Part shown: one piece after another, positions 1-64,000 of the stretch
How positions within the stretch are numbered: the first letter of the stretch is position 1
How the letters are laid out: the number at the start of each line of letters is the position of its first letter
Origin: Arthrobacter sp. 260
GTDB taxonomy: Bacteria; Actinomycetota; Actinomycetes; Actinomycetales; Micrococcaceae
Direction of reading: 5' to 3'
DNA: 64,000 nucleotides
Assembly (NCBI RefSeq): GCF_013116745.1
Contig: NZ_JABFOE010000006.1
Location: 124,001 to 188,000, forward strand
The notes under the pieces: generated by a model
Seen by the model: the letters and a program-made list of their open reading frames with translations, nothing else
Told to the model about the DNA's origin: nothing
Database searches by the model: none
Made by a program: the position numbers and the translations under genes

Positions 1-726
1 ATGGGTTTTCAGCCATGGGTCCCGCACCTCCCCGGTCACTACCATCCAGTAAGCCGTCAAAGCCTCCCCTCTCCCTATATAAGGCTGGTACGGTACAGTC
101 GCGTCTGTTATCACCACTACTGGGCTTAGCCCAAGCTCCAGCGCGACACCGCAGTAGATTTCTGAGTTTTCACGAGCCTGACCTAGTTGGCTCCCAAAAT
201 TCCCAAATCGCGCTATTCGTGCTTCAAGACCAGCCAATCGCACGCCTGCGGCCACTTTCTTCGCTAGCAGGCTTGCAATTGCGAGGGCAGGGACCGCTTG
301 CGTTCCACTCTGCTGACGTAACCGGAACAATGCAGCATCCGCGGGGGCCCATGTCTCATCAGCGACAACATGTGCGTAATGGGCTTGCTTGAGCGTTCTC
401 TCGAATTCGCGTTTAGATAGGCTGGTCTTGTAATTCGGGACGGTGCCGAGAACGTCGATCCCACCGGCCGGTCGACCAACAACCCCTATTTTCGGCACGT
501 CGAGACCCGCGTCAATAAGGTGTAACGGGCAGAGAAGTGTTGCAAGTGAGCTCGGTCCGCCAGTTGACGCGACGTCCGCACAGTTCGCGCCTTTAGTCCT
601 GCAGTGTCCGGATTTGGCGAGGAGGAATGCCAATTCAGCGATCAGCGACACGTTCGTCCCCTCGCTCAGTATCCTGGTATAGAGGTCAAAAACCGGGGCT
701 GATACCACGGCACTACTTATCGTCAT
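1..726 (-). CDS. Pyrimidine-nucleoside (thymidine) phosphorylase-like protein, 3' part outside window
   Basis: The minus strand is open for 242 codons from an ATG at 726 to the left edge, so the C-terminus is missing. The translation carries an STGG phosphate-loop-like motif, then GRPAGGIDVLGTVP, ALAIASLLAKK and VPYQPYIGRGEAL. I recognise these as family signatures of thymidine/AMP-phosphorylase-like enzymes, which split a (deoxy)nucleoside with phosphate into base and sugar-1-phosphate. The start is short compared with classical DeoA, so much of the usual N-terminal helical domain is absent. Two stops (TGA TGA) sit 9 to 14 bases upstream of the ATG and fix the upstream limit; no strong ribosome site is visible. 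Base composition is clearly lower in G+C than the right half of the window, which fits an island gene. Family assignment is from memory of motifs; whether it is active is unknown. Confidence 0.6.
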   Translation of the reverse strand, partial: MTISSAVVSAPVFDLYTRILSEGTNVSLIAELAFLLAKSGHCRTKGANCADVASTGGPSSLATLLCPLHLIDAGLDVPKIGVVGRPAGGIDVLGTVPNYKTSLSKREFERTLKQAHYAHVVADETWAPADAALFRLRQQSGTQAVPALAIASLLAKKVAAGVRLAGLEARIARFGNFGSQLGQARENSEIYCGVALELGLSPVVVITDATVPYQPYIGRGEALTAYWMVVTGEVRDPWLKTH

Positions 727-1209
727 GAGCTGATCTCATCAGAATATCCAAGAAATAGCCATGCCAACCTGGTCTGCTGAAATCTGACATGCGCATGGAT
801 CGCTCAGCAGGACTAAAATCATTATCCAATCCCATATGACCCGATCTACACCTAATTTGCAGTTAGGAGAGGCTGGGGAGTCGCCCCGCCCTAATCGCTG
901 GGATTTAGTACATGGAAAGTCACAGCGACGTCTCGCCGGTTCCACTTCTGAACAACTTGAGTAGCGCAGGCTCAAGAAGTCAGCCCGTGTGCTCTAGACG
1001 GTCAATAGAAAGAGCACCGAGCGACTGTCATTGCACATCTCGGGAGCAGATAAACCAGCTCACTCGATCTGGAAGGGGATCTATACGCTGCAGGGCATCC
1101 AGTCGATCGCTACATGCGCGAGATTGAACTCCTGCGGCGCGGCGCTACCTTAGAGACCGTGATGGTGATCTGATGGGCGGCCCGGTGGAAGAGTCACTCA
1201 CCCGCAGGC
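727..1209. other. Intergenic, no gene recognised (483 bp)
   Basis: Short open frames exist on both strands, but none has a ribosome site, a family motif or codon use like a gene. It must hold the promoter of the leftward phosphorylase-like gene. No tRNA, repeat or integrase remnant was seen. Confidence 0.5.
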
Positions 1210-1655
1210 CTAGTTGGTGCGGCGCGCTTCGGATTTGCATAGAAACCGACGATCCCGCCAGGCGCCGGCGGACCACAAGGCCCACACCACCAGGACCGGC
1301 TGAAAGAAGAGTCTGGTGAGACGCGATGCGTCAGTATCCAAGCCGAATGCGTCGACGCCGTCGACGTACTGGGCAATGTTGCCCAGGAAGACGGCCACGA
1401 AAAGCGCCGCGACGATCCACCCAATGGGGACCCGCCAGCGTGGGAGGAAAACGAGCGCAGCGCTCAGGACTACTTCGGTGATGCCTTACGTGACAACCAC
1501 AAAAGTCTGTGTCGAGCGGCATCCACGCGGGAACCTGGGCCGCGAACTTGACGCGAGCAAATGACACGTAAGCCGTCGCAGCGAAGAGCAGGAAGACGGC
1601 CAGCACAATGCGAGCGATGGTCCGGGGCGGGGACAGCGTGGGAAGGTCAAGATTT
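1210..1655 (-). pseudogene. Decayed DoxX-family gene (paralogue of the gene at 18005-18454)
   Basis: The DNA aligns along its length with the intact DoxX gene at 18005-18454 on the same strand. Shared protein segments include AAQVPAWMPLDTDF, QYVDGVDAFGLDTD and LTRLFFQP, spread over two reading frames. Near 1497-1507 the copy has an extra T in the codon run after DTDF. In the undisturbed frame the sequence just downstream (near 1482) reads TAA, so it has both a frameshift and a nonsense codon. No full-length product can be made. The homology continues through the intergenic spacer into the next pseudogene, so a segment was duplicated rather than a single gene. Confidence 0.85.
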
Positions 1656-1737
1656 TCTACCACCCGAGGAAGCCTAGAACCGGCGTCTGACGACCGGGGG
1701 CCCCCGGGCGCCGCGATACCCATGCAAGTTACGGGGC

Positions 1738-2016
1738 GCCGGGGAGCGACTCGTAGACGATGAGGCCTTTGCCCTAGTCGATCGGGCAACTTCAAGTAGT
1801 AGGTAAGTATTTCTCGTACCATTTATGCGCTCAGCACACCGGCCATAGCGTCGCGCTCGGCCTATGTAACCCACTGACCGTGGATGGATTTGTCCGAGAT
1901 CTGACGCAAACATAGGGGCGGCAGTAAGGAGGTGTTCGGCGGCAACCAGGCGGCGTAGCCATCACCCTTTTGGCCGTTGATCAGGCCGTCTGCGGCGTAC
2001 GTCCAGATTGAGGACG
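1738..2016 (-). pseudogene. Decayed fragment of the HNH/Excalibur protein gene (paralogue of 18519-20006)
   Basis: Positions 1738-1820 match the Excalibur-domain end of the intact gene at 18519 onward (the DNA for CESLPGAP and its upstream YEKYFPYYGD stretch). From 1822 the match jumps to the HNH domain: INGQKGDG, AAWLPPNTS, RQISDKSIHG and WVT line up with TNGQKGDG, ATWLPPNTS, RQISAKAIHG and WVT. The proline/lysine/threonine-rich linker between the domains is deleted, as are the SLH repeats and signal peptide. It is a remnant and not expressed as a functional protein. Confidence 0.85.
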
Positions 2017-2056
2017 TCGAGTCCCTATCTTGCCGAAAGCGCAAAATCTTGGGAGG

Positions 2057-2500
2057 CTACGCTGGTTCTCCGTGGATGGTGAAGATTTCGATCTTGCGAT
2101 TTCCCTTCACCAGCAGATCTCCCTTAGCCGAAGCCAAGGCCCATCCTTCCGGCCAGCCCTCTCCGTGATAGTGACCGCCACATACGCACTCACACTCCAC
2201 TGGCAGGGACTCCGCGTCTTGGCAGGATTTGGTGCACTTCTCGACTGTGCTGGTCATGATTTGGACTTCACATGCTCCAAACCTGTCAGCCAAATAATTG
2301 ACTACCGTTTCAATGTGCTTGCTGGACAATTCGTATATCTTCACGTTCCAGTCAAAGTCAACGTGACCTCCACCAATTGCTGCCCTGAGGTCCCCCTCTA
2401 AGCCTTCAGTAGGCGGAGTCTGGATGGCGATCTTGGTGTTCTCGGAGTGGAGAGTCTTGAAAACGACTGGAACTGTTGGCCGGGATTTGAATTCAAACAT
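2057..2500 (-). CDS. Hypothetical protein with a Cys/His-rich motif
   Basis: This 147-residue protein is not assigned to a named family. Residues 1-80 look like a mixed alpha/beta domain. Residues 89-113 hold a dense metal-ligand pattern: Cys89, Cys93, Cys103, Cys105, Cys107, His110, His112, ending CxCxCxGxxHG. I have seen this spacing in uncharacterised phage and genomic-island proteins, and it suggests a structural zinc or Fe-S site. The frame is maintained across a lower-G+C region where random frames are short. It lies between the HNH remnant and the BREX operon, on the same strand as BREX, so it may be island cargo. The start (ATG at 2500) has only a weak upstream purine run. Confidence 0.65.
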   Translation of the reverse strand: MFEFKSRPTVPVVFKTLHSENTKIAIQTPPTEGLEGDLRAAIGGGHVDFDWNVKIYELSSKHIETVVNYLADRFGACEVQIMTSTVEKCTKSCQDAESLPVECECVCGGHYHGEGWPEGWALASAKGDLLVKGNRKIEIFTIHGEPA

Positions 2501-2940
2501 CTTGGGTTCCTTAGTTAGGTTGTTCCGATCTTATTCCTTGTCCAATGCAGAGCTTGGATTGATTCGAGCTCACATTCAACTCGTCGACTGCCTGCCTAGC
2601 TACCGGGACGCGGTGCTGCTCCTTCAGTTCCTCGGTCGCATAGCTCATTCTATGTGCGGTACGGACGTGTTCAGGTGGTGTGACTGTGCGGCAGCGCTGA
2701 GCCGAATTCGGCAGCGCTACAGCTGAATCAAAGGAATGTTCCGCTGCCGCCCCGCTTACGGGCTGGACATCGGGTAAAAGAATGACGACCGGTCAGTGAG
2801 AGTTCGGAACAGCAGCAAGGGCACAAGTTTTCAGGCCCTGCCCAGCCTAAGCTGTCAGGTGCGAGAACTTCTCGTTATGGTGTCTTTCCACGTGTTAATG
2901 CACTACCGTGACCATCATCGATTGAACGGGAGGGAAAGTA
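2501..2940. other. Intergenic, no gene recognised (440 bp)
   Basis: This stretch is relatively A+T-rich and separates two divergently oriented small ORFs, so it should contain both promoters. Short frames run through it on both strands without ribosome sites or recognisable motifs. A decayed gene cannot be excluded. Confidence 0.4.
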
Positions 2941-3284
2941 TGGCCGAGGCACAGACTCATAAGCATTGGTGCGCTGACCACAAGAGCGATTACGAGGACT
3001 CCTGCTTCACCCAGGTTGTCCTATATGACAATAACGAGGATGAGGCGACTCAACCGGCAAAAGGATCACTTGCTGCTCAGTTCCAGGCAATGGGTGGTTC
3101 GAAAGACATCGCTTGGGTTCAGTTTGTCGCAAGCCACGACGTTGAGGAAGACGACCAGCCGTTAACGGACCTTCAATTCTTCACGGCTTGGGATTACGAG
3201 GCTCTGGGCAATCTCCACTTAAGCATTGTGGGGTTGAGGGAGCTTCATTCGAACCTCGGTGATGTGCTGAAACGGATCTCCTAA
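2941..3284 (+). CDS. Hypothetical acidic small protein
   Basis: I start this 114-residue protein at the ATG at 2941 because GGGAGGGAAAGT lies directly upstream; the frame is open further up but without a ribosome site. The N-terminus has His/Cys residues (HKHWCADH, then Cys22) similar in feel to small actinobacterial proteins of the DUF6907 type, a weak resemblance only. The rest is acidic with an aromatic core (FFTAWDYEAL) and no signal peptide or membrane helix. It converges on the 3' end of brxL, 113 bp away. As the only rightward gene of the island it is a possible defence accessory or island remnant. No function is claimed. Confidence 0.6.
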
Positions 3285-3397
3285 CTCCCTGCGCCTAACG
3301 AGATCGCAGATTGGATCCTCCGAGACCTGTTGCCGGCGATGATCTTCCCGGAGTCGCTGCCTACTGATCCGAAGGCCTCCCTTGCGTAAACATCGGC

Positions 3398-5542
3398 TCA
3401 TTCATCTCCGCGAATATAGGTCACTCCAAAAGCACGTACTTGCCGGAACTCCTGGCGGCTAGTGCCGAAGTCTAACCAGCCACCGTCGGACTTCTGGAAG
3501 ATGTCGAGGCCGCGGCCGAGGTTGATCCGCCAACCGGTGTCGGTTCGGATCCAGCGGTCATGGCCGCCGGGATCCTTCGCCACATTAACCTTGATGCCTT
3601 GCTGAGCAGCTCCCTGAACGATGTCGTTGAGCATGTGGAGTTGCTTCGTCTGATACTCGGGGTCTTGGTCGAGCACTGTGAAGAGGTTGAAGGCGACCTC
3701 GTCTGCCGGGTCTTTTGCCGCGGCGATGAGTGCGAGTAGCTCGACGAGGTTGCGGCCTTGGTGTCCCATACGAATGTACGGGTCGTGGAGCTCGATCTCC
3801 GTTGCGTCTCGAAGGTAGGGCATGAGCAGCTTCTCGTAGGAGACACCCCGCTGGTTGTCCAAGAAGTCCCGTTGTCCTCGGAACAGTTCCGCCTGAAGGG
3901 AGCCGGCCGCGGGTGCGGGAAGCGATGATAATGGCCCCGCAGAGACTACCTGCACGTCCGACTCGGCTAATGTCCCACCAGCCGGATTAGTCGAGCGGCG
4001 ACGATGGTAGTGCGTCGGGTATTCGTCTTCTTCAAGCGTCGTCACCGCTGACCAGCCACCGCCGAGTGAATCATAGCCGAAGTTCACTTCCGCCATAGTG
4101 GCGTCGATCCGGAGGATCTGGTCCTTGACACGCTTCCGCCCTTCGATTGCGAAGCGCAGCACCTCTTCGACCTCTGCGGTGGTCGCCTGGTCATGCGGGT
4201 AGAGCAGCTTCATCAGCCCAGAGAACGTCTTATGGATGCCGTCGCGATCACGTGTCGAGATGTCGGATCCGAGCGTGAAGTGCTTGTGGTAGCGGTCGGA
4301 GTAGTCGAGATTACGCATCGACCTGAGGACCTCGGCGATGTAGTCGACGACGAACCCGTATCCGGCGGAGAACATCTCGCTGCGGATCGTGTCTACTTCC
4401 CATCCGGGGATATAGAAGTGCAACCGGTCGAGGTAGGCAGGGTCATGGTAGCTATCGGGCAGTTCGTCGAAGAGGTCGGAGTGTTTGAGCATGTAGGGCA
4501 CGGTGTGGGAGGTATTGCCGACGAAGACCATTGATGCCTCGGCGCCAAGCGTCTCCACACCGCGGGAGAACGATTTGTTCGCCATGTAGTTCTTCATGAT
4601 GTCGACCAGCGCCTTATCGGTGCGCTTCTTCTTGCCGGCAAACTCATCGAATGCGACGACGTCCCAGTACCCGACGAGGCCGAGGCGACCGTTTGCGTTA
4701 TTCACGAACAGTTTTGGCACGGTCACCTCTCCACCCGAGATGAGCATGCCGTGCGGCGAGAACTCGGAGTAGATGTGTGACTTTCCGGTGCCCTTGGGGC
4801 CCAGCTCTACGAGGTTGTAGTTTCGCTCCACGAACGGGATCAGACGCACCAACTGCAGCAGTTTGCCCCGGCGCCCGAACTTGTTGGGGTTGAATCCGAT
4901 CGACTGGATCAGCAGGTCGATCCACTCATCGGTCGTGAACTTCGCGCGTGCGTCGAGATACCCGTCGTAGTCGAAGTTCGACATCTGAATCGGTTTGAGA
5001 GAACCAAGAACCCAGGGCGACACACGATTATCTTCGGTGTGAAAGTACTCGACGTCGCACAGGCACCACACGCCTCCTACAAGCAGCTTCTGGTGGGCGT
5101 TCACCGTGGCCGAATCCACGACCACGCTGCTGATCCCAAGGTTCGCGAAGGACGCGTGGTAGACGTCGTCCTTCTCGTTGAGAGTGACGCTGACCTTGTC
5201 GATGACCCGGTAACGCCCGCGCTCTTTGATCTTCGACTTCACCAGCTCGGACTCGTTACGGTGCACGTAGTGCTGAGCGAGGATGTCACGTACCTTGTCG
5301 ATACCCGCCTGGATCGTGGCCTCGTCGTCCGATGCCGCATACTGGCCGAGCAGATACTCCAGCACGTACGAAGGCACGATCGCATTGCCCCTGACCGCTT
5401 TGATCAGGTCTTTCCGGACCACGGCCCCTGCAAAGTGTTCGTTGATCTTGCGATCCAATTCGCTCGTCGCGCCGCCTTCGGAGGCTTCGGTGTCAATGGT
5501 GTCCTCGCGCGCCACCTGGGTCAGGTCGATGTTCTCGCTCAA
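3398..5542 (-). CDS. brxL: BREX system protein BrxL (AAA+ ATPase) with a MITD1-type C-terminal domain
   Basis: This 714-residue protein is the last gene of the BREX operon. Residues 25-490 are the conserved BrxL core: Walker A GPKGTGKS (248-255), Walker B VVAFDEFAG (295-303), sensor-like VGNTSH (341-346) and an arginine-containing DRLHFYIPGWE (372-382). BrxL is an AAA+ protein resembling MCM-type DNA motors and is needed for phage exclusion in type I systems. After a Pro/Ala-rich linker (about 520-550), residues 565-712 match what I recall of the MITD1 C-terminal PLD-fold domain: ELHDPYIR (585-591), HDRWIR (661-666), GW and GRGLD (676-680). I see no Lon-type Ser-Lys protease motif. The start is TTG at 5542, with AAGGAG seven bases upstream and a 9-bp gap after pglZ. 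Confidence 0.9.
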   Translation of the reverse strand: MSENIDLTQVAREDTIDTEASEGGATSELDRKINEHFAGAVVRKDLIKAVRGNAIVPSYVLEYLLGQYAASDDEATIQAGIDKVRDILAQHYVHRNESELVKSKIKERGRYRVIDKVSVTLNEKDDVYHASFANLGISSVVVDSATVNAHQKLLVGGVWCLCDVEYFHTEDNRVSPWVLGSLKPIQMSNFDYDGYLDARAKFTTDEWIDLLIQSIGFNPNKFGRRGKLLQLVRLIPFVERNYNLVELGPKGTGKSHIYSEFSPHGMLISGGEVTVPKLFVNNANGRLGLVGYWDVVAFDEFAGKKKRTDKALVDIMKNYMANKSFSRGVETLGAEASMVFVGNTSHTVPYMLKHSDLFDELPDSYHDPAYLDRLHFYIPGWEVDTIRSEMFSAGYGFVVDYIAEVLRSMRNLDYSDRYHKHFTLGSDISTRDRDGIHKTFSGLMKLLYPHDQATTAEVEEVLRFAIEGRKRVKDQILRIDATMAEVNFGYDSLGGGWSAVTTLEEDEYPTHYHRRRSTNPAGGTLAESDVQVVSAGPLSSLPAPAAGSLQAELFRGQRDFLDNQRGVSYEKLLMPYLRDATEIELHDPYIRMGHQGRNLVELLALIAAAKDPADEVAFNLFTVLDQDPEYQTKQLHMLNDIVQGAAQQGIKVNVAKDPGGHDRWIRTDTGWRINLGRGLDIFQKSDGGWLDFGTSRQEFRQVRAFGVTYIRGDE

Positions 5543-5551
5543 GAGTGCTCC

Positions 5552-8050
5552 TTAAAAGTCGAAGTCGGTGGTGAATGAGCGCTTGAGCGTGTAGGGTGCG
5601 CTCTTGTACTTCTTCCACTCGCCGGTGTCGCCGATCGGTTCGGAGAGCCGGAACTCTACGCCCTGGTTATTAGCCTCATCAGCATCCTTGCTCAGCAGCA
5701 GGCGGACGCTCTGGAACCGATCACGCCCTTCGGCGCTCCCGGCATCGAAGAGCAGCTCAGGTTCGTTGGAGATCAACTGATTACCGAAGTAGATACCTGC
5801 ACGCAGCTTCCTCGCCGTGCGCTGATCGGTGACAGCGCTTTGCTGATAGAGCTTGACCACGATCTGACCGGTCGTGATCTTGTCGGACTCCGGGTGGATG
5901 TCGACATTCACAGACTCGACGGTGTCGGAACGTCCCTTGTTGATCAAGATGACCGGCACCACGATCTCCTGCAGCGACGCACCCCCGTGGACGAACTGGA
6001 ACCCGGCACCCGGCTTGACGATCCGGCAGATCGAGTTTGGGATCTGAACTTCCAGATGGCTCGATAGTCCTAGCTGCTCGGGCAGGAACCGGCGGAATGC
6101 ATCGTCTTCCTTCAACCCGCGGCCGAGAACATATCGACGATTCTCGACTACGACCTTATCGCCCTGCGGCTTCACGGTCAGATTGAATTGGGGCGCGAGC
6201 TTCGACTCCTGGTACAAGAAGCCGTGGTCCGCAGTGACGAGGATATTCGTCGCGTTCGCACTCGCCAGCTTCTTAACGACGTCGACGAGTTCATCGATCG
6301 CATCAGCCGCAGCCTTGAACGTGCGGTGCTCCGACACCGCCTTGTCACCGGTCGCGTCGATGGTGTCGTGATAGACGTACAGCACCTGATGCGCCGCGTA
6401 AAGATCACGCCGCTCCGCAGGCTTCATCTTCAAGAAATCTGTGACCTGGATTGCGGTGCCACCGACGGACGCGAGGATCTTCGAGCGGTTCGCGGTGCCA
6501 TTGGAAAGCTGGCCGTCGACGAGCACCGGGTCGCCGTTCTCGGAGTGCGCGAGTGTCTTGTGTGGGAGCAGCGCCGCCATCCCTAGCTGAGTGTAACTGG
6601 GCAATACGCCAAGAATGGCCTCGATCTTAGCGTCGTACTTGTTCTCTCTGCGGATCTTGGAAGTCAGCTCATCGGCAACCTCGTAGCGCAACGCGTCAGA
6701 GATGACGACGACGGCCTTCTTGCGTCCACCTCGCACCTGTGGGGCGATGTAGTGGTCGTAGAAAGAACTCTGCGAAGTAATCGCGAGCGTCTTCCACGTC
6801 TCGACTTGGTCGACCTGCTGTTGCCAGCTGATCCCGAGCCTAGAGAGGAAATCTGTGACATAGGCATTCTCCACTTGCTCGTTCAGCGCTTCCAACGGTT
6901 GTGTGAACTCCGCGGTCTGCGACGCGAGAGTGTACTGCCGGTAGAGCTGGTCGATGCGGAAGAGATCATCGCGATAGCGGCTGAATCCATCTTCGAAACT
7001 CAACACATCGATCCGGGCAGAACGGATAGCCGGGATCAGCTCGGCCGCCGCCCCAAGCGCCACGTATAGCGTGGCGTAGTCGTCGAACCAGACACTGTCC
7101 CGGCGACGGGTGCGGATCGTGTCTGCGATGTCGCGCACCGAGATCGTTTGGGAGGCAATGCCGTCGATCAGACGCCGGATGATCTCCTTCTCGCCAGCAT
7201 CGAAGATGTCTGTGGCCATGAGTACAGCAAGCGACGCGTCCGTAGCCTGCTCGACGTAGTCCAAGTCAGTTTCGGCCTGACGCGCGAGCTTCTTCAGCGC
7301 GGCCAGGCTCTGGCGGTCGTTGCGGAAGCTACGGAAGTCGATCTCAATATTGCGCGCCGCTTTCGAGGTCGTGGCTCCGAACCCGCCCCGGGCTTGCTGG
7401 AACATCCACAACACGAACCCGGCCACGCTCGGCGTCTGGGAGTCATAGCCATAGATCTTCGCAGCGCCGGACCAATGGAAGTCTACGAGCTTCTGCGTGG
7501 CGAGGGCCTCATAGCCGGCACTGTCACCTTCGGCATGCTGCACCAGGAGCGTCCGAGTCAGTTCAGAGAAGCTGTGCTCCTTCTGTCCGAGCACGACCGC
7601 ACACATCTTCGCCTGGACCTTGGCGAGATCATCGTCGGCGCGCAACAACGCTGAAAGCTTCGAAACCAGCTTCGCGTCGCCAAAGAATGTCTCACGCCCT
7701 GCAATCAGCTCATCGGATCCGGGCGCGTTGAGGCCGAGGTCTGCCCGCACGAGCGCGCCGCGATCTGCGGTGAAGACACCGTAGGCGAGTTCGAGATCGA
7801 GCAGCCAGTTGCCCGCCCCCTCAGCAACACGACCGCTGCGATAGATCAGAAACTTTCTGCTCGGCTCGTCGCGCAGCACGCGGTGCTTGACCCCGAACTC
7901 GTCGTTCTGGACACGTAGCACCGCTACGCCGGTCGGCGCGTGAGCGTCGACGTCGGTGGCGTAACTGCTGTCGGGATCGTGCCACACCACCAGGCGGTCC
8001 TGCTCGAAGCGTGCCACGAGGTGCTCTGAGATCGAAGATGCCGCGCTCAC
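5552..8050 (-). CDS. pglZ: BREX system alkaline-phosphatase-superfamily protein PglZ
   Basis: This 832-residue protein is the signature component of BREX. It belongs to the alkaline phosphatase superfamily; its role in exclusion is not settled, but it is required together with PglX. The metal-binding phosphatase core is visible as VVISDALRYE (nucleophile region, 448-457) and VTADHG (605-610). The N-terminal 400 residues are the helical and beta region usual for BREX PglZ. The length is normal for type I systems. It starts with GTG at 8050, overlapping the pglX stop by four bases (GTGA), so translation is coupled. brxL follows after 9 bp. Confidence 0.95.
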   Translation of the reverse strand: MSAASSISEHLVARFEQDRLVVWHDPDSSYATDVDAHAPTGVAVLRVQNDEFGVKHRVLRDEPSRKFLIYRSGRVAEGAGNWLLDLELAYGVFTADRGALVRADLGLNAPGSDELIAGRETFFGDAKLVSKLSALLRADDDLAKVQAKMCAVVLGQKEHSFSELTRTLLVQHAEGDSAGYEALATQKLVDFHWSGAAKIYGYDSQTPSVAGFVLWMFQQARGGFGATTSKAARNIEIDFRSFRNDRQSLAALKKLARQAETDLDYVEQATDASLAVLMATDIFDAGEKEIIRRLIDGIASQTISVRDIADTIRTRRRDSVWFDDYATLYVALGAAAELIPAIRSARIDVLSFEDGFSRYRDDLFRIDQLYRQYTLASQTAEFTQPLEALNEQVENAYVTDFLSRLGISWQQQVDQVETWKTLAITSQSSFYDHYIAPQVRGGRKKAVVVISDALRYEVADELTSKIRRENKYDAKIEAILGVLPSYTQLGMAALLPHKTLAHSENGDPVLVDGQLSNGTANRSKILASVGGTAIQVTDFLKMKPAERRDLYAAHQVLYVYHDTIDATGDKAVSEHRTFKAAADAIDELVDVVKKLASANATNILVTADHGFLYQESKLAPQFNLTVKPQGDKVVVENRRYVLGRGLKEDDAFRRFLPEQLGLSSHLEVQIPNSICRIVKPGAGFQFVHGGASLQEIVVPVILINKGRSDTVESVNVDIHPESDKITTGQIVVKLYQQSAVTDQRTARKLRAGIYFGNQLISNEPELLFDAGSAEGRDRFQSVRLLLSKDADEANNQGVEFRLSEPIGDTGEWKKYKSAPYTLKRSFTTDFDF

Positions 8051-11000
8051 CCCGCCGCCTCCAGCCCGACAATCTTCTTGAGCGCCGGGTAGAACTTGGG
8101 GTAGTTCGCCTTCACACCGTCGTTGAGGTCGATCGTGAGTTGCTGGGTTGCCAACGGGTAGAGCACGTCGTGTTCGTAGTCACGAACCTCAGCGATCACC
8201 TTGCGCAGCCGGTCGGCTTCCTTCTGGTGCTTTGTGGAGCCCGCGGCACCAGCGTGCTCGGCGTTGGTGAGCGCGACCTCCAATTTGGCTCGGTAATCGC
8301 GTAGGTACTCGTTGAGCACCGTCGGGACCGTCGACGGATTGTAACGGTGCATGTAGATCAGCGCGTTGAACGAGCCCTTCGGGCTGGAGAACATCCAGTA
8401 GATCGGTCGCTTCTTGTACCGCTGCACATGGTCGTCGTAAAACTTCGACTTGCCCGTCTTCGTGATGAAGTAGTCCCGCAATTTCGGCACGCCGAGCGAC
8501 TGCTCAATGAAGCTCAGGTTCTCCTCAAAGCGCTCCTCCCCGAACGCAATGCGCAGGAACTGACGGAACCGCTCGACAATGTCGTCCTCGAACCAGCCGT
8601 CGTCGACAAACGGGATCACGTTATCGGCATCCGGCGTGAAAGTGACATCACTGGTCGCGCCTGCTGAGACCACCTTTGCGAGGTAGTCCTGGAGCGTCGA
8701 CCCCTGCTCCGCGAGGATCAGGCCCGGCTTATCCAGGCTATAACGGCCGAATATGCATCCGACGGCGTACGAAACGAAGTCTGCCGCGATGTCCTTGGAC
8801 TGCAATGCAGCATACTCATGCTTAGACCGGCCTGCCCCGTATCGAAACTCAACATTCCGATTTAGGGAAACGCGATGGAGAGCAGATCCTGTACCTACTT
8901 CACCCTTTAATCCATACGCCTGAGCAATGTACTCATTGTTCGCGATCTCCCGTGCCAACTGCTCATCAGAAACAACCGCCATGGCGTCACAGTATGACGT
9001 CATGACGTCGGAGTATGACGCCGAAACGCTGTCAATACGGGGGCGCCATACATTAGCCGAGGAAGCCAAAAGCGCGTTGGTCTCGAAGTCCCACGAAACT
9101 TCCCCCGAGTCCCAATCAAGTCGCGCCGCAGCCTCCAACTCCGTCACGTTTGAGGCTATGTCGCCCGCCAACGAGTCTGGAACGTCAGGGAATGGGGTCC
9201 GCGCGACCTCACCCACGTTGAGGGACAATGTTGGGTTGATCGCTGCATGAATCTCGCGAACGGTTGTTGAATTCAATAGTCCCAGAACGACAGGGAGCTT
9301 ACTCTTATCATCGGCGAAGCCCGCCGAGCCACGGCCATCGAATAGTTGCCCTCGATCCATAACGCGAAACGCGTTCTCAGAGGAGGTAATGTCCGTCCAC
9401 GTCAGCCCAGGCTTGAAGATATAGTCCAGATTATAGTTATGCGACCGGACTCGCCCCGTCGCCTCTTCCGCAAAGTTACGCACCTCGTAGCCATCGCGTT
9501 CCCAATTCACTACAAATTCAAGGTTTCCGTACCATTTTCTAAATGATCCTCCCTTTTGGTATGGAAACCAACGCGCCCTAGTGGCCTCCGCAGCACGCCT
9601 GTCGATGCATCCGTGGGCGATTCGACCGCTAGACACCTCCCACCAGTAACGCAGGAACTGGTCGTTGTTCGCGGTTGAAAGACCCAACCGTGTTGTGAAG
9701 ATGCGTTGAAGTGGCTCGTACCTAAAGGCTGCACGCATGGCGTCGGAGAGCCAGTAGGCGATCGGCGACCCTGGTGCCTTTGCGAAGTCTTCAGACGACG
9801 CTGTGAATCGCCACTCGCAATCGGGATCGTTGATCGCCTTGATAAGACGAAGTCGCTTCTCTTCCTCATTCAGCGTCGTCAGGCGGACGAAAGGTGCCCG
9901 CCGTCCCGGCGAGTTAGTCATCGAAAGGACGAATGCTGCGTTTGCTCCGAAGATGTCGGGGTGGTTGGAGACGTCGTGCAGGTGAACAAAACTGTCAAAA
10001 GAGTGTCCAGTGAGAATGTCTGATCGCAGGTCCTTGAAACTTCCAATCGACATCCATGTATCGCCAATAATTTTCGCAACGAATCCGCCATGGAGGACAA
10101 AGTCCATTGCACGCAGGACGAAACATGCGTAGAGGTCTTGCTTTCCATGGGGATATGCGCCCTTAACAAAGTCAGCGAGACGGCCATCCATATTCTTGCT
10201 GCCCATGTATGGCGGGTTAGCGGCGGCCACGGAGTACTTACGGCTCAGGGCTTTGGCCTGTGCGACAGTTTTCCGAGCAAGTTCAAGAGTCCGCGCGTGG
10301 ATAATGTCGTTGCCACCATTGATTGCTGACAGCACGTCCTCCGCACGCTTAGTCTGCGTAGCATCCGACTGAATGAGCGCCCCCAGCGTGTCAGCATCGC
10401 GGAACTGGTTCCAGAACGCCTCCTCCGCGAATCGGTCCCCATCCTTGGTGACGAGGAAATCGAGCTCGGCCGGTCCGAACGAGATCGGCTCTATTACATA
10501 GATCTTCGGCTCAGCGTTCTTGTTGAAGAATCGGCGGTCCTTCGCACGTGCCTTCATGGCGAGGGCGAAGGCGGCGAGTGAGCCTGCACGCGGATCGATC
10601 TCGGTGCCGTGGAGGTTATGGGTGAGGATCAGGCTCGGGATCTCCGACGGGGCGTAGCCCACTTCTTCATAGATCGCATAGAGCAGGTCGAAGGCGTAAG
10701 TGAGAATGTGGCCCGAGCCGCAGGCCGGGTCGATCACGGTTAACTCCTCAGGGCCGCTGATCTCCAGGAACTCAGTTTCCTCGTCGACCGGCGCTATGTA
10801 GTAGTCCATCTGGTCAACGAGGCGTGACGCCGGCCGGTTGAGCATCCACAGGTGTCCAAGAGAGTTCTCAACGAGGTAGCGGACAATCCAGTGCGGGGTG
10901 AAGAGCTGGGTGGCGGCGGGGATCTCGTCTGGCCCCGCCTTTTTGTTCTTCTTGAATGCGGCGAACACCTCGTCTTTCCGCTCAGAGATGTAGAACTGGT

Positions 11001-11610
11001 AGAGCCAACCGATCACCTCCACGTCATCACAGACTTCCTCTGTCAACACCTCGCGTGTCAGGGACAGGATCGTGCCGTCCGCTAGTAACCCTGCGGGTAC
11101 GAGCAACTCAGTGTAGTCGGCCTCCTGCTCAAACATGAACGGCATCGATCGGTGCCAGTAGCGGCAGTATTCGGTCAACAGCAGCGCATAGGCCTCGCCT
11201 TCGGCATCGGTGCTCCGGCGTGTGCCATCGAGTAATGCGATGATCGCGTCTGCCGTCCTCTTGTTAATCAGGACGTCGATATTCAGGTTGCCTCGTTTGG
11301 CGTCGGTGAGGATCTCCGGCTGGCCATGCGCCTGGCCTTGTGCGGGCGAGACGACACCCGCGTCGGTGTAGCTGCGGGCGTCCATGAAACGCAACGCCAC
11401 AATTCGGTTAAACCAGGTGTAGGCGACCTTGTCGATCACACGCCTACGACCATGTGCCGTGATCTCAGCTTCGAGCTTCTTCACCGCCTCGGCGCGCTCG
11501 CTGCGGGCGACGGATCCGGTCGCGAGAACAGTGGTGGCCTGCGCGTCGACGGCGGCGACAAGATCGCGGCGCGCCTGCATGGCAAAGCGCTCCAGAGGTC
11601 TAGTATTCAT
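8047..11610 (-). CDS. pglX: BREX-1 system adenine-specific DNA methyltransferase PglX
   Basis: This 1187-residue protein is a gamma-class N6-adenine methyltransferase that marks host DNA at a non-palindromic site so that the rest of BREX can tell self from phage. The SAM-binding motif DPACGSG is at 294-300 and the catalytic NPPY at 465-468. The N-terminal 240 residues are helical and the C-terminal half holds target recognition and BREX-specific regions. The length matches type I PglX. Part of the central region (about 8.8-10.2 kb) is lower in G+C than its ends, as expected for a recognition region exchanged between strains. The start lies 12 bp after the brxC stop with only a weak ribosome site, and its stop overlaps pglZ. 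The frame is intact with no phase-variation tract. Confidence 0.95.
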   Translation of the reverse strand: MNTRPLERFAMQARRDLVAAVDAQATTVLATGSVARSERAEAVKKLEAEITAHGRRRVIDKVAYTWFNRIVALRFMDARSYTDAGVVSPAQGQAHGQPEILTDAKRGNLNIDVLINKRTADAIIALLDGTRRSTDAEGEAYALLLTEYCRYWHRSMPFMFEQEADYTELLVPAGLLADGTILSLTREVLTEEVCDDVEVIGWLYQFYISERKDEVFAAFKKNKKAGPDEIPAATQLFTPHWIVRYLVENSLGHLWMLNRPASRLVDQMDYYIAPVDEETEFLEISGPEELTVIDPACGSGHILTYAFDLLYAIYEEVGYAPSEIPSLILTHNLHGTEIDPRAGSLAAFALAMKARAKDRRFFNKNAEPKIYVIEPISFGPAELDFLVTKDGDRFAEEAFWNQFRDADTLGALIQSDATQTKRAEDVLSAINGGNDIIHARTLELARKTVAQAKALSRKYSVAAANPPYMGSKNMDGRLADFVKGAYPHGKQDLYACFVLRAMDFVLHGGFVAKIIGDTWMSIGSFKDLRSDILTGHSFDSFVHLHDVSNHPDIFGANAAFVLSMTNSPGRRAPFVRLTTLNEEEKRLRLIKAINDPDCEWRFTASSEDFAKAPGSPIAYWLSDAMRAAFRYEPLQRIFTTRLGLSTANNDQFLRYWWEVSSGRIAHGCIDRRAAEATRARWFPYQKGGSFRKWYGNLEFVVNWERDGYEVRNFAEEATGRVRSHNYNLDYIFKPGLTWTDITSSENAFRVMDRGQLFDGRGSAGFADDKSKLPVVLGLLNSTTVREIHAAINPTLSLNVGEVARTPFPDVPDSLAGDIASNVTELEAAARLDWDSGEVSWDFETNALLASSANVWRPRIDSVSASYSDVMTSYCDAMAVVSDEQLAREIANNEYIAQAYGLKGEVGTGSALHRVSLNRNVEFRYGAGRSKHEYAALQSKDIAADFVSYAVGCIFGRYSLDKPGLILAEQGSTLQDYLAKVVSAGATSDVTFTPDADNVIPFVDDGWFEDDIVERFRQFLRIAFGEERFEENLSFIEQSLGVPKLRDYFITKTGKSKFYDDHVQRYKKRPIYWMFSSPKGSFNALIYMHRYNPSTVPTVLNEYLRDYRAKLEVALTNAEHAGAAGSTKHQKEADRLRKVIAEVRDYEHDVLYPLATQQLTIDLNDGVKANYPKFYPALKKIVGLEAAG

Positions 11611-11622
11611 GTCTTTGTCGTC

Positions 11623-14600
11623 CTAGAGCGTGATGCGCTTGTTGTCGTGGATTGTCGCGAACAGCGTCGTGCGGAGCTGGTCAAGATAGCTATCGATGTC
11701 GGCTTCGGTTTCGAGCACGTGACCGGCGCCGGGCAGCGGCAGCTTGTTGATCGAAACTGTCTGCTTGATTGCGGCAGGCGCTGGCTTCGGTTCAGCGTTA
11801 TCGGCGGTGTCGGGCGCCTCCATCTCGGGCACCGGAGCAACTCGTGCTGCGTCAAGCTCATCGAGAATCTGTGGGTAAATCGAGTTTGCGAAATGCGAAG
11901 CGAAGTTCTTAATCGCAGGAATCTGTGTTTCGTGCAGTACCCGGTCAAGCACTTCGTAAGCGGTACGTGTCACGGACTGTTGCGTCGCCTCGGTTGCAGC
12001 ACTGTATGCCTGGCTGGCGGGCACCTGATCCCAGCGTGCCTTGATGTCCACCTTGGCGGCAGTGCGGTGCGCCTCGATCACGTCGTCCAGCTGGTCCTGC
12101 AAGGCCTTGGTTTCAGCGCCGAGTTGGGTGATTTTACTGCCCCGGAAGATCTGCGGGTCATCAAGGGCGAAGGCGACCTTGTCCGTGGCTTCCGCGGGAA
12201 GGTAGGCGATGTTGGACTGATTCGCTTGTATGAACGTCACGGCGGTGTCATAGATGCCCCTCTGGGCACCGTGCAGGAACGCCTTGATCGGGTCAATCAC
12301 GCTGTCTTTCGCGTCGAGCAGGTCGTCGGCATCGGCAAAGTCGGTGACGAACCACTCGGCCTTGTTGCTGCACAGTTCGTCGAGTATCCGGATCGGCTCG
12401 TCGATCTGATTGATAAACGGGTACCGGGAGCCGGTGCGCAGAGCTTTTAGTTCAGCGAGTTTCGCGTCGAGATGCTCCTTGCCAGCGCGTGCAAGCTCCA
12501 GCGGGTCCTTGGGGATCGCGCCGTCGTCAGTGAACTCGATGACGAACTTCCGGAACGCACCCACCACCTTCGTGTCGAACACTCGCTGAAGGGCGATGAC
12601 CATGTTCGGGTAGCTCTGCGTGTTGCGCAACGCGGTGGTGATCTCGGTGCGCGCGAGCACCTTGCCGTTGAGCTGGATCTCGACCTTCGACTGACTTGCG
12701 AGGTAACCGACCACGGCAGCGATCGACCACTGGCCCCAGCCATACGGTTTGGTCGTGTACCTCTCGATGAGGTGCTTCATCGTCACCTGCACGTGGCGCT
12801 TACCGCTCATCTCCAGGTGAGCGAGGACATCATCCCCGGGCACTGCCAAGATGCTGGCGGTCTCGTCGAACAGGCCACCCTCAAGCGGGTTCACGAACGT
12901 GGACAGCTGCTGCTCGGTGAAGCTCTTGCTTCCCAACAGGGTGAGATTCGCGTAAGTCGCCGCGATGACCTTCTGGAAACCATCATTGATCCGAGTCACC
13001 GCGTCGGCCGAGGCGAGATCAAGGATGCCTGCGTTGTGAATCAGGGTCGAGCGGCCGACCGCGGTGCGGAGGCGTTCGACGATCTCCTTCTCCCGCTCGG
13101 CGTTCTGGGTGCCCTTAGTTTGCAGGATCGTCTGCTCGATTGGGGTACGGCTGGCGCCCTGGGCGCGCTTGACGTACTTCTCGGTCTTCAGCAGGAGACG
13201 CAGGTCGGCGAGGATCCGGTCAGTCTCGGGCGGGAGCACGACGCGAAGTTCATCGAGACCGGCACTATGGGCCTTAATCTGCTCCGTGCTGAATTCGGTC
13301 TCGGGGCTGGTGAAGTGCAGGGCGAGCTCGTGCTGCTTGCTCATCGCCTGCCCGTCGAGTTTGAACCCGACCGGGAAATTCTGGCCGTTCTTGCCGTAGA
13401 CGACCTTGGTCGCTTTGATGACCGAGCCGGTGAGCAGGTCGGAGAGCTTCTTGGAGACCTCGGAATTGTCGATGTCGACGTTCTTGATCTCCTGCTCGAT
13501 TTTCTGCTCTTCGTTGGTGAGGTAGTCGTAGATGTCGCCGTTGCGCTGGATATAGGTCTGCGCTTCCAGCGCGGCAAGGGCCTCGTTGACGTCCTTGCCG
13601 AGCTGCGTAAGGTCGGTACCGAAATTGTCGTAAACCAGTACGGTGAGGTTGCGCGGCGTCGCCTTGAAGGCATCCACGTACTTGACCAGGAAGAGGGCCT
13701 TGAGGAGGCGAATGGCAAGCGGCGGCAGCGACGGACTGCGTTCCGCGTCGTTGATTGCGCGCTGGTTCGCTGACTTCAGCGAGGCACGGATGCCTTCAAA
13801 CATCTGGTCGAATGAGGCGAGCTGGCCGAGCGGCTTGTCGGCCAACGCGCGGGCAACTTCCTGCACGACACCGAGCATGGAACGCTCACCGACCGAGCTG
13901 TTGCGCCCCTCGAATATGTAGTGGTCGCTGATGCCCTCGATGGCGGACTGGAACAGCGGGAACTGATAACTCACGAACGGGTACGTGCCAGCGAAATGGG
14001 ATTTATCACGGTAGTTCGGATAGTGGCGGCCCTCGACGAAGTCGAAGAGGGTCTTGAAGTTCGCGTGCTCAGTCGCGTAGATCGCCGCCAGATCGGTTTT
14101 GGCAGCATCTGTCTTGTCCAGCAGGCGCTTACGGATGACCTCTTCAACGTCCTGGCTGGTGAGCTTGATCCGGTTTGTGAAACGGGCCTGAATTTTGGAA
14201 AAGTCGTTCGCCTGCGACTTCGTGCGATCACCGCCGACCTTCTCCATGTCTTCCTGAGAGGTGACAAAGATCCATGCCCTCCCCTTGCACTTGGTGGCCA
14301 GGGATTCGGCGATGGTCTGGAGATTCAGCATGAGCTGGGTGTTTGTCCCGATGAACTGGCCGACCTCGTCGACGAAAAAGTTCAGGCGGAAGCCGCCGAC
14401 TTGCTGGTCCAACCAGACTGCGACCTCGTCGGCGAAGTCCTCGATCGAGACCGAATAGCTGGTGCTGTATTGACGGATGATGCCGGAACTCTCGGTGCCG
14501 TTGACCTCGGCGAAGGCCTGATCGATGTGCCCGGCTTCGAGTGCAGCCTGCTCTCGTCCCTGCGTCCACGCGATACCGGCGATGCGTTCGAATGCGGCCT

Positions 14601-15138
14601 TGAAATCATTGTACTGCCCGCGGCTGTCGAGGTCGCGTTCGAAGCGGGCAATGTGGCCCTGGTTGCCGTAGTATCCGCGGGATTCGTCGAAGATCTTCAC
14701 GAACACTTTGAGGAGGGCGTCATTCTGATCTTTCGAGATCAGCGTGGCCTTTTGGTCGATGTTGAACAGCAGGCTCTTCGCGGCGATGCGTTCAGCCTTT
14801 TCGATCAGCGCAGGCAGGAACGCGTCGTCGGCCTTGGCACGGAAGTACTCCGAAACCTTGGCACGCGGATAGTCATGGCCGTCGATGTCGCCCAGCAAGT
14901 GGGCGAGCATCTTCAACAGATGTGACTTACCGGACCCGAAAAAGCCCGAGATCCAGACCCCGTTGGCGTTCGTGTAGTTCGTGTAGGCCTCCAACACATG
15001 TTCGAGGCCCTGGGCAGCCTCGTTCGTGAGGACGTACTCCTCGACCTCGGTGGCGAGATGGGAGGTGTCATCGGCTTTGATGACGCCCTCGATGGCCCGG
15101 CTGATCGGCTTGGCGAAGATTTCATTGATTGTGGTCAT
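11623..15138 (-). CDS. brxC: BREX system P-loop ATPase BrxC
   Basis: This 1171-residue cytoplasmic ATPase is the large nucleotide-hydrolysing component of BREX (PglY-like). Walker A is GFFGSGKSH at 65-73 and Walker B is LNFFVDEVG at 252-260. The remainder is long, mostly helical and conserved only among BrxC proteins. A Pro/Ala-rich stretch (around EPKPAPAAIKQ) near the C-terminus is probably a linker. It starts with ATG at 15138, two bases after the brxB stop, with AGGAAG in the brxB end as ribosome site, so it is coupled to brxB. pglX follows after 12 bp. Confidence 0.95.
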   Translation of the reverse strand: MTTINEIFAKPISRAIEGVIKADDTSHLATEVEEYVLTNEAAQGLEHVLEAYTNYTNANGVWISGFFGSGKSHLLKMLAHLLGDIDGHDYPRAKVSEYFRAKADDAFLPALIEKAERIAAKSLLFNIDQKATLISKDQNDALLKVFVKIFDESRGYYGNQGHIARFERDLDSRGQYNDFKAAFERIAGIAWTQGREQAALEAGHIDQAFAEVNGTESSGIIRQYSTSYSVSIEDFADEVAVWLDQQVGGFRLNFFVDEVGQFIGTNTQLMLNLQTIAESLATKCKGRAWIFVTSQEDMEKVGGDRTKSQANDFSKIQARFTNRIKLTSQDVEEVIRKRLLDKTDAAKTDLAAIYATEHANFKTLFDFVEGRHYPNYRDKSHFAGTYPFVSYQFPLFQSAIEGISDHYIFEGRNSSVGERSMLGVVQEVARALADKPLGQLASFDQMFEGIRASLKSANQRAINDAERSPSLPPLAIRLLKALFLVKYVDAFKATPRNLTVLVYDNFGTDLTQLGKDVNEALAALEAQTYIQRNGDIYDYLTNEEQKIEQEIKNVDIDNSEVSKKLSDLLTGSVIKATKVVYGKNGQNFPVGFKLDGQAMSKQHELALHFTSPETEFSTEQIKAHSAGLDELRVVLPPETDRILADLRLLLKTEKYVKRAQGASRTPIEQTILQTKGTQNAEREKEIVERLRTAVGRSTLIHNAGILDLASADAVTRINDGFQKVIAATYANLTLLGSKSFTEQQLSTFVNPLEGGLFDETASILAVPGDDVLAHLEMSGKRHVQVTMKHLIERYTTKPYGWGQWSIAAVVGYLASQSKVEIQLNGKVLARTEITTALRNTQSYPNMVIALQRVFDTKVVGAFRKFVIEFTDDGAIPKDPLELARAGKEHLDAKLAELKALRTGSRYPFINQIDEPIRILDELCSNKAEWFVTDFADADDLLDAKDSVIDPIKAFLHGAQRGIYDTAVTFIQANQSNIAYLPAEATDKVAFALDDPQIFRGSKITQLGAETKALQDQLDDVIEAHRTAAKVDIKARWDQVPASQAYSAATEATQQSVTRTAYEVLDRVLHETQIPAIKNFASHFANSIYPQILDELDAARVAPVPEMEAPDTADNAEPKPAPAAIKQTVSINKLPLPGAGHVLETEADIDSYLDQLRTTLFATIHDNKRITL

Positions 15139-15140
15139 GC

Positions 15141-15749
15141 TTATGCTTCCTGTTCCAGAATGTCCTTGGCCCGGTAGTAGCTATCACTGGCGCTGAGGTT
15201 CAGCGCGCGCAACTGGTGACCACTGGTGTGAGTGAACTCGTACGTCCCCGGGAACCACGCGAGCATCGGACGGCCCGTCACGACGCTTTGCAGGTTCTCC
15301 AACACCGTGTGGGTGCGGATAAAGGGGAACACCTCGCCGATTCCATTGAGGAAGACCATGTCGCTCGGCTCAGCGTCGAGACGGGCGCGGATCGCGGGTG
15401 CGAGGTGATCATGCGGGTCCAGCATGCCCTGCAATGTCTCCCGGAAATCGGCCTTGTCCATGCCCGGTTCCAAGGCCAAGACGCGATCCCACACCCCACG
15501 TTTCCTGAGTAGCTCGACGGCAAGGTCGTAGAGGTTAACCTCCATGACGTTCAATCCGTCATCGCTACGAAGTTTCGTGATGATGCGGTCGCGGAGGCCG
15601 TCGACCTCAGGCGCCCATGCGGGCGGGTAGTGATAGATGAAGAACGGCACCTCCTTGGATAGGCCCTCCATCTTCAAGAACCGCGCACTGCGCAGCACCT
15701 CGTAGACGTGCTTCTCATCGCTTGTGAGGCTTCGCTTGCTCGTACTCAT
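15141..15749 (-). CDS. brxB: BREX protein BrxB (DUF1788)
   Basis: This 202-residue protein of the DUF1788 family lies between brxA and brxC as in all type I BREX operons. Characteristic pieces include PFFIYHYPPAW, ELLRKRGVWDRVL and FLNGIGEVFPFIRTHTVLENL. BrxB is required for BREX methylation and exclusion in studied systems, but its biochemical role is unknown; it appears cytoplasmic. I use the ATG at 15749, whose ATGA overlap with the brxA stop gives translational coupling. The frame is open about 40 codons further up, but that part lies inside brxA and reads as an out-of-frame shadow. Confidence 0.92.
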   Translation of the reverse strand: MSTSKRSLTSDEKHVYEVLRSARFLKMEGLSKEVPFFIYHYPPAWAPEVDGLRDRIITKLRSDDGLNVMEVNLYDLAVELLRKRGVWDRVLALEPGMDKADFRETLQGMLDPHDHLAPAIRARLDAEPSDMVFLNGIGEVFPFIRTHTVLENLQSVVTGRPMLAWFPGTYEFTHTSGHQLRALNLSASDSYYRAKDILEQEA

Positions 15750-16369
15750 CGCATCGACTCCAGAGGCAGAGTGGTGGGGAAAAATCGGATGTCGCTCGGG
15801 CCGCGTGTAGCAAGGGCTTCGTGGACCCGCGCTGAGAGCACCGCCGGAACGATGGCGCCTTCTTCGGTGCGGAAGCACGCTTCATGCAGCATCCGAAAGA
15901 CACACTGCCGGAGCTTGGCCCGCGTTGAGGGCTTCAACTCGTCAAGCTCGGGGTGCCACAAGCTCTTACCCGCCATGAACCGCTCAAAGTCCTCGGTGCC
16001 GAGCGTCGGGGTCATCAGGAGGAACCGCTCGCGGACGACCTCTTCCGCGAAGTCACCAATCAGTTCGTAACGACGGCATGCGGCGGCCCACATCAAGTGA
16101 CAGCGCTCGGTGAGACTCGACTCTGCCAGGAGTTCAAGTTCCGAATCGTCGAAGACGCCCAGCCGCTGGATCGTCTCCCGAGTCACGCGAACACTCGACG
16201 AAGTCGTACGCGCCTGGAGCAGGTTCTGCTCAGTGACTGCACGACGTACCGTCACCCAGTCGCGCGAGCGTAGATACTCGCCGACGATCACGTCTGCCTC
16301 GCGCACTAGGAGTCCCCCGCTGGTGAACGATAGTGCATAGCGATCGTGTGAGTAGATGCTTGTGGGCAC
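15746..16369 (-). CDS. brxA: BREX protein BrxA (DUF1819)
   Basis: This 207-residue DUF1819 protein is the first gene of the BREX operon. BrxA is a small helical protein that binds DNA and is needed for full BREX function in studied systems. The N-terminal YALSFTSGGLLVREADVI segment and the helical body are typical. The start is GTG at 16369, with a near-perfect AAAGGAGG five bases upstream, the best ribosome site of the island, as fits the leading cistron. An 87-bp gap with an inverted repeat separates it from the small HTH gene upstream on the same strand. Confidence 0.92.
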   Translation of the reverse strand: MPTSIYSHDRYALSFTSGGLLVREADVIVGEYLRSRDWVTVRRAVTEQNLLQARTTSSSVRVTRETIQRLGVFDDSELELLAESSLTERCHLMWAAACRRYELIGDFAEEVVRERFLLMTPTLGTEDFERFMAGKSLWHPELDELKPSTRAKLRQCVFRMLHEACFRTEEGAIVPAVLSARVHEALATRGPSDIRFFPTTLPLESMR

Positions 16370-16397
16370 GTGGCCTCCTTTCGGGAATTAGGCAGTA

Positions 16398-16419
16398 GGT
16401 CAGAATATATGGGCTGACC
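16398..16419. promoter_or_regulatory. Inverted repeat, candidate operator of the BREX operon
   Basis: GGTCAG and CTGACC form a 6-bp inverted repeat separated by an A+T-rich 10-bp spacer. It lies between the small HTH gene and brxA, about 30 bp before the brxA start, where a promoter is expected. It is a candidate site for the adjacent HTH protein; no transcription start is known. Confidence 0.4.
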
Positions 16420-16456
16420 AACATCAACGTGGGGCGAGTTCGAATGGGACAGCCAA

Positions 16457-16651
16457 TCAGTCGTGGCCTAGTCGCGATGCTTCGGCGCCACCATCGCGGA
16501 CCCAATCGTCGATCTCGCTGGCTTGGAATTTCCATAGGCGCCCGATCTTATGCGCGGGCATGCCTTTGTCGGCGATCCAGGAATAGACAGTGTCCTTAGT
16601 GATGCCGAGGTGCACAGCGATGTCGTCAGCAGAGAGCCAAGGCTCGGGCAT
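16457..16651 (-). CDS. Small helix-turn-helix (excisionase/MerR-like) DNA-binding protein
   Basis: This 64-residue protein is essentially one winged HTH of the excisionase (HTH_17) type: LSADDIAVHLGITKDTVYSW, followed by the wing MPAHKIGRLWKF and the usual SEIDDWV tail. Such single-domain proteins act as recombination directionality factors or local repressors, and they often precede restriction and BREX-like loci. The ATG at 16651 is chosen because GAGAGGA sits seven bases upstream and the domain begins right after it. The frame is open 33 codons further up without similarity. It lies 87 bp upstream of brxA on the same strand and probably regulates it. No integrase is present nearby, which argues against a true excisionase role. 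Confidence 0.8.
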   Translation of the reverse strand: MPEPWLSADDIAVHLGITKDTVYSWIADKGMPAHKIGRLWKFQASEIDDWVRDGGAEASRLGHD

Positions 16652-17025
16652 GTCGGTCCTCTCAGTACTTTGCGGCGTCGGCGGCCGCCCCCTGATACTA
16701 CCTGAGAGCCCTCTTTTGACCCGGTTTGTCCGGGCCTGTTCGGGTAACACCTTTCTTCAAGGGAGGGGTAAGGCTTAGATCGGTCTCTTTCGGATCGAGA
16801 TCAGAAGGTGCGCCACGTCCCATACGCTTAGCTTCGGACTCGGGGGCATAGCCGCTCCTGTCGATATCGCGGAAGACCTGTGGATCGCACTGGGGTGGGG
16901 TGTTCGGACCGGACGGCGGCGATAGCTGCGCCGGTACTGGATGGACCGCCACGGAGATCTGGTGGGCGACCAGATCGAGGGTCTCCCGACCCGGCAGTCT
17001 CTTGACGCGGTAGGCCTGGGCCTCC
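16652..17025. other. Intergenic, no convincing gene (374 bp)
   Basis: The minus strand holds an open frame of more than 84 codons rich in Pro, Lys and Arg, but without a ribosome site or family motif. It may be a decayed gene at the right boundary of the BREX island. The promoter of the small HTH gene should be at its left end. Confidence 0.4.
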
Positions 17026-17556
17026 CTATTCTTCGGCGAGCTCGGCTTCCTCCCGTAGTGCCGCAGCGAGCGTGAGCTTCCGTTGGTAGCGTGCCTGCAT
17101 CACCCGGCTGGCTGCCGGGCCGTCAGCGAAGCTGAACTCTCCCGGGGTGAGCTCGCGTCCGGATTTTCGATCAACGATCACCGGGTCTACTTCATCCCCG
17201 GTCCCCGTGTCCACCAGAATCATGGCGCGCTTCTCGGGGTCCAACCTCGAATTTCCCCAGGCAGCCATAGCGACCAGTACTGGACGCAGGGAGCGGCCCA
17301 AATCGGTCAGCACATACTCATAGCGCGGCGGATGCAGCTCGTACTGGCGACGTTCCAACACCCCGCCAGCCACGAGGTCCTTCAGCCGTGATGACAGCAG
17401 GCTGGACGAGATCTGTAGATTCTCCTGAAACTGGTCGAAGCGTGTGAACCCGTCAAAGACGTCGTGCAGGATCAGCACAGTCCACCATTCACCAACCAGA
17501 CCTACCGTCGTCGACAGCGGGCACTCCCGATCTTCCAAACGAATCTTCGCGGCCAT
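17026..17556 (-). CDS. HxlR-family transcriptional regulator
   Basis: This is a 176-residue winged-helix regulator. The family core spans about residues 10-100: the Cys before PLS, VGLVGEWWTVLILHDVFDG, then FQENLQISSSLLSSRLKDL as the recognition region and the beta wing with YVLTDLGRSL. HxlR proteins act as dimers that respond to electrophiles or redox state, often through a Cys near the N-terminus. One is present here in DRECPL. About 75 extra C-terminal residues extend beyond the minimal family length. I start at the ATG at 17556 because GGAGGAG lies just upstream; a TTG five codons earlier would contain that site. It diverges from the NTF2-like gene with a palindrome between them. Confidence 0.88.
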   Translation of the reverse strand: MAAKIRLEDRECPLSTTVGLVGEWWTVLILHDVFDGFTRFDQFQENLQISSSLLSSRLKDLVAGGVLERRQYELHPPRYEYVLTDLGRSLRPVLVAMAAWGNSRLDPEKRAMILVDTGTGDEVDPVIVDRKSGRELTPGEFSFADGPAASRVMQARYQRKLTLAAALREEAELAEE

Positions 17557-17599
17557 GGCCAACTCCTCCAAGTCAGTGCTAGATTAGCAGTCACTACTC

Positions 17600-17616
17600 A
17601 CTTCTATTTTAGAAGT
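17600..17616. promoter_or_regulatory. Perfect 7-bp inverted repeat, likely HxlR operator
   Basis: ACTTCTA-TTT-TAGAAGT is a perfect palindrome in the 93-bp divergent region between the HxlR gene and the NTF2-like gene. It is flanked by further half-site-like AGTnACT stretches. Position and symmetry fit autoregulation plus control of the rightward gene. Confidence 0.65.
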
Positions 17617-17649
17617 TACTTACAATAATCACCCACACGAAGGATTCTC

Positions 17650-18015
17650 ATGACTTACCTGCCAGCTTCAGACTCGATTAATGACACCGAGACCGCACAG
17701 GATCAACTTCCCGCGGCCATCCGCACCTACCTGGACCCCTCGACTGGTGCCGCGGGAATCAGTGCCTTCAAAGACGACGCAGTGGTGACCGACAACGGAA
17801 CACACTATGCGGGCCGTGAGGACCTCCTGAGGTTCCTGACCACCACGACCACTGAGTTCGAGTTCACCACCACGTTCCTCCGAGCGGAGAGCCATGGAGA
17901 CCGCCACGTCGTTTGGAACCGGTTGGAGGGGAACTTCCCCGGCGGAACCGTCGACCTGAAGTACACCTTCAATCTGGAGGACGGGCTGATCCGCACGCTG
18001 GATATTACGGCTTAG
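17650..18015 (+). CDS. NTF2-like / SnoaL-like protein
   Basis: This 121-residue protein matches the nuclear-transport-factor-2 fold. It has an N-terminal helix region, ISAFKDDAVVTDNGTHYAGREDLLRFL and then strands ending YTFNLEDGLIRTLDI. In actinobacteria such proteins are usually small cytoplasmic ligand-binding or isomerase-like proteins of unknown substrate. An AAGG ribosome site lies before the ATG at 17650. It diverges from the HxlR regulator, so it is the probable target of that regulator. Its last 11 bases overlap the convergent DoxX gene. Confidence 0.8.
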   Translation: MTYLPASDSINDTETAQDQLPAAIRTYLDPSTGAAGISAFKDDAVVTDNGTHYAGREDLLRFLTTTTTEFEFTTTFLRAESHGDRHVVWNRLEGNFPGGTVDLKYTFNLEDGLIRTLDITA

Positions 18016-18454
18016 GGGAGCCAACACCACGACGGGAGCGAAGCAGGCCGCGGTCCCGCCAGGCTCCGGTGGACCACAGGGCCAACGCGACCAGGAGCGG
18101 CTGAAAGAAGAGTCTCGTGAAGCGGGCGGAATCGGTATCCAAACCGAAGGCGTCGACACCGTCGACGTACTGGCCAATATTGCCCGGGAAGACCGCTACG
18201 AAAAACGCGGCCACGGTCCAACCGACGTGGACGCGCCAGCGCGGGAGGAAGACGAGCGCTGCGCCCAGAACCACCTCGACGATGCCTGACGCCACGACGA
18301 CAAAGTCGGTATCGAGCGGCATCCACGCAGGAACTTGGGCGGCGAATTCTTCACGGGCAAAGAACAGGTGAGCCGTCCCGGTAAAGAGCAGGAAAGCGCC
18401 CAGCACAATGCGGGAAATAGTCCGGAGCGGGGACAGCGCAGGAAGGTCAGTCAC
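18005..18454 (-). CDS. DoxX-family membrane protein
   Basis: This 149-residue membrane protein has four predicted helices typical of DoxX/DUF4345-like proteins: ISRIVLGAFLLFTGTAHLFF at the N-terminus, a VVVASGIVEVVLGAALVFLP segment, WTVAAFFVAVFPGNI and a final LLVALALWSTGAW. DoxX proteins are linked to thiol and oxidative stress or to membrane redox partners. The start is GTG at 18454 without a clear ribosome site. It converges on the NTF2-like gene with an 11-bp overlap. It is the intact paralogue of the pseudogene at 1210-1655, and the same neighbour follows both, so the pair was duplicated together. Confidence 0.82.
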   Translation of the reverse strand: MTDLPALSPLRTISRIVLGAFLLFTGTAHLFFAREEFAAQVPAWMPLDTDFVVVASGIVEVVLGAALVFLPRWRVHVGWTVAAFFVAVFPGNIGQYVDGVDAFGLDTDSARFTRLFFQPLLVALALWSTGAWRDRGLLRSRRGVGSPKP

Positions 18455-18518
18455 GTGGGGAAGCCTAACAGCGGCGCCTGAAGACCGAGGCCCCTAGGCG
18501 CCGCGCTACCGATGCCAG

Positions 18519-20006
18519 TTACGGAGCGCCCGGAAGTGACTCGCAGACGATGCCGTCTTTGTCCTGGTCGAGTCGGGCAACATCGCCGTAGTAGGGGAAG
18601 TACTTCTCGTACCAGTTCTGGGCTTCCCGCCAGGTGCTGAAGTCACCACAGTTCTTGGTGTCTCCCGGGTTAGCCGGCTTGGGAGGCGGTGTCGGCTTAG
18701 GAGTGGGCTTGGGGGTCGGTTTCGGTGCGGGCGTCGGCGCTGGCGTCGGTTTCGGCGCCGGGCTCATGACGATGGGAGCTGGCTGAGTAACTGCGGCGGG
18801 CTGACCGCCGCAGTAGTTCAGCACACCGGCCATCGCGTCGCGCTCCGCCTGGGTGACCCACAGGCCGTGAATGGCCTTGGCCGAGATCTGCCGTGAAACG
18901 TAGGTGCAGCGGTAGGAGGTGTTCGGCGGCAGCCAGGTGGCGGCGTCGCCGTCGCCCTTTTGGCCGTTAGTCGGGCCGTCGGTGGCCTGGAGGTTCAGCG
19001 GATCGTTGGCGAACATCAGCCGCTGATCGGCGCTGAGCTGCTGGGCGCCCTTCTGCCAGGCATCGGACAGCGCAACAACATGGTCAATCTGCACCGCCGT
19101 GCTGGTGGTGGTTCCCCGTACGAAGTTGATCACCATGCCGGTATAGGGGTCATTCAAGACCCCGGTAGCGACCTGACAGTTGCCGTACGTGTAGGTGATG
19201 TTGGTGAGCTGGCGCTTCAGCATGTCGTTGCGGGTGTCGCACCCGTTGTTGTCGGTGTCGAACCAGGTGGGCCCGAACTTGTCACGGTCGTAGCCGGTCT
19301 TGGGAGCCCGACCCTTGACCGGGATGGACTGCAGCACCTGGACCGCCGTCGAACCGTAAGCGGCCGGACGGTTCAGCGGAAGCTCGGTCTTGGTCCGATA
19401 CATGAAGGCCGCCATGGCATCACGTTTGACCGGCTGCAGGGGCAGGAAGCGGCCATCCGACCAGCCGGTGGAGATTCCGGTGTTCGCGAGCCAGCTGATC
19501 TCCTTGTAGAACATGTTGGCCGTGGGCACATCGCGGAACGCGCTGGACTTGGATGCGGTGAAGGTTGGCTTGACGGAGAACCGGTAGAGGAACGCCGCCA
19601 TGGCGTCCCTGTTGACCGAGTTGAGTGGCTTGAAGGTCCTGTCGGGGTACCCGGTGGTGATGCCCTGCGACGCGAGCCAGTGGATTTCCTTGTAGAACTG
19701 GGTTCCCACCGGCACATCGGTGAACCACGATTGCGATGGGGCCGTGTAGGCGGGCGAGCCAGCGAGCCGGTAGAGGAATGCCGCCATGGCATCCCTCGCG
19801 ACCGACTGCAGCGGGCGGAACGTGCCATCCGACCATCCCTTTGAGATGCCCTGATCGGCAAGCCAAGTGATCTCCTTATGGAACTGACTGGTCGTTGGAA
19901 CATCTTTGAAGGTAGTGGCCGCGCTGACTTGGCTGGGTGCCACCAGGGTGCCGGCGCTGATCATCAGCACCGCGAGTATCATGAGGGCAGCTCTGATTGT
20001 TTTCAC
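18519..20006 (-). CDS. Secreted SLH-domain / HNH nuclease (DUF1524) / Excalibur protein
   Basis: This is a 495-residue modular exported protein. A signal peptide (KTIRAALMILAVLM, cleavage near VSA-ATT) is followed by three SLH repeats (FKDVPTTSQF, FTDVPVGTQF, FRDVPTANMF) that attach proteins to the cell wall. Next is a GmrSD/DUF1524-type HNH nuclease with IDHVVALSDAW around residues 307-317 and NDPLNLQ. A Pro-Lys-Thr linker (about 410-450) then leads to a C-terminal Excalibur calcium-binding domain (DQDKDGIVCE). It is probably a surface nuclease acting on external DNA. I start at GTG 20006 because GGAGAA precedes it and the signal peptide begins there; the longer frame adds 17 residues that spoil the signal. 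A decayed copy lies at 1738-2016. Confidence 0.85.
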   Translation of the reverse strand: MKTIRAALMILAVLMISAGTLVAPSQVSAATTFKDVPTTSQFHKEITWLADQGISKGWSDGTFRPLQSVARDAMAAFLYRLAGSPAYTAPSQSWFTDVPVGTQFYKEIHWLASQGITTGYPDRTFKPLNSVNRDAMAAFLYRFSVKPTFTASKSSAFRDVPTANMFYKEISWLANTGISTGWSDGRFLPLQPVKRDAMAAFMYRTKTELPLNRPAAYGSTAVQVLQSIPVKGRAPKTGYDRDKFGPTWFDTDNNGCDTRNDMLKRQLTNITYTYGNCQVATGVLNDPYTGMVINFVRGTTTSTAVQIDHVVALSDAWQKGAQQLSADQRLMFANDPLNLQATDGPTNGQKGDGDAATWLPPNTSYRCTYVSRQISAKAIHGLWVTQAERDAMAGVLNYCGGQPAAVTQPAPIVMSPAPKPTPAPTPAPKPTPKPTPKPTPPPKPANPGDTKNCGDFSTWREAQNWYEKYFPYYGDVARLDQDKDGIVCESLPGAP

Positions 20007-20257
20007 TTGTTCTCCGTGGACTGATAACGCGAATGGATTTAGTACAACGCGATACACAGGTAGAAGAACTTGGACGCCTGGACCCAGCGCATGATGTCCC
20101 CCATCTCATGCTCGTTTCTGAAGCATACGGTTCCCCCGGCAATCTCCTTCGAAACTTGGCTCAGCGTTTCGTCAGGATTGCGGAAGGAACCATTCTGAAG
20201 GCCATCCCATCGGTAATGCTGAACCAGGGACACTTGAAACTACGGGAAAGCAGTGCC

Positions 20258-21277
20258 ATGGGGGCGATGGATCGTGAATGGTTCTATAAGGACAAGGACA
20301 CCAAACCGGTCCGCCGGCCTGCGTCCGCGCCGAGAATCGGATCCGGTGTGCAGCGGTCTCCCTCGGGCCGGGTCCCCCTGTGGGCGCTTGAAGAATCCCT
20401 GAACGGACAGCTCACCGAATATGGGCACGGTCGGAAGACGCACAGTCGTAAACCGAAACGCGTCCGCCAGCCACGAGGTCGACGATCCGGCCGCGGACTG
20501 AGACTGGGCACGGTTGGAGTCATTGCCCTGGTGGTGGGGCTGTACCTGACTCCGACCATCTTCGACCGGTACATCTTCGCCGCGGCCCTCCCCTATTTGC
20601 CCGGGTCCCCCGTACCGCCTCACGGTGTCGATGCCTCGGATGTCCCGTTGGGCCTGCCACCGGCGAGTAACGGGTCTACGTCCTTCGTACTGCAGGAGTC
20701 ACCCGACGATTCACAGGACTATGTGGCGTACGACCCCTGCCGACCCGTCGACTACGTGGTGCGGCCGGACTTCGCACCACCTGGCACGGACGGGCTGATT
20801 GAGGAAGCCGTCGCCGAAATATCGGCCGCCACCGGACTGACCTTTGCCTATAGGGGAATCACCTCAGAGGCGCCCAGCGAGAACCGGGACACCTACCAGC
20901 CGGATCGCTACGGCAAGCGGTGGGCACCCATCCTCATCTCGTGGACCAGCCCGGCGGAGATCCCGGGGCTGGAGGGAGACGTCGCTGGTCTCGGGGGCAG
21001 CCTTTACGCGCATACTCCTGGCAAGCCGTTCGTTTACGTTGCCGGTCAGGTCCAGCTCGACGCTCCCGCGCTCACCGAGAACCTTCAGTACCCGGCGGGC
21101 CGAGACCAGGTGAGGGCTGTCATTGTGCACGAGCTGGCTCACGTCGTCGGGCTCGATCATGTCGATGATCCCAGCCAGCTGATGTACGAGGAGAACAACG
21201 GGCTGACCGCTCTTGGCGACGGCGACCGGGCTGGGCTCGCACTGCTCGGCGCCGGGCCCTGCGTCTCGCAGCTTTAG
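20258..21277 (+). CDS. Membrane-anchored matrixin-like zinc metalloprotease
   Basis: This 339-residue protein has a basic, Pro/Arg-rich cytoplasmic N-terminus (about 1-85), one transmembrane segment (TVGVIALVVGLYLTPTIF) and an extracellular domain with the zinc motif HELAHVVGLDH (His291, His295, His301), followed by a Met-turn-like QLMYE. This is the metzincin/matrixin signature HExxHxxGxxH; Glu292 would be the general base. The rest of the domain (YDPCRPVDYVVRP and the EISAATGLTF region) is the common actinobacterial form. I chose the ATG at 20258, with GGGAAAG upstream; the frame is open a further 87 codons through the intergenic region without a ribosome site. It diverges from the SLH/HNH gene across 251 bp. 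Confidence 0.82.
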   Translation: MGAMDREWFYKDKDTKPVRRPASAPRIGSGVQRSPSGRVPLWALEESLNGQLTEYGHGRKTHSRKPKRVRQPRGRRSGRGLRLGTVGVIALVVGLYLTPTIFDRYIFAAALPYLPGSPVPPHGVDASDVPLGLPPASNGSTSFVLQESPDDSQDYVAYDPCRPVDYVVRPDFAPPGTDGLIEEAVAEISAATGLTFAYRGITSEAPSENRDTYQPDRYGKRWAPILISWTSPAEIPGLEGDVAGLGGSLYAHTPGKPFVYVAGQVQLDAPALTENLQYPAGRDQVRAVIVHELAHVVGLDHVDDPSQLMYEENNGLTALGDGDRAGLALLGAGPCVSQL

Positions 21278-21307
21278 AAGCTACGGGACGCAGGGGCTAA
21301 CCAAGAA

Positions 21308-22177
21308 TTACCGCCCAGTGTTTACGAACTTGATGCATTGTCCCTGGTTCGAAAAGCCTGGGCTCAGTGTCTTCCAGCCGTCGTTTTTGCAATCTTCGGC
21401 GGACTGCGGCGCCACGAAGGTGTCGCCGTCACGCTGGTCCCATGCGGTCATGAAGTTATTAGCTGTGCTCAGCGCCGCCATGCCGGGGTAGCGGTCAGGG
21501 GCCGTGTTCCCGAAAACCACAAAACCCCACTCACTCGGCTGCGCCTCATCACCGGACCGGTTGTTGATGAACTGGAAGTTGGCGTTGTCGATGAGGAAGT
21601 CACCCTTCGTGTTGTAGAGGGTGTTGTCCGCGATAGTTCCGGTGCCGTTCGGGTTCAGGTAGGCGCCGCTTCGCAGTGTGTGAATGGTGTTGCCGGTCAG
21701 CGCGAATCCACTAATGCTGCCCTGCGTCACTATCCCCCGATTGCCCACCCAGCTGCTCATCGGCAGGGGCTGGGCCGGACCGTAGATCACGTTGTCACTG
21801 ACGGTGACGTCAGACGCGCCGACCTGAATAAACTCCCTGGCAACCGGGGCATTGCTGGTGATGGTGAGGTTGGACAGGGAGGATCCGGCTCCCGACATCA
21901 GGAAGGTAATCGCTGTGCCGGTCTGGGTGACCGTAGCGTCGTCCGATCCGGTGACCGTGACGTCTTTGTTGACCGTGGTGGTCCCGGATGTAGCCAGTGC
22001 TCCGGAGATTTGGATGGTGTCGCCAGCAGAGGCGGCATTGACGGCAGCTTGGATGGTTGAGTAGTCGCAGCCAGCCTCACAGACGGTGTGCACCGTCGCA
22101 GCAGAAGCGGCCGGTGCGCCTAATGCAGCTCCAGCCAGGGCAGCAGTGATCAGGGCAGTTAACAGTGGTTTTTTCAC
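21308..22177 (-). CDS. Secreted right-handed beta-helix protein
   Basis: This 289-residue exported protein has a clear signal peptide (KKPLLTALITAALAGAALG, cleavage at ASA). The body has the pattern of parallel beta-helix (pectate-lyase-like) proteins: YSTIQAAVNAASAGDTIQI, then repeated short rungs such as VTVTGSDDATVT, LSNLTITSNA and VTVSDNVIYG. No polysaccharide lyase catalytic set is evident, so the substrate is unknown. The start is GTG at 22177 after GGGGGA; an upstream in-frame ATG overlaps that ribosome site and would give a poor signal. It converges on the metalloprotease gene with 30 bp between stops and no terminator in the gap. Confidence 0.75.
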   Translation of the reverse strand: MKKPLLTALITAALAGAALGAPAASAATVHTVCEAGCDYSTIQAAVNAASAGDTIQISGALATSGTTTVNKDVTVTGSDDATVTQTGTAITFLMSGAGSSLSNLTITSNAPVAREFIQVGASDVTVSDNVIYGPAQPLPMSSWVGNRGIVTQGSISGFALTGNTIHTLRSGAYLNPNGTGTIADNTLYNTKGDFLIDNANFQFINNRSGDEAQPSEWGFVVFGNTAPDRYPGMAALSTANNFMTAWDQRDGDTFVAPQSAEDCKNDGWKTLSPGFSNQGQCIKFVNTGR

Positions 22178-22366
22178 AGGGTCCCCCATAGGCGCGCAGG
22201 ATTCGAATGCTGGACGGAGCATCCGGTTACCCGACGGTCTGAGGCGCGCTTTCTGCAGGTTCGGGTATCCAGGTAGCGCAATCGTAGGTCACGATTGTGA
22301 CTTAGGCCACTAAAATGCATTAGAAGCCCGAAAAGAGCGAAGACGACACACACTGAAAACAGCGAT

Positions 22367-22404
22367 GGCCGGGAGACTCGGATACACATCCGAACCGCCC
22401 GGCC
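22367..22404 (-). terminator. Nested hairpin terminator after the GntP gene
   Basis: GGCCGGG and CCCGGCC form the outer stem, and TCGGAT-ACAC-ATCCGA an inner stem. It lies 23 bp past the permease stop on the minus strand and is followed there by a short T run (GTTTTC). Confidence 0.65.
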
Positions 22405-22426
22405 ACCGGTGAAAGGACTCGCTAGG

Positions 22427-23914
22427 TCAGCCGAGGATCGCGTTGGCGATGAACAGCAGCGGGATCGAACCGAGCCAGACCGCCGTCGTGATGCCGGACC
22501 AGCCCTTGAGGGCAGCAATGCCGTCAAGACCGGCAAAGCGGGTGACAACCCAGAAGTAGGAGTCGTTGAAGTAGCTGAACACCATCGAACCGGCGGTGCA
22601 GGCCATAGCCGCAACGATGGGGTCGATACCCAGTGTGGTCACCAGTGGCGCGGTGACCGATGCTGCGGTGATCATAGCGACCGTGCCCGAACCCTGTGCA
22701 ATTCGAACGAGGGTGGCCACCAGGAAAGGCACCAGGAATGCTGGCAACGGAGTACCGGCAATAGCCTCAGCGAGGGCGTCGCCCACACCCGAGCTCCGCA
22801 GCACCTGACCGAGGGCTCCACCGGCACCGGTGATGAGAAGAATCAGACCCGCCGATGCAGCAGCGTCAGCGAACCAGCCCTGCACCTTGTTGCGCGGGGT
22901 CCAGCGAGGCAGCAGCACGTAGACAGCCAGGATGACACCGATGACCAGGGCGACGACCGGGTTACCAATGAACGCCAGCGGGGCGGCCCAGGACGACGGC
23001 GTGTACTCGCCGGTTCCCACCACACCCTGGTTCTCCTGGTCAATCGCACCACTGACGGTGTTCATGATGATGAGGAGCAGCGGCACCAGCAGCGGCAGCG
23101 ACGCCACAAAGGCGCCCACCTTGTGCGGCTTGGCACCGGCGGGAGGGGCACCGAGGGTGTTGTTGTCGACCTCAAGATCGGACCCGTCGCTGTCATCAGC
23201 GCCGCCGTCGTGATCGGCAACGGCAGTGCCGCCGCTACGACGTCCAGCGTTGGCGTGCACGGTGCCGTAAACGGCTTCGCGGACTTCCTCGTTCATGGCT
23301 GGTTCGATCTTCGGTCCGATCCACTTTGCGTAGAAGATGACGATCGGCAAAAGCAGGACGGTGAAGGCGAGACCCGCGAGGATCAGCGCACCCAGGTCGG
23401 CGCCGAGGATACCGGCGACGGCCAACGGGCCGGGCGTCGGTGGCACCAGGTGGTGGGTCAGGGTCATACCGCAACCGAGCGCCAGCGCGAGGGTGATGTA
23501 CCCGGCGCGCTTCACTCGTGCGATGGAACGGGCGAGCGGGTTCATGATGACGTAGCCGGAGTCGCAGAACACCGGGATGGACACGAGTGCGCCCACGCTA
23601 CCCAGCGCCCACGGCTCACGGCCCTTGCCGAAGAGTTTCAGGAAAGCCAGCGCCAACGAGTTGGCGGCTCCCGAGACTTCGAGGATCTTGCCGATCGCGA
23701 CGCCCAGGCCGATCACAATACCGATCGACGCCAGGGTGTTGCCGAATCCAGTCGTAATCGATGACACGATGTCCAGCGGCGCCTGCCCGGCAACCAGGCC
23801 GGTCACCAGCGCGGCAATCAAGAGTGCTACAAACGCATCGAGCCGGGTCCTCAACACCAAAACAATAATGGTGGCGATACCCAGAACAAGCGCCAAAAGA
23901 AGTTGTATATCCAC
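22427..23914 (-). CDS. GntP-family gluconate/organic-acid:H+ symporter
   Basis: This 495-residue polytopic membrane protein belongs to the GntP family, which imports gluconate, fructuronate, glycerate and related sugar acids with protons. Family segments are plain: ASIGIVIGLGVAIGKILE, VSIPVFCDSGYVIMNPLARS and GMTLTHHLVPPTPGPLAVAG. A hydrophilic loop rich in Gly/Asp (around GGTAVADHDGGADDSDG) lies mid-protein. I start at GTG 23914 because AAGGAGCA precedes it. It diverges from a DUF1537 kinase operon across 164 bp, so the likely substrate is a four-carbon sugar acid such as threonate or erythronate rather than gluconate. That inference rests on the neighbours only. Confidence 0.9.
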   Translation of the reverse strand: MDIQLLLALVLGIATIIVLVLRTRLDAFVALLIAALVTGLVAGQAPLDIVSSITTGFGNTLASIGIVIGLGVAIGKILEVSGAANSLALAFLKLFGKGREPWALGSVGALVSIPVFCDSGYVIMNPLARSIARVKRAGYITLALALGCGMTLTHHLVPPTPGPLAVAGILGADLGALILAGLAFTVLLLPIVIFYAKWIGPKIEPAMNEEVREAVYGTVHANAGRRSGGTAVADHDGGADDSDGSDLEVDNNTLGAPPAGAKPHKVGAFVASLPLLVPLLLIIMNTVSGAIDQENQGVVGTGEYTPSSWAAPLAFIGNPVVALVIGVILAVYVLLPRWTPRNKVQGWFADAAASAGLILLITGAGGALGQVLRSSGVGDALAEAIAGTPLPAFLVPFLVATLVRIAQGSGTVAMITAASVTAPLVTTLGIDPIVAAMACTAGSMVFSYFNDSYFWVVTRFAGLDGIAALKGWSGITTAVWLGSIPLLFIANAILG

Positions 23915-24078
23915 GTACTGCTCCTTGGTCACTGAGCAGGCCTCGTTGCCATCTCAGGGGGTTCACACCGGCCTGGTCGGTACTTTGACGGGCACTGTGC
24001 TGGGTGTCACACTAGCAGAAGACATATGACATCTGACAAGTGCCAGTGACGAATACCCAGTGATGAAAGTGCGGTCTC

Positions 24079-25569
24079 GTGATACTCGAAGAAGAGTTGC
24101 TCAACGGCTACCCAGCTGCCCAGGCCATCGCGCCGGAGGTGATCGCCACCGCAGTCAAGGCTTCCGGACGGATCCTCGTGGTGCTCGACGACGACCCCAC
24201 CGGCACCCAGTCCGTCGCCGATCTGCCCGTCCTCACCTCCTGGGAGCCGAGCGATTTCGCGTGGGCCTTCGCCCAGCGCATCGGCGGCGCACCGGCTCCG
24301 GCGGTCTACGTTCTCACCAACACCCGCAGCCTCGACCCGGCGACCACCGCGTCGCGCAACCGGGAGATCGTCGCCAACTCCCTCGACGCCGCCACTGAGG
24401 CGGGGGTCACCATCGGGTTCGTCAGCCGCAGCGACTCCACGCTCCGCGGCCACTTCCCGCTCGAGACCGATGTCATCGCCGAGACCCTGCTGGACTCGAC
24501 CGGCGCGCAGACCGACGGCGTCGTCATGGTTCCCGCCTTTCCCGACGCCGGCCGCGTCACCATCGGCAGCGTCCACTACCTGCGCGGGACCGACGGCGCC
24601 CTCACCCCCGTGGCCGAGACCGAGTTCGCGAAGGACGCCACCTTCGGGTTCATCTCCTCGGACCTGGGCGACTACGTGGCGGAGAAGACGGGCGGCTCGG
24701 CGAGCGCCGTCATCCGGCTGGACCTCTCGATCATCCGCGGCGGTGCCCAGGGCATCGCTGACGCGCTCATCCACGCGTCCGACGCCGTGCCGATCATCGT
24801 CGACGCTGTCACCGAGGATGACCTCCGCGCCCTCGCCCTGGGCCTCGAGGAAGCCGAAAGCCGGGGCAAGAAGCTGCTCTACCGTGTGGGCCCGCCGTTC
24901 GTGCGGGCCCGGATCGGGCAGCTGGAGCGGGCGCCGCTGACGGCTGACGAAGTGTTCGCTGGCCTGGACGCCCCTGCGACCGGCGGGCTGATTGTCGTCG
25001 GCTCCCACGTGGGACTGACCACCCGCCAGCTCGATGCCCTGGTGGCACGGCGTCCCGAGGCGAAGCTCGTCGAGCTCGACGTGGAAGCCGTCCTGGACCC
25101 AGCCCAGCGGGATGCCGGCGTAGCCGAGGCGGTGCGGGCCGTCGTCGACGGTCTCCCCACCGGCGAGGTCATCCTGCACACCAGCCGCACCCTGATCCGG
25201 TCCGACGATCCGGAGCAGAGCCTCGACATTGCGCGGACCATCTCGCAGGCAGTGGTCGACGTCGTGCGCTCCACCATCGCGACGGCGCCGGTCCGGTTTG
25301 TGATTGCGAAGGGCGGCATTACTTCCTCCGACGTCGCCGCCCACGGGTTGTCCATCCGCCACGCGCTGGTGCGCGGGCCGATGCTGCCCGGCATCGTCTC
25401 CCTCTGGCAGCCCGCCGACGGACCGGCGAAGTCCATCCCGTTCGTGGTCTTCGCCGGAAACGTGGGCACCGACGACTCCCTCGCCGACGTCGTGGACATC
25501 CTCCGCTCCCCCGCCGCCTCTCCTACAACCGCATCTTCTTCAACGACTGGGACCTCCGATGACTCCTGA
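24079..25569 (+). CDS. Four-carbon acid sugar kinase (DUF1537 family)
   Basis: This 496-residue cytoplasmic kinase has the two-domain DUF1537 fold. The N-terminal substrate domain opens with LVVLDDDPTGTQSVADLPVL and TNTRSLDP and includes FVSRSDSTLRGHFPLE. The C-terminal nucleotide-binding domain includes KGGITSSDVA and GPMLPGIVSLW. Members phosphorylate 3-oxo-tetronates or D-threonate/D-erythronate made by the partner dehydrogenase. The start is GTG at 24079 with a weak ribosome site. The stop overlaps the next gene by 11 bp. The operon order kinase, dehydrogenase, GntR, SDR, opposite a GntP permease, supports a sugar-acid pathway. Confidence 0.9.
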   Translation: MILEEELLNGYPAAQAIAPEVIATAVKASGRILVVLDDDPTGTQSVADLPVLTSWEPSDFAWAFAQRIGGAPAPAVYVLTNTRSLDPATTASRNREIVANSLDAATEAGVTIGFVSRSDSTLRGHFPLETDVIAETLLDSTGAQTDGVVMVPAFPDAGRVTIGSVHYLRGTDGALTPVAETEFAKDATFGFISSDLGDYVAEKTGGSASAVIRLDLSIIRGGAQGIADALIHASDAVPIIVDAVTEDDLRALALGLEEAESRGKKLLYRVGPPFVRARIGQLERAPLTADEVFAGLDAPATGGLIVVGSHVGLTTRQLDALVARRPEAKLVELDVEAVLDPAQRDAGVAEAVRAVVDGLPTGEVILHTSRTLIRSDDPEQSLDIARTISQAVVDVVRSTIATAPVRFVIAKGGITSSDVAAHGLSIRHALVRGPMLPGIVSLWQPADGPAKSIPFVVFAGNVGTDDSLADVVDILRSPAASPTTASSSTTGTSDDS

Positions 25570-26503
25570 TACTGGACAGACGGCCGTTGCGGTGCTGGGC
25601 CTTGGCGCCATGGGCCTGCCGATGGCCACCCGGCTCGCCGGCGCGTTCGCCGTCACCGGGTTCGACCCGATGCCCGCCTCACGGACCCGGGCCCAAGAGA
25701 CCGGCCTGACCTGCGCTGCGACGGCCGCCGACGCCGTCGGTGGTGCGGCGATCGTGCTGCTCGCGGTCCGCGACGCCGCTCAGGTGGAGGGTGTCCTCTT
25801 CGGCGATGACGGGATTGCCCGCGCACTGACGCCGGGCGCCGTCGTCGTCATGACGAGCACCGTGGGGATGGACGCCGTCGCCTCCTGGACAGAACGGCTC
25901 GGTGCACTGGGGGTGGCGCTGGTCGATGCACCCCTGTCCGGCGGCCCGGTGCGGGCGGGCGAGGGTGACCTGCTGATCGTGGTGGGCGCCGATCCGTCGG
26001 CCCTGGAGGCCGCGCGACCTGTGCTGGAGCGGCTCTCGTCAACGTTGACCGTGGTCGGGGACAAGGCCGGCGACGGCCAGGCCATGAAGACCGTGAACCA
26101 GTTGCTGTGCGGCGTGCACATTGCCGCAGCGGCTGAAGCACTGGCTCTCGCGGACGCGCTCGGGCTGGACCAGCAGTTGGCGTTGGCCGCGCTGGAGACC
26201 GGGGCGGCGTCGTCGTTCATGCTCTCCAACCGCGGCCCCCGCATGGTGCAGGGGTACGACGGCGACGCCGACGTGCTCAGCCGGCTCGACATCTTCGTGA
26301 AGGACCTCGGCATTGTGGGCAAGGCCGCACGGAGCGCCGGGCTCGCAGCGCCCGTCGCGGCGGCGGCCGAGCAGCTGTTCCTGCTCGGGCAGACCCAGGG
26401 CATGGGGACCGCTGACGACTCGGCAGTGATCAAGGTCGTCGCACCCCAGCGGCGCGTTCCGGCTGCCGAAGGGACCACCGGTGACGCGGAAACCGCTCGC
26501 TGA
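25559..26503 (+). CDS. NAD-dependent 3-hydroxyisobutyrate-dehydrogenase-family protein (threonate dehydrogenase-like)
   Basis: This 314-residue dehydrogenase has an N-terminal Rossmann domain (VLGLGAMGLPMATRL, residues about 12-26) and the family substrate loop DAPLSGGPVRAGEGDL. The catalytic Lys lies in GQAMKTVNQLLCGVHIA. In four-carbon acid clusters this family oxidises L-threonate or D-erythronate at C2 to the 2-oxo acid, which the DUF1537 kinase then handles after isomerisation. I start at the ATG at 25559, inside the 3' end of the kinase gene; the frame upstream is a shadow of that gene. It overlaps the GntR gene by 23 bp. Confidence 0.88.
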   Translation: MTPDTGQTAVAVLGLGAMGLPMATRLAGAFAVTGFDPMPASRTRAQETGLTCAATAADAVGGAAIVLLAVRDAAQVEGVLFGDDGIARALTPGAVVVMTSTVGMDAVASWTERLGALGVALVDAPLSGGPVRAGEGDLLIVVGADPSALEAARPVLERLSSTLTVVGDKAGDGQAMKTVNQLLCGVHIAAAAEALALADALGLDQQLALAALETGAASSFMLSNRGPRMVQGYDGDADVLSRLDIFVKDLGIVGKAARSAGLAAPVAAAAEQLFLLGQTQGMGTADDSAVIKVVAPQRRVPAAEGTTGDAETAR

Positions 26504-27203
26504 GTCGGTGTTCGACGACCTGCTCGAACGGATCATCGACGGCAGGTATCCACCCGGCGCGGCGCTCCCGCCGGAGAACGATCTGGCGGCGTCGTCCGAC
26601 GTGAGTCGGCTGACGGTGCGGGAGGCGCTGAAGCAGTTGCAGGCACAGAACATCGTGCAGGTGAAGCGCGGCCTGGGCACCTACGTGAATCCTGCCGCGC
26701 AGTGGACCAACCTGCAGGCCATCCTGCGGTACGCGTCGACCACAGCCGATTCGCCCGACGTGTCGCTGCGCCTGCTGGAGATCCGCCGGATGGTCGAAAC
26801 CGGTGCGGCCGAGCTGGCCGCGCTGCACGCCACCGATGAGGACCTCGCCCGGATGGAGGAAGCCAACATCGCGCTGCAGGCGGCCCACGAGGCGAAGGAC
26901 CTCGACGCCGTGACGGCAACGGACATCGAGTTCCACGAGGCGATCTTCCGGGCGTCGGCGAACCCCTTTGTGCCGGTGATCCTCGGACCGCTGAGCCAGC
27001 TGCTGTACACAATGCGGCGGGAGACGTCGTCGTTCCATGAGGTGCAGGAGCACGCCATCGCCCATCACCGGCTGGTGCTGGAAGCCATCCGGACCCGTAA
27101 CCCCGAGGTGGCGCGCAAGGCGATGCAGGCCCACATCAACCAGACGTACGACGACTACGAACATTTCATTCACCCAGAAAAACAACACCAGGAGATCAAG
27201 TGA
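26481..27203 (+). CDS. FadR-type GntR transcriptional regulator
   Basis: This 240-residue regulator has an N-terminal winged helix (PPENDLAASSDVSRLTVREALKQLQ) and a C-terminal FCD ligand domain. The metal-ligand residues expected for FCD are present: FHEAIF and the HAIAHHRL pair. It probably senses a sugar acid and controls this operon and the divergent permease. The GTG start at 26481 follows GAAGGGA and lies 23 bp inside the dehydrogenase gene. It overlaps the SDR by four bases (GTGA). Confidence 0.9.
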   Translation: MTRKPLAESVFDDLLERIIDGRYPPGAALPPENDLAASSDVSRLTVREALKQLQAQNIVQVKRGLGTYVNPAAQWTNLQAILRYASTTADSPDVSLRLLEIRRMVETGAAELAALHATDEDLARMEEANIALQAAHEAKDLDAVTATDIEFHEAIFRASANPFVPVILGPLSQLLYTMRRETSSFHEVQEHAIAHHRLVLEAIRTRNPEVARKAMQAHINQTYDDYEHFIHPEKQHQEIK

Positions 27204-27964
27204 CCTTTCCGACAGAACGCACAGCAGTCCTCACCGGTGCAGCCTCCGCCCGCGGCATCGGCCGCGCGACGGCGGACCGGCTGGCCCGCGACGGCTGGTC
27301 CATCGCGATCCTCGACATCGACGGCAGCGCAGCCGAGGAAGCCGCAGCGGACATCGCGCAGCGGCACGGGGTACAGACCGTCGGCGTCGCAGCCGACGTG
27401 TCGGACGAGGCGTCAGTGGATGCAGCCATCACCAAGGTCGAGGCCTCGGTGCCCCCGATCCTCGCGCTGGTAAACCTCGCCGGGATCAGCTCCCCCACCG
27501 AGTTCATGCAGGAGACCAAGGAAGCCTGGGACCGCGTATTCGCCGTCAACATGACCGGCACCTTCCTGGTCACGCAGCGCGCCCTGCACGGGATGATCGA
27601 ACGCAAGCTCGGCCGCGTGGTGAGCATTTCCTCCATCTCGGCGCAGCGCGGCGGCGGCACCTACTCGAAGGTCGCCTACAGTGCATCGAAGGCCGGCATC
27701 ATCGGCTTCACCCGGGCGCTGGCCCGTGAGATGGGCGAGCACGGCATCACGGTCAACGCCGTCGCTCCCGGCCCGGTGGACACCGACATCATGGGCGGCA
27801 CCCTCACCGAGGAACGCAAGCAGGACATGTCCAAGGACATCCTGATGGGTCGGGTCGGCACTGTTGACGACATCGCCGCCCTGATCTGCTTCCTGGTGGG
27901 TCCCGACGCCGGCTACATCACCGCCGCCACCTACGACATCAACGGTGGTCTGCAGATCTCCTAG
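27200..27964 (+). CDS. Short-chain dehydrogenase/reductase
   Basis: This 254-residue classical SDR has the cofactor motif TGAASARGIGRA near the N-terminus, the NLAG-type motif (VNLAGIS), catalytic Ser in SISSISAQ and Tyr/Lys in YSASK. The C-terminus YITAATYDINGGLQI is typical. The substrate is not determined; as the last gene of the kinase-dehydrogenase-GntR operon it may handle a stereoisomer of the sugar acid. It starts with GTG at 27200, overlapping the GntR stop. A strong terminator follows 16 bp after the stop. Confidence 0.9.
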   Translation: MTFPTERTAVLTGAASARGIGRATADRLARDGWSIAILDIDGSAAEEAAADIAQRHGVQTVGVAADVSDEASVDAAITKVEASVPPILALVNLAGISSPTEFMQETKEAWDRVFAVNMTGTFLVTQRALHGMIERKLGRVVSISSISAQRGGGTYSKVAYSASKAGIIGFTRALAREMGEHGITVNAVAPGPVDTDIMGGTLTEERKQDMSKDILMGRVGTVDDIAALICFLVGPDAGYITAATYDINGGLQIS

Positions 27965-27979
27965 CCTTCAGGCTGCAGG

Positions 27980-28011
27980 GGGCGGATCCCTCTTTGGGGG
28001 TCCGCCCTTTT
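27980..28011 (+). terminator. Rho-independent terminator of the sugar-acid operon
   Basis: GGGCGGA and TCCGCCC stems, extended by TCCC/GGGG pairing around a short loop, are followed by TTTT. It lies just after the SDR stop. Confidence 0.85.
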
Positions 28012-28175
28012 GCGTCCTCCCGTCGCACCAGCGAGCGCGTTCGGCGCAGATCCATTGACCCTCCCCATGGGGACCCCTAGGATTTTATCCAATCAGTAGA
28101 AGTGTTCTTCCACGATGTGAATAAACTTTTCATGTTTCGGCGCTGCTGATCCGTATAACAAAGGGGTTCTACGAC

Positions 28176-29540
28176 ATGACATTGCACACCAGCTCCACGT
28201 CAACGGTCCTGGACGGGCTCCGGAACAGCTCGGTGTCCGACGACGACCGGCTTGCGGCCAGCACCGACCGCTCCGGCTATGTCTCGGAGTCCCTCCCCGA
28301 TGGGGTGGTCTTCGCCGAGACGACTGACGACGTCGTACATACCGTTCAGCTCGCCGCCGCCCATTGCACCCCGCTTGTCACGCGCGGCGCCGGAACCGGG
28401 CTCGCGGCGGGGGCCTCGGCCCGGTCGGGCGAGATCGTCCTGGACGTGTCCCGGATGAACAAGATCCTCCGGATCGACCCGGTGGAGCAGCTCGCCGTCG
28501 TCGAACCCGGAGTGCTCAACGCGGAGCTGAATGCTGCCGCCGGCGAGTACGGGCTGTTCTACGCGCCCGACCCGGCGAGCACGGCGATCTGTTCCATTGG
28601 CGGCAACGTAGCGACGAACGCCGGCGGGATGCGCTGCGCGAAGTACGGGGTTACCCGCGAGGCGGTGCTGTCCCTTAACGTGGTGCTGGCCGACGGCCGC
28701 CAGCTCAGGACCGGCCGCGAAACCATGAAGGGCGTCTCCGGGTATGACCTGAATGCGCTGATCGTCGGCTCGGAGGGCACGTTGGGCGTCGTCACTGAGG
28801 CGACGCTGCGGCTCCGCCCGTTGCCAATCGCGACGGCGACCGTCGCCGCGTTCTTCCCGGACTTCGCCACCGCGGCGAAGGCGGCGTCCGCGGTCACGGC
28901 ATCTCGGATCCAGCCTTCGATGCTTGAGCTGATCGACGGGCAGACGCTGGAGGCGATCGACATGGCGATGGGCACCACCTATCGGTCACAGGGCGGCGCG
29001 TTCCTGCTGGCCCAGACCGACGGGTACGGCGCACACCTGGAGCAGGATGTGGTGATCGAGGCGATCAAGCCGTTCGCCACGTCCATTGAGAAGGCGAACG
29101 ACGACGAACACGCCGCCGAGCTGGTGACCGCCCGCCGCGAGGCCATTCCCTGCCTGGAGAAGCTGGGCCGGGTGTCGATCGGCGACATCGGGGTGCCGCG
29201 CGGCCGGCTGGCCGAGGTGGCGGTGGGGCTGAAGGACATCTCGGAGCGCACCGGGGTCCGGATCTACTCGGTGGTGCACGCGTCAGACGGGAACCTGCAC
29301 CCGATGCTGGTGCTGAATCCTGAAGACTCGGTCACCGAGGGGCCGGCGAAGGTTGCCCTCGGGGAGATGTTCTACCTGGCGAAGAGCCTCGGCGGGACGC
29401 TGACCGGCGAGCACGGCATCGGGCTGCTGAAGCGCGACTGGCTGCTGCCCGAACTCGGCGAGGTGTCCCTGGACGTCATGCGCACCATCAAGGACGCCCT
29501 CGACCCGCACGGAATCCTCAACCCCGGGAAGGGCATCTAG
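28176..29540 (+). CDS. FAD-linked oxidase, GlcD / D-lactate dehydrogenase-like
   Basis: This 454-residue flavoprotein has an N-terminal PCMH FAD-binding domain (VTRGAGTGLAAGAS, DPASTAICSIGGNVATNAGG) and the C-terminal FAD-oxidase domain ending LTGEHGIGLLKRDWL and DPHGILNPGKG. It oxidises a 2-hydroxy acid such as glycolate or D-lactate and passes electrons to the respiratory chain. No GlcE/GlcF partner or Fe-S domain is present in the window, which favours the single-subunit D-lactate dehydrogenase type. Its own terminator follows. The lactate permease downstream is transcribed towards it, consistent with hydroxy-acid use. Confidence 0.88.
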   Translation: MTLHTSSTSTVLDGLRNSSVSDDDRLAASTDRSGYVSESLPDGVVFAETTDDVVHTVQLAAAHCTPLVTRGAGTGLAAGASARSGEIVLDVSRMNKILRIDPVEQLAVVEPGVLNAELNAAAGEYGLFYAPDPASTAICSIGGNVATNAGGMRCAKYGVTREAVLSLNVVLADGRQLRTGRETMKGVSGYDLNALIVGSEGTLGVVTEATLRLRPLPIATATVAAFFPDFATAAKAASAVTASRIQPSMLELIDGQTLEAIDMAMGTTYRSQGGAFLLAQTDGYGAHLEQDVVIEAIKPFATSIEKANDDEHAAELVTARREAIPCLEKLGRVSIGDIGVPRGRLAEVAVGLKDISERTGVRIYSVVHASDGNLHPMLVLNPEDSVTEGPAKVALGEMFYLAKSLGGTLTGEHGIGLLKRDWLLPELGEVSLDVMRTIKDALDPHGILNPGKGI

Positions 29541-29554
29541 CCTCTCGGAAGGGC

Positions 29555-29587
29555 GGGCGGTCCGGGACTCCCGGGCCGCCCCTCTTT
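29555..29587 (+). terminator. Rho-independent terminator
   Basis: GGGCGG-TCCGGGA and TCCCGGG-CCGCCC arms form a G+C-rich hairpin followed by CTCTTT, immediately after the GlcD-like gene. Confidence 0.8.
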
Positions 29588-29593
29588 ATGTGC

Positions 29594-29708
29594 CCACACA
29601 AAAGTGCCGCACCTGCAGGGAAGTGGTCGCCCGACGGCGATTCTGCGGGTGCGGCACTTTTCTGTGGATGGGGGGTGCCGGTAGACCACTTTTTTGTGGG
29701 TGGCTGCG
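29594..29708. repeat. Intergenic palindromic repeat, copy A
   Basis: Two 20-bp arms (29594-29613 and 29648-29667) are inverted copies with one mismatch, built on AAAAGTGCCGCACC. A further GTAGACCACTTTT half-unit lies at 29681-29693. The inner block TGCAGGGAAGTGGTCGCC recurs in copy B near 58.8 kb at the same spacing from AAAAGTG. It lies between convergent genes and is not coding. Confidence 0.6.
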
Positions 29709-29810
29709 GGCGGATAGGGGTGCTAATACGTGGTGAAGGGGCGGCGTCCGGGTTCTGGGGACACCGCCCCTAGCTTTTGAGTCTAAACGCGGTCAGGTGA
29801 TGCTGGTGGT

Positions 29811-31736
29811 CTAGACGCGATCCCGGGTGTCGACGTCGTCAATGTCGTCGCCGGAGCCCCTTGAGCCACGGCCTGCAACTGCCGAGTCGTTAGAGCTACC
29901 GTTGCCTCCCCGTAGCCCTCGGCTGCCAGCTGCCGAGTCGTCGGAGCTACCGCCACCGACCCGCGAGACCGCCTCCTTGCCCTGGAACCGCATCATCCAC
30001 CGGGCCAGGAAGAACAGGCCGATGAGCAGCGCCGCCAGGACGAACGTGCCCAGGTTAGCGCCGAAGCCGAAGATGAACAGCGACGCGACAGCCCCTGCGG
30101 CCAGACAGTAGTAGAGGGTCACGAGGATGGTCTTGCGGAGCAGGTCACCCTCCCGTCCCAGCAAGCCCACTGTGGCCGACGCAGCGACAATGTTGTGGAT
30201 CGCAATCGGGTTACCACCCGCGCCACCGACCGCCTGCGCAGCCACTACCTGCTCCGGCGGCACCCCGATAGCAACACCGGTGGAGAACTGGAACTGGGCG
30301 AAGGTCAGGTTGGAGACAGTGTTGGACCCGGCCACAAACGCACCCAGCGCACCGATGAACGGCGCAATGACTGGCCAGGAGACGCCCGAGATGGCTGCAG
30401 CACCCTCCGCCAGGGTGACCGGCATGCTGGACAGGCCAGACGCGTTGAGGTCCGGACCCGACTGGATCAGCACTCGCACCAGCGGCACCGCGAACAGCAG
30501 GGCCACGGCGGTGCCAGCCAACTGCTTCCCCGAGACCTTGAGGGTCTCGGCGATCTGCTGACCGTTCATCCGATGAATCAGGTACCCGAAAACGGCGGCG
30601 AGGATCATCAGGAAGGCCGGCGAATAGAACGGCTGCACGGTGGTGGTGATCCCGGTGCCAAGAATGTTAGCGAACGGAATCTCGATGCCGGTCAGGAATT
30701 CCTTCAGCGATGGGATCACCCGGGTGGCGACCAGCAGCGACGCCATCAGCACGTACGGCGACCAGGCGCTGATGATGCTCATGTGGGTGCGGGAATCGGT
30801 CGCCTGGGTCGGTTCGATGGAGCCCATCCAGCGGTCGGACCAGGAGGACCGCGGACCGAAGTCGAACGTCTCCTTTGGCATCAGGAACCCCTTGCTGGAG
30901 GTGAACATCACCAGCATCAGACCGATCAACCCACCGAACAGGGAAGGGAACTCCGGCCCCAGGAACCGCGCCACGATCACGTACGGAACGGTCATCGCGA
31001 GTGAGGCGTAGATAGCGAACGGCCAGACGGCAAGACCGTCACGGAAACGCCGTTCCGGTCCGAAGAAGCCGGTCAGCATGCACACCAGGATCAGCGGAAT
31101 CAGGATGCCCACGATCGCGTGGATGGCCGCGACCTGGAAGCCGATGTTCGAGACGAACTCCGGCATGGTCAGCCCGAGGACGGCGATGCGCTCGTCCACC
31201 GCAGGGTCGCCACCCAGCCCGTTGGTCACCCCGACGAGGATAGGAGTGCCCACCGCGCCGAAGCTCACCGGGGTGCTCTGGATGATCAGGCCCACCATGA
31301 CGGCGGCCATCGCCGGGAAGCCCATGGCCAGCAACAAGGGGGCGACGACGGCGGCCGGTGTACCGAACCCCGAGGCGCCCTCGATGAAGCTGCCGAACAG
31401 CCAGCCGATGATGATGGCCTGAACCCGCCGGTCAGCCGAGATGTTATTGAACCCGGCACGGATGCTGGCCATCGCCCCACCAATGGTGAGGGTGGAGAGC
31501 AGCAGCAACGCACCAAAGACGATGTAGAGCAGGGTCGCGGCGACGATGAGCCCCTCCAGGGACGCCGCGACGATGCCGGTGAAATCCATTTCCCAGACCA
31601 GCAGTGCTACCAGCACCGCCAACACGTAGCCGACCGGCATGGCGTATTTGGCTGGCCAGCGGAATCCCGCCAGCAATACCCCCACCACCAGAATCGGCGC
31701 TAACGCCAACAAACTGAGCACCGCAAGATTGTCCAT
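29811..31736 (-). CDS. L-lactate permease (LctP family)
   Basis: This 641-residue polytopic inner-membrane transporter of the LctP family takes up lactate and glycolate with protons. Recognised segments include GSFIEGASGFGTPAAVVAPLL, GLIIQSTPVSFGAVGTP and VAGSNTVSNLTFAQFQF. The C-terminal 60 residues form a low-complexity Gly/Ser/Asp tail with an imperfect duplication (SSDDSAAGSRGLRGGNG, SSNDSAVAGRGSRG), longer than usual. I start at ATG 31736 after AAAGGGGA; an in-frame start 17 codons earlier has no ribosome site. With the GlcD-like oxidase it probably forms a hydroxy-acid use module. Confidence 0.92.
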   Translation of the reverse strand: MDNLAVLSLLALAPILVVGVLLAGFRWPAKYAMPVGYVLAVLVALLVWEMDFTGIVAASLEGLIVAATLLYIVFGALLLLSTLTIGGAMASIRAGFNNISADRRVQAIIIGWLFGSFIEGASGFGTPAAVVAPLLLAMGFPAMAAVMVGLIIQSTPVSFGAVGTPILVGVTNGLGGDPAVDERIAVLGLTMPEFVSNIGFQVAAIHAIVGILIPLILVCMLTGFFGPERRFRDGLAVWPFAIYASLAMTVPYVIVARFLGPEFPSLFGGLIGLMLVMFTSSKGFLMPKETFDFGPRSSWSDRWMGSIEPTQATDSRTHMSIISAWSPYVLMASLLVATRVIPSLKEFLTGIEIPFANILGTGITTTVQPFYSPAFLMILAAVFGYLIHRMNGQQIAETLKVSGKQLAGTAVALLFAVPLVRVLIQSGPDLNASGLSSMPVTLAEGAAAISGVSWPVIAPFIGALGAFVAGSNTVSNLTFAQFQFSTGVAIGVPPEQVVAAQAVGGAGGNPIAIHNIVAASATVGLLGREGDLLRKTILVTLYYCLAAGAVASLFIFGFGANLGTFVLAALLIGLFFLARWMMRFQGKEAVSRVGGGSSDDSAAGSRGLRGGNGSSNDSAVAGRGSRGSGDDIDDVDTRDRV

Positions 31737-31965
31737 GGACCAGTCCCCTTTGACTGTGACTCCGCACGACTCCACGACTGTGAGCACGCGTCGGCACCAA
31801 ACTTCGCACCAACATCACGTTTCACATCGTGGAATTATTTTTCCTTTAGCGATTTCGACACTAGGTCCGGGGATATACACAGTCAATGGTCCACGAGCGT
31901 ATTCGGCTCAAAGGCCGCGAACGTGCGATAAGCGGTAGGTGAAGCCCGGCGGGCCGGGAACCCGA

Positions 31966-32553
31966 CTAGACGCCGTCGTCGGACACCTCCCGCAGATGCA
32001 TCCGCTCGCCCTGGCGCCCGAACAGGCTCATGAATTCCACCGGGTTGTCATCGGCCCGGCCGAACCAGTGCGGTGTGCGGGTGTCGAACTCTGCCGCCTC
32101 CCCCGCTGGCAGCACAATGTCCCGATCCCCCAGCACCAGCCGCAGATTCCCGTTCAGCACATACAGCCACTCATAGCCCTCGTGCACCTGCTGAGTTGGC
32201 GTTTCCTGACGGGTACCGCCGGGCAGGATGTGCTTGTACGCCTGGATTCCGCCGGGCTTGCGGGTCAGCGGGATGAGCGTTCCCCAGCTGGCGGTGATCG
32301 GTCGCAGGTGCACGCGCGGGTCGCCGGTGGTCGGGGCGCCCACCAGCTCGTCGAGCGGCACCTGATGCACCTTTGCTAGCGGTAGCAGCAGCTCAAGCGT
32401 CGCCTTCCGCTGGCCAGCTTCCATCCGCGAGAGGGTGCTGACGGAGATGCCGGTGGCCTTGGCCAGCGCGGTCAGGGTGATGTCCCGGCGGATCCGCAGT
32501 GCTTTCAGGCGGGGCCCGACGGCGGCCAGCGCCTCGTCTATTTCCTTGTCCAT
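31966..32553 (-). CDS. XRE-family regulator with C-terminal cupin domain
   Basis: This 195-residue regulator has an N-terminal HTH_3 (LKALRIRRDITLTALAKATG, VSTLSRMEAGQRKA; about 15-65) and a C-terminal cupin (EGYEWLYVLNGNLRLVLGDR, LPAGEAAEFDTRTPHWF). Such proteins sense a small ligand through the cupin. In actinobacteria this type regularly diverges from a thioredoxin-reductase-like oxidoreductase plus methyltransferase, as here. The ATG at 32553 is chosen from the domain boundary; the much longer open frame on this strand is a high-G+C artefact over the opposite genes. A nested palindrome lies in the 66-bp divergent region. Confidence 0.9.
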   Translation of the reverse strand: MDKEIDEALAAVGPRLKALRIRRDITLTALAKATGISVSTLSRMEAGQRKATLELLLPLAKVHQVPLDELVGAPTTGDPRVHLRPITASWGTLIPLTRKPGGIQAYKHILPGGTRQETPTQQVHEGYEWLYVLNGNLRLVLGDRDIVLPAGEAAEFDTRTPHWFGRADDNPVEFMSLFGRQGERMHLREVSDDGV

Positions 32554-32566
32554 GCTCCTAGTTTGC

Positions 32567-32600
32567 CATATCAGCAAAGATGTTTGCACATCTAGATATG
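32567..32600. promoter_or_regulatory. Nested inverted repeats, likely XRE-cupin operator
   Basis: AGATGT-TTGC-ACATCT (32578-32593) is a perfect 6-bp palindrome. It is bracketed by CATATC (32567-32572) and GATATG (32595-32600). It fills the short divergent region of the XRE-cupin and oxidoreductase genes. Confidence 0.6.
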
Positions 32601-32619
32601 CGGCGTCAGGATAAAGGAC

Positions 32620-33621
32620 ATGAACACACACACCACTTCCCTTACCTCCACAGACGTCTACGACGTCGTCATCGTCGGGGGCGGCGCAGCTGGCCTGAGC
32701 GCAGGCCTGATGCTCGGCCGCTGCCGCCGCTCCGTCGCGATCATCGACGGCGGCGAGCCACGCAACGCACCCGCCGCGGGGGTCCACGGCTTCCTGACCC
32801 GCGACGGCATGAAGCCCGCCGAGCTGCTGGCGATCGGCCGCGGCGAGGTCGAGTCCTACGGCGGCACCATCATCGACGGACAGGTGGTCGCCGCCGGACG
32901 CGACGGCAAGGACTTCACCGTCACCCTCGCCAGCGGCCAGGTCGTCACGGGCAAGCGCCTCCTGATCGCCACCGGTCTGGTCGATGGCCTGCCCACCGTC
33001 CCCGGCATCAGCGAGCGCTGGGGCCGTGACGTGCTGCACTGCCCGTTCTGCCACGGCTGGGAGGTCCGCGATCAGACAATTGGGATTCTCGCCACCGGCC
33101 CGATGGCCTCCCACCAGGCGCTCCTGTTCCGTCAGTGGAGCGACAACATCACTCTCTTCCTCCACACCAACCCCATGCCCGCAGCCGAAGAGCTGGAGAA
33201 GCTCGCCGCCCGGGGCATCCGCGTGGTCGAGGGAACCGTCCAGAAACTCAAGGTCGAGGAGGACTCGCTGCGCGGTGTCGTGCTCGACGACGGCCGGACC
33301 ATCCCGCTGGACGCCGTCGTCGTCGGGCCAACCTTCAACGCCCGTGCGGAAGTGTTCGCCGACCTGGGGGTGGCGACAGTCGCTCACGAGTCGGGGGCGG
33401 GAACCTTCATCGCGACGGGTGATGCTGGTGCCACGAACGTCCCCGGCGTCTGGGCGGTGGGCAACGCGGCGAACCTGATGGCGCAGGTGCTCGCGTCGGC
33501 AGCCGATGGCTCGTGGACCGGCGCGATGATTAATATGAGTCTCATGGAAGACGAGCTGCAGCGCGACCTCGCGGCACACCGCAACACCACTGACGCCAAC
33601 CAGACAAAGGTGACCGCATGA
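32620..33621 (+). CDS. NAD(P)/FAD-dependent oxidoreductase, thioredoxin-reductase-like
   Basis: This 333-residue flavoprotein has the FAD motif VVIVGGGAAGLSAGLMLGR near the N-terminus and a CxxC pair, Cys141 and Cys144 in CPFCHGWE. Unlike true TrxB (CATC), this CPFCHG form marks a sister family usually paired with XRE-cupin regulators. The C-terminal FAD-binding segment is GVWAVGNAANLMAQVL. It is probably a cytoplasmic disulfide or small-molecule reductase. Its stop overlaps the methyltransferase start (ATGA). Confidence 0.88.
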   Translation: MNTHTTSLTSTDVYDVVIVGGGAAGLSAGLMLGRCRRSVAIIDGGEPRNAPAAGVHGFLTRDGMKPAELLAIGRGEVESYGGTIIDGQVVAAGRDGKDFTVTLASGQVVTGKRLLIATGLVDGLPTVPGISERWGRDVLHCPFCHGWEVRDQTIGILATGPMASHQALLFRQWSDNITLFLHTNPMPAAEELEKLAARGIRVVEGTVQKLKVEEDSLRGVVLDDGRTIPLDAVVVGPTFNARAEVFADLGVATVAHESGAGTFIATGDAGATNVPGVWAVGNAANLMAQVLASAADGSWTGAMINMSLMEDELQRDLAAHRNTTDANQTKVTA

Positions 33622-34274
33622 CCTCCCACGACCACCACAGCCACGATCACCAGCCCACCGAGTACGACCAGGCCTACTGGGACACCTTCTATAACGAGCG
33701 CCCGGCCATCTGGAGCGGTCAGCCCAACCCGCAGCTGGTCGCCGAGGTGGCTGACCTGACGCCGGGCTCAGCGCTCGACGTCGGCAGTGGCGAGGGTGCC
33801 GACGCCATCTGGCTGGCCCGGCAGGGCTGGACGGTGACCGCCGTCGACATCTCCCAGGTGGCACTCACCCGGGGTGCGGCGATCGCTGCGGCCGACGAGG
33901 AGTCGGCCGCCCGGATCACCTGGGACCGGCAGGACCTGCTGCGGTGGGCGCCGCCGGAGTCGTCCTTCAACCTCATCTCCGCCCAATTCATGCACCTGCC
34001 GAAGGCCGAGCGTGAACCGCTGTTCACCCGGCTGGCGGCCGCCGTCGCGCCGGGTGGCACCCTGTTGATCGTGGGGCACCACCCGACCGACATGGAGTCC
34101 GGCGCGCACCGGCCACCCCGGGCCGACCTCTTCTACACGGCTGAGGAGATCGCCCACCTACTGGATCCCGGACAGTGGGAGATTGTCACTGAATCCCGGG
34201 AACGGGTGCAGAATCACGACGGCGAGGCGTTCACCATCCACGATGCTGTGCTCAGCGCACGCCGGACAGCGTAG
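33618..34274 (+). CDS. Class I SAM-dependent methyltransferase
   Basis: This 218-residue methyltransferase opens with a His-rich N-terminus (SHDHHSHDHQP) and then YDQAYWDTFYNERPAIWSGQPNP. Motif I is ALDVGSGEGADAIWLARQGW and motif II/III VTAVDISQVAL. It resembles TehB/UbiE-like small-molecule methyltransferases. The coupling (ATGA) to the CPFCHG oxidoreductase and control by an XRE-cupin regulator suggest joint detoxification of a reactive or metalloid compound; the substrate is not known. The His-rich start could bind metal. Confidence 0.88.
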   Translation: MTSHDHHSHDHQPTEYDQAYWDTFYNERPAIWSGQPNPQLVAEVADLTPGSALDVGSGEGADAIWLARQGWTVTAVDISQVALTRGAAIAAADEESAARITWDRQDLLRWAPPESSFNLISAQFMHLPKAEREPLFTRLAAAVAPGGTLLIVGHHPTDMESGAHRPPRADLFYTAEEIAHLLDPGQWEIVTESRERVQNHDGEAFTIHDAVLSARRTA

Positions 34275-34371
34275 GTCAGTTTCCGCGCTCCGGGAAGGAT
34301 TTGGGGGCTTCCCGCCTTATAGAAGGGGAGCTGTCCGCAGCACCACCCCCCCCCCACACTTAAGGAATTCC

Positions 34372-34950
34372 ATGACGTATCAAGCAAACACGCCAGTCGC
34401 CGCCACGGCCGCCCAGACCATCTTCCGGGTTGCGCTGGGTGGCGTCCTGGTGGCGCACGGTTCGCAGAAATTGTTCGGCTGGTTCGGCGGTGGAGGCATC
34501 GACGGCACCAGCAAGGGCATGGACGCCATGGGCTTCCGTCCGGCCAAGACCAGCGCCGTGCTGGCCGGGGTCGGCGAGGCTGGAGCGGGCCTTGCTCTCG
34601 CCGTCGGGCTCGGCACTCCAGTAGCTGGCGCTGCCGCCGCAACCACGATGGGTGTCGCCGCGAGCGTGCACACCCCGAACGGTTTCTTTGCGACCGACGG
34701 CGGGTTTGAGTACCCGGTGGTGTTGGGCATTGCCGCAGCGTCGTTCGCCATTGCCGGCGCGGGTGCAGTGTCTCTGGACTCGGCCACCGGGCACGTCCTG
34801 GACCGTCCGTGGATGCGGGCCACCGCGTTGGCTGCCATCCCCGTCGCCATCGGCATTCAGCTCTACCGCCGGCACAAGACCCTCGCGGGTGACGCGAAGT
34901 CAGAGTCGGAAAAGACTCCCGTCGCCGAGGGATCAACCGACCCGGCGTAA
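34372..34950 (+). CDS. DoxX-family membrane protein
   Basis: This 192-residue protein has four hydrophobic helices: AQTIFRVALGGVLVAHGSQKLF with the DoxX hallmark HGxQKLFG, AVLAGVGEAGAGLALAVGLG, YPVVLGIAAASFAIAGAG and a last helix followed by a basic tail. Between helices it carries GGGIDGTSKGMDAMGFRPA. DoxX proteins of this type are linked to thiol stress. It is unrelated in sequence detail to the DoxX at 18005. The ATG at 34372 follows AAGGA. A strong hairpin follows the stop. Confidence 0.87.
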   Translation: MTYQANTPVAATAAQTIFRVALGGVLVAHGSQKLFGWFGGGGIDGTSKGMDAMGFRPAKTSAVLAGVGEAGAGLALAVGLGTPVAGAAAATTMGVAASVHTPNGFFATDGGFEYPVVLGIAAASFAIAGAGAVSLDSATGHVLDRPWMRATALAAIPVAIGIQLYRRHKTLAGDAKSESEKTPVAEGSTDPA

Positions 34951-34963
34951 GCAGTAGCTCGCA

Positions 34964-34997
34964 GAGGCCGTGCACCGGGGTTCCGGTGCACGGCCTC
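34964..34997 (+). terminator. Strong 14-bp hairpin, terminator of the DoxX gene
   Basis: GAGGCCGTGCACCG and CGGTGCACGGCCTC pair perfectly around a short loop. There is only a weak T run after it. Confidence 0.7.
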
Positions 34998-35019
34998 TCG
35001 CGTTAAGGCTGGTGGCACA

Positions 35020-35883
35020 ATGAGTGCCATGACGGCAATCATGCTCGGATGGGACCCGGATCGGCGGGAGGAGTGGCAGTTCGCCTACGCCTCAGCGGCG
35101 GACGCCATCCGTGCAGACGGCGTCGCATCAGTCAGCTGGCCGGCATCTGTCTCACCTGGTGCTGCCGGGGCCGACGTCTGGATTGTCCTGCAGGGCGGTC
35201 ACGAGCGTGGCTTACTCGGGCATGGCACGGTGGCCGACGTCCGTGGCCCTGCCGGTCAGTCGCCCGACGACGACGGCTCCCTCCCCGTCGACCTGGACCT
35301 CCTGCTCCCCCGCGGCGAACACATCCCGGAGTCGGTACTGCTTGATCGGGTGCCGGGCATCGAGTGGGGCGCCGATCCGACGTCGGGCACACTGCTCGCT
35401 CCCGAAGATGCGTTATTGCTGCGTGCCGTATGGGCCGAGCATGCGCCGTCTTCAGCTGTTGATCCCGTCACCCCGATCCCGGGCACCCTCCCGATGAGTG
35501 CCCTGACCCGGGTCGTGGTAAACCGGTACGAACGAGATCCCGACGCCGTCCGGCTGTGCCTCGCGCACCACGGAACCAGTTGTGCGGTCTGTGGGTTCAA
35601 CTTCGAGGAGACCTTCGGGGCGGCCGGGCGCGAGTACATGCAGGTCCACCACATTGTGCCGGGGTCGCGAATGGACGCCGACTATGTGCTGGATCCGCTG
35701 ACCGACCTTGTTCCGCTGTGTCCCAACTGCCACGCGATGACGCATCGTCGGACACCTGAGCCGTATTCGTCAGCCGAGTTACGTCGGCTGATCCGCCCGA
35801 CGACCCATCTGGAGGGGACCCTCGTCGACCCCGCTGAGCTGTGCGCCCAGGAGGACGCTGCGCGAATCCTCGGGGCAGGCTAG
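35020..35883 (+). CDS. HNH endonuclease with an N-terminal modified-base-reader-like domain
   Basis: This 287-residue protein has a C-terminal HNH nuclease with zinc-binding CAVC (188-191) and CPNC (234-237), the metal-activating His pair at 210-211 (QVHHIV) and the end motif NCHAMTHRR. This is the McrA-like type that often cuts modified or foreign DNA. Residues 1-100 (LGWDPDR, DVWIVLQGGHERGLLGHGTV) look like the small beta-rich domain found before HNH in putative type IV enzymes, which may read a modified base; that part is inference. It converges on the NERD gene with 6 bp between stops. Confidence 0.82.
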   Translation: MSAMTAIMLGWDPDRREEWQFAYASAADAIRADGVASVSWPASVSPGAAGADVWIVLQGGHERGLLGHGTVADVRGPAGQSPDDDGSLPVDLDLLLPRGEHIPESVLLDRVPGIEWGADPTSGTLLAPEDALLLRAVWAEHAPSSAVDPVTPIPGTLPMSALTRVVVNRYERDPDAVRLCLAHHGTSCAVCGFNFEETFGAAGREYMQVHHIVPGSRMDADYVLDPLTDLVPLCPNCHAMTHRRTPEPYSSAELRRLIRPTTHLEGTLVDPAELCAQEDAARILGAG

Positions 35884-35889
35884 CTACGA

Positions 35890-36858
35890 TCACCCAGCAT
35901 CGGTGCTGTCCGCGGGTTGGCTAACGGTTGGAGTGGGTTGCGGCACCACTACACCTGACGGGCCGAAGCCGCCGATCACGTTGACCAGGAACACCAGGAC
36001 CAGACCGAGTCCCGCAAGTTGAACCGAGACGGACAGGCACCCGGGCTTCTTCTTAGATCGTTGCGGCTTCCGCCGTGGTGGTCGGGTGTTACGTGGGCGG
36101 TCAGCGCCTGCGGAGGTGGCCGACCGGTCAGGCAGTTGGGACCGGGTACGTCCGCTCGCCAAGCGGCGATGCTGAAGCATGGAAGCGGCCCCGTCTTCGG
36201 ATCCCAGGCCCGCGGTTGTCAACAACATCGGACTCTTCTCGCCGCCGAGAAGTTGCCGGAGATAGTGGTGGATTGCGGTGACAAATTCCGGTTCCAGGAC
36301 TTTGGGCAGCGCCCGAACGGATGCCTCAATGGTGTTCAACCCCTCGACCCGCACTCCAGATGCAGTCACAACCTTCAGGTCCGGTTGGCCCACCAAGCAG
36401 AGCCAGGTCTGGACAAGCTGCCGATGCTGAGGCTCGAGTAGCGCAGCAATTGCTCCCGCCTGGTCCAGGGCGGACGCGGACTCCTTTGATCGCACGGCGC
36501 CGTTCTGCGTGAGTTCACCCCGCCGAAGCTGAACCTCACCAGACCAATTCTTCGCATCAATGATCAACACGCCGCCCGGGCCCACCAGGAGGTGATCGAG
36601 GTTGGCCTTCGGTCTGCCCGGCCAGTGCAAATCGTGCAGGGTAAGCCAGCCCTCGCCCGCAAGCAGAGCAAGACGGTCCGCCACCAACAATTCGCCGGCA
36701 GCGCCAGCGTTCCATGCCCGATGGGCGCGCTCGGCGTGCTGCACCTGTTGCTGCAGGCGCAGGACTGTCTCATGTGCCTGCGCGAGCTCGCTCTTCAGTC
36801 GGGTTACCCGTTCAGCTGCAAGCCGCGCCTGTTCAGCAGCCCCCGCACCAGCCGTCAT
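35890..36858 (-). CDS. NERD (nuclease-related) domain protein with C-terminal membrane helix
   Basis: In this 322-residue protein, residues 5-45 form a coiled coil (VTRLKSELAQAHETVLRLQQ). Residues 50-160 are a NERD domain with the restriction-like core GELLVADRLALL, LDHLLVGPGGVLIIDAKNW and Gln/Leu-rich following helix. A Pro/Arg/Lys-rich linker (about 225-275) leads to one hydrophobic segment (LAGLGLVLVFLVNVIGGF). NERD proteins may act as nucleases on DNA, but membrane-anchored forms are uncharacterised. Next to an HNH nuclease it could be a small defence pair, with low certainty. Confidence 0.82.
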   Translation of the reverse strand: MTAGAGAAEQARLAAERVTRLKSELAQAHETVLRLQQQVQHAERAHRAWNAGAAGELLVADRLALLAGEGWLTLHDLHWPGRPKANLDHLLVGPGGVLIIDAKNWSGEVQLRRGELTQNGAVRSKESASALDQAGAIAALLEPQHRQLVQTWLCLVGQPDLKVVTASGVRVEGLNTIEASVRALPKVLEPEFVTAIHHYLRQLLGGEKSPMLLTTAGLGSEDGAASMLQHRRLASGRTRSQLPDRSATSAGADRPRNTRPPRRKPQRSKKKPGCLSVSVQLAGLGLVLVFLVNVIGGFGPSGVVVPQPTPTVSQPADSTDAG

Positions 36859-36955
36859 CGCTTCTCCCCCGTCAGATCCTGCACCCAGCCTAAATCTGCA
36901 CAGGTCTGAGGTGGTGCAGTATTCACGCAGGAGACTGTCAGGAATTGGGCACGCC

Positions 36956-38011
36956 CTAGGCCATCGGCTGAAGCTTCTCGGTTTCCCGGCGTCGACCTGG
37001 AAAACGAATAATCCCGGTGGCCATCGCCGCCAACCACACCGACAGTGCGCCGATTGCTAGCCCCGCCGGAACGTCCAGAATGTAGTGCCACCCGAAGTAG
37101 ACCGTCGCCAAGCCCGTGAACCCGACATACGCCCACAACAGCCACCGGAACGGTCGCGGCAACCGCACCAGATGGGCCATCAGAGCGGCCGTAAAGACTA
37201 TCGACACGTGTAGTGAAGCAAACGCAGCGATCCCCTGCATCGACTGCGTCGCATTCGGATCGACCAGCACTTCGAGCCGATTCTCGTAGAGCGACTCCTG
37301 CAGATCCGAGGTCGCGGTCATCGGTAGATCCGTGAATGAGGACTCCTCCACATAGATCGGCCCCAACGACGGCAGGAGGTAGTAGGCGGCGGTGGCCAGA
37401 ATCCAGTTGAAGCACAGGGCACTCACATACCAGGCGCCGCGCGACAGGTCGTCTGACCACACCATCGACACCGCTAACGACACCGGCACGAAAATCAGGA
37501 ACGAGACATAGACGACCGACAGGAACTCGGCCGTGAAGCCCGTTCCCAACAGGTCATGGAGCACATCGCTGGGGTTGCCTCCCCCAGCAAGCCACCGGTC
37601 GGTGTCCACCAGCATGGAGTCGGTCAGCCGGTCCCTTAGGAACGGCAGGAAACTCTTCAGGTTCCGGTACGCCACCTACGCAAAATAGAAGCTCGCCATG
37701 CCCGCGGCGATTGCCGCCACCCGAGGCATCGTCCACCGCGACCTGACGACCCGGCCCACAGTCCGCAGCAGGGTCCGAACCGTCGGGCGCTGCGCGACCA
37801 CCCGGGGCACCACGTCGGCCACCATCACCAGCAGCACAATCAGCGGCAGACGGACGTAGCTGGGACCAAGAAATCCATCCGGATCCCGCACCGGCAAACC
37901 ATTCAGCGCAGCAGTCGCCAGCATCAATGCCATGAAGGTAACCGTGGCCACCAGGGGGATGCCAAAGAGCCCCCGCCACGGCGAGATGACTTGTTTGGCT
38001 TTATTGCTCAT
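36956..38011 (-). pseudogene. PAP2/inositolphosphotransferase-family membrane protein split by an in-frame amber codon
   Basis: Two frames in the same phase, 38011-37676 (111 codons) and 37675-36956 (239 codons), are separated only by one TAG at 37676-37678. Reading through it gives MASFYFA-x-VAYRNLKSFLP, a continuous segment where PAP2-family membrane proteins normally have an aromatic residue; TAT or TAC would restore it. The restored protein is 351 residues with about seven membrane helices and the active-site pieces ASLHVS and YFGWHYILD. The family hydrolyses or transfers lipid phosphates. Either the gene is recently inactivated, the amber is read through, or it is a sequence error. The downstream piece could start at GTG 37675, but it would lack the first helices. 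Confidence 0.8.
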
Positions 38012-38103
38012 TTTCGGATTTTACCGCGCCGCTATCGGATTGTATGAAAAGCAATCGTTATGACCTGGATTTTGACGCCGAAAACTGAATCAGGAGATCT
38101 TTC

Positions 38104-38436
38104 TTAATTATCCTGGCCCGCAGACGCGAGGATTGAGGTCAACAGCCCGGGGAAGACACTGTCCAGGTCCTCCCGGCGCAGCCTGTTCATCCGGGCCGTG
38201 CCTTCGTACCGCTGCCGCACAATGCCCGCCTCGCGGAGGACGCGGAAATGGTGTGTGCTGGTCGATTTGGTGACCGGGAGGTGAAAAGCGCTACACGACA
38301 ATTCCGTACCGGATTCCGCCAGGGTCGTGACGATACTCAGCCGGAGCGGATCCGAAAGTGCGTGCAACACCTCAGTAAGGCGAAGCTCCTCGGACAGCGG
38401 GTGCCCCACCTGCCGTGGGAGAGGTTCTGCGCTCAT
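38104..38436 (-). CDS. ArsR-family winged-helix regulator
   Basis: This 110-residue regulator has the HTH region LHALSDPLRLSIVTTLAESG, HLPVTKSTSTHHFRVLREAG and wing YEGTARMNRLRREDL. It carries one Cys (CSAF) in the usual helix position but no metal CxC motif, so it is more likely a redox or organic-ligand sensor. AAGGAG precedes the ATG at 38436. It diverges from an ene-reductase, and two palindromes lie between them. Confidence 0.9.
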   Translation of the reverse strand: MSAEPLPRQVGHPLSEELRLTEVLHALSDPLRLSIVTTLAESGTELSCSAFHLPVTKSTSTHHFRVLREAGIVRQRYEGTARMNRLRREDLDSVFPGLLTSILASAGQDN

Positions 38437-38460
38437 AGCCGAGCTCCTTCATGTCGAACT

Positions 38461-38513
38461 AGTACGACGAAAGTTGTACTAAGACTTTCATCGTTGTACG
38501 TTGAACATCGTAC
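38461..38513. promoter_or_regulatory. Two palindromes between arsR-type gene and ene-reductase, likely operators
   Basis: AGTACGAC-GAAA-GTTGTACT (38461-38480) is an 8-bp inverted repeat with one mismatch. GTACG and CGTAC (38496-38500, 38509-38513) form a second, weaker one sharing GTAC cores. Both sit in the 102-bp divergent region. Confidence 0.65.
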
Positions 38514-38538
38514 CAACCAACAATCGAGAGGCATTGCC

Positions 38539-39627
38539 TTGGCTGACTCAACACTTTTTGACACCACCGCCGTCGGGAGCCTGGAGCTCGCCAACCGCGC
38601 CGTCATGGCGCCGATGACCCGCTCCCGGGCCGACGACAAGGGCGTTCCCACCGACATGATGGCCACCTACTATGCGCAGCGCGCCTCGGCCGGCTTGATC
38701 ATCACCGAGGGCACCCAGCCCAATGCACTGGGCCAGGGTTACCCCTTCACGCCGGGCCTACACACCGCCGAACAGGTTGCTGGCTGGCGATCGGTCACCG
38801 ACGCCGTCCACGCCGAGGGTGGCAAGATCTTCGCCCAGATCATGCACACCGGCCGCATCGGCCACCCGAGCCTGCTGCCCGACGGTCAGGTCCCGGTTGC
38901 ACCCTCAGCCATCCGTCCGGCGGGCCAGGTCTTCACCACCAACGGCATGCAGGACTTTGTGGTTCCCGAAGCCATGACCGTGCAGGACATCACCGACACT
39001 GTTGCTGATTACGCGACGGCCGCCCGCCTCGCCGTCGAGGCCGGCTTCGACGGCGTGGAGATTCACGGTGCCAATGGGTACCTTCCCCACCAGTTCCTGG
39101 CAAGCGGCACCAACCATCGCACCGACGAATACGGCGGTTCACCCGTTGCCCGCACCCGCTTCCTTGTTGAGGTGATGCAGGCAGTTGTCGACGCCATCGG
39201 TGCCGAGCGGGTTGGCTTCCGCCTCTCCCCCGGCAACGAGTTCAATGACATCTCCGAAGATGACGTTCTGGACACCTACACGTCGCTCCTTGAGCAACTG
39301 GTTCCTCTGAAACCCGCCTATCTTCACATCGTGGAGGCCCGGGAGGACAGCGTCAACGAGCGCATCCTGGACCTCTGGAAGGGGACGCTCATCGTCAATC
39401 CGTCGCCCCTGGTCCAGAACCAGGAAGCGGCAGACAAGGAGCGCGCCGACCGATGGCTGGCACGCGGCGCCGACCTCATCGCGTTCGGGCGTATGTTCCT
39501 CGCCAACCCGGACTTCGTGGAGCGGCTCGCCACCGATGCCCCACTCAATGAAGCCGATGGCAGCACCTTCTATGGCGGTACCGAGGTGGGCTACACCGAC
39601 TACCCCACCCTCGTCGCCAGCTCCTAG
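38539..39627 (+). CDS. Old-yellow-enzyme-family alkene reductase (NemA-like)
   Basis: This 362-residue FMN-dependent ene-reductase reduces activated C=C or nitro groups using NAD(P)H. Family marks are NRAVMAPMTRSRA at the start, IFAQIMHTGRIGHPS, the catalytic His/Asn in EIHGANGYLPHQFL and the C-terminal LIAFGRMFLANPDF. The start is an unusual TTG at 38539 with GAGAGG seven bases upstream and the protein reading ADSTLFDTT; upstream codons lie in the intergenic region and have no better site. The divergent ArsR-type gene probably represses it until an electrophile is sensed. Confidence 0.92.
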   Translation: MADSTLFDTTAVGSLELANRAVMAPMTRSRADDKGVPTDMMATYYAQRASAGLIITEGTQPNALGQGYPFTPGLHTAEQVAGWRSVTDAVHAEGGKIFAQIMHTGRIGHPSLLPDGQVPVAPSAIRPAGQVFTTNGMQDFVVPEAMTVQDITDTVADYATAARLAVEAGFDGVEIHGANGYLPHQFLASGTNHRTDEYGGSPVARTRFLVEVMQAVVDAIGAERVGFRLSPGNEFNDISEDDVLDTYTSLLEQLVPLKPAYLHIVEAREDSVNERILDLWKGTLIVNPSPLVQNQEAADKERADRWLARGADLIAFGRMFLANPDFVERLATDAPLNEADGSTFYGGTEVGYTDYPTLVASS

Positions 39628-39637
39628 CCGGGCACAC

Positions 39638-39687
39638 CCGCCCGCCTCCTCCCGCACCTGCACCTGCACGCGGGAAGAGGCGGGCGG
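39638..39687 (+). terminator. Long G+C-rich hairpin after the ene-reductase
   Basis: CCGCCCGCCTC-CTCCCGC pairs with GCGGGA-A-GAGGCGGGCGG around a 14-base loop. It is placed just after the stop codon. No strong T run follows. Confidence 0.7.
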
Positions 39688-39754
39688 ATCCGTCGTCGTC
39701 ATATTGCGCCACCGCAGCGGCCCCAGGTCCTAATCCCCCAGCCGGCGTGGAATT

Positions 39755-40309
39755 ATGAATCCCGTGAATCTACTCATCGATCGGCCGACCGCCGACGACG
39801 CCGATCAGCTCACCGACCTCGCCGCCATCACCTTCCCGCTGGCGTGCCCCGCCTCGTCCCGGCCCGAGGACATCGCTCACCACATCGCCACTGAGCTTTC
39901 CGCCGCGAAATTCCGCGAACATCTCGCCGACCCGACGAAGACGCTGCTCAGCCTGCACGACGGCGACGGCGAACGCCTCGCCGGTTACAGCATGCTCATC
40001 CACGGCGACCCGACCGACGCCGGGGTGCGCTCCTCGTTATCGACCTTCCCCACCGTTGAACTGAGCAAGTTCTACGTTCACCCGGACCATCACGGCCAGG
40101 GACAGGCCTCAGCCCTGATGCAGGCAACCCTTGAGGCTGCTGCCCAGACCGGCGTGCGAGCGGCTTGGCTGGGAACGAACAACGAAAACCTTCGCGCGAT
40201 CCGCTTCTACGAAAAGCACGGCTTCACCAAGGTGGGGGTCAAGACGTTCCGGCTGGGTGTCGGCGTCGAAAACGACTTCATCTTCGAACTGACACTGCCG
40301 GAGCGCTAA
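39755..40309 (+). CDS. GNAT-family N-acetyltransferase
   Basis: This 184-residue acetyltransferase has the acetyl-CoA motif A in FYVHPDHHGQGQASALMQA (V-H-P-x-x-x-G-x-G-x-A) and motif B near NNENLRAIRFYEKHGFTKVG. The N-terminal ATITFPLACPA region sets the substrate pocket and resembles single-domain RimI-like enzymes. The substrate, protein or small molecule, cannot be told. It stands alone between a terminator and the convergent CDSGH-type ferredoxin-like gene pair. Confidence 0.88.
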   Translation: MNPVNLLIDRPTADDADQLTDLAAITFPLACPASSRPEDIAHHIATELSAAKFREHLADPTKTLLSLHDGDGERLAGYSMLIHGDPTDAGVRSSLSTFPTVELSKFYVHPDHHGQGQASALMQATLEAAAQTGVRAAWLGTNNENLRAIRFYEKHGFTKVGVKTFRLGVGVENDFIFELTLPER

Positions 40310-40327
40310 GCCGCCGAGAAGACGAAC

Positions 40328-40621
40328 CTAGCTTTCGGGCTCGGTCTTGAAATTGATCATCTTGTGGCTGCCGTCGCAATAGGGCTTGAGCATCGATGCC
40401 CCGCACCGGCACAGAGCGACAGTCTTGCGGGTGCGGCGTAGCGGGTTGCCGTCGGGATCGACGATGTCGAAGTCCCCACGCACCAGCAGCGGGCCATCAG
40501 GAAACGCCACGATGGTCTGCCGTGACGTCGACCGCGCCGGACCGCCATCCAGCGCGGTTACGTCGTCAGGCGCGTCGTCGTCGTGCGCGCCGCCGTGCGC
40601 GTCCGATCCGCACATGCTCAT
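40328..40621 (-). CDS. CDGSH-type iron-sulfur protein
   Basis: This 97-residue protein has the full CDGSH motif, with Cys71, Cys73, Cys82 and His86 (CRCGASMLKPYCDGSH) holding a [2Fe-2S] cluster. The N-terminal 30 residues are His/Asp-rich. Residues 35-60 (PDGPLLVRGDFDIVDPDG) are the divergent mitoNEET-like domain often seen before bacterial CDGSH motifs. It overlaps the upstream heme-oxygenase-like iron enzyme by four bases (ATGA), so the two are translated together and the small protein probably supplies electrons to it. Confidence 0.93.
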   Translation of the reverse strand: MSMCGSDAHGGAHDDDAPDDVTALDGGPARSTSRQTIVAFPDGPLLVRGDFDIVDPDGNPLRRTRKTVALCRCGASMLKPYCDGSHKMINFKTEPES

Positions 40622-41661
40622 GCCGGAACCGTAGCGGAGGAACGGAGCGATGAGGTGCCCGCGTTCCAGGCGTCGAGGATGAACCCGGTCATCCAGGTGT
40701 CCACGACGGCGGCCGCCGCGGCACCGAAGAACACGTCCTCGAGAAGCTCCGGATCGGATTCGACCAGCCCGCCCGCCATGTCCCGGCTGGCGATCTGCTC
40801 GTGCACGGCGTCGGCCTCAACATGCTCATCGAAGTAGGCGGCGACGGCGTCGTTGTACCCGAGCCTCCGGCATCCCCGCGCGTACATGCGGTTCGCGAGC
40901 GAGGAGGTCATCTCGTAGGCGGCAAGGTGGCCCACGATCGCACCGCGGAGCCGACGGTTGAGGCCGAACAGCGACATCAGGTTCGACGACGCAAGGGTGA
41001 TCGCGGGCACGGAATCGAGGTAGTGGCCGTAGCTGTCGTCGAGCCCGACGCCGCGCATCGACTGGGCGTAGAGCGTTGCGTGCATCCGGTCCGGTGCGCC
41101 GCCACCGTACTCGTCGGCCTGGATCTCCACCAGCGCCGCCTTCGCCCGCCCGGTGAGGCGGGGAATGGCCCACGTGTGCGGATCGGCTTCCTTGAGCGTG
41201 TAGATGGACTTCTGGATTAGGAACTCGCCGATCTGCTCCTCGGTGGCCTGCTTGGCGACGTAGCGGGACATGCTCGGTCCGCCGTCGGCACCGGTCAGCT
41301 CAAACAGCCCTCCGGCGACGGCGGCGCTCGTCGGCTCGGGGAGCTCCGGCAGCGTCACGATGGACCGGAGCTGCGCTTCGTAGGCCTGCTCCAGCAGCCG
41401 TCGGACGGCAATCAGGTCGGGATGCCACTCCCAGTCGGCGCCGGTGCCGTCGATGCCGCTGTAGTGCAGCTCGAAGAGGCAGAAGAGGGTGAGCTGGAGG
41501 TCGTCGTCGAACGCGAAATCCTCGGTGGCGGCAATGGCGTCGCGCGTCAGTGCGGCGAGGTCCTCCCGCGGGTTTGTGGCACCGGGCTGAAGCTCTTCCG
41601 GGCCATTGAGAATGTCGAGCAGGAGCGAGCTCACCGGGCCGCGAGGCTGAGGTTGTTTCAA
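40618..41661 (-). CDS. Iron-containing redox enzyme, heme-oxygenase-like diiron fold
   Basis: This 347-residue all-helical protein of the iron-containing redox enzyme family (heme-oxygenase-like) has likely metal ligands in FELHYSG, EIQADEYGGG (E-x3-D-E), HLAAYEMTSS and YFDEHVEADAVHEQ. Such diiron proteins carry out oxidative chemistry on small molecules. The CDGSH protein encoded immediately downstream with a 4-bp overlap is a plausible electron donor. This pair recurs in actinobacteria. The substrate is unknown. Confidence 0.87.
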   Translation of the reverse strand: MKQPQPRGPVSSLLLDILNGPEELQPGATNPREDLAALTRDAIAATEDFAFDDDLQLTLFCLFELHYSGIDGTGADWEWHPDLIAVRRLLEQAYEAQLRSIVTLPELPEPTSAAVAGGLFELTGADGGPSMSRYVAKQATEEQIGEFLIQKSIYTLKEADPHTWAIPRLTGRAKAALVEIQADEYGGGAPDRMHATLYAQSMRGVGLDDSYGHYLDSVPAITLASSNLMSLFGLNRRLRGAIVGHLAAYEMTSSLANRMYARGCRRLGYNDAVAAYFDEHVEADAVHEQIASRDMAGGLVESDPELLEDVFFGAAAAAVVDTWMTGFILDAWNAGTSSLRSSATVPA

Positions 41662-41754
41662 GACGGGACCCCTATCGTTGGGCGGTCAAACAGTTGGTAT
41701 CGCAAGTCCTAAGCCTACTTGCTATTCGGTGGACTGCACGCCTGGAAGTTGGGT

Positions 41755-42690
41755 TCAGCCGGCGGATGCCTGCACGGCATCGTGGAGCAACACCGCATGG
41801 ACGCCCCACGTTTCATTGGCGATCTGCGTGATCCGCAGGTCGACGACGGTGCTTGCAAGGGCGAGCGCGTGGGTACGTTCCATGCCGTAGAGCTGCTGCA
41901 TCCAGGTGAGCATCGCGGAGAGCGCCTCGGCCGTCGCGAGGTTTAGGTCCGCGTTGAAGCCGAAGGTGATCTTCGCCGTCGGGGTGATTGCGTGCACGGT
42001 CTGTAGCGGTGCATTGAGGACGACGTCGAGCACCAGGTCGGTGGTCATTCCGCACTCGATGGCGGTGCCGCCCACCTCGCCGTCGCCCTGGATGGCGTGG
42101 CCGTCGCCGATGCTCAGCAACGCGCCGGGGACGGTGACCGGCAGGAACAGGGTGGACCCGGCGGTAAGTTCCTTGCAGTCGATGTTGCCGCCGCCGTCGG
42201 CCCGCGGCGGGGTGGTCGCGAAGTCGCCGGGGCGGTTCGACGGGACACCAACGACGCCGAGGAACGAGTTGAGCTTCACGCTTTGCCCCAACTGGTTGCT
42301 GGCGGTGCCCTGCGGCACGTCGATGTCCCAGAGCAGCCACTGCGGGGTGCCGCCGTCGACGTCGAGCAACCGGGTGAACGCGTCATCCTTCCGCCCGGCG
42401 TTGGTGAACCCCCACGAATCCGGGGTAAGCGACACGAAGGTGACCGCCAGCATGTCCCCCGGCTTCGCCCCCGATACCGCAATAGGGCCGGTCAGGCAGT
42501 GCCCCTTCCGCTCGGTGAAGAGTTGCGCCTTGTCCTCGCCGGGAACCATTTGACGTTCCAGGTGGCCCCACGCGTCGAGGGAGCGGACCCGCACCGACTC
42601 CCCGGGGTTGACCGTCAATACCGGTAGGGCATCGCGGGAGAACACCTGGGTGGCGGTAGCCAGGCTGGGCTCAAGAAAGGGAATGGTCAT
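41755..42690 (-). CDS. Acetamidase/formamidase family amidohydrolase
   Basis: This 311-residue enzyme of the FmdA/AmdA family hydrolyses short amides such as formamide or acetamide to the acid and ammonia. Typical pieces are GHCLTGPIAVSGAKPGDML, the Asp/Gly-rich GNIDCKELTAGSTLFLPV and IGDGHAIQGDGEVGGTAIEC. It is a cytoplasmic zinc-dependent enzyme without a signal peptide. It lies 31 bp after the PucR-type regulator on the same strand and opposite the pxp/biotin carboxylase operon, so the whole locus concerns amide nitrogen. Confidence 0.9.
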   Translation of the reverse strand: MTIPFLEPSLATATQVFSRDALPVLTVNPGESVRVRSLDAWGHLERQMVPGEDKAQLFTERKGHCLTGPIAVSGAKPGDMLAVTFVSLTPDSWGFTNAGRKDDAFTRLLDVDGGTPQWLLWDIDVPQGTASNQLGQSVKLNSFLGVVGVPSNRPGDFATTPPRADGGGNIDCKELTAGSTLFLPVTVPGALLSIGDGHAIQGDGEVGGTAIECGMTTDLVLDVVLNAPLQTVHAITPTAKITFGFNADLNLATAEALSAMLTWMQQLYGMERTHALALASTVVDLRITQIANETWGVHAVLLHDAVQASAG

Positions 42691-42721
42691 GGGGTCAGCC
42701 TACGGCGCCCTGATGAGAGGC

Positions 42722-44203
42722 TCAGTTCTTGAGGATCCGCAGGGCCATCAGGCAGGTCGCCTGCCCCTCTAAAGTGGAGAGGGACAACTTCAACAACCCT
42801 TCGAGTTTGCCAATCCGCTGGCTCAGGGTGTTTCGGTGGATGTACAGGCTCGCGGCGGCGCGGGACGGTTGGGCATCGTGGGCGAGGAAGCATTCGAGGG
42901 TGTCGAGCAGTGCCAAGGAATGCGTCGCATCGTAGGCAACCACGGGAGCCAGGAGCCTCCGCGCGCCAGCCCTCGCTCCGTGGGTGGCGGTGGAGGCAAT
43001 CAGCGCGCTGATCCCCAGTTCCGGTGCAATGGTCGGCCCCTTCGCTGCCGCCAAAAGGTCCTGGGCCTGGTAGACGCCGAGTCGCAACTCATCACTGCTC
43101 GCGCACGGACCCTTGAGCACCACGGCCTGGTCCGGCATCTCTTTCATGAACCAGGACAGCAGCGGTTCAAGGGTGTTGGTTTGCGGACCGGTCGCGTGTG
43201 GCTGCTGGGCGAACGCGAACAGCGTCCCGCCGCGCACCTGGACCCTGACGACGTCGAACGCTGACTGCAGCATGAGCCGGGTCTTCCAGGCGTCCGACAG
43301 GGTGCCGTGGCCGGTGCGCGCCGCGATGACGACCGTCGCCTCATCGTTGAGGAGCCCGGTAGACCGCACGGTCTCGGCGAACTGCTCCAGCGCAACCCCA
43401 CTCCAGTCGGCCACCTGGTCCAGCAACGTCACCAACTCGGATTGCTTGGACGTGGTGGTCAGCAGCGCGGTCTGCAACTGCACGGCAATGATCGACGCTA
43501 CGGGCGCCAGGAGGGTGGAAATTGGATGCTCCACCTCGGCACCCCGCACCACTAGCTGGAAGGAATCCCCTGTCCCCATCGGCAACGGAACCGTGGCATC
43601 CATCCCTGCCGATGCTGCCACCTCCAGGTCCTCCTGACTCCAGGCTGACCGTTCCGGCGACCTGGCAATGACCGTACCCACGGCGTCGGCAATCGCCACC
43701 TCGCCCCTGACCGCCGCAGCGACCGCGTCAAGGATGACGGAAAGTCTTGCCCCCGATGACGCGAGACCGGCACAGGCCTGAGCGAGCTCCCAGGACCGGG
43801 TGATCGCGGTGAAACGCTCGGACTGCAGCACATTGGTGACGTGACGGTGCACCTGAAGGAACGGGACCGACCGTGGAATCTCCAACAGCGGCAGATCGTG
43901 GTCTGCTGCAGCGCGCACCAGTCCCGGCGGGATCAGGTGGTGGGCGAACCCGGTACCGAACGCCACGGCGGCTACCTGCACTGAGACCAGCCGCTCCACA
44001 TAGGCCGACCAGGTGCGGTCGTCCTCGATATTCAGGCCAATGCCGTTGGTTAGGAGGAGGACGTTTCGGCTCAGGAACGGGGTGGGATCGATGGTTTCGG
44101 CCGGGGCGCACCAGCTGATTTCCCGGGCTAGTCGCTCACTCGAACTGGGGGTATGCAGCCGGAGTTGGAGGGTGTCTTCGGAGAGCAGATCAGCAATAAT
44201 CAT
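42722..44203 (-). CDS. PucR-family transcriptional regulator
   Basis: This 493-residue regulator has an N-terminal PurC-like sensory domain (about 1-125, with FLSRNVLLLTNGIGL), a central GGDEF-like dimer region and a C-terminal PucR HTH_30 (LDTLECFLAHDAQPSRAAAS and LYIHRNTLSQRIGKLEGL). PucR proteins activate purine, amide and amino-acid use genes in response to an inducer. I prefer ATG 44203 to the adjacent TTG 44206. It diverges from pxpA and is followed by the acetamidase gene, making it the likely regulator of both arms. Confidence 0.9.
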   Translation of the reverse strand: MIIADLLSEDTLQLRLHTPSSSERLAREISWCAPAETIDPTPFLSRNVLLLTNGIGLNIEDDRTWSAYVERLVSVQVAAVAFGTGFAHHLIPPGLVRAAADHDLPLLEIPRSVPFLQVHRHVTNVLQSERFTAITRSWELAQACAGLASSGARLSVILDAVAAAVRGEVAIADAVGTVIARSPERSAWSQEDLEVAASAGMDATVPLPMGTGDSFQLVVRGAEVEHPISTLLAPVASIIAVQLQTALLTTTSKQSELVTLLDQVADWSGVALEQFAETVRSTGLLNDEATVVIAARTGHGTLSDAWKTRLMLQSAFDVVRVQVRGGTLFAFAQQPHATGPQTNTLEPLLSWFMKEMPDQAVVLKGPCASSDELRLGVYQAQDLLAAAKGPTIAPELGISALIASTATHGARAGARRLLAPVVAYDATHSLALLDTLECFLAHDAQPSRAAASLYIHRNTLSQRIGKLEGLLKLSLSTLEGQATCLMALRILKN

Positions 44204-44287
44204 CAAGTCTACCTGTGCAGATGCCCATCAAACCGGTTTATCCGAGGGCGGAAGTCCACTATATCGGCTACGTGGGAGGCCACTAGT

Positions 44288-45046
44288 GTGAAGCGCATGA
44301 CTTCGCCAGCTGTGACCCCCACCACCAGCAAGCCAGCCCCCACCCTGAATTCGGATATGGGTGAGTCCCTGGGCTTGCACTCCTTCGGCAATGACCTTGC
44401 CCTGATGGACACCGTCGACGTCATCAATGTGGCGTGCGGGTTCCATGCCGGAGACCCCGACACCATGGCCGCAACAGTCTCAGCAGCTGCCGAACGGGGA
44501 CTCGGCATCGGCGCCCACCCGGGGCTACCCGATCTGGTCGGTTTCGGCCGACGCGAGATGAAGCTGACCCCCGACGAGGTGGAGAACATCCTCCTCTACC
44601 AGGTGGGAGCCCTCCAGTCCTTCCTCACCGCCGCCGGCGTCACCCTCAACCACATCAAACCCCACGGGTCGCTCTACGGGATGCTGTCCAGGGACCGGCC
44701 CCTGATGACCGCCGCGGCCAAGGTTGCTGCCCTCTATGACGTGCCGTTCTACGGTCTGGCGGCTACCGAGCACCAGACGGTCTGTGACGACATGGGAGTG
44801 CAGTTCGTCAGTGAACTCTATGTGGACCTCAACTACGGCCCCGCAGGTCAACTGCTGATCCAGCGCCGCCCCGAACCCACCGACCCCGCCCAAGCTGCAA
44901 CACGGGTGCGCCGTGCGGTGGCGGACGGCATCGTCGAGGCATCGGACGGCACCGAACTGCACATCGACTTCCAAAGCATCTGCGTGCACTCCGATGCACC
45001 CAACTCCCCCGACGTCGCCGCCGCCGTGCGCGCCGCCCTCTCCTAA
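44288..45046 (+). CDS. pxpA: 5-oxoprolinase subunit A (LamB/YcsF family)
   Basis: This 252-residue LamB/YcsF protein shows LNSDMGESLG, INVACGFHAGDP, IGAHPGLPDLVGFGRR and NHIKPHGSLYGML. With PxpB and PxpC it forms the bacterial ATP-dependent 5-oxoprolinase that opens pyroglutamate to glutamate. I choose GTG 44288 because GGGAGG lies ten bases upstream; ATG 44297 is the alternative. It is the first gene of the operon and is followed after 53 bp by a biotin carrier gene, an arrangement that adds a carboxylase to the oxoprolinase set. Confidence 0.9.
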   Translation: MKRMTSPAVTPTTSKPAPTLNSDMGESLGLHSFGNDLALMDTVDVINVACGFHAGDPDTMAATVSAAAERGLGIGAHPGLPDLVGFGRREMKLTPDEVENILLYQVGALQSFLTAAGVTLNHIKPHGSLYGMLSRDRPLMTAAAKVAALYDVPFYGLAATEHQTVCDDMGVQFVSELYVDLNYGPAGQLLIQRRPEPTDPAQAATRVRRAVADGIVEASDGTELHIDFQSICVHSDAPNSPDVAAAVRAALS

Positions 45047-45099
45047 TGGCACCTACTCGTCCACCCAGCAGCCCAAAATAGGGCACCGAAAGGCCACCC

Positions 45100-45339
45100 A
45101 TGACCGACATCATTTCCCCACTTCCCGGCATCTTCTACCGCAAGCCCGGCCCCGACAAGGAGCCCTACGCCGCCGTCGGAGATCGGATCGACGCCGGCCA
45201 GACGGTCGGCGTCGTGGAGATCATGAAGCAGTTCTCCGAAGTGCGCAGTGACGTCTCGGGGATACTCGAAAGCTTCGCCATCGAGGACTCGGGCACCGTC
45301 AACCCCGGCGACGTCATTGCGACGGTGACCGAGGGATGA
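45100..45339 (+). CDS. Biotin carboxyl carrier protein (biotinyl domain)
   Basis: This 79-residue protein is a free-standing biotinyl/lipoyl domain. The target Lys43 is in EIMKQF, in place of the common EAMKM, a variant usual for carriers that sit beside pxp genes. It lacks the N-terminal Ala/Pro extension of acetyl-CoA-carboxylase AccB. It overlaps the biotin carboxylase by four bases (ATGA), so the two are made together. It would carry carboxybiotin from the carboxylase to the PxpB/PxpC acceptor module (inference). Confidence 0.9.
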   Translation: MTDIISPLPGIFYRKPGPDKEPYAAVGDRIDAGQTVGVVEIMKQFSEVRSDVSGILESFAIEDSGTVNPGDVIATVTEG

Positions 45340-46697
45340 CCGTGGAGAAGCTGCTGGTCGCGAACCGCGGCGAAATTGCCGTCCGGATTATCCGTGCGGC
45401 CCGCGAGTTGGGTATCAAGACGGTGCTGGCGGCCAGCGAACCCGATGAAGGCTCCTACGCAGCTCAACTGGCTGACGAGGTTGCCATCATCGGACCGGCG
45501 CCGGCGGGTAAAAGTTACCTCAATGCAGAAGCGGTCCTGGAGGCGGCGTCGGCCACCGGATGCGACTCCCTGCACCCTGGCTACGGTTTCCTTTCCGAAA
45601 ACGCCGGGTTCGCACGAGCCGTGGTTGACCGGGGGCTAACCTGGATCGGCCCATCCGCCGACGCCATCGAGCTCATGGGCAACAAGTCCCGTGCCCGGCA
45701 GGCAGCCAAGGCAGCAGGAGTTCCCACCCTGCGCGGCAGCGACGGGGCTCTCACACCGGACAGCGACATCCTGGGCATCGCGGAGACGGTGGGCTATCCC
45801 CTCGTGGTCAAGGCCTCAGCTGGCGGTGGCGGCCGGGGCATCCGCCTCGTCACCGCAGCTGCCGATCTTCTGTCGACCGTGGAAATCGCCCAGGCCGAAG
45901 CCCAGGCAGCTTTCGGGGACTCCACCGTGTACCTTGAGCAGTTTGTCCACCGCGCCCGGCACGTTGAGGTCCAGATCATCGGCGACGGCGCACAGGTCAT
46001 CCACCTGGGCGACAGGGACTGTTCCCTGCAGCGCCGACAGCAGAAGATCGTCGAGGAAGCACCAGCCCCCGGGTTGCCCGACGACGTCAGGGCAACCATC
46101 CTGGCCTCCTCGATCGAACTAGGCCGCCAATGTCACTACAGCGGGCTGGGCACGGTCGAATTCCTCTACAACCCTGACACGCAGGAGGCAGCGTTCATCG
46201 AAATGAACACCCGCCTGCAGGTCGAGCATCCCGTGACGGAAATGATCACCGGCCTGGACCTGATCCGTGAACAGATTCTGGTGGCGCGCGACGGCGCACT
46301 CCGCCTCACCCCGGAGGACATCGCCTTCACCGGCCACGCCTTCGAGTTCCGGATCAATGCCGAGGACCCCGAAAACGGGTTCATGCCCAGCCCGGGCACC
46401 CTGGAGCGGCTGCAATGGCCGGGAGGACCGGGTGTCCGCATCGATTCAGGAGTGGTGGCCGGGTCGGCCGTGGCCCCGTTCTACGACTCGCTGCTGGCTA
46501 AGCTCATTGTCTGGGATTCCAGCAGGGACCAGGCGATGGCCCGGTCGGCCGGGGCACTCAGCGAGGTCCTCATCTCCGGGGTGAAGACCACTCTCCCCCT
46601 GCTGAAGGCGGTCCTCGCGCGGAGCGAGGTGGTCGCCGTCGAGCACCACTCCAAATTCATCGAAACCACACCCGACCTGTTAGGAGCTAGTGCATGA
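45336..46697 (+). CDS. accC: Biotin carboxylase (AccC-type)
   Basis: This 453-residue ATP-grasp enzyme carboxylates biotin with bicarbonate. It shows KLLVANRGEIAVRIIRAARE, the Gly-rich loop KASAGGGGRGIR, HVEVQIIGDG, RDCSLQRRQQKIVEEAPAP and FIEMNTRLQVEHPVTE. No carboxyltransferase alpha or beta subunit is present nearby, so it is not an ordinary acetyl-CoA carboxylase set. It is embedded between the carrier and pxpB with 4-bp overlaps on both sides. Confidence 0.93.
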   Translation: MTVEKLLVANRGEIAVRIIRAARELGIKTVLAASEPDEGSYAAQLADEVAIIGPAPAGKSYLNAEAVLEAASATGCDSLHPGYGFLSENAGFARAVVDRGLTWIGPSADAIELMGNKSRARQAAKAAGVPTLRGSDGALTPDSDILGIAETVGYPLVVKASAGGGGRGIRLVTAAADLLSTVEIAQAEAQAAFGDSTVYLEQFVHRARHVEVQIIGDGAQVIHLGDRDCSLQRRQQKIVEEAPAPGLPDDVRATILASSIELGRQCHYSGLGTVEFLYNPDTQEAAFIEMNTRLQVEHPVTEMITGLDLIREQILVARDGALRLTPEDIAFTGHAFEFRINAEDPENGFMPSPGTLERLQWPGGPGVRIDSGVVAGSAVAPFYDSLLAKLIVWDSSRDQAMARSAGALSEVLISGVKTTLPLLKAVLARSEVVAVEHHSKFIETTPDLLGASA

Positions 46698-47596
46698 GTG
46701 AAACAGCCCTTCACCTAGACGCGGCCCGTTATACCTGGGGAGGAGACGAATTCCTCTTCGTCGAAATTGCCGAGGGCATGAGCCTCGCCGCCAACTTCAA
46801 AGCCAACGCGATGGCTGCCGCGCTCGGGTCCCGGGACCTCTCGGGAATCACCGACATCTGCCCGGCCAACGCGTCCCTGTTGATCCGCTTCAACCCGGAT
46901 GACCTCCCGCCCAGCGCCCTCGAGGAGGCTGTCCGCGGCGTCGAGGCCGAGGTGGCGCAGATGTCACAGCACACTCTCCAGACCCGCATCATCGAGGTGC
47001 CGGTCTGGTACGACGATCCGTATACCCGGGAAACCGGTGTCCGTTTCCGCTCGGGACACCAGCGTCCGGAGGGCAATGACCTCGATTTCGCGGCCGAGGA
47101 GAACAATCTGGCGTCCCCGGCCGAGTTCATCAGCCGCCACCACGAGTCGCCGTGGCTGGTGTCGATGGTCGGTTTCGTGGCCGGCCTGCCCTTCATGTTC
47201 CAGATCGTGCCGCAAGAGAAACAGCTCGAGGTCCCCAAGTATCTGAGCCCCCGCACCGATACTCCCGCCCTGACCGTCGGCCACGGCGGCTGCTTTGCCT
47301 GCATCTACTCGGTCCGCGGCGCCGGCGGGTACCAGATGTTCGGGATCGCCGCGGCCCCGATCTTCGATCCTGCCCAGCGGCTTTCGGACTTCGACGACTT
47401 CATGATCTTCTTCAAACCCGGGGACATTGTGAAGTTCAAGCCGGTTGACGAAGCCGAATACCGCGAGATCCAGGAGCTCGTGGCTGACGGGTCCTTCACC
47501 TACCGGCAGGCGCCCGTGGTGTTCGACCTTGAGCGGGCCCTGGCCCACCCCACCGAATACAACCAGGAGATCATGGAGCACCTCAATGGCCATTAG
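46694..47596 (+). CDS. pxpB: 5-oxoprolinase subunit B (KipI/AHS1 family)
   Basis: This 300-residue protein has the AHS1 (allophanate hydrolase subunit 1) family core: VPVWYDDPYTRETGVRF, VSMVGFVAGLPFM and the Gly-rich GHGGCFACIYSVRGAGGYQM. The N-terminal about 80 residues are the usual KipI start. In PxpBC it forms the oxoprolinase body; in urea carboxylase the homologous AHS1-AHS2 region is the carboxyltransferase. Here, beside a biotin carboxylase, the second role should be kept in mind. It overlaps pxpC by 11 bp. Confidence 0.92.
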   Translation: MSETALHLDAARYTWGGDEFLFVEIAEGMSLAANFKANAMAAALGSRDLSGITDICPANASLLIRFNPDDLPPSALEEAVRGVEAEVAQMSQHTLQTRIIEVPVWYDDPYTRETGVRFRSGHQRPEGNDLDFAAEENNLASPAEFISRHHESPWLVSMVGFVAGLPFMFQIVPQEKQLEVPKYLSPRTDTPALTVGHGGCFACIYSVRGAGGYQMFGIAAAPIFDPAQRLSDFDDFMIFFKPGDIVKFKPVDEAEYREIQELVADGSFTYRQAPVVFDLERALAHPTEYNQEIMEHLNGH

Positions 47597-48566
47597 GATC
47601 ACTGAACCCGGGCTTGCCACGACGGTCCAGGACACGGGCCGTCCCGGCTACTACCACGTCGGCATCCCCCAGGGCGGGTCAATGGACCAGCTGTCGGCGG
47701 AGATGGCCAACGCCCTCGCCGGCAACACGCCGGCTGAAGCCGTCCTGGAGTGCACCTACATCGGTCCCCGGTTCACCACCGACGCCGACGCCGTCATCGC
47801 CGTCGCCGGCGCCCCCGTTGATGTGCTTGTCAACGGGACGCCCCGGGAACAGTGGACCCGGCTTGAGCTGGCCGTCGGCGACGAGGTGTCCTTCGGGATG
47901 ATCAGGGCCGGAACCCGCTACTACATCGCTGTGCAGGGCGGAATCGACGTCCCGGTGGTGCTGGGCAGCCGTTCCACCTACGCGTTGGGCGCCATGGGCG
48001 GATTCGAGGGGCGCACCCTCAAGGCAAGTGACACCCTGGACGTCGGGACGGCCGGGTCGGAACGCCACGCGTCGGCCGCTGACTTCATCGACGAGTCCCT
48101 CCGTCCCACCTTCGCCAAGCAGATCACGGTGCGGGTCATGCCCGGCCTGTACGACCATCGGCTGACCGAGGAGGGGCTGGATACGCTGTTTAGCGCCACG
48201 TGGCAGCTGACGCCCGTCGCGGACCGGACGGGTCTGCGGTATGCCGGCCCGTCCGTGTCCTGGAAGCCGAGGGTTCAGCCGTTCGGCGCAGGATCCGATC
48301 CGTCGAACATCGTCGACGCCGGCTACGCGATCGGCTCCATCCAGATTCCTGGCGGCAAGGAACCCATCGTGCTCCACCGCGATGCAGTCTCCGGCGGCGG
48401 CTACGCCATGGTGGCCACCGTCATCAGCTCTGACATGGATCTGCTGGCCCGCAGCGCTCCGGGCACCCAGACAACCTTCACACCGGTCACCATGGAAGAG
48501 GCCCTCGCTGCCCGCGCTGAGGGGAAGCAGATCAGGTCCCGAATCTGGGGGTCAGCTGGCCAGTGA
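47586..48566 (+). CDS. pxpC: 5-oxoprolinase subunit C (KipA/AHS2 family)
   Basis: This 326-residue AHS2-family partner of PxpB shows GLATTVQDTGRPGYYHVGIP, GGSMDQLSAEMANALAGN, YIAVQGGIDVPVVLGSRSTY and GGYAMVATVISSDMDLL. The start is the ATG at 47586 inside the pxpB end; the frame upstream is a shadow. It is the last gene of the five-gene operon. Its 3' end overlaps the convergent LacI gene by 15 bp with no terminator between. Confidence 0.92.
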   Translation: MAIRITEPGLATTVQDTGRPGYYHVGIPQGGSMDQLSAEMANALAGNTPAEAVLECTYIGPRFTTDADAVIAVAGAPVDVLVNGTPREQWTRLELAVGDEVSFGMIRAGTRYYIAVQGGIDVPVVLGSRSTYALGAMGGFEGRTLKASDTLDVGTAGSERHASAADFIDESLRPTFAKQITVRVMPGLYDHRLTEEGLDTLFSATWQLTPVADRTGLRYAGPSVSWKPRVQPFGAGSDPSNIVDAGYAIGSIQIPGGKEPIVLHRDAVSGGGYAMVATVISSDMDLLARSAPGTQTTFTPVTMEEALAARAEGKQIRSRIWGSAGQ

Positions 48567-49616
48567 ACGCTGTGACTCGTCGAGAGGGGACGCTGCGCTG
48601 CTTTCCCTGATGAAGAGCTCCGGGGTCATCCTGACCGACTCGACCTGCTCGCCGTTGATGACCCGTCGCAGCATCAGCATCGCCTGACGGCCGATCTGGA
48701 ACATCGGCGAGTGCACCGAGGAGAGCGGGATGGGCAGCTGCGGCGCGAGGGAAGTGTCATTGAAGCCGACGACGGCGATGTCCTGGCCCACGGTCAGGCC
48801 GTGGGCGCGGAAAGTTCCCATGGCTCCGATCGCCGCGAAGTCGTTGACCGCGAAGACCGCCGTCGGCGCAGGTCCGGGCTGCCCCACGATGGTTTCCGCT
48901 GCCTCCCTGCCGCCCTCCGTGTCGAAACGGGACCAGATCACTGAGCTGTCTGGAAGGTTGCCGCCGAGATCCCGCCAGCGCTGCCGGAACCCGGCGGTGC
49001 GGTCCAGGGCAGTGCTCGCATAGGGTTCTCCAGCGATGAGGGAAACACGGCGGTGGCCTGCCTGCCAGAGGTGGTCGGCCACCAGTTCCCCACCAACGAC
49101 GTCATCGCAGGTTGCCGAGGGGAACCCCGGGTGCCGTCGGTTCATCAGCACGAACGGGATGTGCCGGGCACGAAGGTCCGGTAACAGGTCACTGCCGGCG
49201 TGCACGTCGCCGAGGATCAGCCCATCCACCCGGCGGGCCAGCATGATCTCGGCTTTTCGGCGCTGCTCATCGGTGCTGTCGTGCGAATTCATCACGAAGG
49301 TCGAGTAGTTACTCTCGGCTGCCGCTTCCTCGATGCCCTCGTACATGGTGGCCAGCACAATGTCGGAGAGCCGCGGCACGATCACGCCGAGGGCCCTGGT
49401 GCGGCGGGTCCTGAGGCTCTTGGCCTGGGGATCCGGCGAATACCCGCGCTCGCGGGCCAGGTCCCGCACTTTCTGGGCTGTGACTGACGACGCGGCACCC
49501 TTGGCGACATCTGACGTTGAATGCAACACCCTGGACACTGTCGAGGGGTGAATGCCCAGCTCGCTGGCAAGGTCCTTCAGCGTGACTGGCGCACGTCCTG
49601 ATCCTGATCTATTCAT
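48552..49616 (-). CDS. LacI-family transcriptional repressor
   Basis: This 354-residue repressor has an N-terminal HTH (TLKDLASELGIHPSTVSRVL) and hinge helix, then a periplasmic-binding-protein-like domain (ALGVIVPRLSDIVLATMYEG, RVDGLILGD, VFAVNDFAAIGAMGTFRAHG). GGGGAGC precedes the ATG at 49616. It diverges from the asparaginase-like operon, and two matching LacI-type operators lie between them, so it very probably represses that operon and itself. Confidence 0.93.
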   Translation of the reverse strand: MNRSGSGRAPVTLKDLASELGIHPSTVSRVLHSTSDVAKGAASSVTAQKVRDLARERGYSPDPQAKSLRTRRTRALGVIVPRLSDIVLATMYEGIEEAAAESNYSTFVMNSHDSTDEQRRKAEIMLARRVDGLILGDVHAGSDLLPDLRARHIPFVLMNRRHPGFPSATCDDVVGGELVADHLWQAGHRRVSLIAGEPYASTALDRTAGFRQRWRDLGGNLPDSSVIWSRFDTEGGREAAETIVGQPGPAPTAVFAVNDFAAIGAMGTFRAHGLTVGQDIAVVGFNDTSLAPQLPIPLSSVHSPMFQIGRQAMLMLRRVINGEQVESVRMTPELFIRESSAASPLDESQRSLAS

Positions 49617-49727
49617 GAAGCTCCCCCTCCGTCCTGCCCTTGCGTGATGGGTCGATTGTTTCAGACGTGAAAACTTTTGCCCGACCTCTTGACGAGACTC
49701 AGATCACATCCTAGTCTTTTTCTGATC

Positions 49728-49749
49728 GCAACCCAAACGATTGGGTTGC
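49728..49749. promoter_or_regulatory. LacI-type operator O1
   Basis: GCAACCCAA-ACGA-TTGGGTTGC is a 9-bp perfect palindrome containing the LacI/GalR core AAACGATT. It lies 112 bp upstream of the repressor start. Confidence 0.85.
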
Positions 49750-49830
49750 ATGTCCAGCAGGACAGATACGTCAGCTACTGGGGCCAATCAACACCGGATG
49801 CGAGTCCTGACCGGACCTGAATTGCCACCT

Positions 49831-49846
49831 ACCCAAACGATTGTGT
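49831..49846. promoter_or_regulatory. LacI-type operator O2
   Basis: ACCCAAACGATTGTGT repeats the left half and core of O1 (ACCCAAACGATTG) with a degenerate right half. It is 103 bp from O1, about ten helical turns, a spacing that allows looping, and lies 31 bp before the amidase start. Confidence 0.75.
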
Positions 49847-49876
49847 AAAGGCGTGTCGAACGAGATGGAGGTGATC

Positions 49877-50938
49877 ATGAACGCTGGCGAGGAACAGTAC
49901 GTGGTGCTGCTGGCTACCGGTGGCACCATTGCTTCCCGTAATTCTGCAGCAGCCGGCGGCGCGACAGTCGCCGAGGACTCCGGCGAGGTGCTGCTGCAGA
50001 GTACGGGGTACGGATCGATCCCGGTCAAGGTGGTCGATGTGATGCGGAAGGGCTCCTACCGGCTCACCTTCCCGGACATGCTGGACATCTGTTCCGAGGT
50101 CAAAACCGCGCTGCGCGACCCGCTGGTGGTGGGCGTCGTCGTCACCCACGGGACCGACACCACCGAGGAAACCTCCTACCTCGCCGATCTGCTCCACAAC
50201 GACTGGCGACCCGTGGTTTTCACCGGCGCCCAGTACGCCGCCGATCACCCCACCCCTGATGGTCCCGATAACCTGCGGCGCGCCATCGCCGTCGCTACCT
50301 CCCGTGATGCTGGCGGTCGGGGCGCCCTGGTCAGCTTCGCCGGGCAGATCTTCCATTCGGCGGGCGTGCGGAAGGTTCATACCACCGCCCATGCGGCCTT
50401 CGACAGTCCCGACAGCATCCCGGCTGGCAGCGTCACCGCCACCGGCGTCGTGTCGATGGACTCCCGCCCGGGCCGCTTCGACCCCCTGCCCGCCCCCCAG
50501 ACAGGCGAAGATGTCGGTTTCCCCCGAACCGACGTCGTCGCCTCCTACCCCGGTGCCGATGCAGTGATGATCGAGGCTGCACTGGCGGCGGGGGCAGCAG
50601 GAATCGTGCTGGAGGCCACGGGGATCGGCAACGCCAACCCGGTCATATGCGCGGCGGTCGCGGAGGCGACGGCCGGAGGCGCCGTCGTCGTCACCAGTAC
50701 GCGGGTCCATGCCGGACCTGTGGTGCCGGTCTATGGTACGGGCGGCGGGAAGGACCTTCTCGCCGCGGGGGCGATCCCGTCCGGGCTCCTCCGCCCCGGG
50801 CAGGCGAGGATTCTGCTGCAACTGCTTCTCAGCCTCGGGATGACCCGCCCCCTTATCGAACAACATTTCCACCGGCGGGGCCTCCTGGTCCCGCCGGAGA
50901 AAGACACCCCGACCGCTTTGACCCCATCGAAAGGTTGA
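49877..50938 (+). CDS. Asparaginase-family amidohydrolase
   Basis: This 353-residue asparaginase-fold enzyme has both active-site signatures: TGGTI (nucleophile Thr17) and VTHGTDT (Thr93, Asp94). Members hydrolyse the side-chain amide of asparagine or related half-amides. It has no signal peptide, so it is cytoplasmic. The ATG at 49877 follows a near-perfect GGAGGTGATC. It is the first gene of a LacI-controlled operon with a cyclic-imide-hydrolase-like enzyme, so the natural substrate may be a dicarboxylic half-amide rather than asparagine; that is inference. Confidence 0.9.
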   Translation: MNAGEEQYVVLLATGGTIASRNSAAAGGATVAEDSGEVLLQSTGYGSIPVKVVDVMRKGSYRLTFPDMLDICSEVKTALRDPLVVGVVVTHGTDTTEETSYLADLLHNDWRPVVFTGAQYAADHPTPDGPDNLRRAIAVATSRDAGGRGALVSFAGQIFHSAGVRKVHTTAHAAFDSPDSIPAGSVTATGVVSMDSRPGRFDPLPAPQTGEDVGFPRTDVVASYPGADAVMIEAALAAGAAGIVLEATGIGNANPVICAAVAEATAGGAVVVTSTRVHAGPVVPVYGTGGGKDLLAAGAIPSGLLRPGQARILLQLLLSLGMTRPLIEQHFHRRGLLVPPEKDTPTALTPSKG

Positions 50939-50941
50939 CCC

Positions 50942-51832
50942 ATGACAAAGAACATACAGATTGCATTCGGCGTAGACGTCGACGCCGTTGCCGGCATGCT
51001 CGGCTCCTACGGCGGCGAGGACTCCCCCTGCGACATCTCGCGCGGGCTGTTCAGCGGTGAGGTGGGAGGTCCCCGCATTCTCCGGCTTTTCGAAAAGTAC
51101 AACCTTCCCTCCACCTGGTTCATCCCGGGACACTCACTGGAGACGTTTCCTGAACTGACCCGGATGGTGGTGGAGGCAGGTCACGAGATCGGGGTTCACG
51201 GCTACTCCCACGAAAACCCGATTGCGATGACCCGTGAGCAGGAAACGGCCATCCTTGACCGGTCGATCGAACTCATTGAGCAGGTCTCAGGGAAGCGCCC
51301 CACCGGGTATGTGGCGCCGTGGTGGGAGTTCTCAACCATCACCAACGAGATCCTGCTGGAGCGGGGCATCAAGTACGACCACTCCCTGATGCACAACGAC
51401 TTCGAGCCGTACTACGTACGGGTGGGCGACAGCTGGACGAAGATCGATTACAGCAAGCCCGCCGAGGCGTGGATGAAACCTCTGGTTCGCGGCCATGAAA
51501 CGGACCTGGTGGAGATCCCAGCCAACTGGTACCTGGACGATCTGCCTCCCATGATGTTCATCAAGGCGGCGCCCAACTCGCACGGATTCGTCAATCCCCG
51601 CGACATCGAGCAGATGTGGAAGGACCAGTTCGACTGGGTGTACCAGGAAATGGACGACGCCGTCTTCACCATGACCATCCACCCCGACGTGTCGGGCCGC
51701 CCCCAGGTCCTCCTCATGCTCGAGCGCCTCATCCAGCACTTCAACTCGCACGACGGCGTCACCTGGCGGACCTTCGACCAGATCGCCGACAAGTTCCTGT
51801 CCGACAATCCCAGAAAGGAAGCCAACTCATGA
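50942..51832 (+). CDS. Polysaccharide-deacetylase-family hydrolase, cyclic imide hydrolase-like
   Basis: This 296-residue cytoplasmic NodB-fold protein has the ligand pair His86 and His90 in HGYSHE, an acidic FGVDVDA start and APWWEFS. Lack of a signal peptide and the [18 protein letters not shown] region set it apart from cell-wall deacetylases and match, from memory, PuuE-like allantoinases and the bacterial cyclic imide hydrolase subgroup of about 293 residues. It probably opens a cyclic imide or amide ring. It starts 3 bp after the asparaginase-like gene and overlaps the transporter start. Confidence 0.85.
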
Positions 51833-53208
51833 AGGCTCCGGCACTCATCGACCTGTCCACGCCCACCGCTGACGAAAAACGCGCGCTGCCCATCTTCAGC
51901 AAGAAAAATACCAACACGGCAATGATCCTGGCCCTGCTCGCATGGACCATCGCGGTCTTTGACTACGGCTTGTTCGGCACCCTGCTTCCCGCCATGCAGG
52001 AGGAATTCGGCTGGACCGAGACCGAGGCCTACGCGATCAACACCTGGATTGCTGTCGGCACGGCGATCGTCTGCTTCGGCATCGGACCGGTGATCGACCG
52101 GCTCGGCCGCCGCAAGGGAATGATGCTCACGGTGGGTGGCACCGCCGTCGTCTCAGCGCTCACCTCAGTGATTCCTGCCGGCCTCGGTTTCATCAGCAAC
52201 GCCATGCTCGTGGTGGTTCGTTCCTTCGGCGGACTGGGATTCTCCGAGCAGGCAGTCAACGCCACCTACATGAACGAAGTTTTCCAGGTCACCGAGGATG
52301 AAAAGAAGCGCAAGCGTCCCGGCTTCTACTACTCCTTCGTCCAGGGCGGCTGGCCGCTGGGATTCCTGCTTGCAGCAGCCCTTGCCTTCGCCTTCCTGCC
52401 AGCACTCGGCTGGCGTGCCCTGTACATCATGGCGGCCATCCCCGCGGCGGTCATCGTGTACCTGATCGCCAAGAAGCTCAAGGAAACTCCTCAGTTTGAA
52501 CTGCACGAGAAGCTGACCCAGCTGGAGAAATCCGGCGATGTCGACGAAGCCCACGCACTCGCCGGCTCCTTCGGTGTCCAGCACTCCTCGACTGCTCCCC
52601 TGAAGCGCATCTGGGAACCACAGCTGCGGCGCAATACGATCGTCTTCTCGCTCGCCTGGATCGTGAACTTCTTCGGCATCATGGTCTTCAGCATCCTGGG
52701 TTCCTCAGTGCTGGTGAACTCCCGCGGAGTGGAACTGTCCGATGCCTTCTGGATGCTGATCGTCATCAACGCACTGGCTTACTTCGGCTATGTCTTCCAC
52801 GGCTGGTTCGGCGATGTCATTGGCCGGAAGAAGACCATCATTATCGGCTGGATCATCTCGGGTATTTCCTTCTCGGTGATGCTCAGCCCCATCGCTTCCA
52901 CCCCCTTCCTCATCATCCTCACCTACGGCGTCGGACTCTTCTTCCTGGTGGGACCCTACGCGGCCATCCAGTACTTCATGGCCGAGTGCTACCCGGTCAG
53001 CTGCCGGGCCACCGGGTTGGCGTTCATTGGAGCGATGAGCCAGCCGGGCATCATCCTCGGCGGAGCGTTGTTCACCGTCGTGACCGCTGCAGCAGGGACC
53101 ACTGCTGCGGCTCTGTGGGTGGGCGCCCTCGGCACCCTGGTTTCCGGGTTGCTGATGATGATGGCGAAGCCCATCCCCAAGGAGCTGCTGGAGGACCCGA
53201 GTGTCTGA
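51829..53208 (+). CDS. MFS transporter
   Basis: This 459-residue transporter has twelve predicted helices. The MFS motif between helices 2 and 3 reads [14 protein letters not shown], repeated in the second half as [15 protein letters not shown] hydrophilic central loop ([19 protein letters not shown]) joins the halves. It resembles the sugar/aromatic-acid:H+ symporter types. The ATG at 51829 overlaps the hydrolase stop (ATGA); the longer frame upstream is a shadow. It presumably imports the substrate of the two hydrolases. Confidence 0.92.
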
Positions 53209-53965
53209 GTCCCCTGTAGCCATCATTACCGGCGCTGCGAGTGGTATTGGACGAGCTCTCGCCGTCCACTACGCGCAGCGCGGGGTCCGCTCGGTCATCG
53301 GCACCTTTTCCGGCGATCCGCACGACCCGGAGGAGACCCTCCGCCTGGTCGAGCGGGCCGGAGGCCAGGCCGTCATCCAGGAAGTGGACGTCAGGAACAC
53401 CGAGTCGGTGGAAACCTTCGCAGATCGGGCGCTCAATGATTTTGGGCGGCTCGACTACGCGGTAGCCAACGCAGGCGTCCTGCGCAATGCTTCCCTGGAT
53501 GAGCTCACCGACTCTCGCTGGAACGACATGCTCGACGTCGATCTAACCGGCGTGCTGCGGACCCTGCGGGCCGGCTCCACCCGTATGGACGAGGGCGGCG
53601 CGATGGTCGCCGTCTCGTCCATCGCGGGTGGAGTCTACGGCTGGGAGGAGCATGCGCACTACGCGGCCGCCAAAGCGGGAATTCTTGGTCTGGTCAGGAG
53701 TGTCGCCGTCGAACTGGGTCCCCGCGGAATCCGGGCCAATGTGGTAATTCCCGGGCTTATCGAAACCCCTCAGTCCCTGGATCCGGTGAACTCATTGGGG
53801 CCGGACGGCCTGGAGCGCGCGGGCCAGGACATCCCGTGGGGTCGCGTGGGCCGACCTGAGGAGGTCGCCAGTGTGATTGGGTTCCTCACCTCAGCCGACG
53901 CCGCCTACGTGACCGGGCAGTCGCTGATTGTCGACGGCGGCCTCACCGTCAAGATGAAGGCATGA
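53201..53965 (+). CDS. Short-chain dehydrogenase/reductase
   Basis: This 254-residue SDR has the cofactor motif ITGAASGIGRALAVHYA, the ANAG motif (AVANAGVL), catalytic Ser in VSSIAGG and Tyr/Lys in YAAAK. The C-terminus YVTGQSLIVDGGLTVKM is classical. The start GTG 53201 lies inside the transporter end, and the stop overlaps the next SDR. Its substrate within the imide/amide pathway is unknown. Confidence 0.92.
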   Translation: MSESPVAIITGAASGIGRALAVHYAQRGVRSVIGTFSGDPHDPEETLRLVERAGGQAVIQEVDVRNTESVETFADRALNDFGRLDYAVANAGVLRNASLDELTDSRWNDMLDVDLTGVLRTLRAGSTRMDEGGAMVAVSSIAGGVYGWEEHAHYAAAKAGILGLVRSVAVELGPRGIRANVVIPGLIETPQSLDPVNSLGPDGLERAGQDIPWGRVGRPEEVASVIGFLTSADAAYVTGQSLIVDGGLTVKMKA

Positions 53966-54660
53966 GCACCGCGCGGACCGTCGTCGTCACCGGCGGCGGA
54001 AGCGGCATCGGGGCGGCGATCGCCGAGGCCTTCCGGGAGACCGGTTCGCGGGTGGTGGTGCTGGATCGGACGCCCTCACCCCACTCGATCACCGTTGATG
54101 TGGGCGACGAGGCCAGCGTGGTGGCCGGCTTCGCCGCGGCACGGGCAGAGCTGGGCAGGATCGACGTCTTGGTCAACAGTGCGGGACTGCTCACGGAATC
54201 ACCGCTCCAGGACATGTCGCTGGCCCGGTGGCAGGAGACCATCACGGTCGATCTGACGGGGGTTTTCCTCTGCTGCCGTGAGGTGGTCGCCGAGATGCGT
54301 GAGAACAAGTGGGGACGGATCATCAACATTTCGTCCCAGCTGGGCATCAAGGGCGGCACCGGCCTCAGCCATTACAGTGCGGCGAAGGCGGGCCTGATCG
54401 GTATGACCAAGTCCCTCGCTCTCGAGGTGGCTGGTGACAACGTGCTGGTCAACTGCATTGCGCCGGGACCGATCGAAACGCCGCTGGTAGAGGGAATCTC
54501 CGAGGCCTGGAAGGCGGCCAAACGGAAGGAGCTGCCGCTGGGGCGTTTTGGCACACCGGCGGAGGTTGCTCCCGTCGCTTTGCTGCTTGCCAGCGATCCC
54601 GGCGGCAACCTCTTCGTCGGCCAGACGCTGGGGCCCAACTCCGGTGACGTGATGCAGTGA
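53962..54660 (+). CDS. Short-chain dehydrogenase/reductase
   Basis: This 232-residue SDR has VVTGGGSGIGAAIAEAF, VNSAGLL, catalytic NISSQLG and YSAAK. The DRTPSPHSITVDVGD loop after beta-2 carries Asp-Arg, hinting at NADH or mixed use. It ends FVGQTLGPNSGDVMQ, a slightly atypical C-terminus. It is coupled by ATGA to the previous SDR and is the last gene of the LacI-controlled operon. Two SDRs in series suggest an oxidation and a reduction step, or two stereoisomers. Confidence 0.92.
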   Translation: MSTARTVVVTGGGSGIGAAIAEAFRETGSRVVVLDRTPSPHSITVDVGDEASVVAGFAAARAELGRIDVLVNSAGLLTESPLQDMSLARWQETITVDLTGVFLCCREVVAEMRENKWGRIINISSQLGIKGGTGLSHYSAAKAGLIGMTKSLALEVAGDNVLVNCIAPGPIETPLVEGISEAWKAAKRKELPLGRFGTPAEVAPVALLLASDPGGNLFVGQTLGPNSGDVMQ

Positions 54661-54704
54661 TAATTCCCCGTATCTCTCTCGCAAGTGCAATGAGAGGCCA
54701 GTAA

Positions 54705-55061
54705 ATGTGCGGCGCCTGCGGACGGACGGTCACTGCCGATGAGGTGCTCGGCCCAGTCAGCACCCTTCGCCACCGGCTGATCGCGGCGCAAACCATCAAC
54801 GCCCTCTGCCACGGCCTGCCAGGTATCCCCAGCGTTCAAGCTGCTGGGGATACCTGGCTGGTTCGCGGAGTGACCGGCGCCGTCACCCAATGCGCCACGG
54901 TCAATGACGTATGGCTGACCCTCCTGCAGGACCCCGCGGTGCTGCCTCACTCGGACAGACTGCGGCAGCGGCTACGGGCCCGGCTTCTGAACGAAACCGG
55001 CGTCGCCTTGAACGTCGTCGCCGCCGGGCTTCAGCTGAGCGACATGCCTACTCCGCTTTAG
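54705..55061 (+). CDS. Hypothetical protein with N-terminal CxxC
   Basis: This 118-residue protein begins MCGACGRT, a CxxC that I recall from small uncharacterised actinobacterial proteins. The rest is helical with TLRHRLIAAQTINAL and LQDPAVLPHSDRLRQRL. GAGAGG precedes the ATG at 54705. It follows the SDR operon after 44 bp and could be read with it. A 16-bp perfect inverted repeat lies inside the coding region (54818-54858). It converges on the glycerophosphodiesterase gene with 18 bp between stops. Function unknown. Confidence 0.7.
   Translation: MCGACGRTVTADEVLGPVSTLRHRLIAAQTINALCHGLPGIPSVQAAGDTWLVRGVTGAVTQCATVNDVWLTLLQDPAVLPHSDRLRQRLRARLLNETGVALNVVAAGLQLSDMPTPL
54818..54858 (+). other. 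16-bp perfect inverted repeat inside a coding region
   Basis: GCCAGGTATCCCCAGC and its exact complement are separated by 9 bases. The stem is stronger than the annotated terminators of the window and lies about 160 bp after the SDR operon stop, but no T run follows. Confidence 0.7.
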
Positions 55062-55079
55062 CCCTCTGGCCTGCGCCAG

Positions 55080-56315
55080 TTAGTTGGCGAAGACATCCTG
55101 CAGCTTGTCCTCGGGAGTCCAGAGACCCAACGATTCGCCGCCGTTGTTCAGCAACGACGCCGTCCCGCCGTTGTAGTAGGCCTCCGGGGTGTTGGTTCCG
55201 GGACCGGTGTAGACCCGCAGTTCGGCACCTGCATCGAGCACATATCCGTCACCGACGGTGAGGATGTTGTTGGCGGCGTCCCGAAGGAGATACCCGCTCA
55301 CGTCAATGCTCCTGGTGATCGCATTGCGCAGCAGGACATGCTCGCCGGTTTCGGGCTGGACGTCGTCGCCGGCCGGGTTGTTCACCGAGTCGACAATTTC
55401 CACGCCGCTGCCGGGAAACACCGGCGCCCCCTTGAGATACCGGACGTTCTGGATAGGGAAGTCGGTGGTGACGGCGTCGACTCCCAGGTCGATCGACGCC
55501 TGGACCGCCTCAGGCGAGTTCACCGTGTAGACGCCGAGCACCAGACCTCCCGCCTTGACGTCGCTGACATTCTGCGGCGTCAGGACACGGTAGTTGGTCC
55601 CCACGGAATCGGCGAAGGTAGCCCAGGAGGCCAGCACTGCGGGGCCCGGCACCACCCCGGCCAGCTGTTGGAGTTCAATGTCCGGTGCAATCCCGGCGAA
55701 CGTCCGGTTGGAACCTTCATCAAACCCGAGGACCTGCACCTTGTCAGCTGCGACGAGGCGCTGCCAGGTCTTGTCGGTGCGCAGTTCGTCGGCCACCAGC
55801 TGCTCGATGCCCGGCGAGTTCACCGGCGACTTGATTTCGATGTAGACACCGGTCTTGGTGGTGGCGACCTTCGCCGCGTCGTCGAGGTGCGGAATGCGTT
55901 CACCGACGAACTGGTCGTCGAAGTAGGAACCGGCGTCGAGCTGCTGCAGCTCGGCCCAGGTGAAGGAGGTAATCGGGTCGGTGGCGCGGTCCGGAAAGAC
56001 GTCCTCGACATTGGTGGTGCGCGCCGGGGTGTCATCGTGGAAGAGGAACGGCACACCGTCGGAGCTGAGCTGGACATCGATTTCAAAGAAATCGGCGCCG
56101 GATTTACGGCCGTCCTTGAACGCGGCAACAGTGTTCTCCGGCGCGGTTCCGGCCGCGCCGCGATGCCCGATAAGGATAGGTGGTGCGTCGTCCTGTGCCG
56201 GAGCCGCAGGAGCCTGGACAGGAGCCTGCGCCGACGCGGCGGGCGCTGCCAGGAGGGTGAGGCCCACCGCCGCGGCGGCTGTGCCGGTGAGGGTCTTGGC
56301 GAAACGGGATGCCAT
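55080..56315 (-). CDS. Secreted glycerophosphodiester phosphodiesterase with C-terminal lamin-tail-like domain
   Basis: This 411-residue exported protein has a signal peptide (TLTGTAAAAVGLTLLAAPAAS, cleavage near ASA-QAP) and then a GDPD TIM-barrel: IGHRGAAGTAPENTVAAF, ADFFEIDVQLSSDG, PFLFHDDT and VYIEIKSP supply the metal and catalytic residues (HR, E, D, H). From about residue 300 the sequence (VEIVDSVNNPAGDD, GYLLRDAANN) looks like a lamin-tail beta-sandwich, used for surface binding. It releases glycerol-3-phosphate from phosphodiesters outside the cell. The ATG at 56315 is preceded by GAAGGGA. Confidence 0.88.
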   Translation of the reverse strand: MASRFAKTLTGTAAAAVGLTLLAAPAASAQAPVQAPAAPAQDDAPPILIGHRGAAGTAPENTVAAFKDGRKSGADFFEIDVQLSSDGVPFLFHDDTPARTTNVEDVFPDRATDPITSFTWAELQQLDAGSYFDDQFVGERIPHLDDAAKVATTKTGVYIEIKSPVNSPGIEQLVADELRTDKTWQRLVAADKVQVLGFDEGSNRTFAGIAPDIELQQLAGVVPGPAVLASWATFADSVGTNYRVLTPQNVSDVKAGGLVLGVYTVNSPEAVQASIDLGVDAVTTDFPIQNVRYLKGAPVFPGSGVEIVDSVNNPAGDDVQPETGEHVLLRNAITRSIDVSGYLLRDAANNILTVGDGYVLDAGAELRVYTGPGTNTPEAYYNGGTASLLNNGGESLGLWTPEDKLQDVFAN

Positions 56316-56429
56316 AGAAGATGTTCCCTTCGTTGTGGTGGGGCGAGATCCCCTCCTCCACAGACGCTGCCTCACCAGGACATCCCGGACATCAATACCG
56401 GGTAAACGGAGCGTGAAAGCTCGCCGCGG

Positions 56430-57164
56430 CTACTCTGCCGCGTACCGGTCCACAAAGTTCCGCAGGATGGCAGACGGCCATTCCACCCGGGAGGCTCGGG
56501 CGCGGGCCATGTAGTCCTCGGCCTCTTCGGGCGGGAAATACCCTGCATTGCGGTACACGTCGATGCGCTGCACCAGCCCGTCGACGTCGAGTTCTGGATG
56601 AAACTGGGTGGCATACAGGTTCTCGCGGATGCGGAACATCTGGACCGGGCAGCTGGCCGAGGAGGCCAGCAGTACCGCCCCCACCGGCAGGGTGGTGCAA
56701 GCCTCCTTGTGGCCCACGAAGGCATCGAACGACGCCGGGACGCCTGACAGCAGCGGATCTTCCGCGCCGGCGGGGGTTACGGTGATCGACGCCGGCCCAA
56801 TCGGTTCGGCGAAGGTCCTGTCGATGAGCGCCCCCTGGTGCCGGCCGAGCGTCCCGACGCCATAGCAGGCGCCCAGGAACGGGAAGTCGGCCGCGACCAC
56901 CCGGTCCAGCAACTCCCCAATCTCGCGTTCCACCCGCCGCTGCACGCCGGATTTATCCTCCTCGGGATCGGAGGAGTTAAAAGGGCTGCCGCCCACGATG
57001 ATCCCGGAATAGTGGTTCAGGTCGAGGTGCGGGATCGGACCGGATTCGGCCCGGACGCGGTGCAGCTGATCCGGTGCGAGTCCGCCGAAGCGCTGGAACG
57101 CCTGGTACTCGCCGTCGGCGGCGGCGTCCTCGGCACGGGTGGCTAGCAACAGAAACGGTTTCAC
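56430..57164 (-). CDS. Glutamine amidotransferase (GMP synthase-like, class I)
   Basis: This 244-residue class I GATase has the nucleophile Cys100 in FLGACYGVG and the His/Glu of the triad in QFHPE (His189, Glu191). SGIIVGGSPFN supplies the oxyanion strand region. As a stand-alone domain it resembles YfeJ-like proteins that transfer or release amide nitrogen from glutamine or cleave gamma-glutamyl bonds; the acceptor is unknown. The start is GTG at 57164. It diverges from the monooxygenase gene; a hairpin built on ACCCCG/CGGGGT lies between them. Confidence 0.88.
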   Translation of the reverse strand: MKPFLLLATRAEDAAADGEYQAFQRFGGLAPDQLHRVRAESGPIPHLDLNHYSGIIVGGSPFNSSDPEEDKSGVQRRVEREIGELLDRVVAADFPFLGACYGVGTLGRHQGALIDRTFAEPIGPASITVTPAGAEDPLLSGVPASFDAFVGHKEACTTLPVGAVLLASSASCPVQMFRIRENLYATQFHPELDVDGLVQRIDVYRNAGYFPPEEAEDYMARARASRVEWPSAILRNFVDRYAAE

Positions 57165-57289
57165 CTGTCGAGACTACTGCCCGTCAGCCACGATAGTGGC
57201 GCCACCGCACAAAAGCGGTGGGGCAACCCCGTCGCTGCGGGGTACCCACTTTCCCGGAACCCTGAAGTCTCCTGCCTGATAATGGAGTC

Positions 57290-58792
57290 ATGGCCTCCCC
57301 CATCGAGCACCTCGACGTCGCCATCATCGGCGCCGGACTCTCGGGGATCGGTGCCGCACACCGGCTGCGGACCGAATGCCCAGGCAAGACGTTCGCCCTG
57401 TTTGAAGCGCGAGCTGCGATCGGCGGCACCTGGGACCTGTTCCGCTACCCGGGCGTGCGCTCCGACTCCGACATGTACACCCTCAGCTATCCCTGGCGGC
57501 CCTGGACGGCCCCGGATGCCATCGCGAACGGCTCCTCGATCCTGGGCTACCTGCGGGACGAGGTCCGCGAGTCCGACCTGACCCGGCACATCCGATTCAA
57601 CACCCGGCTGGTGAGCGCCGACTTTTCGTCATTGACCGGCCGCTGGACCCTGCAGCTGGAGAAAACGCAACCTGAAGGCTCGACCGTCCAGACACTCACC
57701 TGCTCGTTCCTCTACGCCTGCACCGGGTACTACAACTACTCCCACGGCCACCAACCCGACTTCCCCGGCCTCGAGTCCTTCACCGGCGCCGTCGTCCACC
57801 CCCAGTTCTGGCCCGCGGACCTCGACTACACCGGCAAGCAGGTGGTGGTGATCGGCAGCGGTGCAACCGCCGTCACCCTCGTTCCGGCCCTTGCCGACGA
57901 CGCCGCCCACGTCACGATGCTGCAGCGGTCGCCGTCGTACGTGGTGTCGGTGGGCCAGCGGGACGGGTTCGCCGACACGCTCCGCCGCCTCCTGCCCGCA
58001 GCGCTGGCGCACCGGCTGGCTCGTGCCCGCAACGTAGTGGTGCCGCTGGCGTTCTACCAGCTGTGCAAACGGGCGCCGCGGCCGGCGAAGGCGTTCCTGC
58101 GCGGGCAGGCCCGCTCCCTGCTCGACGACGATCAGCAGGTCCGCGACCACTTCACCCCCGCCTACAACCCGTGGGAGCAGCGCCTCTGCGTCGCGCCCGG
58201 CGGCGACTTCTACCGCACCCTGGCCTCCGACAAGGCGTCAGTGGTGACCGACCGGATCGAGCACTTCACACCGCAGGGGATTGTGCTCGCGTCCGGTCGG
58301 GAACTCGCGGCGGACGTCGTGGTCACCGCGACCGGCCTGTCCCTGCAGCCACTCGGCGGCGCCGAGCTAAGCGTCGACGGCGCGGCAGCGGACCTGGGTG
58401 ACGCGTGGGTCTACCGGGGTGTCCTGGTGACGGGGATCCCGAACCTGGGCTATTGCGTGGGGTACACGAACGCGTCGTGGACGCTGCGCTCGGACCTCAG
58501 CTCACGGTACGTCTGCCGGCTGCTGAAGCATATGGATCGGAAGGGGTACACGGTGGCCGTCCCGGTGCCGGAGCCGGGCATGGTGAGCCGGCCCCTGCTG
58601 GATCTCTCGTCCGGATATATGAAGCGGTCCGCGGAGGTGTTCCATCGGCAGGGCATTGGTCGGCCGTGGACGGTCGGGACGAATTACCTGCTGGATGTCC
58701 CTGAGGCGCTACTGGGCGACGTCGGCGCGAACATGGCGTTCGACGTCGTGCCCGCGCCCGTGGCTGCAGCCGGGGCTAGGAAAGTGGCGTAG
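57290..58792 (+). CDS. Flavin-containing monooxygenase, Baeyer-Villiger type
   Basis: This 500-residue FAD/NADPH monooxygenase has the FAD motif GAGLSG (14-19), the Baeyer-Villiger fingerprint FTGAVVHPQFWP (164-175, FxGxxxHxxxWP) and the NADPH motif GSGATA (189-194). FRYPGVRSDSDMYTL is the usual family block. Such enzymes insert oxygen next to a ketone or oxidise soft heteroatoms. It stands alone with its own short upstream region and is followed by the non-coding repeat copy B. Confidence 0.92.
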   Translation: MASPIEHLDVAIIGAGLSGIGAAHRLRTECPGKTFALFEARAAIGGTWDLFRYPGVRSDSDMYTLSYPWRPWTAPDAIANGSSILGYLRDEVRESDLTRHIRFNTRLVSADFSSLTGRWTLQLEKTQPEGSTVQTLTCSFLYACTGYYNYSHGHQPDFPGLESFTGAVVHPQFWPADLDYTGKQVVVIGSGATAVTLVPALADDAAHVTMLQRSPSYVVSVGQRDGFADTLRRLLPAALAHRLARARNVVVPLAFYQLCKRAPRPAKAFLRGQARSLLDDDQQVRDHFTPAYNPWEQRLCVAPGGDFYRTLASDKASVVTDRIEHFTPQGIVLASGRELAADVVVTATGLSLQPLGGAELSVDGAAADLGDAWVYRGVLVTGIPNLGYCVGYTNASWTLRSDLSSRYVCRLLKHMDRKGYTVAVPVPEPGMVSRPLLDLSSGYMKRSAEVFHRQGIGRPWTVGTNYLLDVPEALLGDVGANMAFDVVPAPVAAAGARKVA

Positions 58793-58806
58793 CTACACGG
58801 CTGACA

Positions 58807-58877
58807 CCAGAAAAGTGGTCTAGCTGCACGGAAGTGGTTGCCTCTCCACTGGTCTGCACGTCCAGCACTTTCCTGCC
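58807..58877. repeat. Intergenic palindromic repeat, copy B
   Basis: AAAAGTG, a 7-bp variable block, then TGCACGGAAGTGGTTGCC repeat the layout of copy A near 29.6 kb; a GCACTTTCCTGCC arm follows at 58865-58877. It lies between convergent genes. Confidence 0.55.
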
Positions 58878-58963
58878 ATAGGTGCGGTGCGCCTGCCAGG
58901 AGTAGCCACGCGGCGGTGAGGCATGCGGCCCACACTAGTGGGACGCACGCCGAAAGGGACCCG

Positions 58964-59632
58964 CTACTCGGCCTTCGCGGCCGTCCGCAGCAATTCGAGC
59001 CGCAGTGCGCGGGCCGTTTCCATGTGTTGCCGGGCGATCTGCCGGGCGTCGTCCGCCCGCTGATCGACGACTGCCTTCACCAGAGCCTCGTGCTCATCGA
59101 GAGCATCCTCCCACCGATTGCCCACCGACAGGGTGGACCGAGGGGTATGGATGAGGTGGGTGGAGAGCCGTTCGAGCAGGTCCTGCAGCACCCGGTTGTG
59201 AGATGCGGAGCAGACGGCGGTGTGGAATTCGAGGTTGCAGCGGATCCGGGTCAGGTCGTCCGGTGAATCAAGTTCGCGATCCCGCTCCACCAGTCCTTCG
59301 AGACGCATGATGTCCGAGACTGTGCGGCTGATGGCAGCCTGCCCGGCGGCCTCCTGCTCCAGCATGACCCGCAGGTCGTAGATCTGGATGACTTCCTGGG
59401 GATCGATTTGGGGCACCTGCAGCCCCCGAGCGGCGCGCTCCAGCAGCCGCTCGTGCTGCAGCCGGCTGAGCGCTTCGCGAATGGGGGTCCGGGAAACGCC
59501 AAACCGCTCCGAGAGCCCCACCTCACGCAGTGGCGTCCCGGGAGGGTGAATTCCCGCCAGAATCTCGCTACGCAGCACCCGGAAGATTACTCCGCCATCT
59601 ACGCGTCCCGTCGAATCAGCCAGATCAGACAC
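58964..59632 (-). CDS. GntR/FCD-family transcriptional regulator
   Basis: This 222-residue regulator has a winged helix (LREVGLSERFGVSRTPIREAL) and an FCD domain with ligands in LEFHTAVCSASHN and DEHEALVKAV. The start is GTG at 59632 with a weak ribosome site. It lies 80 bp downstream of the TcuA-like gene on the same strand and is the best candidate to bind the GTATAC-containing palindrome at 61211-61252. An inverted repeat CAGTAG/CTACTG (59679-59698) sits in its own upstream gap. Confidence 0.88.
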   Translation of the reverse strand: MSDLADSTGRVDGGVIFRVLRSEILAGIHPPGTPLREVGLSERFGVSRTPIREALSRLQHERLLERAARGLQVPQIDPQEVIQIYDLRVMLEQEAAGQAAISRTVSDIMRLEGLVERDRELDSPDDLTRIRCNLEFHTAVCSASHNRVLQDLLERLSTHLIHTPRSTLSVGNRWEDALDEHEALVKAVVDQRADDARQIARQHMETARALRLELLRTAAKAE

Positions 59633-59712
59633 GTATCGCCAACTCAGACAATTGCTGCTCCTCTAGACGGGCGCCGGACAGTAGGCACCCTACTACTGTA
59701 GGTCCGCTTGGG

Positions 59713-61194
59713 CTATGCGAGGTTGCCCGCACGCCGACCAAAGACCATTCCGGCCGCCAAGCCTGTCCCGCCGGGGTAGTTTTCACTGAACAGACCGCCG
59801 AGCATCTCGCCGCAGACGAACAACCCCGGGATGGGTGTGCCGTCGGCGGTTAGCACCCTGCCGTGGGTGTCGGACTTCAGGCCACCGAAGGTGAAGGTGA
59901 TGCCGCAGGTGACCGCGAAGGCGTAAAAGGGCCCGTTCTCCAGGGGTGCCGCCCAGTTGCTCTTCGGCGGGTCCACCCGTGCGGCGCGACCGTCGAGCAC
60001 GTTCGGATCCCAGACGATGTCGCGGTCGATCGAGTCGTTGAAAGTGGTGACCGTCTCGACCAGCGCTGCCGGCTCCACCCCGATCTTCGCTGCGAGTTCC
60101 TCGAGGGTATCGGCTGATTCCACCGAGATCCCCGGCATATCGTATTCCTCGCTGCGGAGCAGTGGCCGGTGGTCGGCGTCGAACACCTGATAGGCGATGG
60201 AGCCGGGCTGCTTGAGGATTTCCCGGCCGTACTTGGCGTAGGTGAGGTTGCGGAAATCGGCACCCTCATCGAGGAACCGCTTCCCGTCACGGTTCACGAT
60301 AATTCCCAAGGGGTACCCGCCACGGGTCAACCGGTTGGTGAGTTCACGGTTGCTCTCATTCCAGGGGGTGAAGGCGTCCCACTGCACGCTGTGGCAGGTG
60401 CTCCAGTCGCCCCCAGGCACCGCTCCGACGTCGAGCGCTGCCTGCAGGAGGGCGCCGTCGTTGTACGGGGTGCCGCGCACCTTGGCGTTCTCCCAGCCCT
60501 CGCCGAGGTGCTTGCGGCGCAGTTCGGGGTTCGTTTCAAAGCCGCCAGCGGCCAGTACCACCGATTCCGCACGGATCTCGCCGGTGCTGCCATCGGTCAG
60601 GCTGTAGGTCACCCCAACGGTTGCGCCATTCTCGACGATGAGCCCGGTGGTGGTGTGTCCGTAGCGGACGTCGATGCCGAGGGTCTTGGCGACCGCGGTG
60701 TGGTCCGCCATCAGCCCTTCGCCGCCGCCGACATTGCCGACGTGAAGACCGCCCCAGAACAGGTAGCTGCCGTCCTCGCGGACGTAAGCCTGGCGTTCGT
60801 ACATCAGGCGGTATTTCAGGCCGAGGCCGCTGAGCCAGCGGACCGTGTCCTGACTCTCCGCTACGAGGACTTCGGTGAGCTCGGGATCGTTCTTGCCGTT
60901 GGTGACCTTGCGGAGATCCGCGGCGTATTCCTCGGCCGTGTAGGCAGGCACTTCAGTAACGGCATGCCGGTCATCGGGTTCGATGAAGTCGGAGACGTCG
61001 TCCAGGCCACCGTGGATGATGCGGGTGGCACCGGCTGTGTAGTAGCTGTTTCCCCCGGCGAGATCCTCAGTGCCGCGCTCCAGCAGAATGACCGACCGGC
61101 CACGCTGCGCCGCTGCATGCGCCGCCGAGAATCCGGCATTGCCGCCACCAATAACGACGACGTCTGTCTGCTGAGCATTCCTGGCTTCGTCCAT
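59713..61194 (-). CDS. tcuA: FAD-dependent tricarballylate dehydrogenase-like protein
   Basis: This 493-residue flavoprotein of the fumarate-reductase/succinate-dehydrogenase family has VVVIGGGNAGFSAAHAAAQ (GGGNAG at 16-21), GGNSYYTAGATRI and the C-terminal GGLFSENYPGGTGLAAG. TcuA oxidises tricarballylate to cis-aconitate. The electron-transfer partner TcuB and transporter TcuC are not in the window, so the exact substrate is uncertain. An aconitase gene upstream on the same strand would consume cis-aconitate. I start at ATG 61194 after AGGAGG; an in-frame upstream start lies within the palindromic operator. Confidence 0.85.
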   Translation of the reverse strand: MDEARNAQQTDVVVIGGGNAGFSAAHAAAQRGRSVILLERGTEDLAGGNSYYTAGATRIIHGGLDDVSDFIEPDDRHAVTEVPAYTAEEYAADLRKVTNGKNDPELTEVLVAESQDTVRWLSGLGLKYRLMYERQAYVREDGSYLFWGGLHVGNVGGGEGLMADHTAVAKTLGIDVRYGHTTTGLIVENGATVGVTYSLTDGSTGEIRAESVVLAAGGFETNPELRRKHLGEGWENAKVRGTPYNDGALLQAALDVGAVPGGDWSTCHSVQWDAFTPWNESNRELTNRLTRGGYPLGIIVNRDGKRFLDEGADFRNLTYAKYGREILKQPGSIAYQVFDADHRPLLRSEEYDMPGISVESADTLEELAAKIGVEPAALVETVTTFNDSIDRDIVWDPNVLDGRAARVDPPKSNWAAPLENGPFYAFAVTCGITFTFGGLKSDTHGRVLTADGTPIPGLFVCGEMLGGLFSENYPGGTGLAAGMVFGRRAGNLA

Positions 61195-61210
61195 GTCCTG
61201 CCTCCTAAAG

Positions 61211-61252
61211 AAGTATGTGTATCCCATTGTATACAGTGGGATACACATACTT
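61211..61252. promoter_or_regulatory. 42-bp near-perfect palindrome, operator of the tcuA-like gene
   Basis: Arms of 16 bp (AAGTATGTGTATCCCA and its complement) flank TTGTATACAG, whose core TGTATACA is itself palindromic; only one symmetric pair in 42 bp mismatches. It ends 16 bp before the gene start, as an operator overlapping the promoter would. Confidence 0.8.
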
Positions 61253-61265
61253 CAAGAGCAGACGA

Positions 61266-61664
61266 TCAGCTCTTTGGAGGCTTGACGGCGACTACCGGCA
61301 CATCGGCATCCATGATGATCCGCTGCGCGGTGCTGCCCAGGATGAACTTCCCCATCGCGGACCGATGCCGTGTCCCGATCACGATCATCTTCGCTGAATG
61401 CTGCTCTGCTGCTTCGAGCACCTCGGCATCCGCGTCATTGCCGCGCATCGGTCGTTCGATCTCGACTGCCACTCCGGCAGCCGTGGCCCGCGCTTCGAGC
61501 GCGGTCAGTTGCTCGTCCGACGCAAGCGCTGGATCCGCGAGGGCCGCCCCACGGGACGAGTTCACGATCACCAGTTTGCAGTGATGCGCCACGGCTTCAG
61601 CAAGGGCGAAGTCGAAGGCGGCATCAGCCGACGGGTTGTGGGCGTGGGCTAGAACAATACTCAT
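61266..61664 (-). CDS. Universal stress protein (UspA family)
   Basis: This 132-residue USP-fold protein has the ATP-binding motif GTRHRSAMGKFILGSTAQ (G-2x-G-9x-G-S/T) near the C-terminus. It is somewhat short, and the N-terminal strand SIVLAHAHN lacks the common acidic Asp. GAGAGG precedes the ATG. It lies 33 bp after the aconitase stop, so co-transcription is possible, and upstream of the TcuA-like gene. Confidence 0.88.
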   Translation of the reverse strand: MSIVLAHAHNPSADAAFDFALAEAVAHHCKLVIVNSSRGAALADPALASDEQLTALEARATAAGVAVEIERPMRGNDADAEVLEAAEQHSAKMIVIGTRHRSAMGKFILGSTAQRIIMDADVPVVAVKPPKS

Positions 61665-61697
61665 GGAACGGCCTCTCGGATACGTCGGTGGAGCGGG

Positions 61698-64000
61698 TCA
61701 GACGGCGATCTGGCGCAGCACGTACTGCAGGATGCCGCCGTTGCGGTAGTACTCGGCTTCGCCCGGGGTGTCGATCCGCAGGACGGCCTCGAAGGTGATC
61801 GGCGCGCCGCCACCTTCAGGGGTCGCAGTCACGGTGACGGTCTTCGGGGTGGTGCCGTTGTTCAGTTCGGTCACGCCGGATACCGCGAAGGTCTCGGTAC
61901 CGGTGAGGCCCAGCGACTCGGCGTTTTCACCCTTCGGGAACTGCAGGGGAAGCACACCCATCCCGATGAGGTTGGAGCGGTGGATCCGCTCGTAGCTCTC
62001 GGTGATGACTGCCCGGACACCCAGCAGCGCGGTGCCCTTGGCGGCCCAGTCACGGGATGAACCGGAACCGTATTCCTTGCCCGCCAGGATCACCAGCGGG
62101 GTGCCGGCTGCCTGGTAGTTCATCGCGGCGTCGTAGACGGCAGCCTGGGGCGCGTCGGTCTGGCTGAAGTCCCTGGTGAAGCCGCCCTCGACGTCCTCGA
62201 GGAGCTGGTTGCGGATCCGGATGTTCGCGAAGGTGCCGCGGATCATCACCTCATGGTTTCCACGACGGGAGCCGAAGGAGTTGAAGTCCTTGCGTTCCAC
62301 ACCGTGCTCCAGCAGGTAACGGCCCGCGGGGGTGTCGGACTTGAACGAGCCTGCAGGTGAGATGTGGTCGGTGGTGACCGAGTCTCCCAGCTTCAGCAGG
62401 ACGCGCGCACCCTCGATGTCGGTGACGGGCTCCGGCTCAGCCTTCATGCCTTCGAAGTACGGAGGCTTCCGCACGTAAGTGGAATTGGGATCCCACTCGA
62501 AGGTGTCGCCTGCCGGGGTGGGCAGTGACTGCCAGCGCTCGTCACCATCGAAGATGGTGTTGTAGCTGGTCTGGAACATCTCCTTGTCGATGGACTCGTC
62601 GATGATCTTCTGCACCTCAACCGGGTTCGGCCAGATGTCCTTGAGGAAGACGTCGTTGCCGTCGTCGTCCTGGCCCAGCGGATCGGACGCGAAGTCGAAG
62701 TCCATGGTGCCGGCCAGTGCGTAGGCAACCACCAGGGGCGGGGAGGCCAGGTAGTTCATCTTGACGTCAGGGTTGATCCGGCCCTCAAAGTTACGGTTAC
62801 CGGACAGGACCGCGGTGACCGCGAGGTCGGCGTCGTGGATGGCCTGGGTGATCTCCTCGTCGAGGGGACCGGAGTTACCGATGCAGGTGGCGCAACCGTA
62901 ACCGACCACGAAGAAGCCCAGCTTCTCCAGGTACGGGATCAGCCCCGACTTCTCGTAGTAGTCGGTGACAACCTTCGAACCCGGGGCGACGGAGGTCTTG
63001 ACCCAGGCCTTGGAGGCGAGGCCCTTCTCGACGGCGTTGCGGGCCAGCACTGCTGCAGCCATCATCACCGACGGGTTGGACGTGTTGGTGCAGGAGGTGA
63101 TCGAGGCGATGGTGACCGCACCGTGATCGAGTGTGAAGTTGCGGCCGTCAGCGGTCGTGACCTCCACGGGGCTGGAGTCGCGGTTCGCGTCGGTCTCGGT
63201 GACCGTCTCGTGCGGGTGGTCGTCGATCTTGGTGTCGGCTTCGACTGACGAGGGTGGGTCGGAGGCGGGGAAGGACTCTTCGAGTGCTTCGTCGACCGTC
63301 GCGCCCTCCTCTTCGACGGAGCGGTGCACGTAGTTCTCCAGGTCCTTGCGGAACTGTGGCTTGGCGTTGGTCAGCTCGACGCGGTCCTGCGGACGCTTCG
63401 GGCCGGCGATCGAGGAGACAACCGTCGAAAGATCCAGTTCCAGGTACTCGGAGAACAGGATTTCCTTGCTCGGATCGTGCCACATGCCCTGCGCCTTGGC
63501 GTAGGCCTCGACCAGTGCCAGGTTCTCCTCCGGGCGGCCAGTGAGCCGCAGGTAGTCCATGGTGACTTCGTCGATGGGGAACATGGCAGCGGTGGAGCCG
63601 AATTCGGGGCTCATGTTGCCGATGGTCGCGCGGTTCGCCAGGGGCACAGCGCTGACGCCTTCGCCGTAAAACTCGACGAACTTGCCGACCACACCGTGCT
63701 TACGCAGCTTCTCGGTGATCGTGAGAACGACGTCGGTCGCGGTGGCGCCGGCAGGGATCTCGCCGGTGAGCTTGAAGCCCACCACGCGGGGGATCAGCAT
63801 CGAGACGGGCTGGCCCAACATGGCAGCCTCGGCTTCGATGCCGCCCACGCCCCAGCCCAGGACGCCGAGCCCGTTGACCATGGTGGTGTGGGAGTCGGTG
63901 CCGACGCAGGTGTCGGGGTAGGCCTGCAGCACGGTGCTGTCGCCGGTGGTGACCTCGCGGGTCATCACGGTGCGGGCCAGGTACTCAAGGTTGACCTGGT
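61698..64000 (-). CDS. acnA: Aconitate hydratase (5' part outside window)
   Basis: The C-terminal 767 codons of aconitase A lie here; the frame is open to the right edge, so the start is missing (the family has about 900-940 residues). It interconverts citrate, cis-aconitate and isocitrate. Cluster ligands appear in TSCTNTSNP and [34 protein letters not shown] and [11 protein letters not shown] are standard. An acidic insertion at about 63130-63320 (including [15 protein letters not shown]) separates two core blocks and is typical of actinobacterial enzymes. Codon use is the biased style of a highly expressed gene. Confidence 0.95.

Follow-up and report, generated by a model that had tools for sequence, protein, structure and literature searches.

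The question of how BREX stops phage replication forms the background to this analysis of the C-terminal end of BrxL. The BrxL of Acinetobacter forms rings on DNA, and its inactive Lon-like end pairs two such rings (PMC10164562). A different end has been described by Rakesh and Krishnan 2026 (PMC12839542), who report that an "HKD-endoDNase" replaces Lon in 1030 of 2913 Type 1 BrxL taxa and credit Li et al. 2025 (gkaf357) for the HKD-ended BrxL. They note a change from Lys to Arg in the HKD motif and argue that activity is likely kept; the word MITD1 is absent from the main text of that paper. An earlier study, cited in PMC12715929, names PF16565 as part of BREX. Human MITD1 binds ESCRT-III (PMC9477494).

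In the literature that we searched, where most subscription papers fall outside, no experimental test of a BrxL with an MIT_C (PF16565) end was seen. BrxL and HKD were mentioned together in PMC12839542 alone, and the sole co-mention of BREX and MITD1 was a cancer-vesicle review in which each word occurs once. Our search of the Protein Data Bank found BrxL chains of the Lon type only, none of the MIT_C form.

The BREX operon and its brxL gene

The window, that is, the whole stretch of 64,000 nucleotides of Arthrobacter sp. 260 that was analysed, contains a complete Type 1 BREX operon on the minus strand. It comprises brxA (15746..16369; PF08849, E 2.6e-47), brxB (15141..15752; PF08747, E 7.1e-33; start assigned in the present analysis), brxC (11623..15138; NF033441, 1101 bits against a cut-off of 400), the BREX-1 adenine methyltransferase gene pglX (8047..11610; NF033452, 1238 bits, cut-off 500), pglZ of BREX-1 type A (5552..8050; TIGR02687, 655 bits, cut-off 270) and, as the last gene, brxL (3398..5542). 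The nearest plasmid operon, in Rhodococcus qingshengii, is 76% identical in DNA sequence across half of window positions 1-20000 (megablast). BrxL of the R. qingshengii plasmid NZ_CP096564 shares 79% protein identity with the window BrxL, and the gene order is also the same on NZ_CP096566, another plasmid of that strain.

Imperfect direct repeats flank the BREX island at window positions 1246-1990 and 18048-18980 (79-82% identical, in two pieces), and the GC content of the island is about 0.57-0.60 as against about 0.62-0.69 elsewhere in the window, suggesting that the island was probably acquired. An open reading frame at 18005-18454 recurs, shortened and altered, on the left-hand side of the island.

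The brxL gene encodes 714 amino acids from a TTG start at 5542, with GGAG directly upstream, and accounts for both the single PF13337 (BrxL ATPase) match and the single MIT_C match in this genome. Its AAA+ core is standard, as a sequence-only reading of this DNA had stated: BrxL_N (PF20442; residues 35-166, 5045..5440, minus strand; 161 bits, E 1.6e-47) and the AAA+ domain BrxL_ATPase (PF13337; residues 178-483, 4094..5011, minus strand; 428 bits, E 1.7e-128) both exceeded their curated cut-offs in a profile search, as did the BrxL core model TIGR02688 (629 bits, cut-off 329). With 603 bits, a further BrxL model of 675 positions, TIGR02653, fell short of its cut-off (628 bits) and covers residues 27-490 only. 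The Pro/Ala-rich linker that had been proposed between the core and the end domain is real, and was assigned from the sequence to residues 484-565 (3848..4093, minus strand). It is variable, with a median length of 68 amino acids and a range of 39-93 across 148 BrxL-MIT_C frames, duplicates included.

Identity of the C-terminal domain and its conserved site

The C-terminal domain of the window BrxL is a member of the MIT_C/MITD1 family, far beyond chance. PF16565 matches residues 566-711 (3410..3847, minus strand) over its full length (profile positions 1-142 of 142; E 1.5e-35; score 122.6 bits, cut-off 25), within one residue of the extent of 565-712 first read from the letters. Single-sequence phmmer searching of the Protein Data Bank matched human MITD1 (4a5z and 2ymb) at about residues 560-687, with E 2e-16 and 6e-16, and a profile of 50 bacterial copies reached MITD1 at E 9e-41; the chain ranked after it, unrelated by name, had E 0.034. 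The MITD1 identity proposed from the letters is thereby confirmed, and its motifs lie as they had been placed: HDPYIR at 586-591, HDRWIR at 661-666, GW at 670-671 and GRGLD at 676-680. The C-terminal domain of human MITD1 (2ymb, 4a5z) is of the same Pfam-level family by profile. MITD1 differs from the window BrxL in having an N-terminal MIT domain, of which the whole window protein gave no match at E up to 1, and in carrying Asn where most BrxL have Asp.

The idea that the protein ends in a Lon protease domain too diverged for the profiles to detect is scarcely credible: the BrxL family name is all that favours it, whereas the MIT_C match is full-length and Lon_C, which matches many other BrxL in the same profile library, gave no match in the whole window protein at E up to 1. 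The solved BrxL of Acinetobacter sp. 394 (8emc, 8emh), which has a similar core and an inactive Lon-like end, aligns to residues 25-490 of the window BrxL (E 1.7e-145), and 8emc has no significant match beyond residue 490. A Lon-type end is ruled out by this limit together with the MIT_C and MITD1 matches; the claim that an obvious Lon domain is missing also stands, with no profile placing residues 555-714 in Lon.

A PLD fold is suggested for the window domain by its profile similarity to one PLDc_2 protein. The profile alignment with PLDc_2/HKD phosphodiesterases is collinear, with matching His and Asp columns, and hhalign (E 1e-6, probability 91%) paired H661 with the H, R663 with the K and D668 with the D of the PLDc_2 protein. 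By this alignment and by conservation, the HxRxxxxD motif of the window BrxL (residues 661-668; 3539..3562, minus strand) lies at the position of the PLD motif HxKxxxxD. The domain departs from the HKD phosphodiesterases in having HxR for the HxK of their HxKxxxxD, with Arg not Lys, and in its extra conserved DPYIR, Q..N and RGLD signatures; as far as residues can tell, its site differs from the canonical HKD one.

In a set of 111 different BrxL-fused copies, a count in which the conservation of residues 671-680 is inflated by a search pattern over those residues, 110 retain H661 and all 111 retain R663; the place of the motif Asp, position 668, is taken by D in 98 copies and by N in 13. The genome-contig scan used a single pattern over residues 671-680 and retained the best 80 of 537 confirmed loci; the set was reduced from 144 to 116 copies by removing four incomplete domains and those copies whose inner sequence duplicated that of another, and 111 of the remaining copies were BrxL-fused. 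In a repeat count of 33 copies found with the Pfam model and without a sequence pattern, H661 was kept in 32 and R663 in 33, with D in 27 and N in 6 at position 668. This set derives from 38 rows of a genome search, 12 rows having been dropped beforehand, minus five (L130-L134) from genomes reached via pattern-found loci. All 19 residues invariant among 12 bacterial copies are the same in human MITD1 (12-row alignment), and all 11 invariant residues of a 47-row alignment are kept there; at the position equivalent to 668, human MITD1 has N. Judged by these alignments, a polar site is retained over very long times, with Arg for Lys and with the Asp not fixed, and it is conserved to the same degree in human MITD1.

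The HKD-ended BrxL of PMC12839542 resembles the window BrxL in belonging to Type 1 BREX, in the replacement of the Lon end and in having H-R-D for H-K-D. From the motif and the frequency we infer that the HKD domain described there corresponds to PF16565, in which case roughly one in three Type 1 BrxL proteins would carry it (the 1030 of 2913 taxa above). The two accounts differ in that the published domain is called a nuclease, with no reference to MITD1 in the main text, and the MITD1 kinship is found here. The Lon-less form of BrxL therefore appears to be already known and common, and the novelty that the sequence-only reading had implied does not hold, given the same H-R-D replacement in those taxa and the listing of PF16565 in BREX (PMC12715929).

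Carriers of MIT_C and possible roles of the domain

Across five phylum samples (396, 349, 247, 121 and 123 genomes, chosen centres included), 40 of the 45 MIT_C matches over the cut-off sit on a BrxL core. A 310-amino-acid MIT_C protein (L181) is encoded one gene downstream of a brxL-MIT_C gene and adjoins an EVE-AAA gene, with pglZ in the same stretch, and a Sel1-repeat MIT_C protein (L180) is encoded beside Eco57I methylase and Mrr genes. A third carrier (L182) has a weak MIT_C match and a restriction endonuclease gene in the same stretch; two others (L160, L211) are poor matches that are not on BrxL. Five of eight newly scanned borderline matches were ABC transporters and were taken as chance, and another candidate (L007) was an ordinary PLDc_2 protein; borderline matches L144, L145 and L162 were left unscanned.

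On plasmids, the window domain matched 25 records, which include brxL and other carriers. One of these, from Thiodictyon (L126:7610-10453, plus strand), joins an N-terminal dynamin GTPase to a C-terminal MIT_C; only one of 14 plasmid matches to it covers most of the protein, which makes it a single record. A Paenarthrobacter plasmid (L127:9446-10495, plus strand) encodes an IF2_N and MIT_C protein with no BREX gene annotated within 10 kb. No tblastn match to the window domain was obtained in 50,697 phage records at E up to 0.01, and no relative of the dynamin's MIT_C was found in viral contigs.

With moderate confidence, we read the end domain as a tethered, phosphate-binding PLD-fold effector that acts on DNA by cutting or clamping. 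By analogy with Lon-type BrxL, the AAA+ ring of the MIT_C-type protein would assemble on phage DNA, with the flexible linker tethering the MITD1-family PLD-fold domain to the BrxL_N/AAA+ core and the retained site presumably binding phosphate, Arg taking the place of the catalytic Lys. Single-motif PLD domains are known to pair. The ring may bring the tethered domains together, allowing them to pair and then to engage the DNA backbone. That they would nick the backbone, thereby helping to block replication, is a tentative proposal; that they would help to do so by clamping the backbone without chemistry is a slightly fainter one. The Arg substitution and the Asp/Asn variation mean that nuclease activity should not be taken for granted, and an almost unvarying His argues against a role as scaffold alone.

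The DNA-effector reading gains from the position of the L181 and L180 proteins near BREX or restriction genes. Counting against it, MITD1, the nearest solved relative, is known for membrane binding, and Asn replaces Asp in 13 of the 111 copies as well as in human MITD1. BREX would also have no need of a second nuclease, as PglZ already is one (PMC12205998), and the same Lys to Arg change was used in the catalytically inactive mutants K898R of PLD1 and K758R of PLD2 (PMC3648575). This last point applies equally to the published active-nuclease reading, which rests on the change being harmless.

Rather unlikely, in our estimate, is a purely structural protein-protein module that pairs BrxL rings or binds another subunit of BREX and acts on neither DNA nor lipid. 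Such pairing is what the inactive Lon-type end does in Acinetobacter BrxL (PMC10164562), and the change from K to R suggests that catalysis was lost; however, the retention of His, Arg, Asp, Gln and Asn in both bacteria and human resembles a ligand site more than an interface, and the long, variable linker would be better suited to tethering than to joining rings rigidly.

Docking of BrxL to the membrane, which the sequence-only reading had put forward by analogy with MITD1, is improbable: the MITD1 identity and the absence of Lon in that interpretation have stood, but docking found no support of its own. MITD1 reportedly (Hadders, 2012) has a PLD fold and binds membranes, and it is this close kinship that argues for docking, together with the one bacterial MIT_C that ends a dynamin-family GTPase (L126). 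Dynamin-family GTPases work on membranes. That fusion is nevertheless a single plasmid record, 40 of the 45 MIT_C matches are on BrxL, the studied form of which is a DNA-binding ring, and two other carriers (L180, L182) lie in stretches with restriction genes. Net charge was rejected as a sign of membrane binding: the window domain is acidic (K+R 18, D+E 23) and MITD1 is likewise acidic (K+R 18, D+E 24, printed row), so that charge does not decide the matter.

A broader reading, which we regard as similarly doubtful, takes MIT_C for an ancient module of bacterial defence that has a phosphoryl-binding site of its own (HxR with DPYIR, Q..N and RGLD) and is not an HKD nuclease. Its carriers would be BrxL, a DUF4007-type BREX relative, the dynamin and the Sel1-repeat protein; MITD1 would descend from it with the site intact, and BREX and ESCRT would share the same kind of ligand.

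Ends of BrxL in other genomes

In the phylum sample of 396 genomes that includes the window's own, 24 BrxL matches were found in 23 genomes. Five end in MIT_C (window included), ten in Lon_C or ChlI-like domains (three of them, L028, L030 and L044, below Pfam cut-offs), four in Schlafen AlbA_2 and one in a protein kinase, with four left unclassified (L024, L026 and L034 unscanned, L043 a short match). A second sample, from a different phylum and comprising 349 genomes around an Acinetobacter genome chosen because the MIT_C domain is present, gave 13 BrxL matches over the cut-off, five with MIT_C (centre included) and eight Lon-like. The window BrxL had been presented as departing from the usual form; it does so, but the form that it has is common. 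BrxL matches also occur in 322 plasmid records, 21 of which cover at least 80% of the query; among the 60 matches listed, none of those on Acinetobacter, Escherichia and Salmonella plasmids extends beyond residue 490-493.

In its section on BrxL, PMC12839542 lists just three states of the C-terminus: a Lon end, an HKD end and the lack of any extension. A BrxL at L040:1012-3480 (plus strand) has a protein kinase in the C-terminal slot, neither Lon nor MIT_C, and those at L041, L036, L022 and L038 (the last partial) have Schlafen AlbA_2 there. The varied domains in this position fit an effector slot. A quick tree of 42 rows, 14 of them with MIT_C, requires two state changes, and one row (L146) lay apart from the other MIT_C rows; a tree that groups the 14 as a single clade was not rejected (p-AU 0.355), and repeated gain of MIT_C by BrxL is therefore not claimed.

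Two BREX-like loci, L185:7970-18001 (minus strand) with L200:3989-7780 (minus strand), and L201:2-13066 (plus strand), hold an Eco57I/MmeI-type methylase, DUF4007, a large AAA-like protein and a weak PglZ. The L185 and L201 stretches encode a diverged BrxL carrying MIT_C and are not standard Type 1. PMC12839542 describes HKD-fused BrxL as specific to Type 1, DUF4007 as typical of Type 4 BREX, and Type 4 BrxL as having no C-terminal extension. A Hymenobacter plasmid (L125:7177-10432, plus strand) carries an apparently decayed BREX, with brxL in several pieces and a full MIT_C match in the last frame. Finally, twelve viral-classed contigs of IMG/VR (L008-L019) encode BrxL that matches the window BrxL up to residue 711, the proteins of L008 and L018 being identical.
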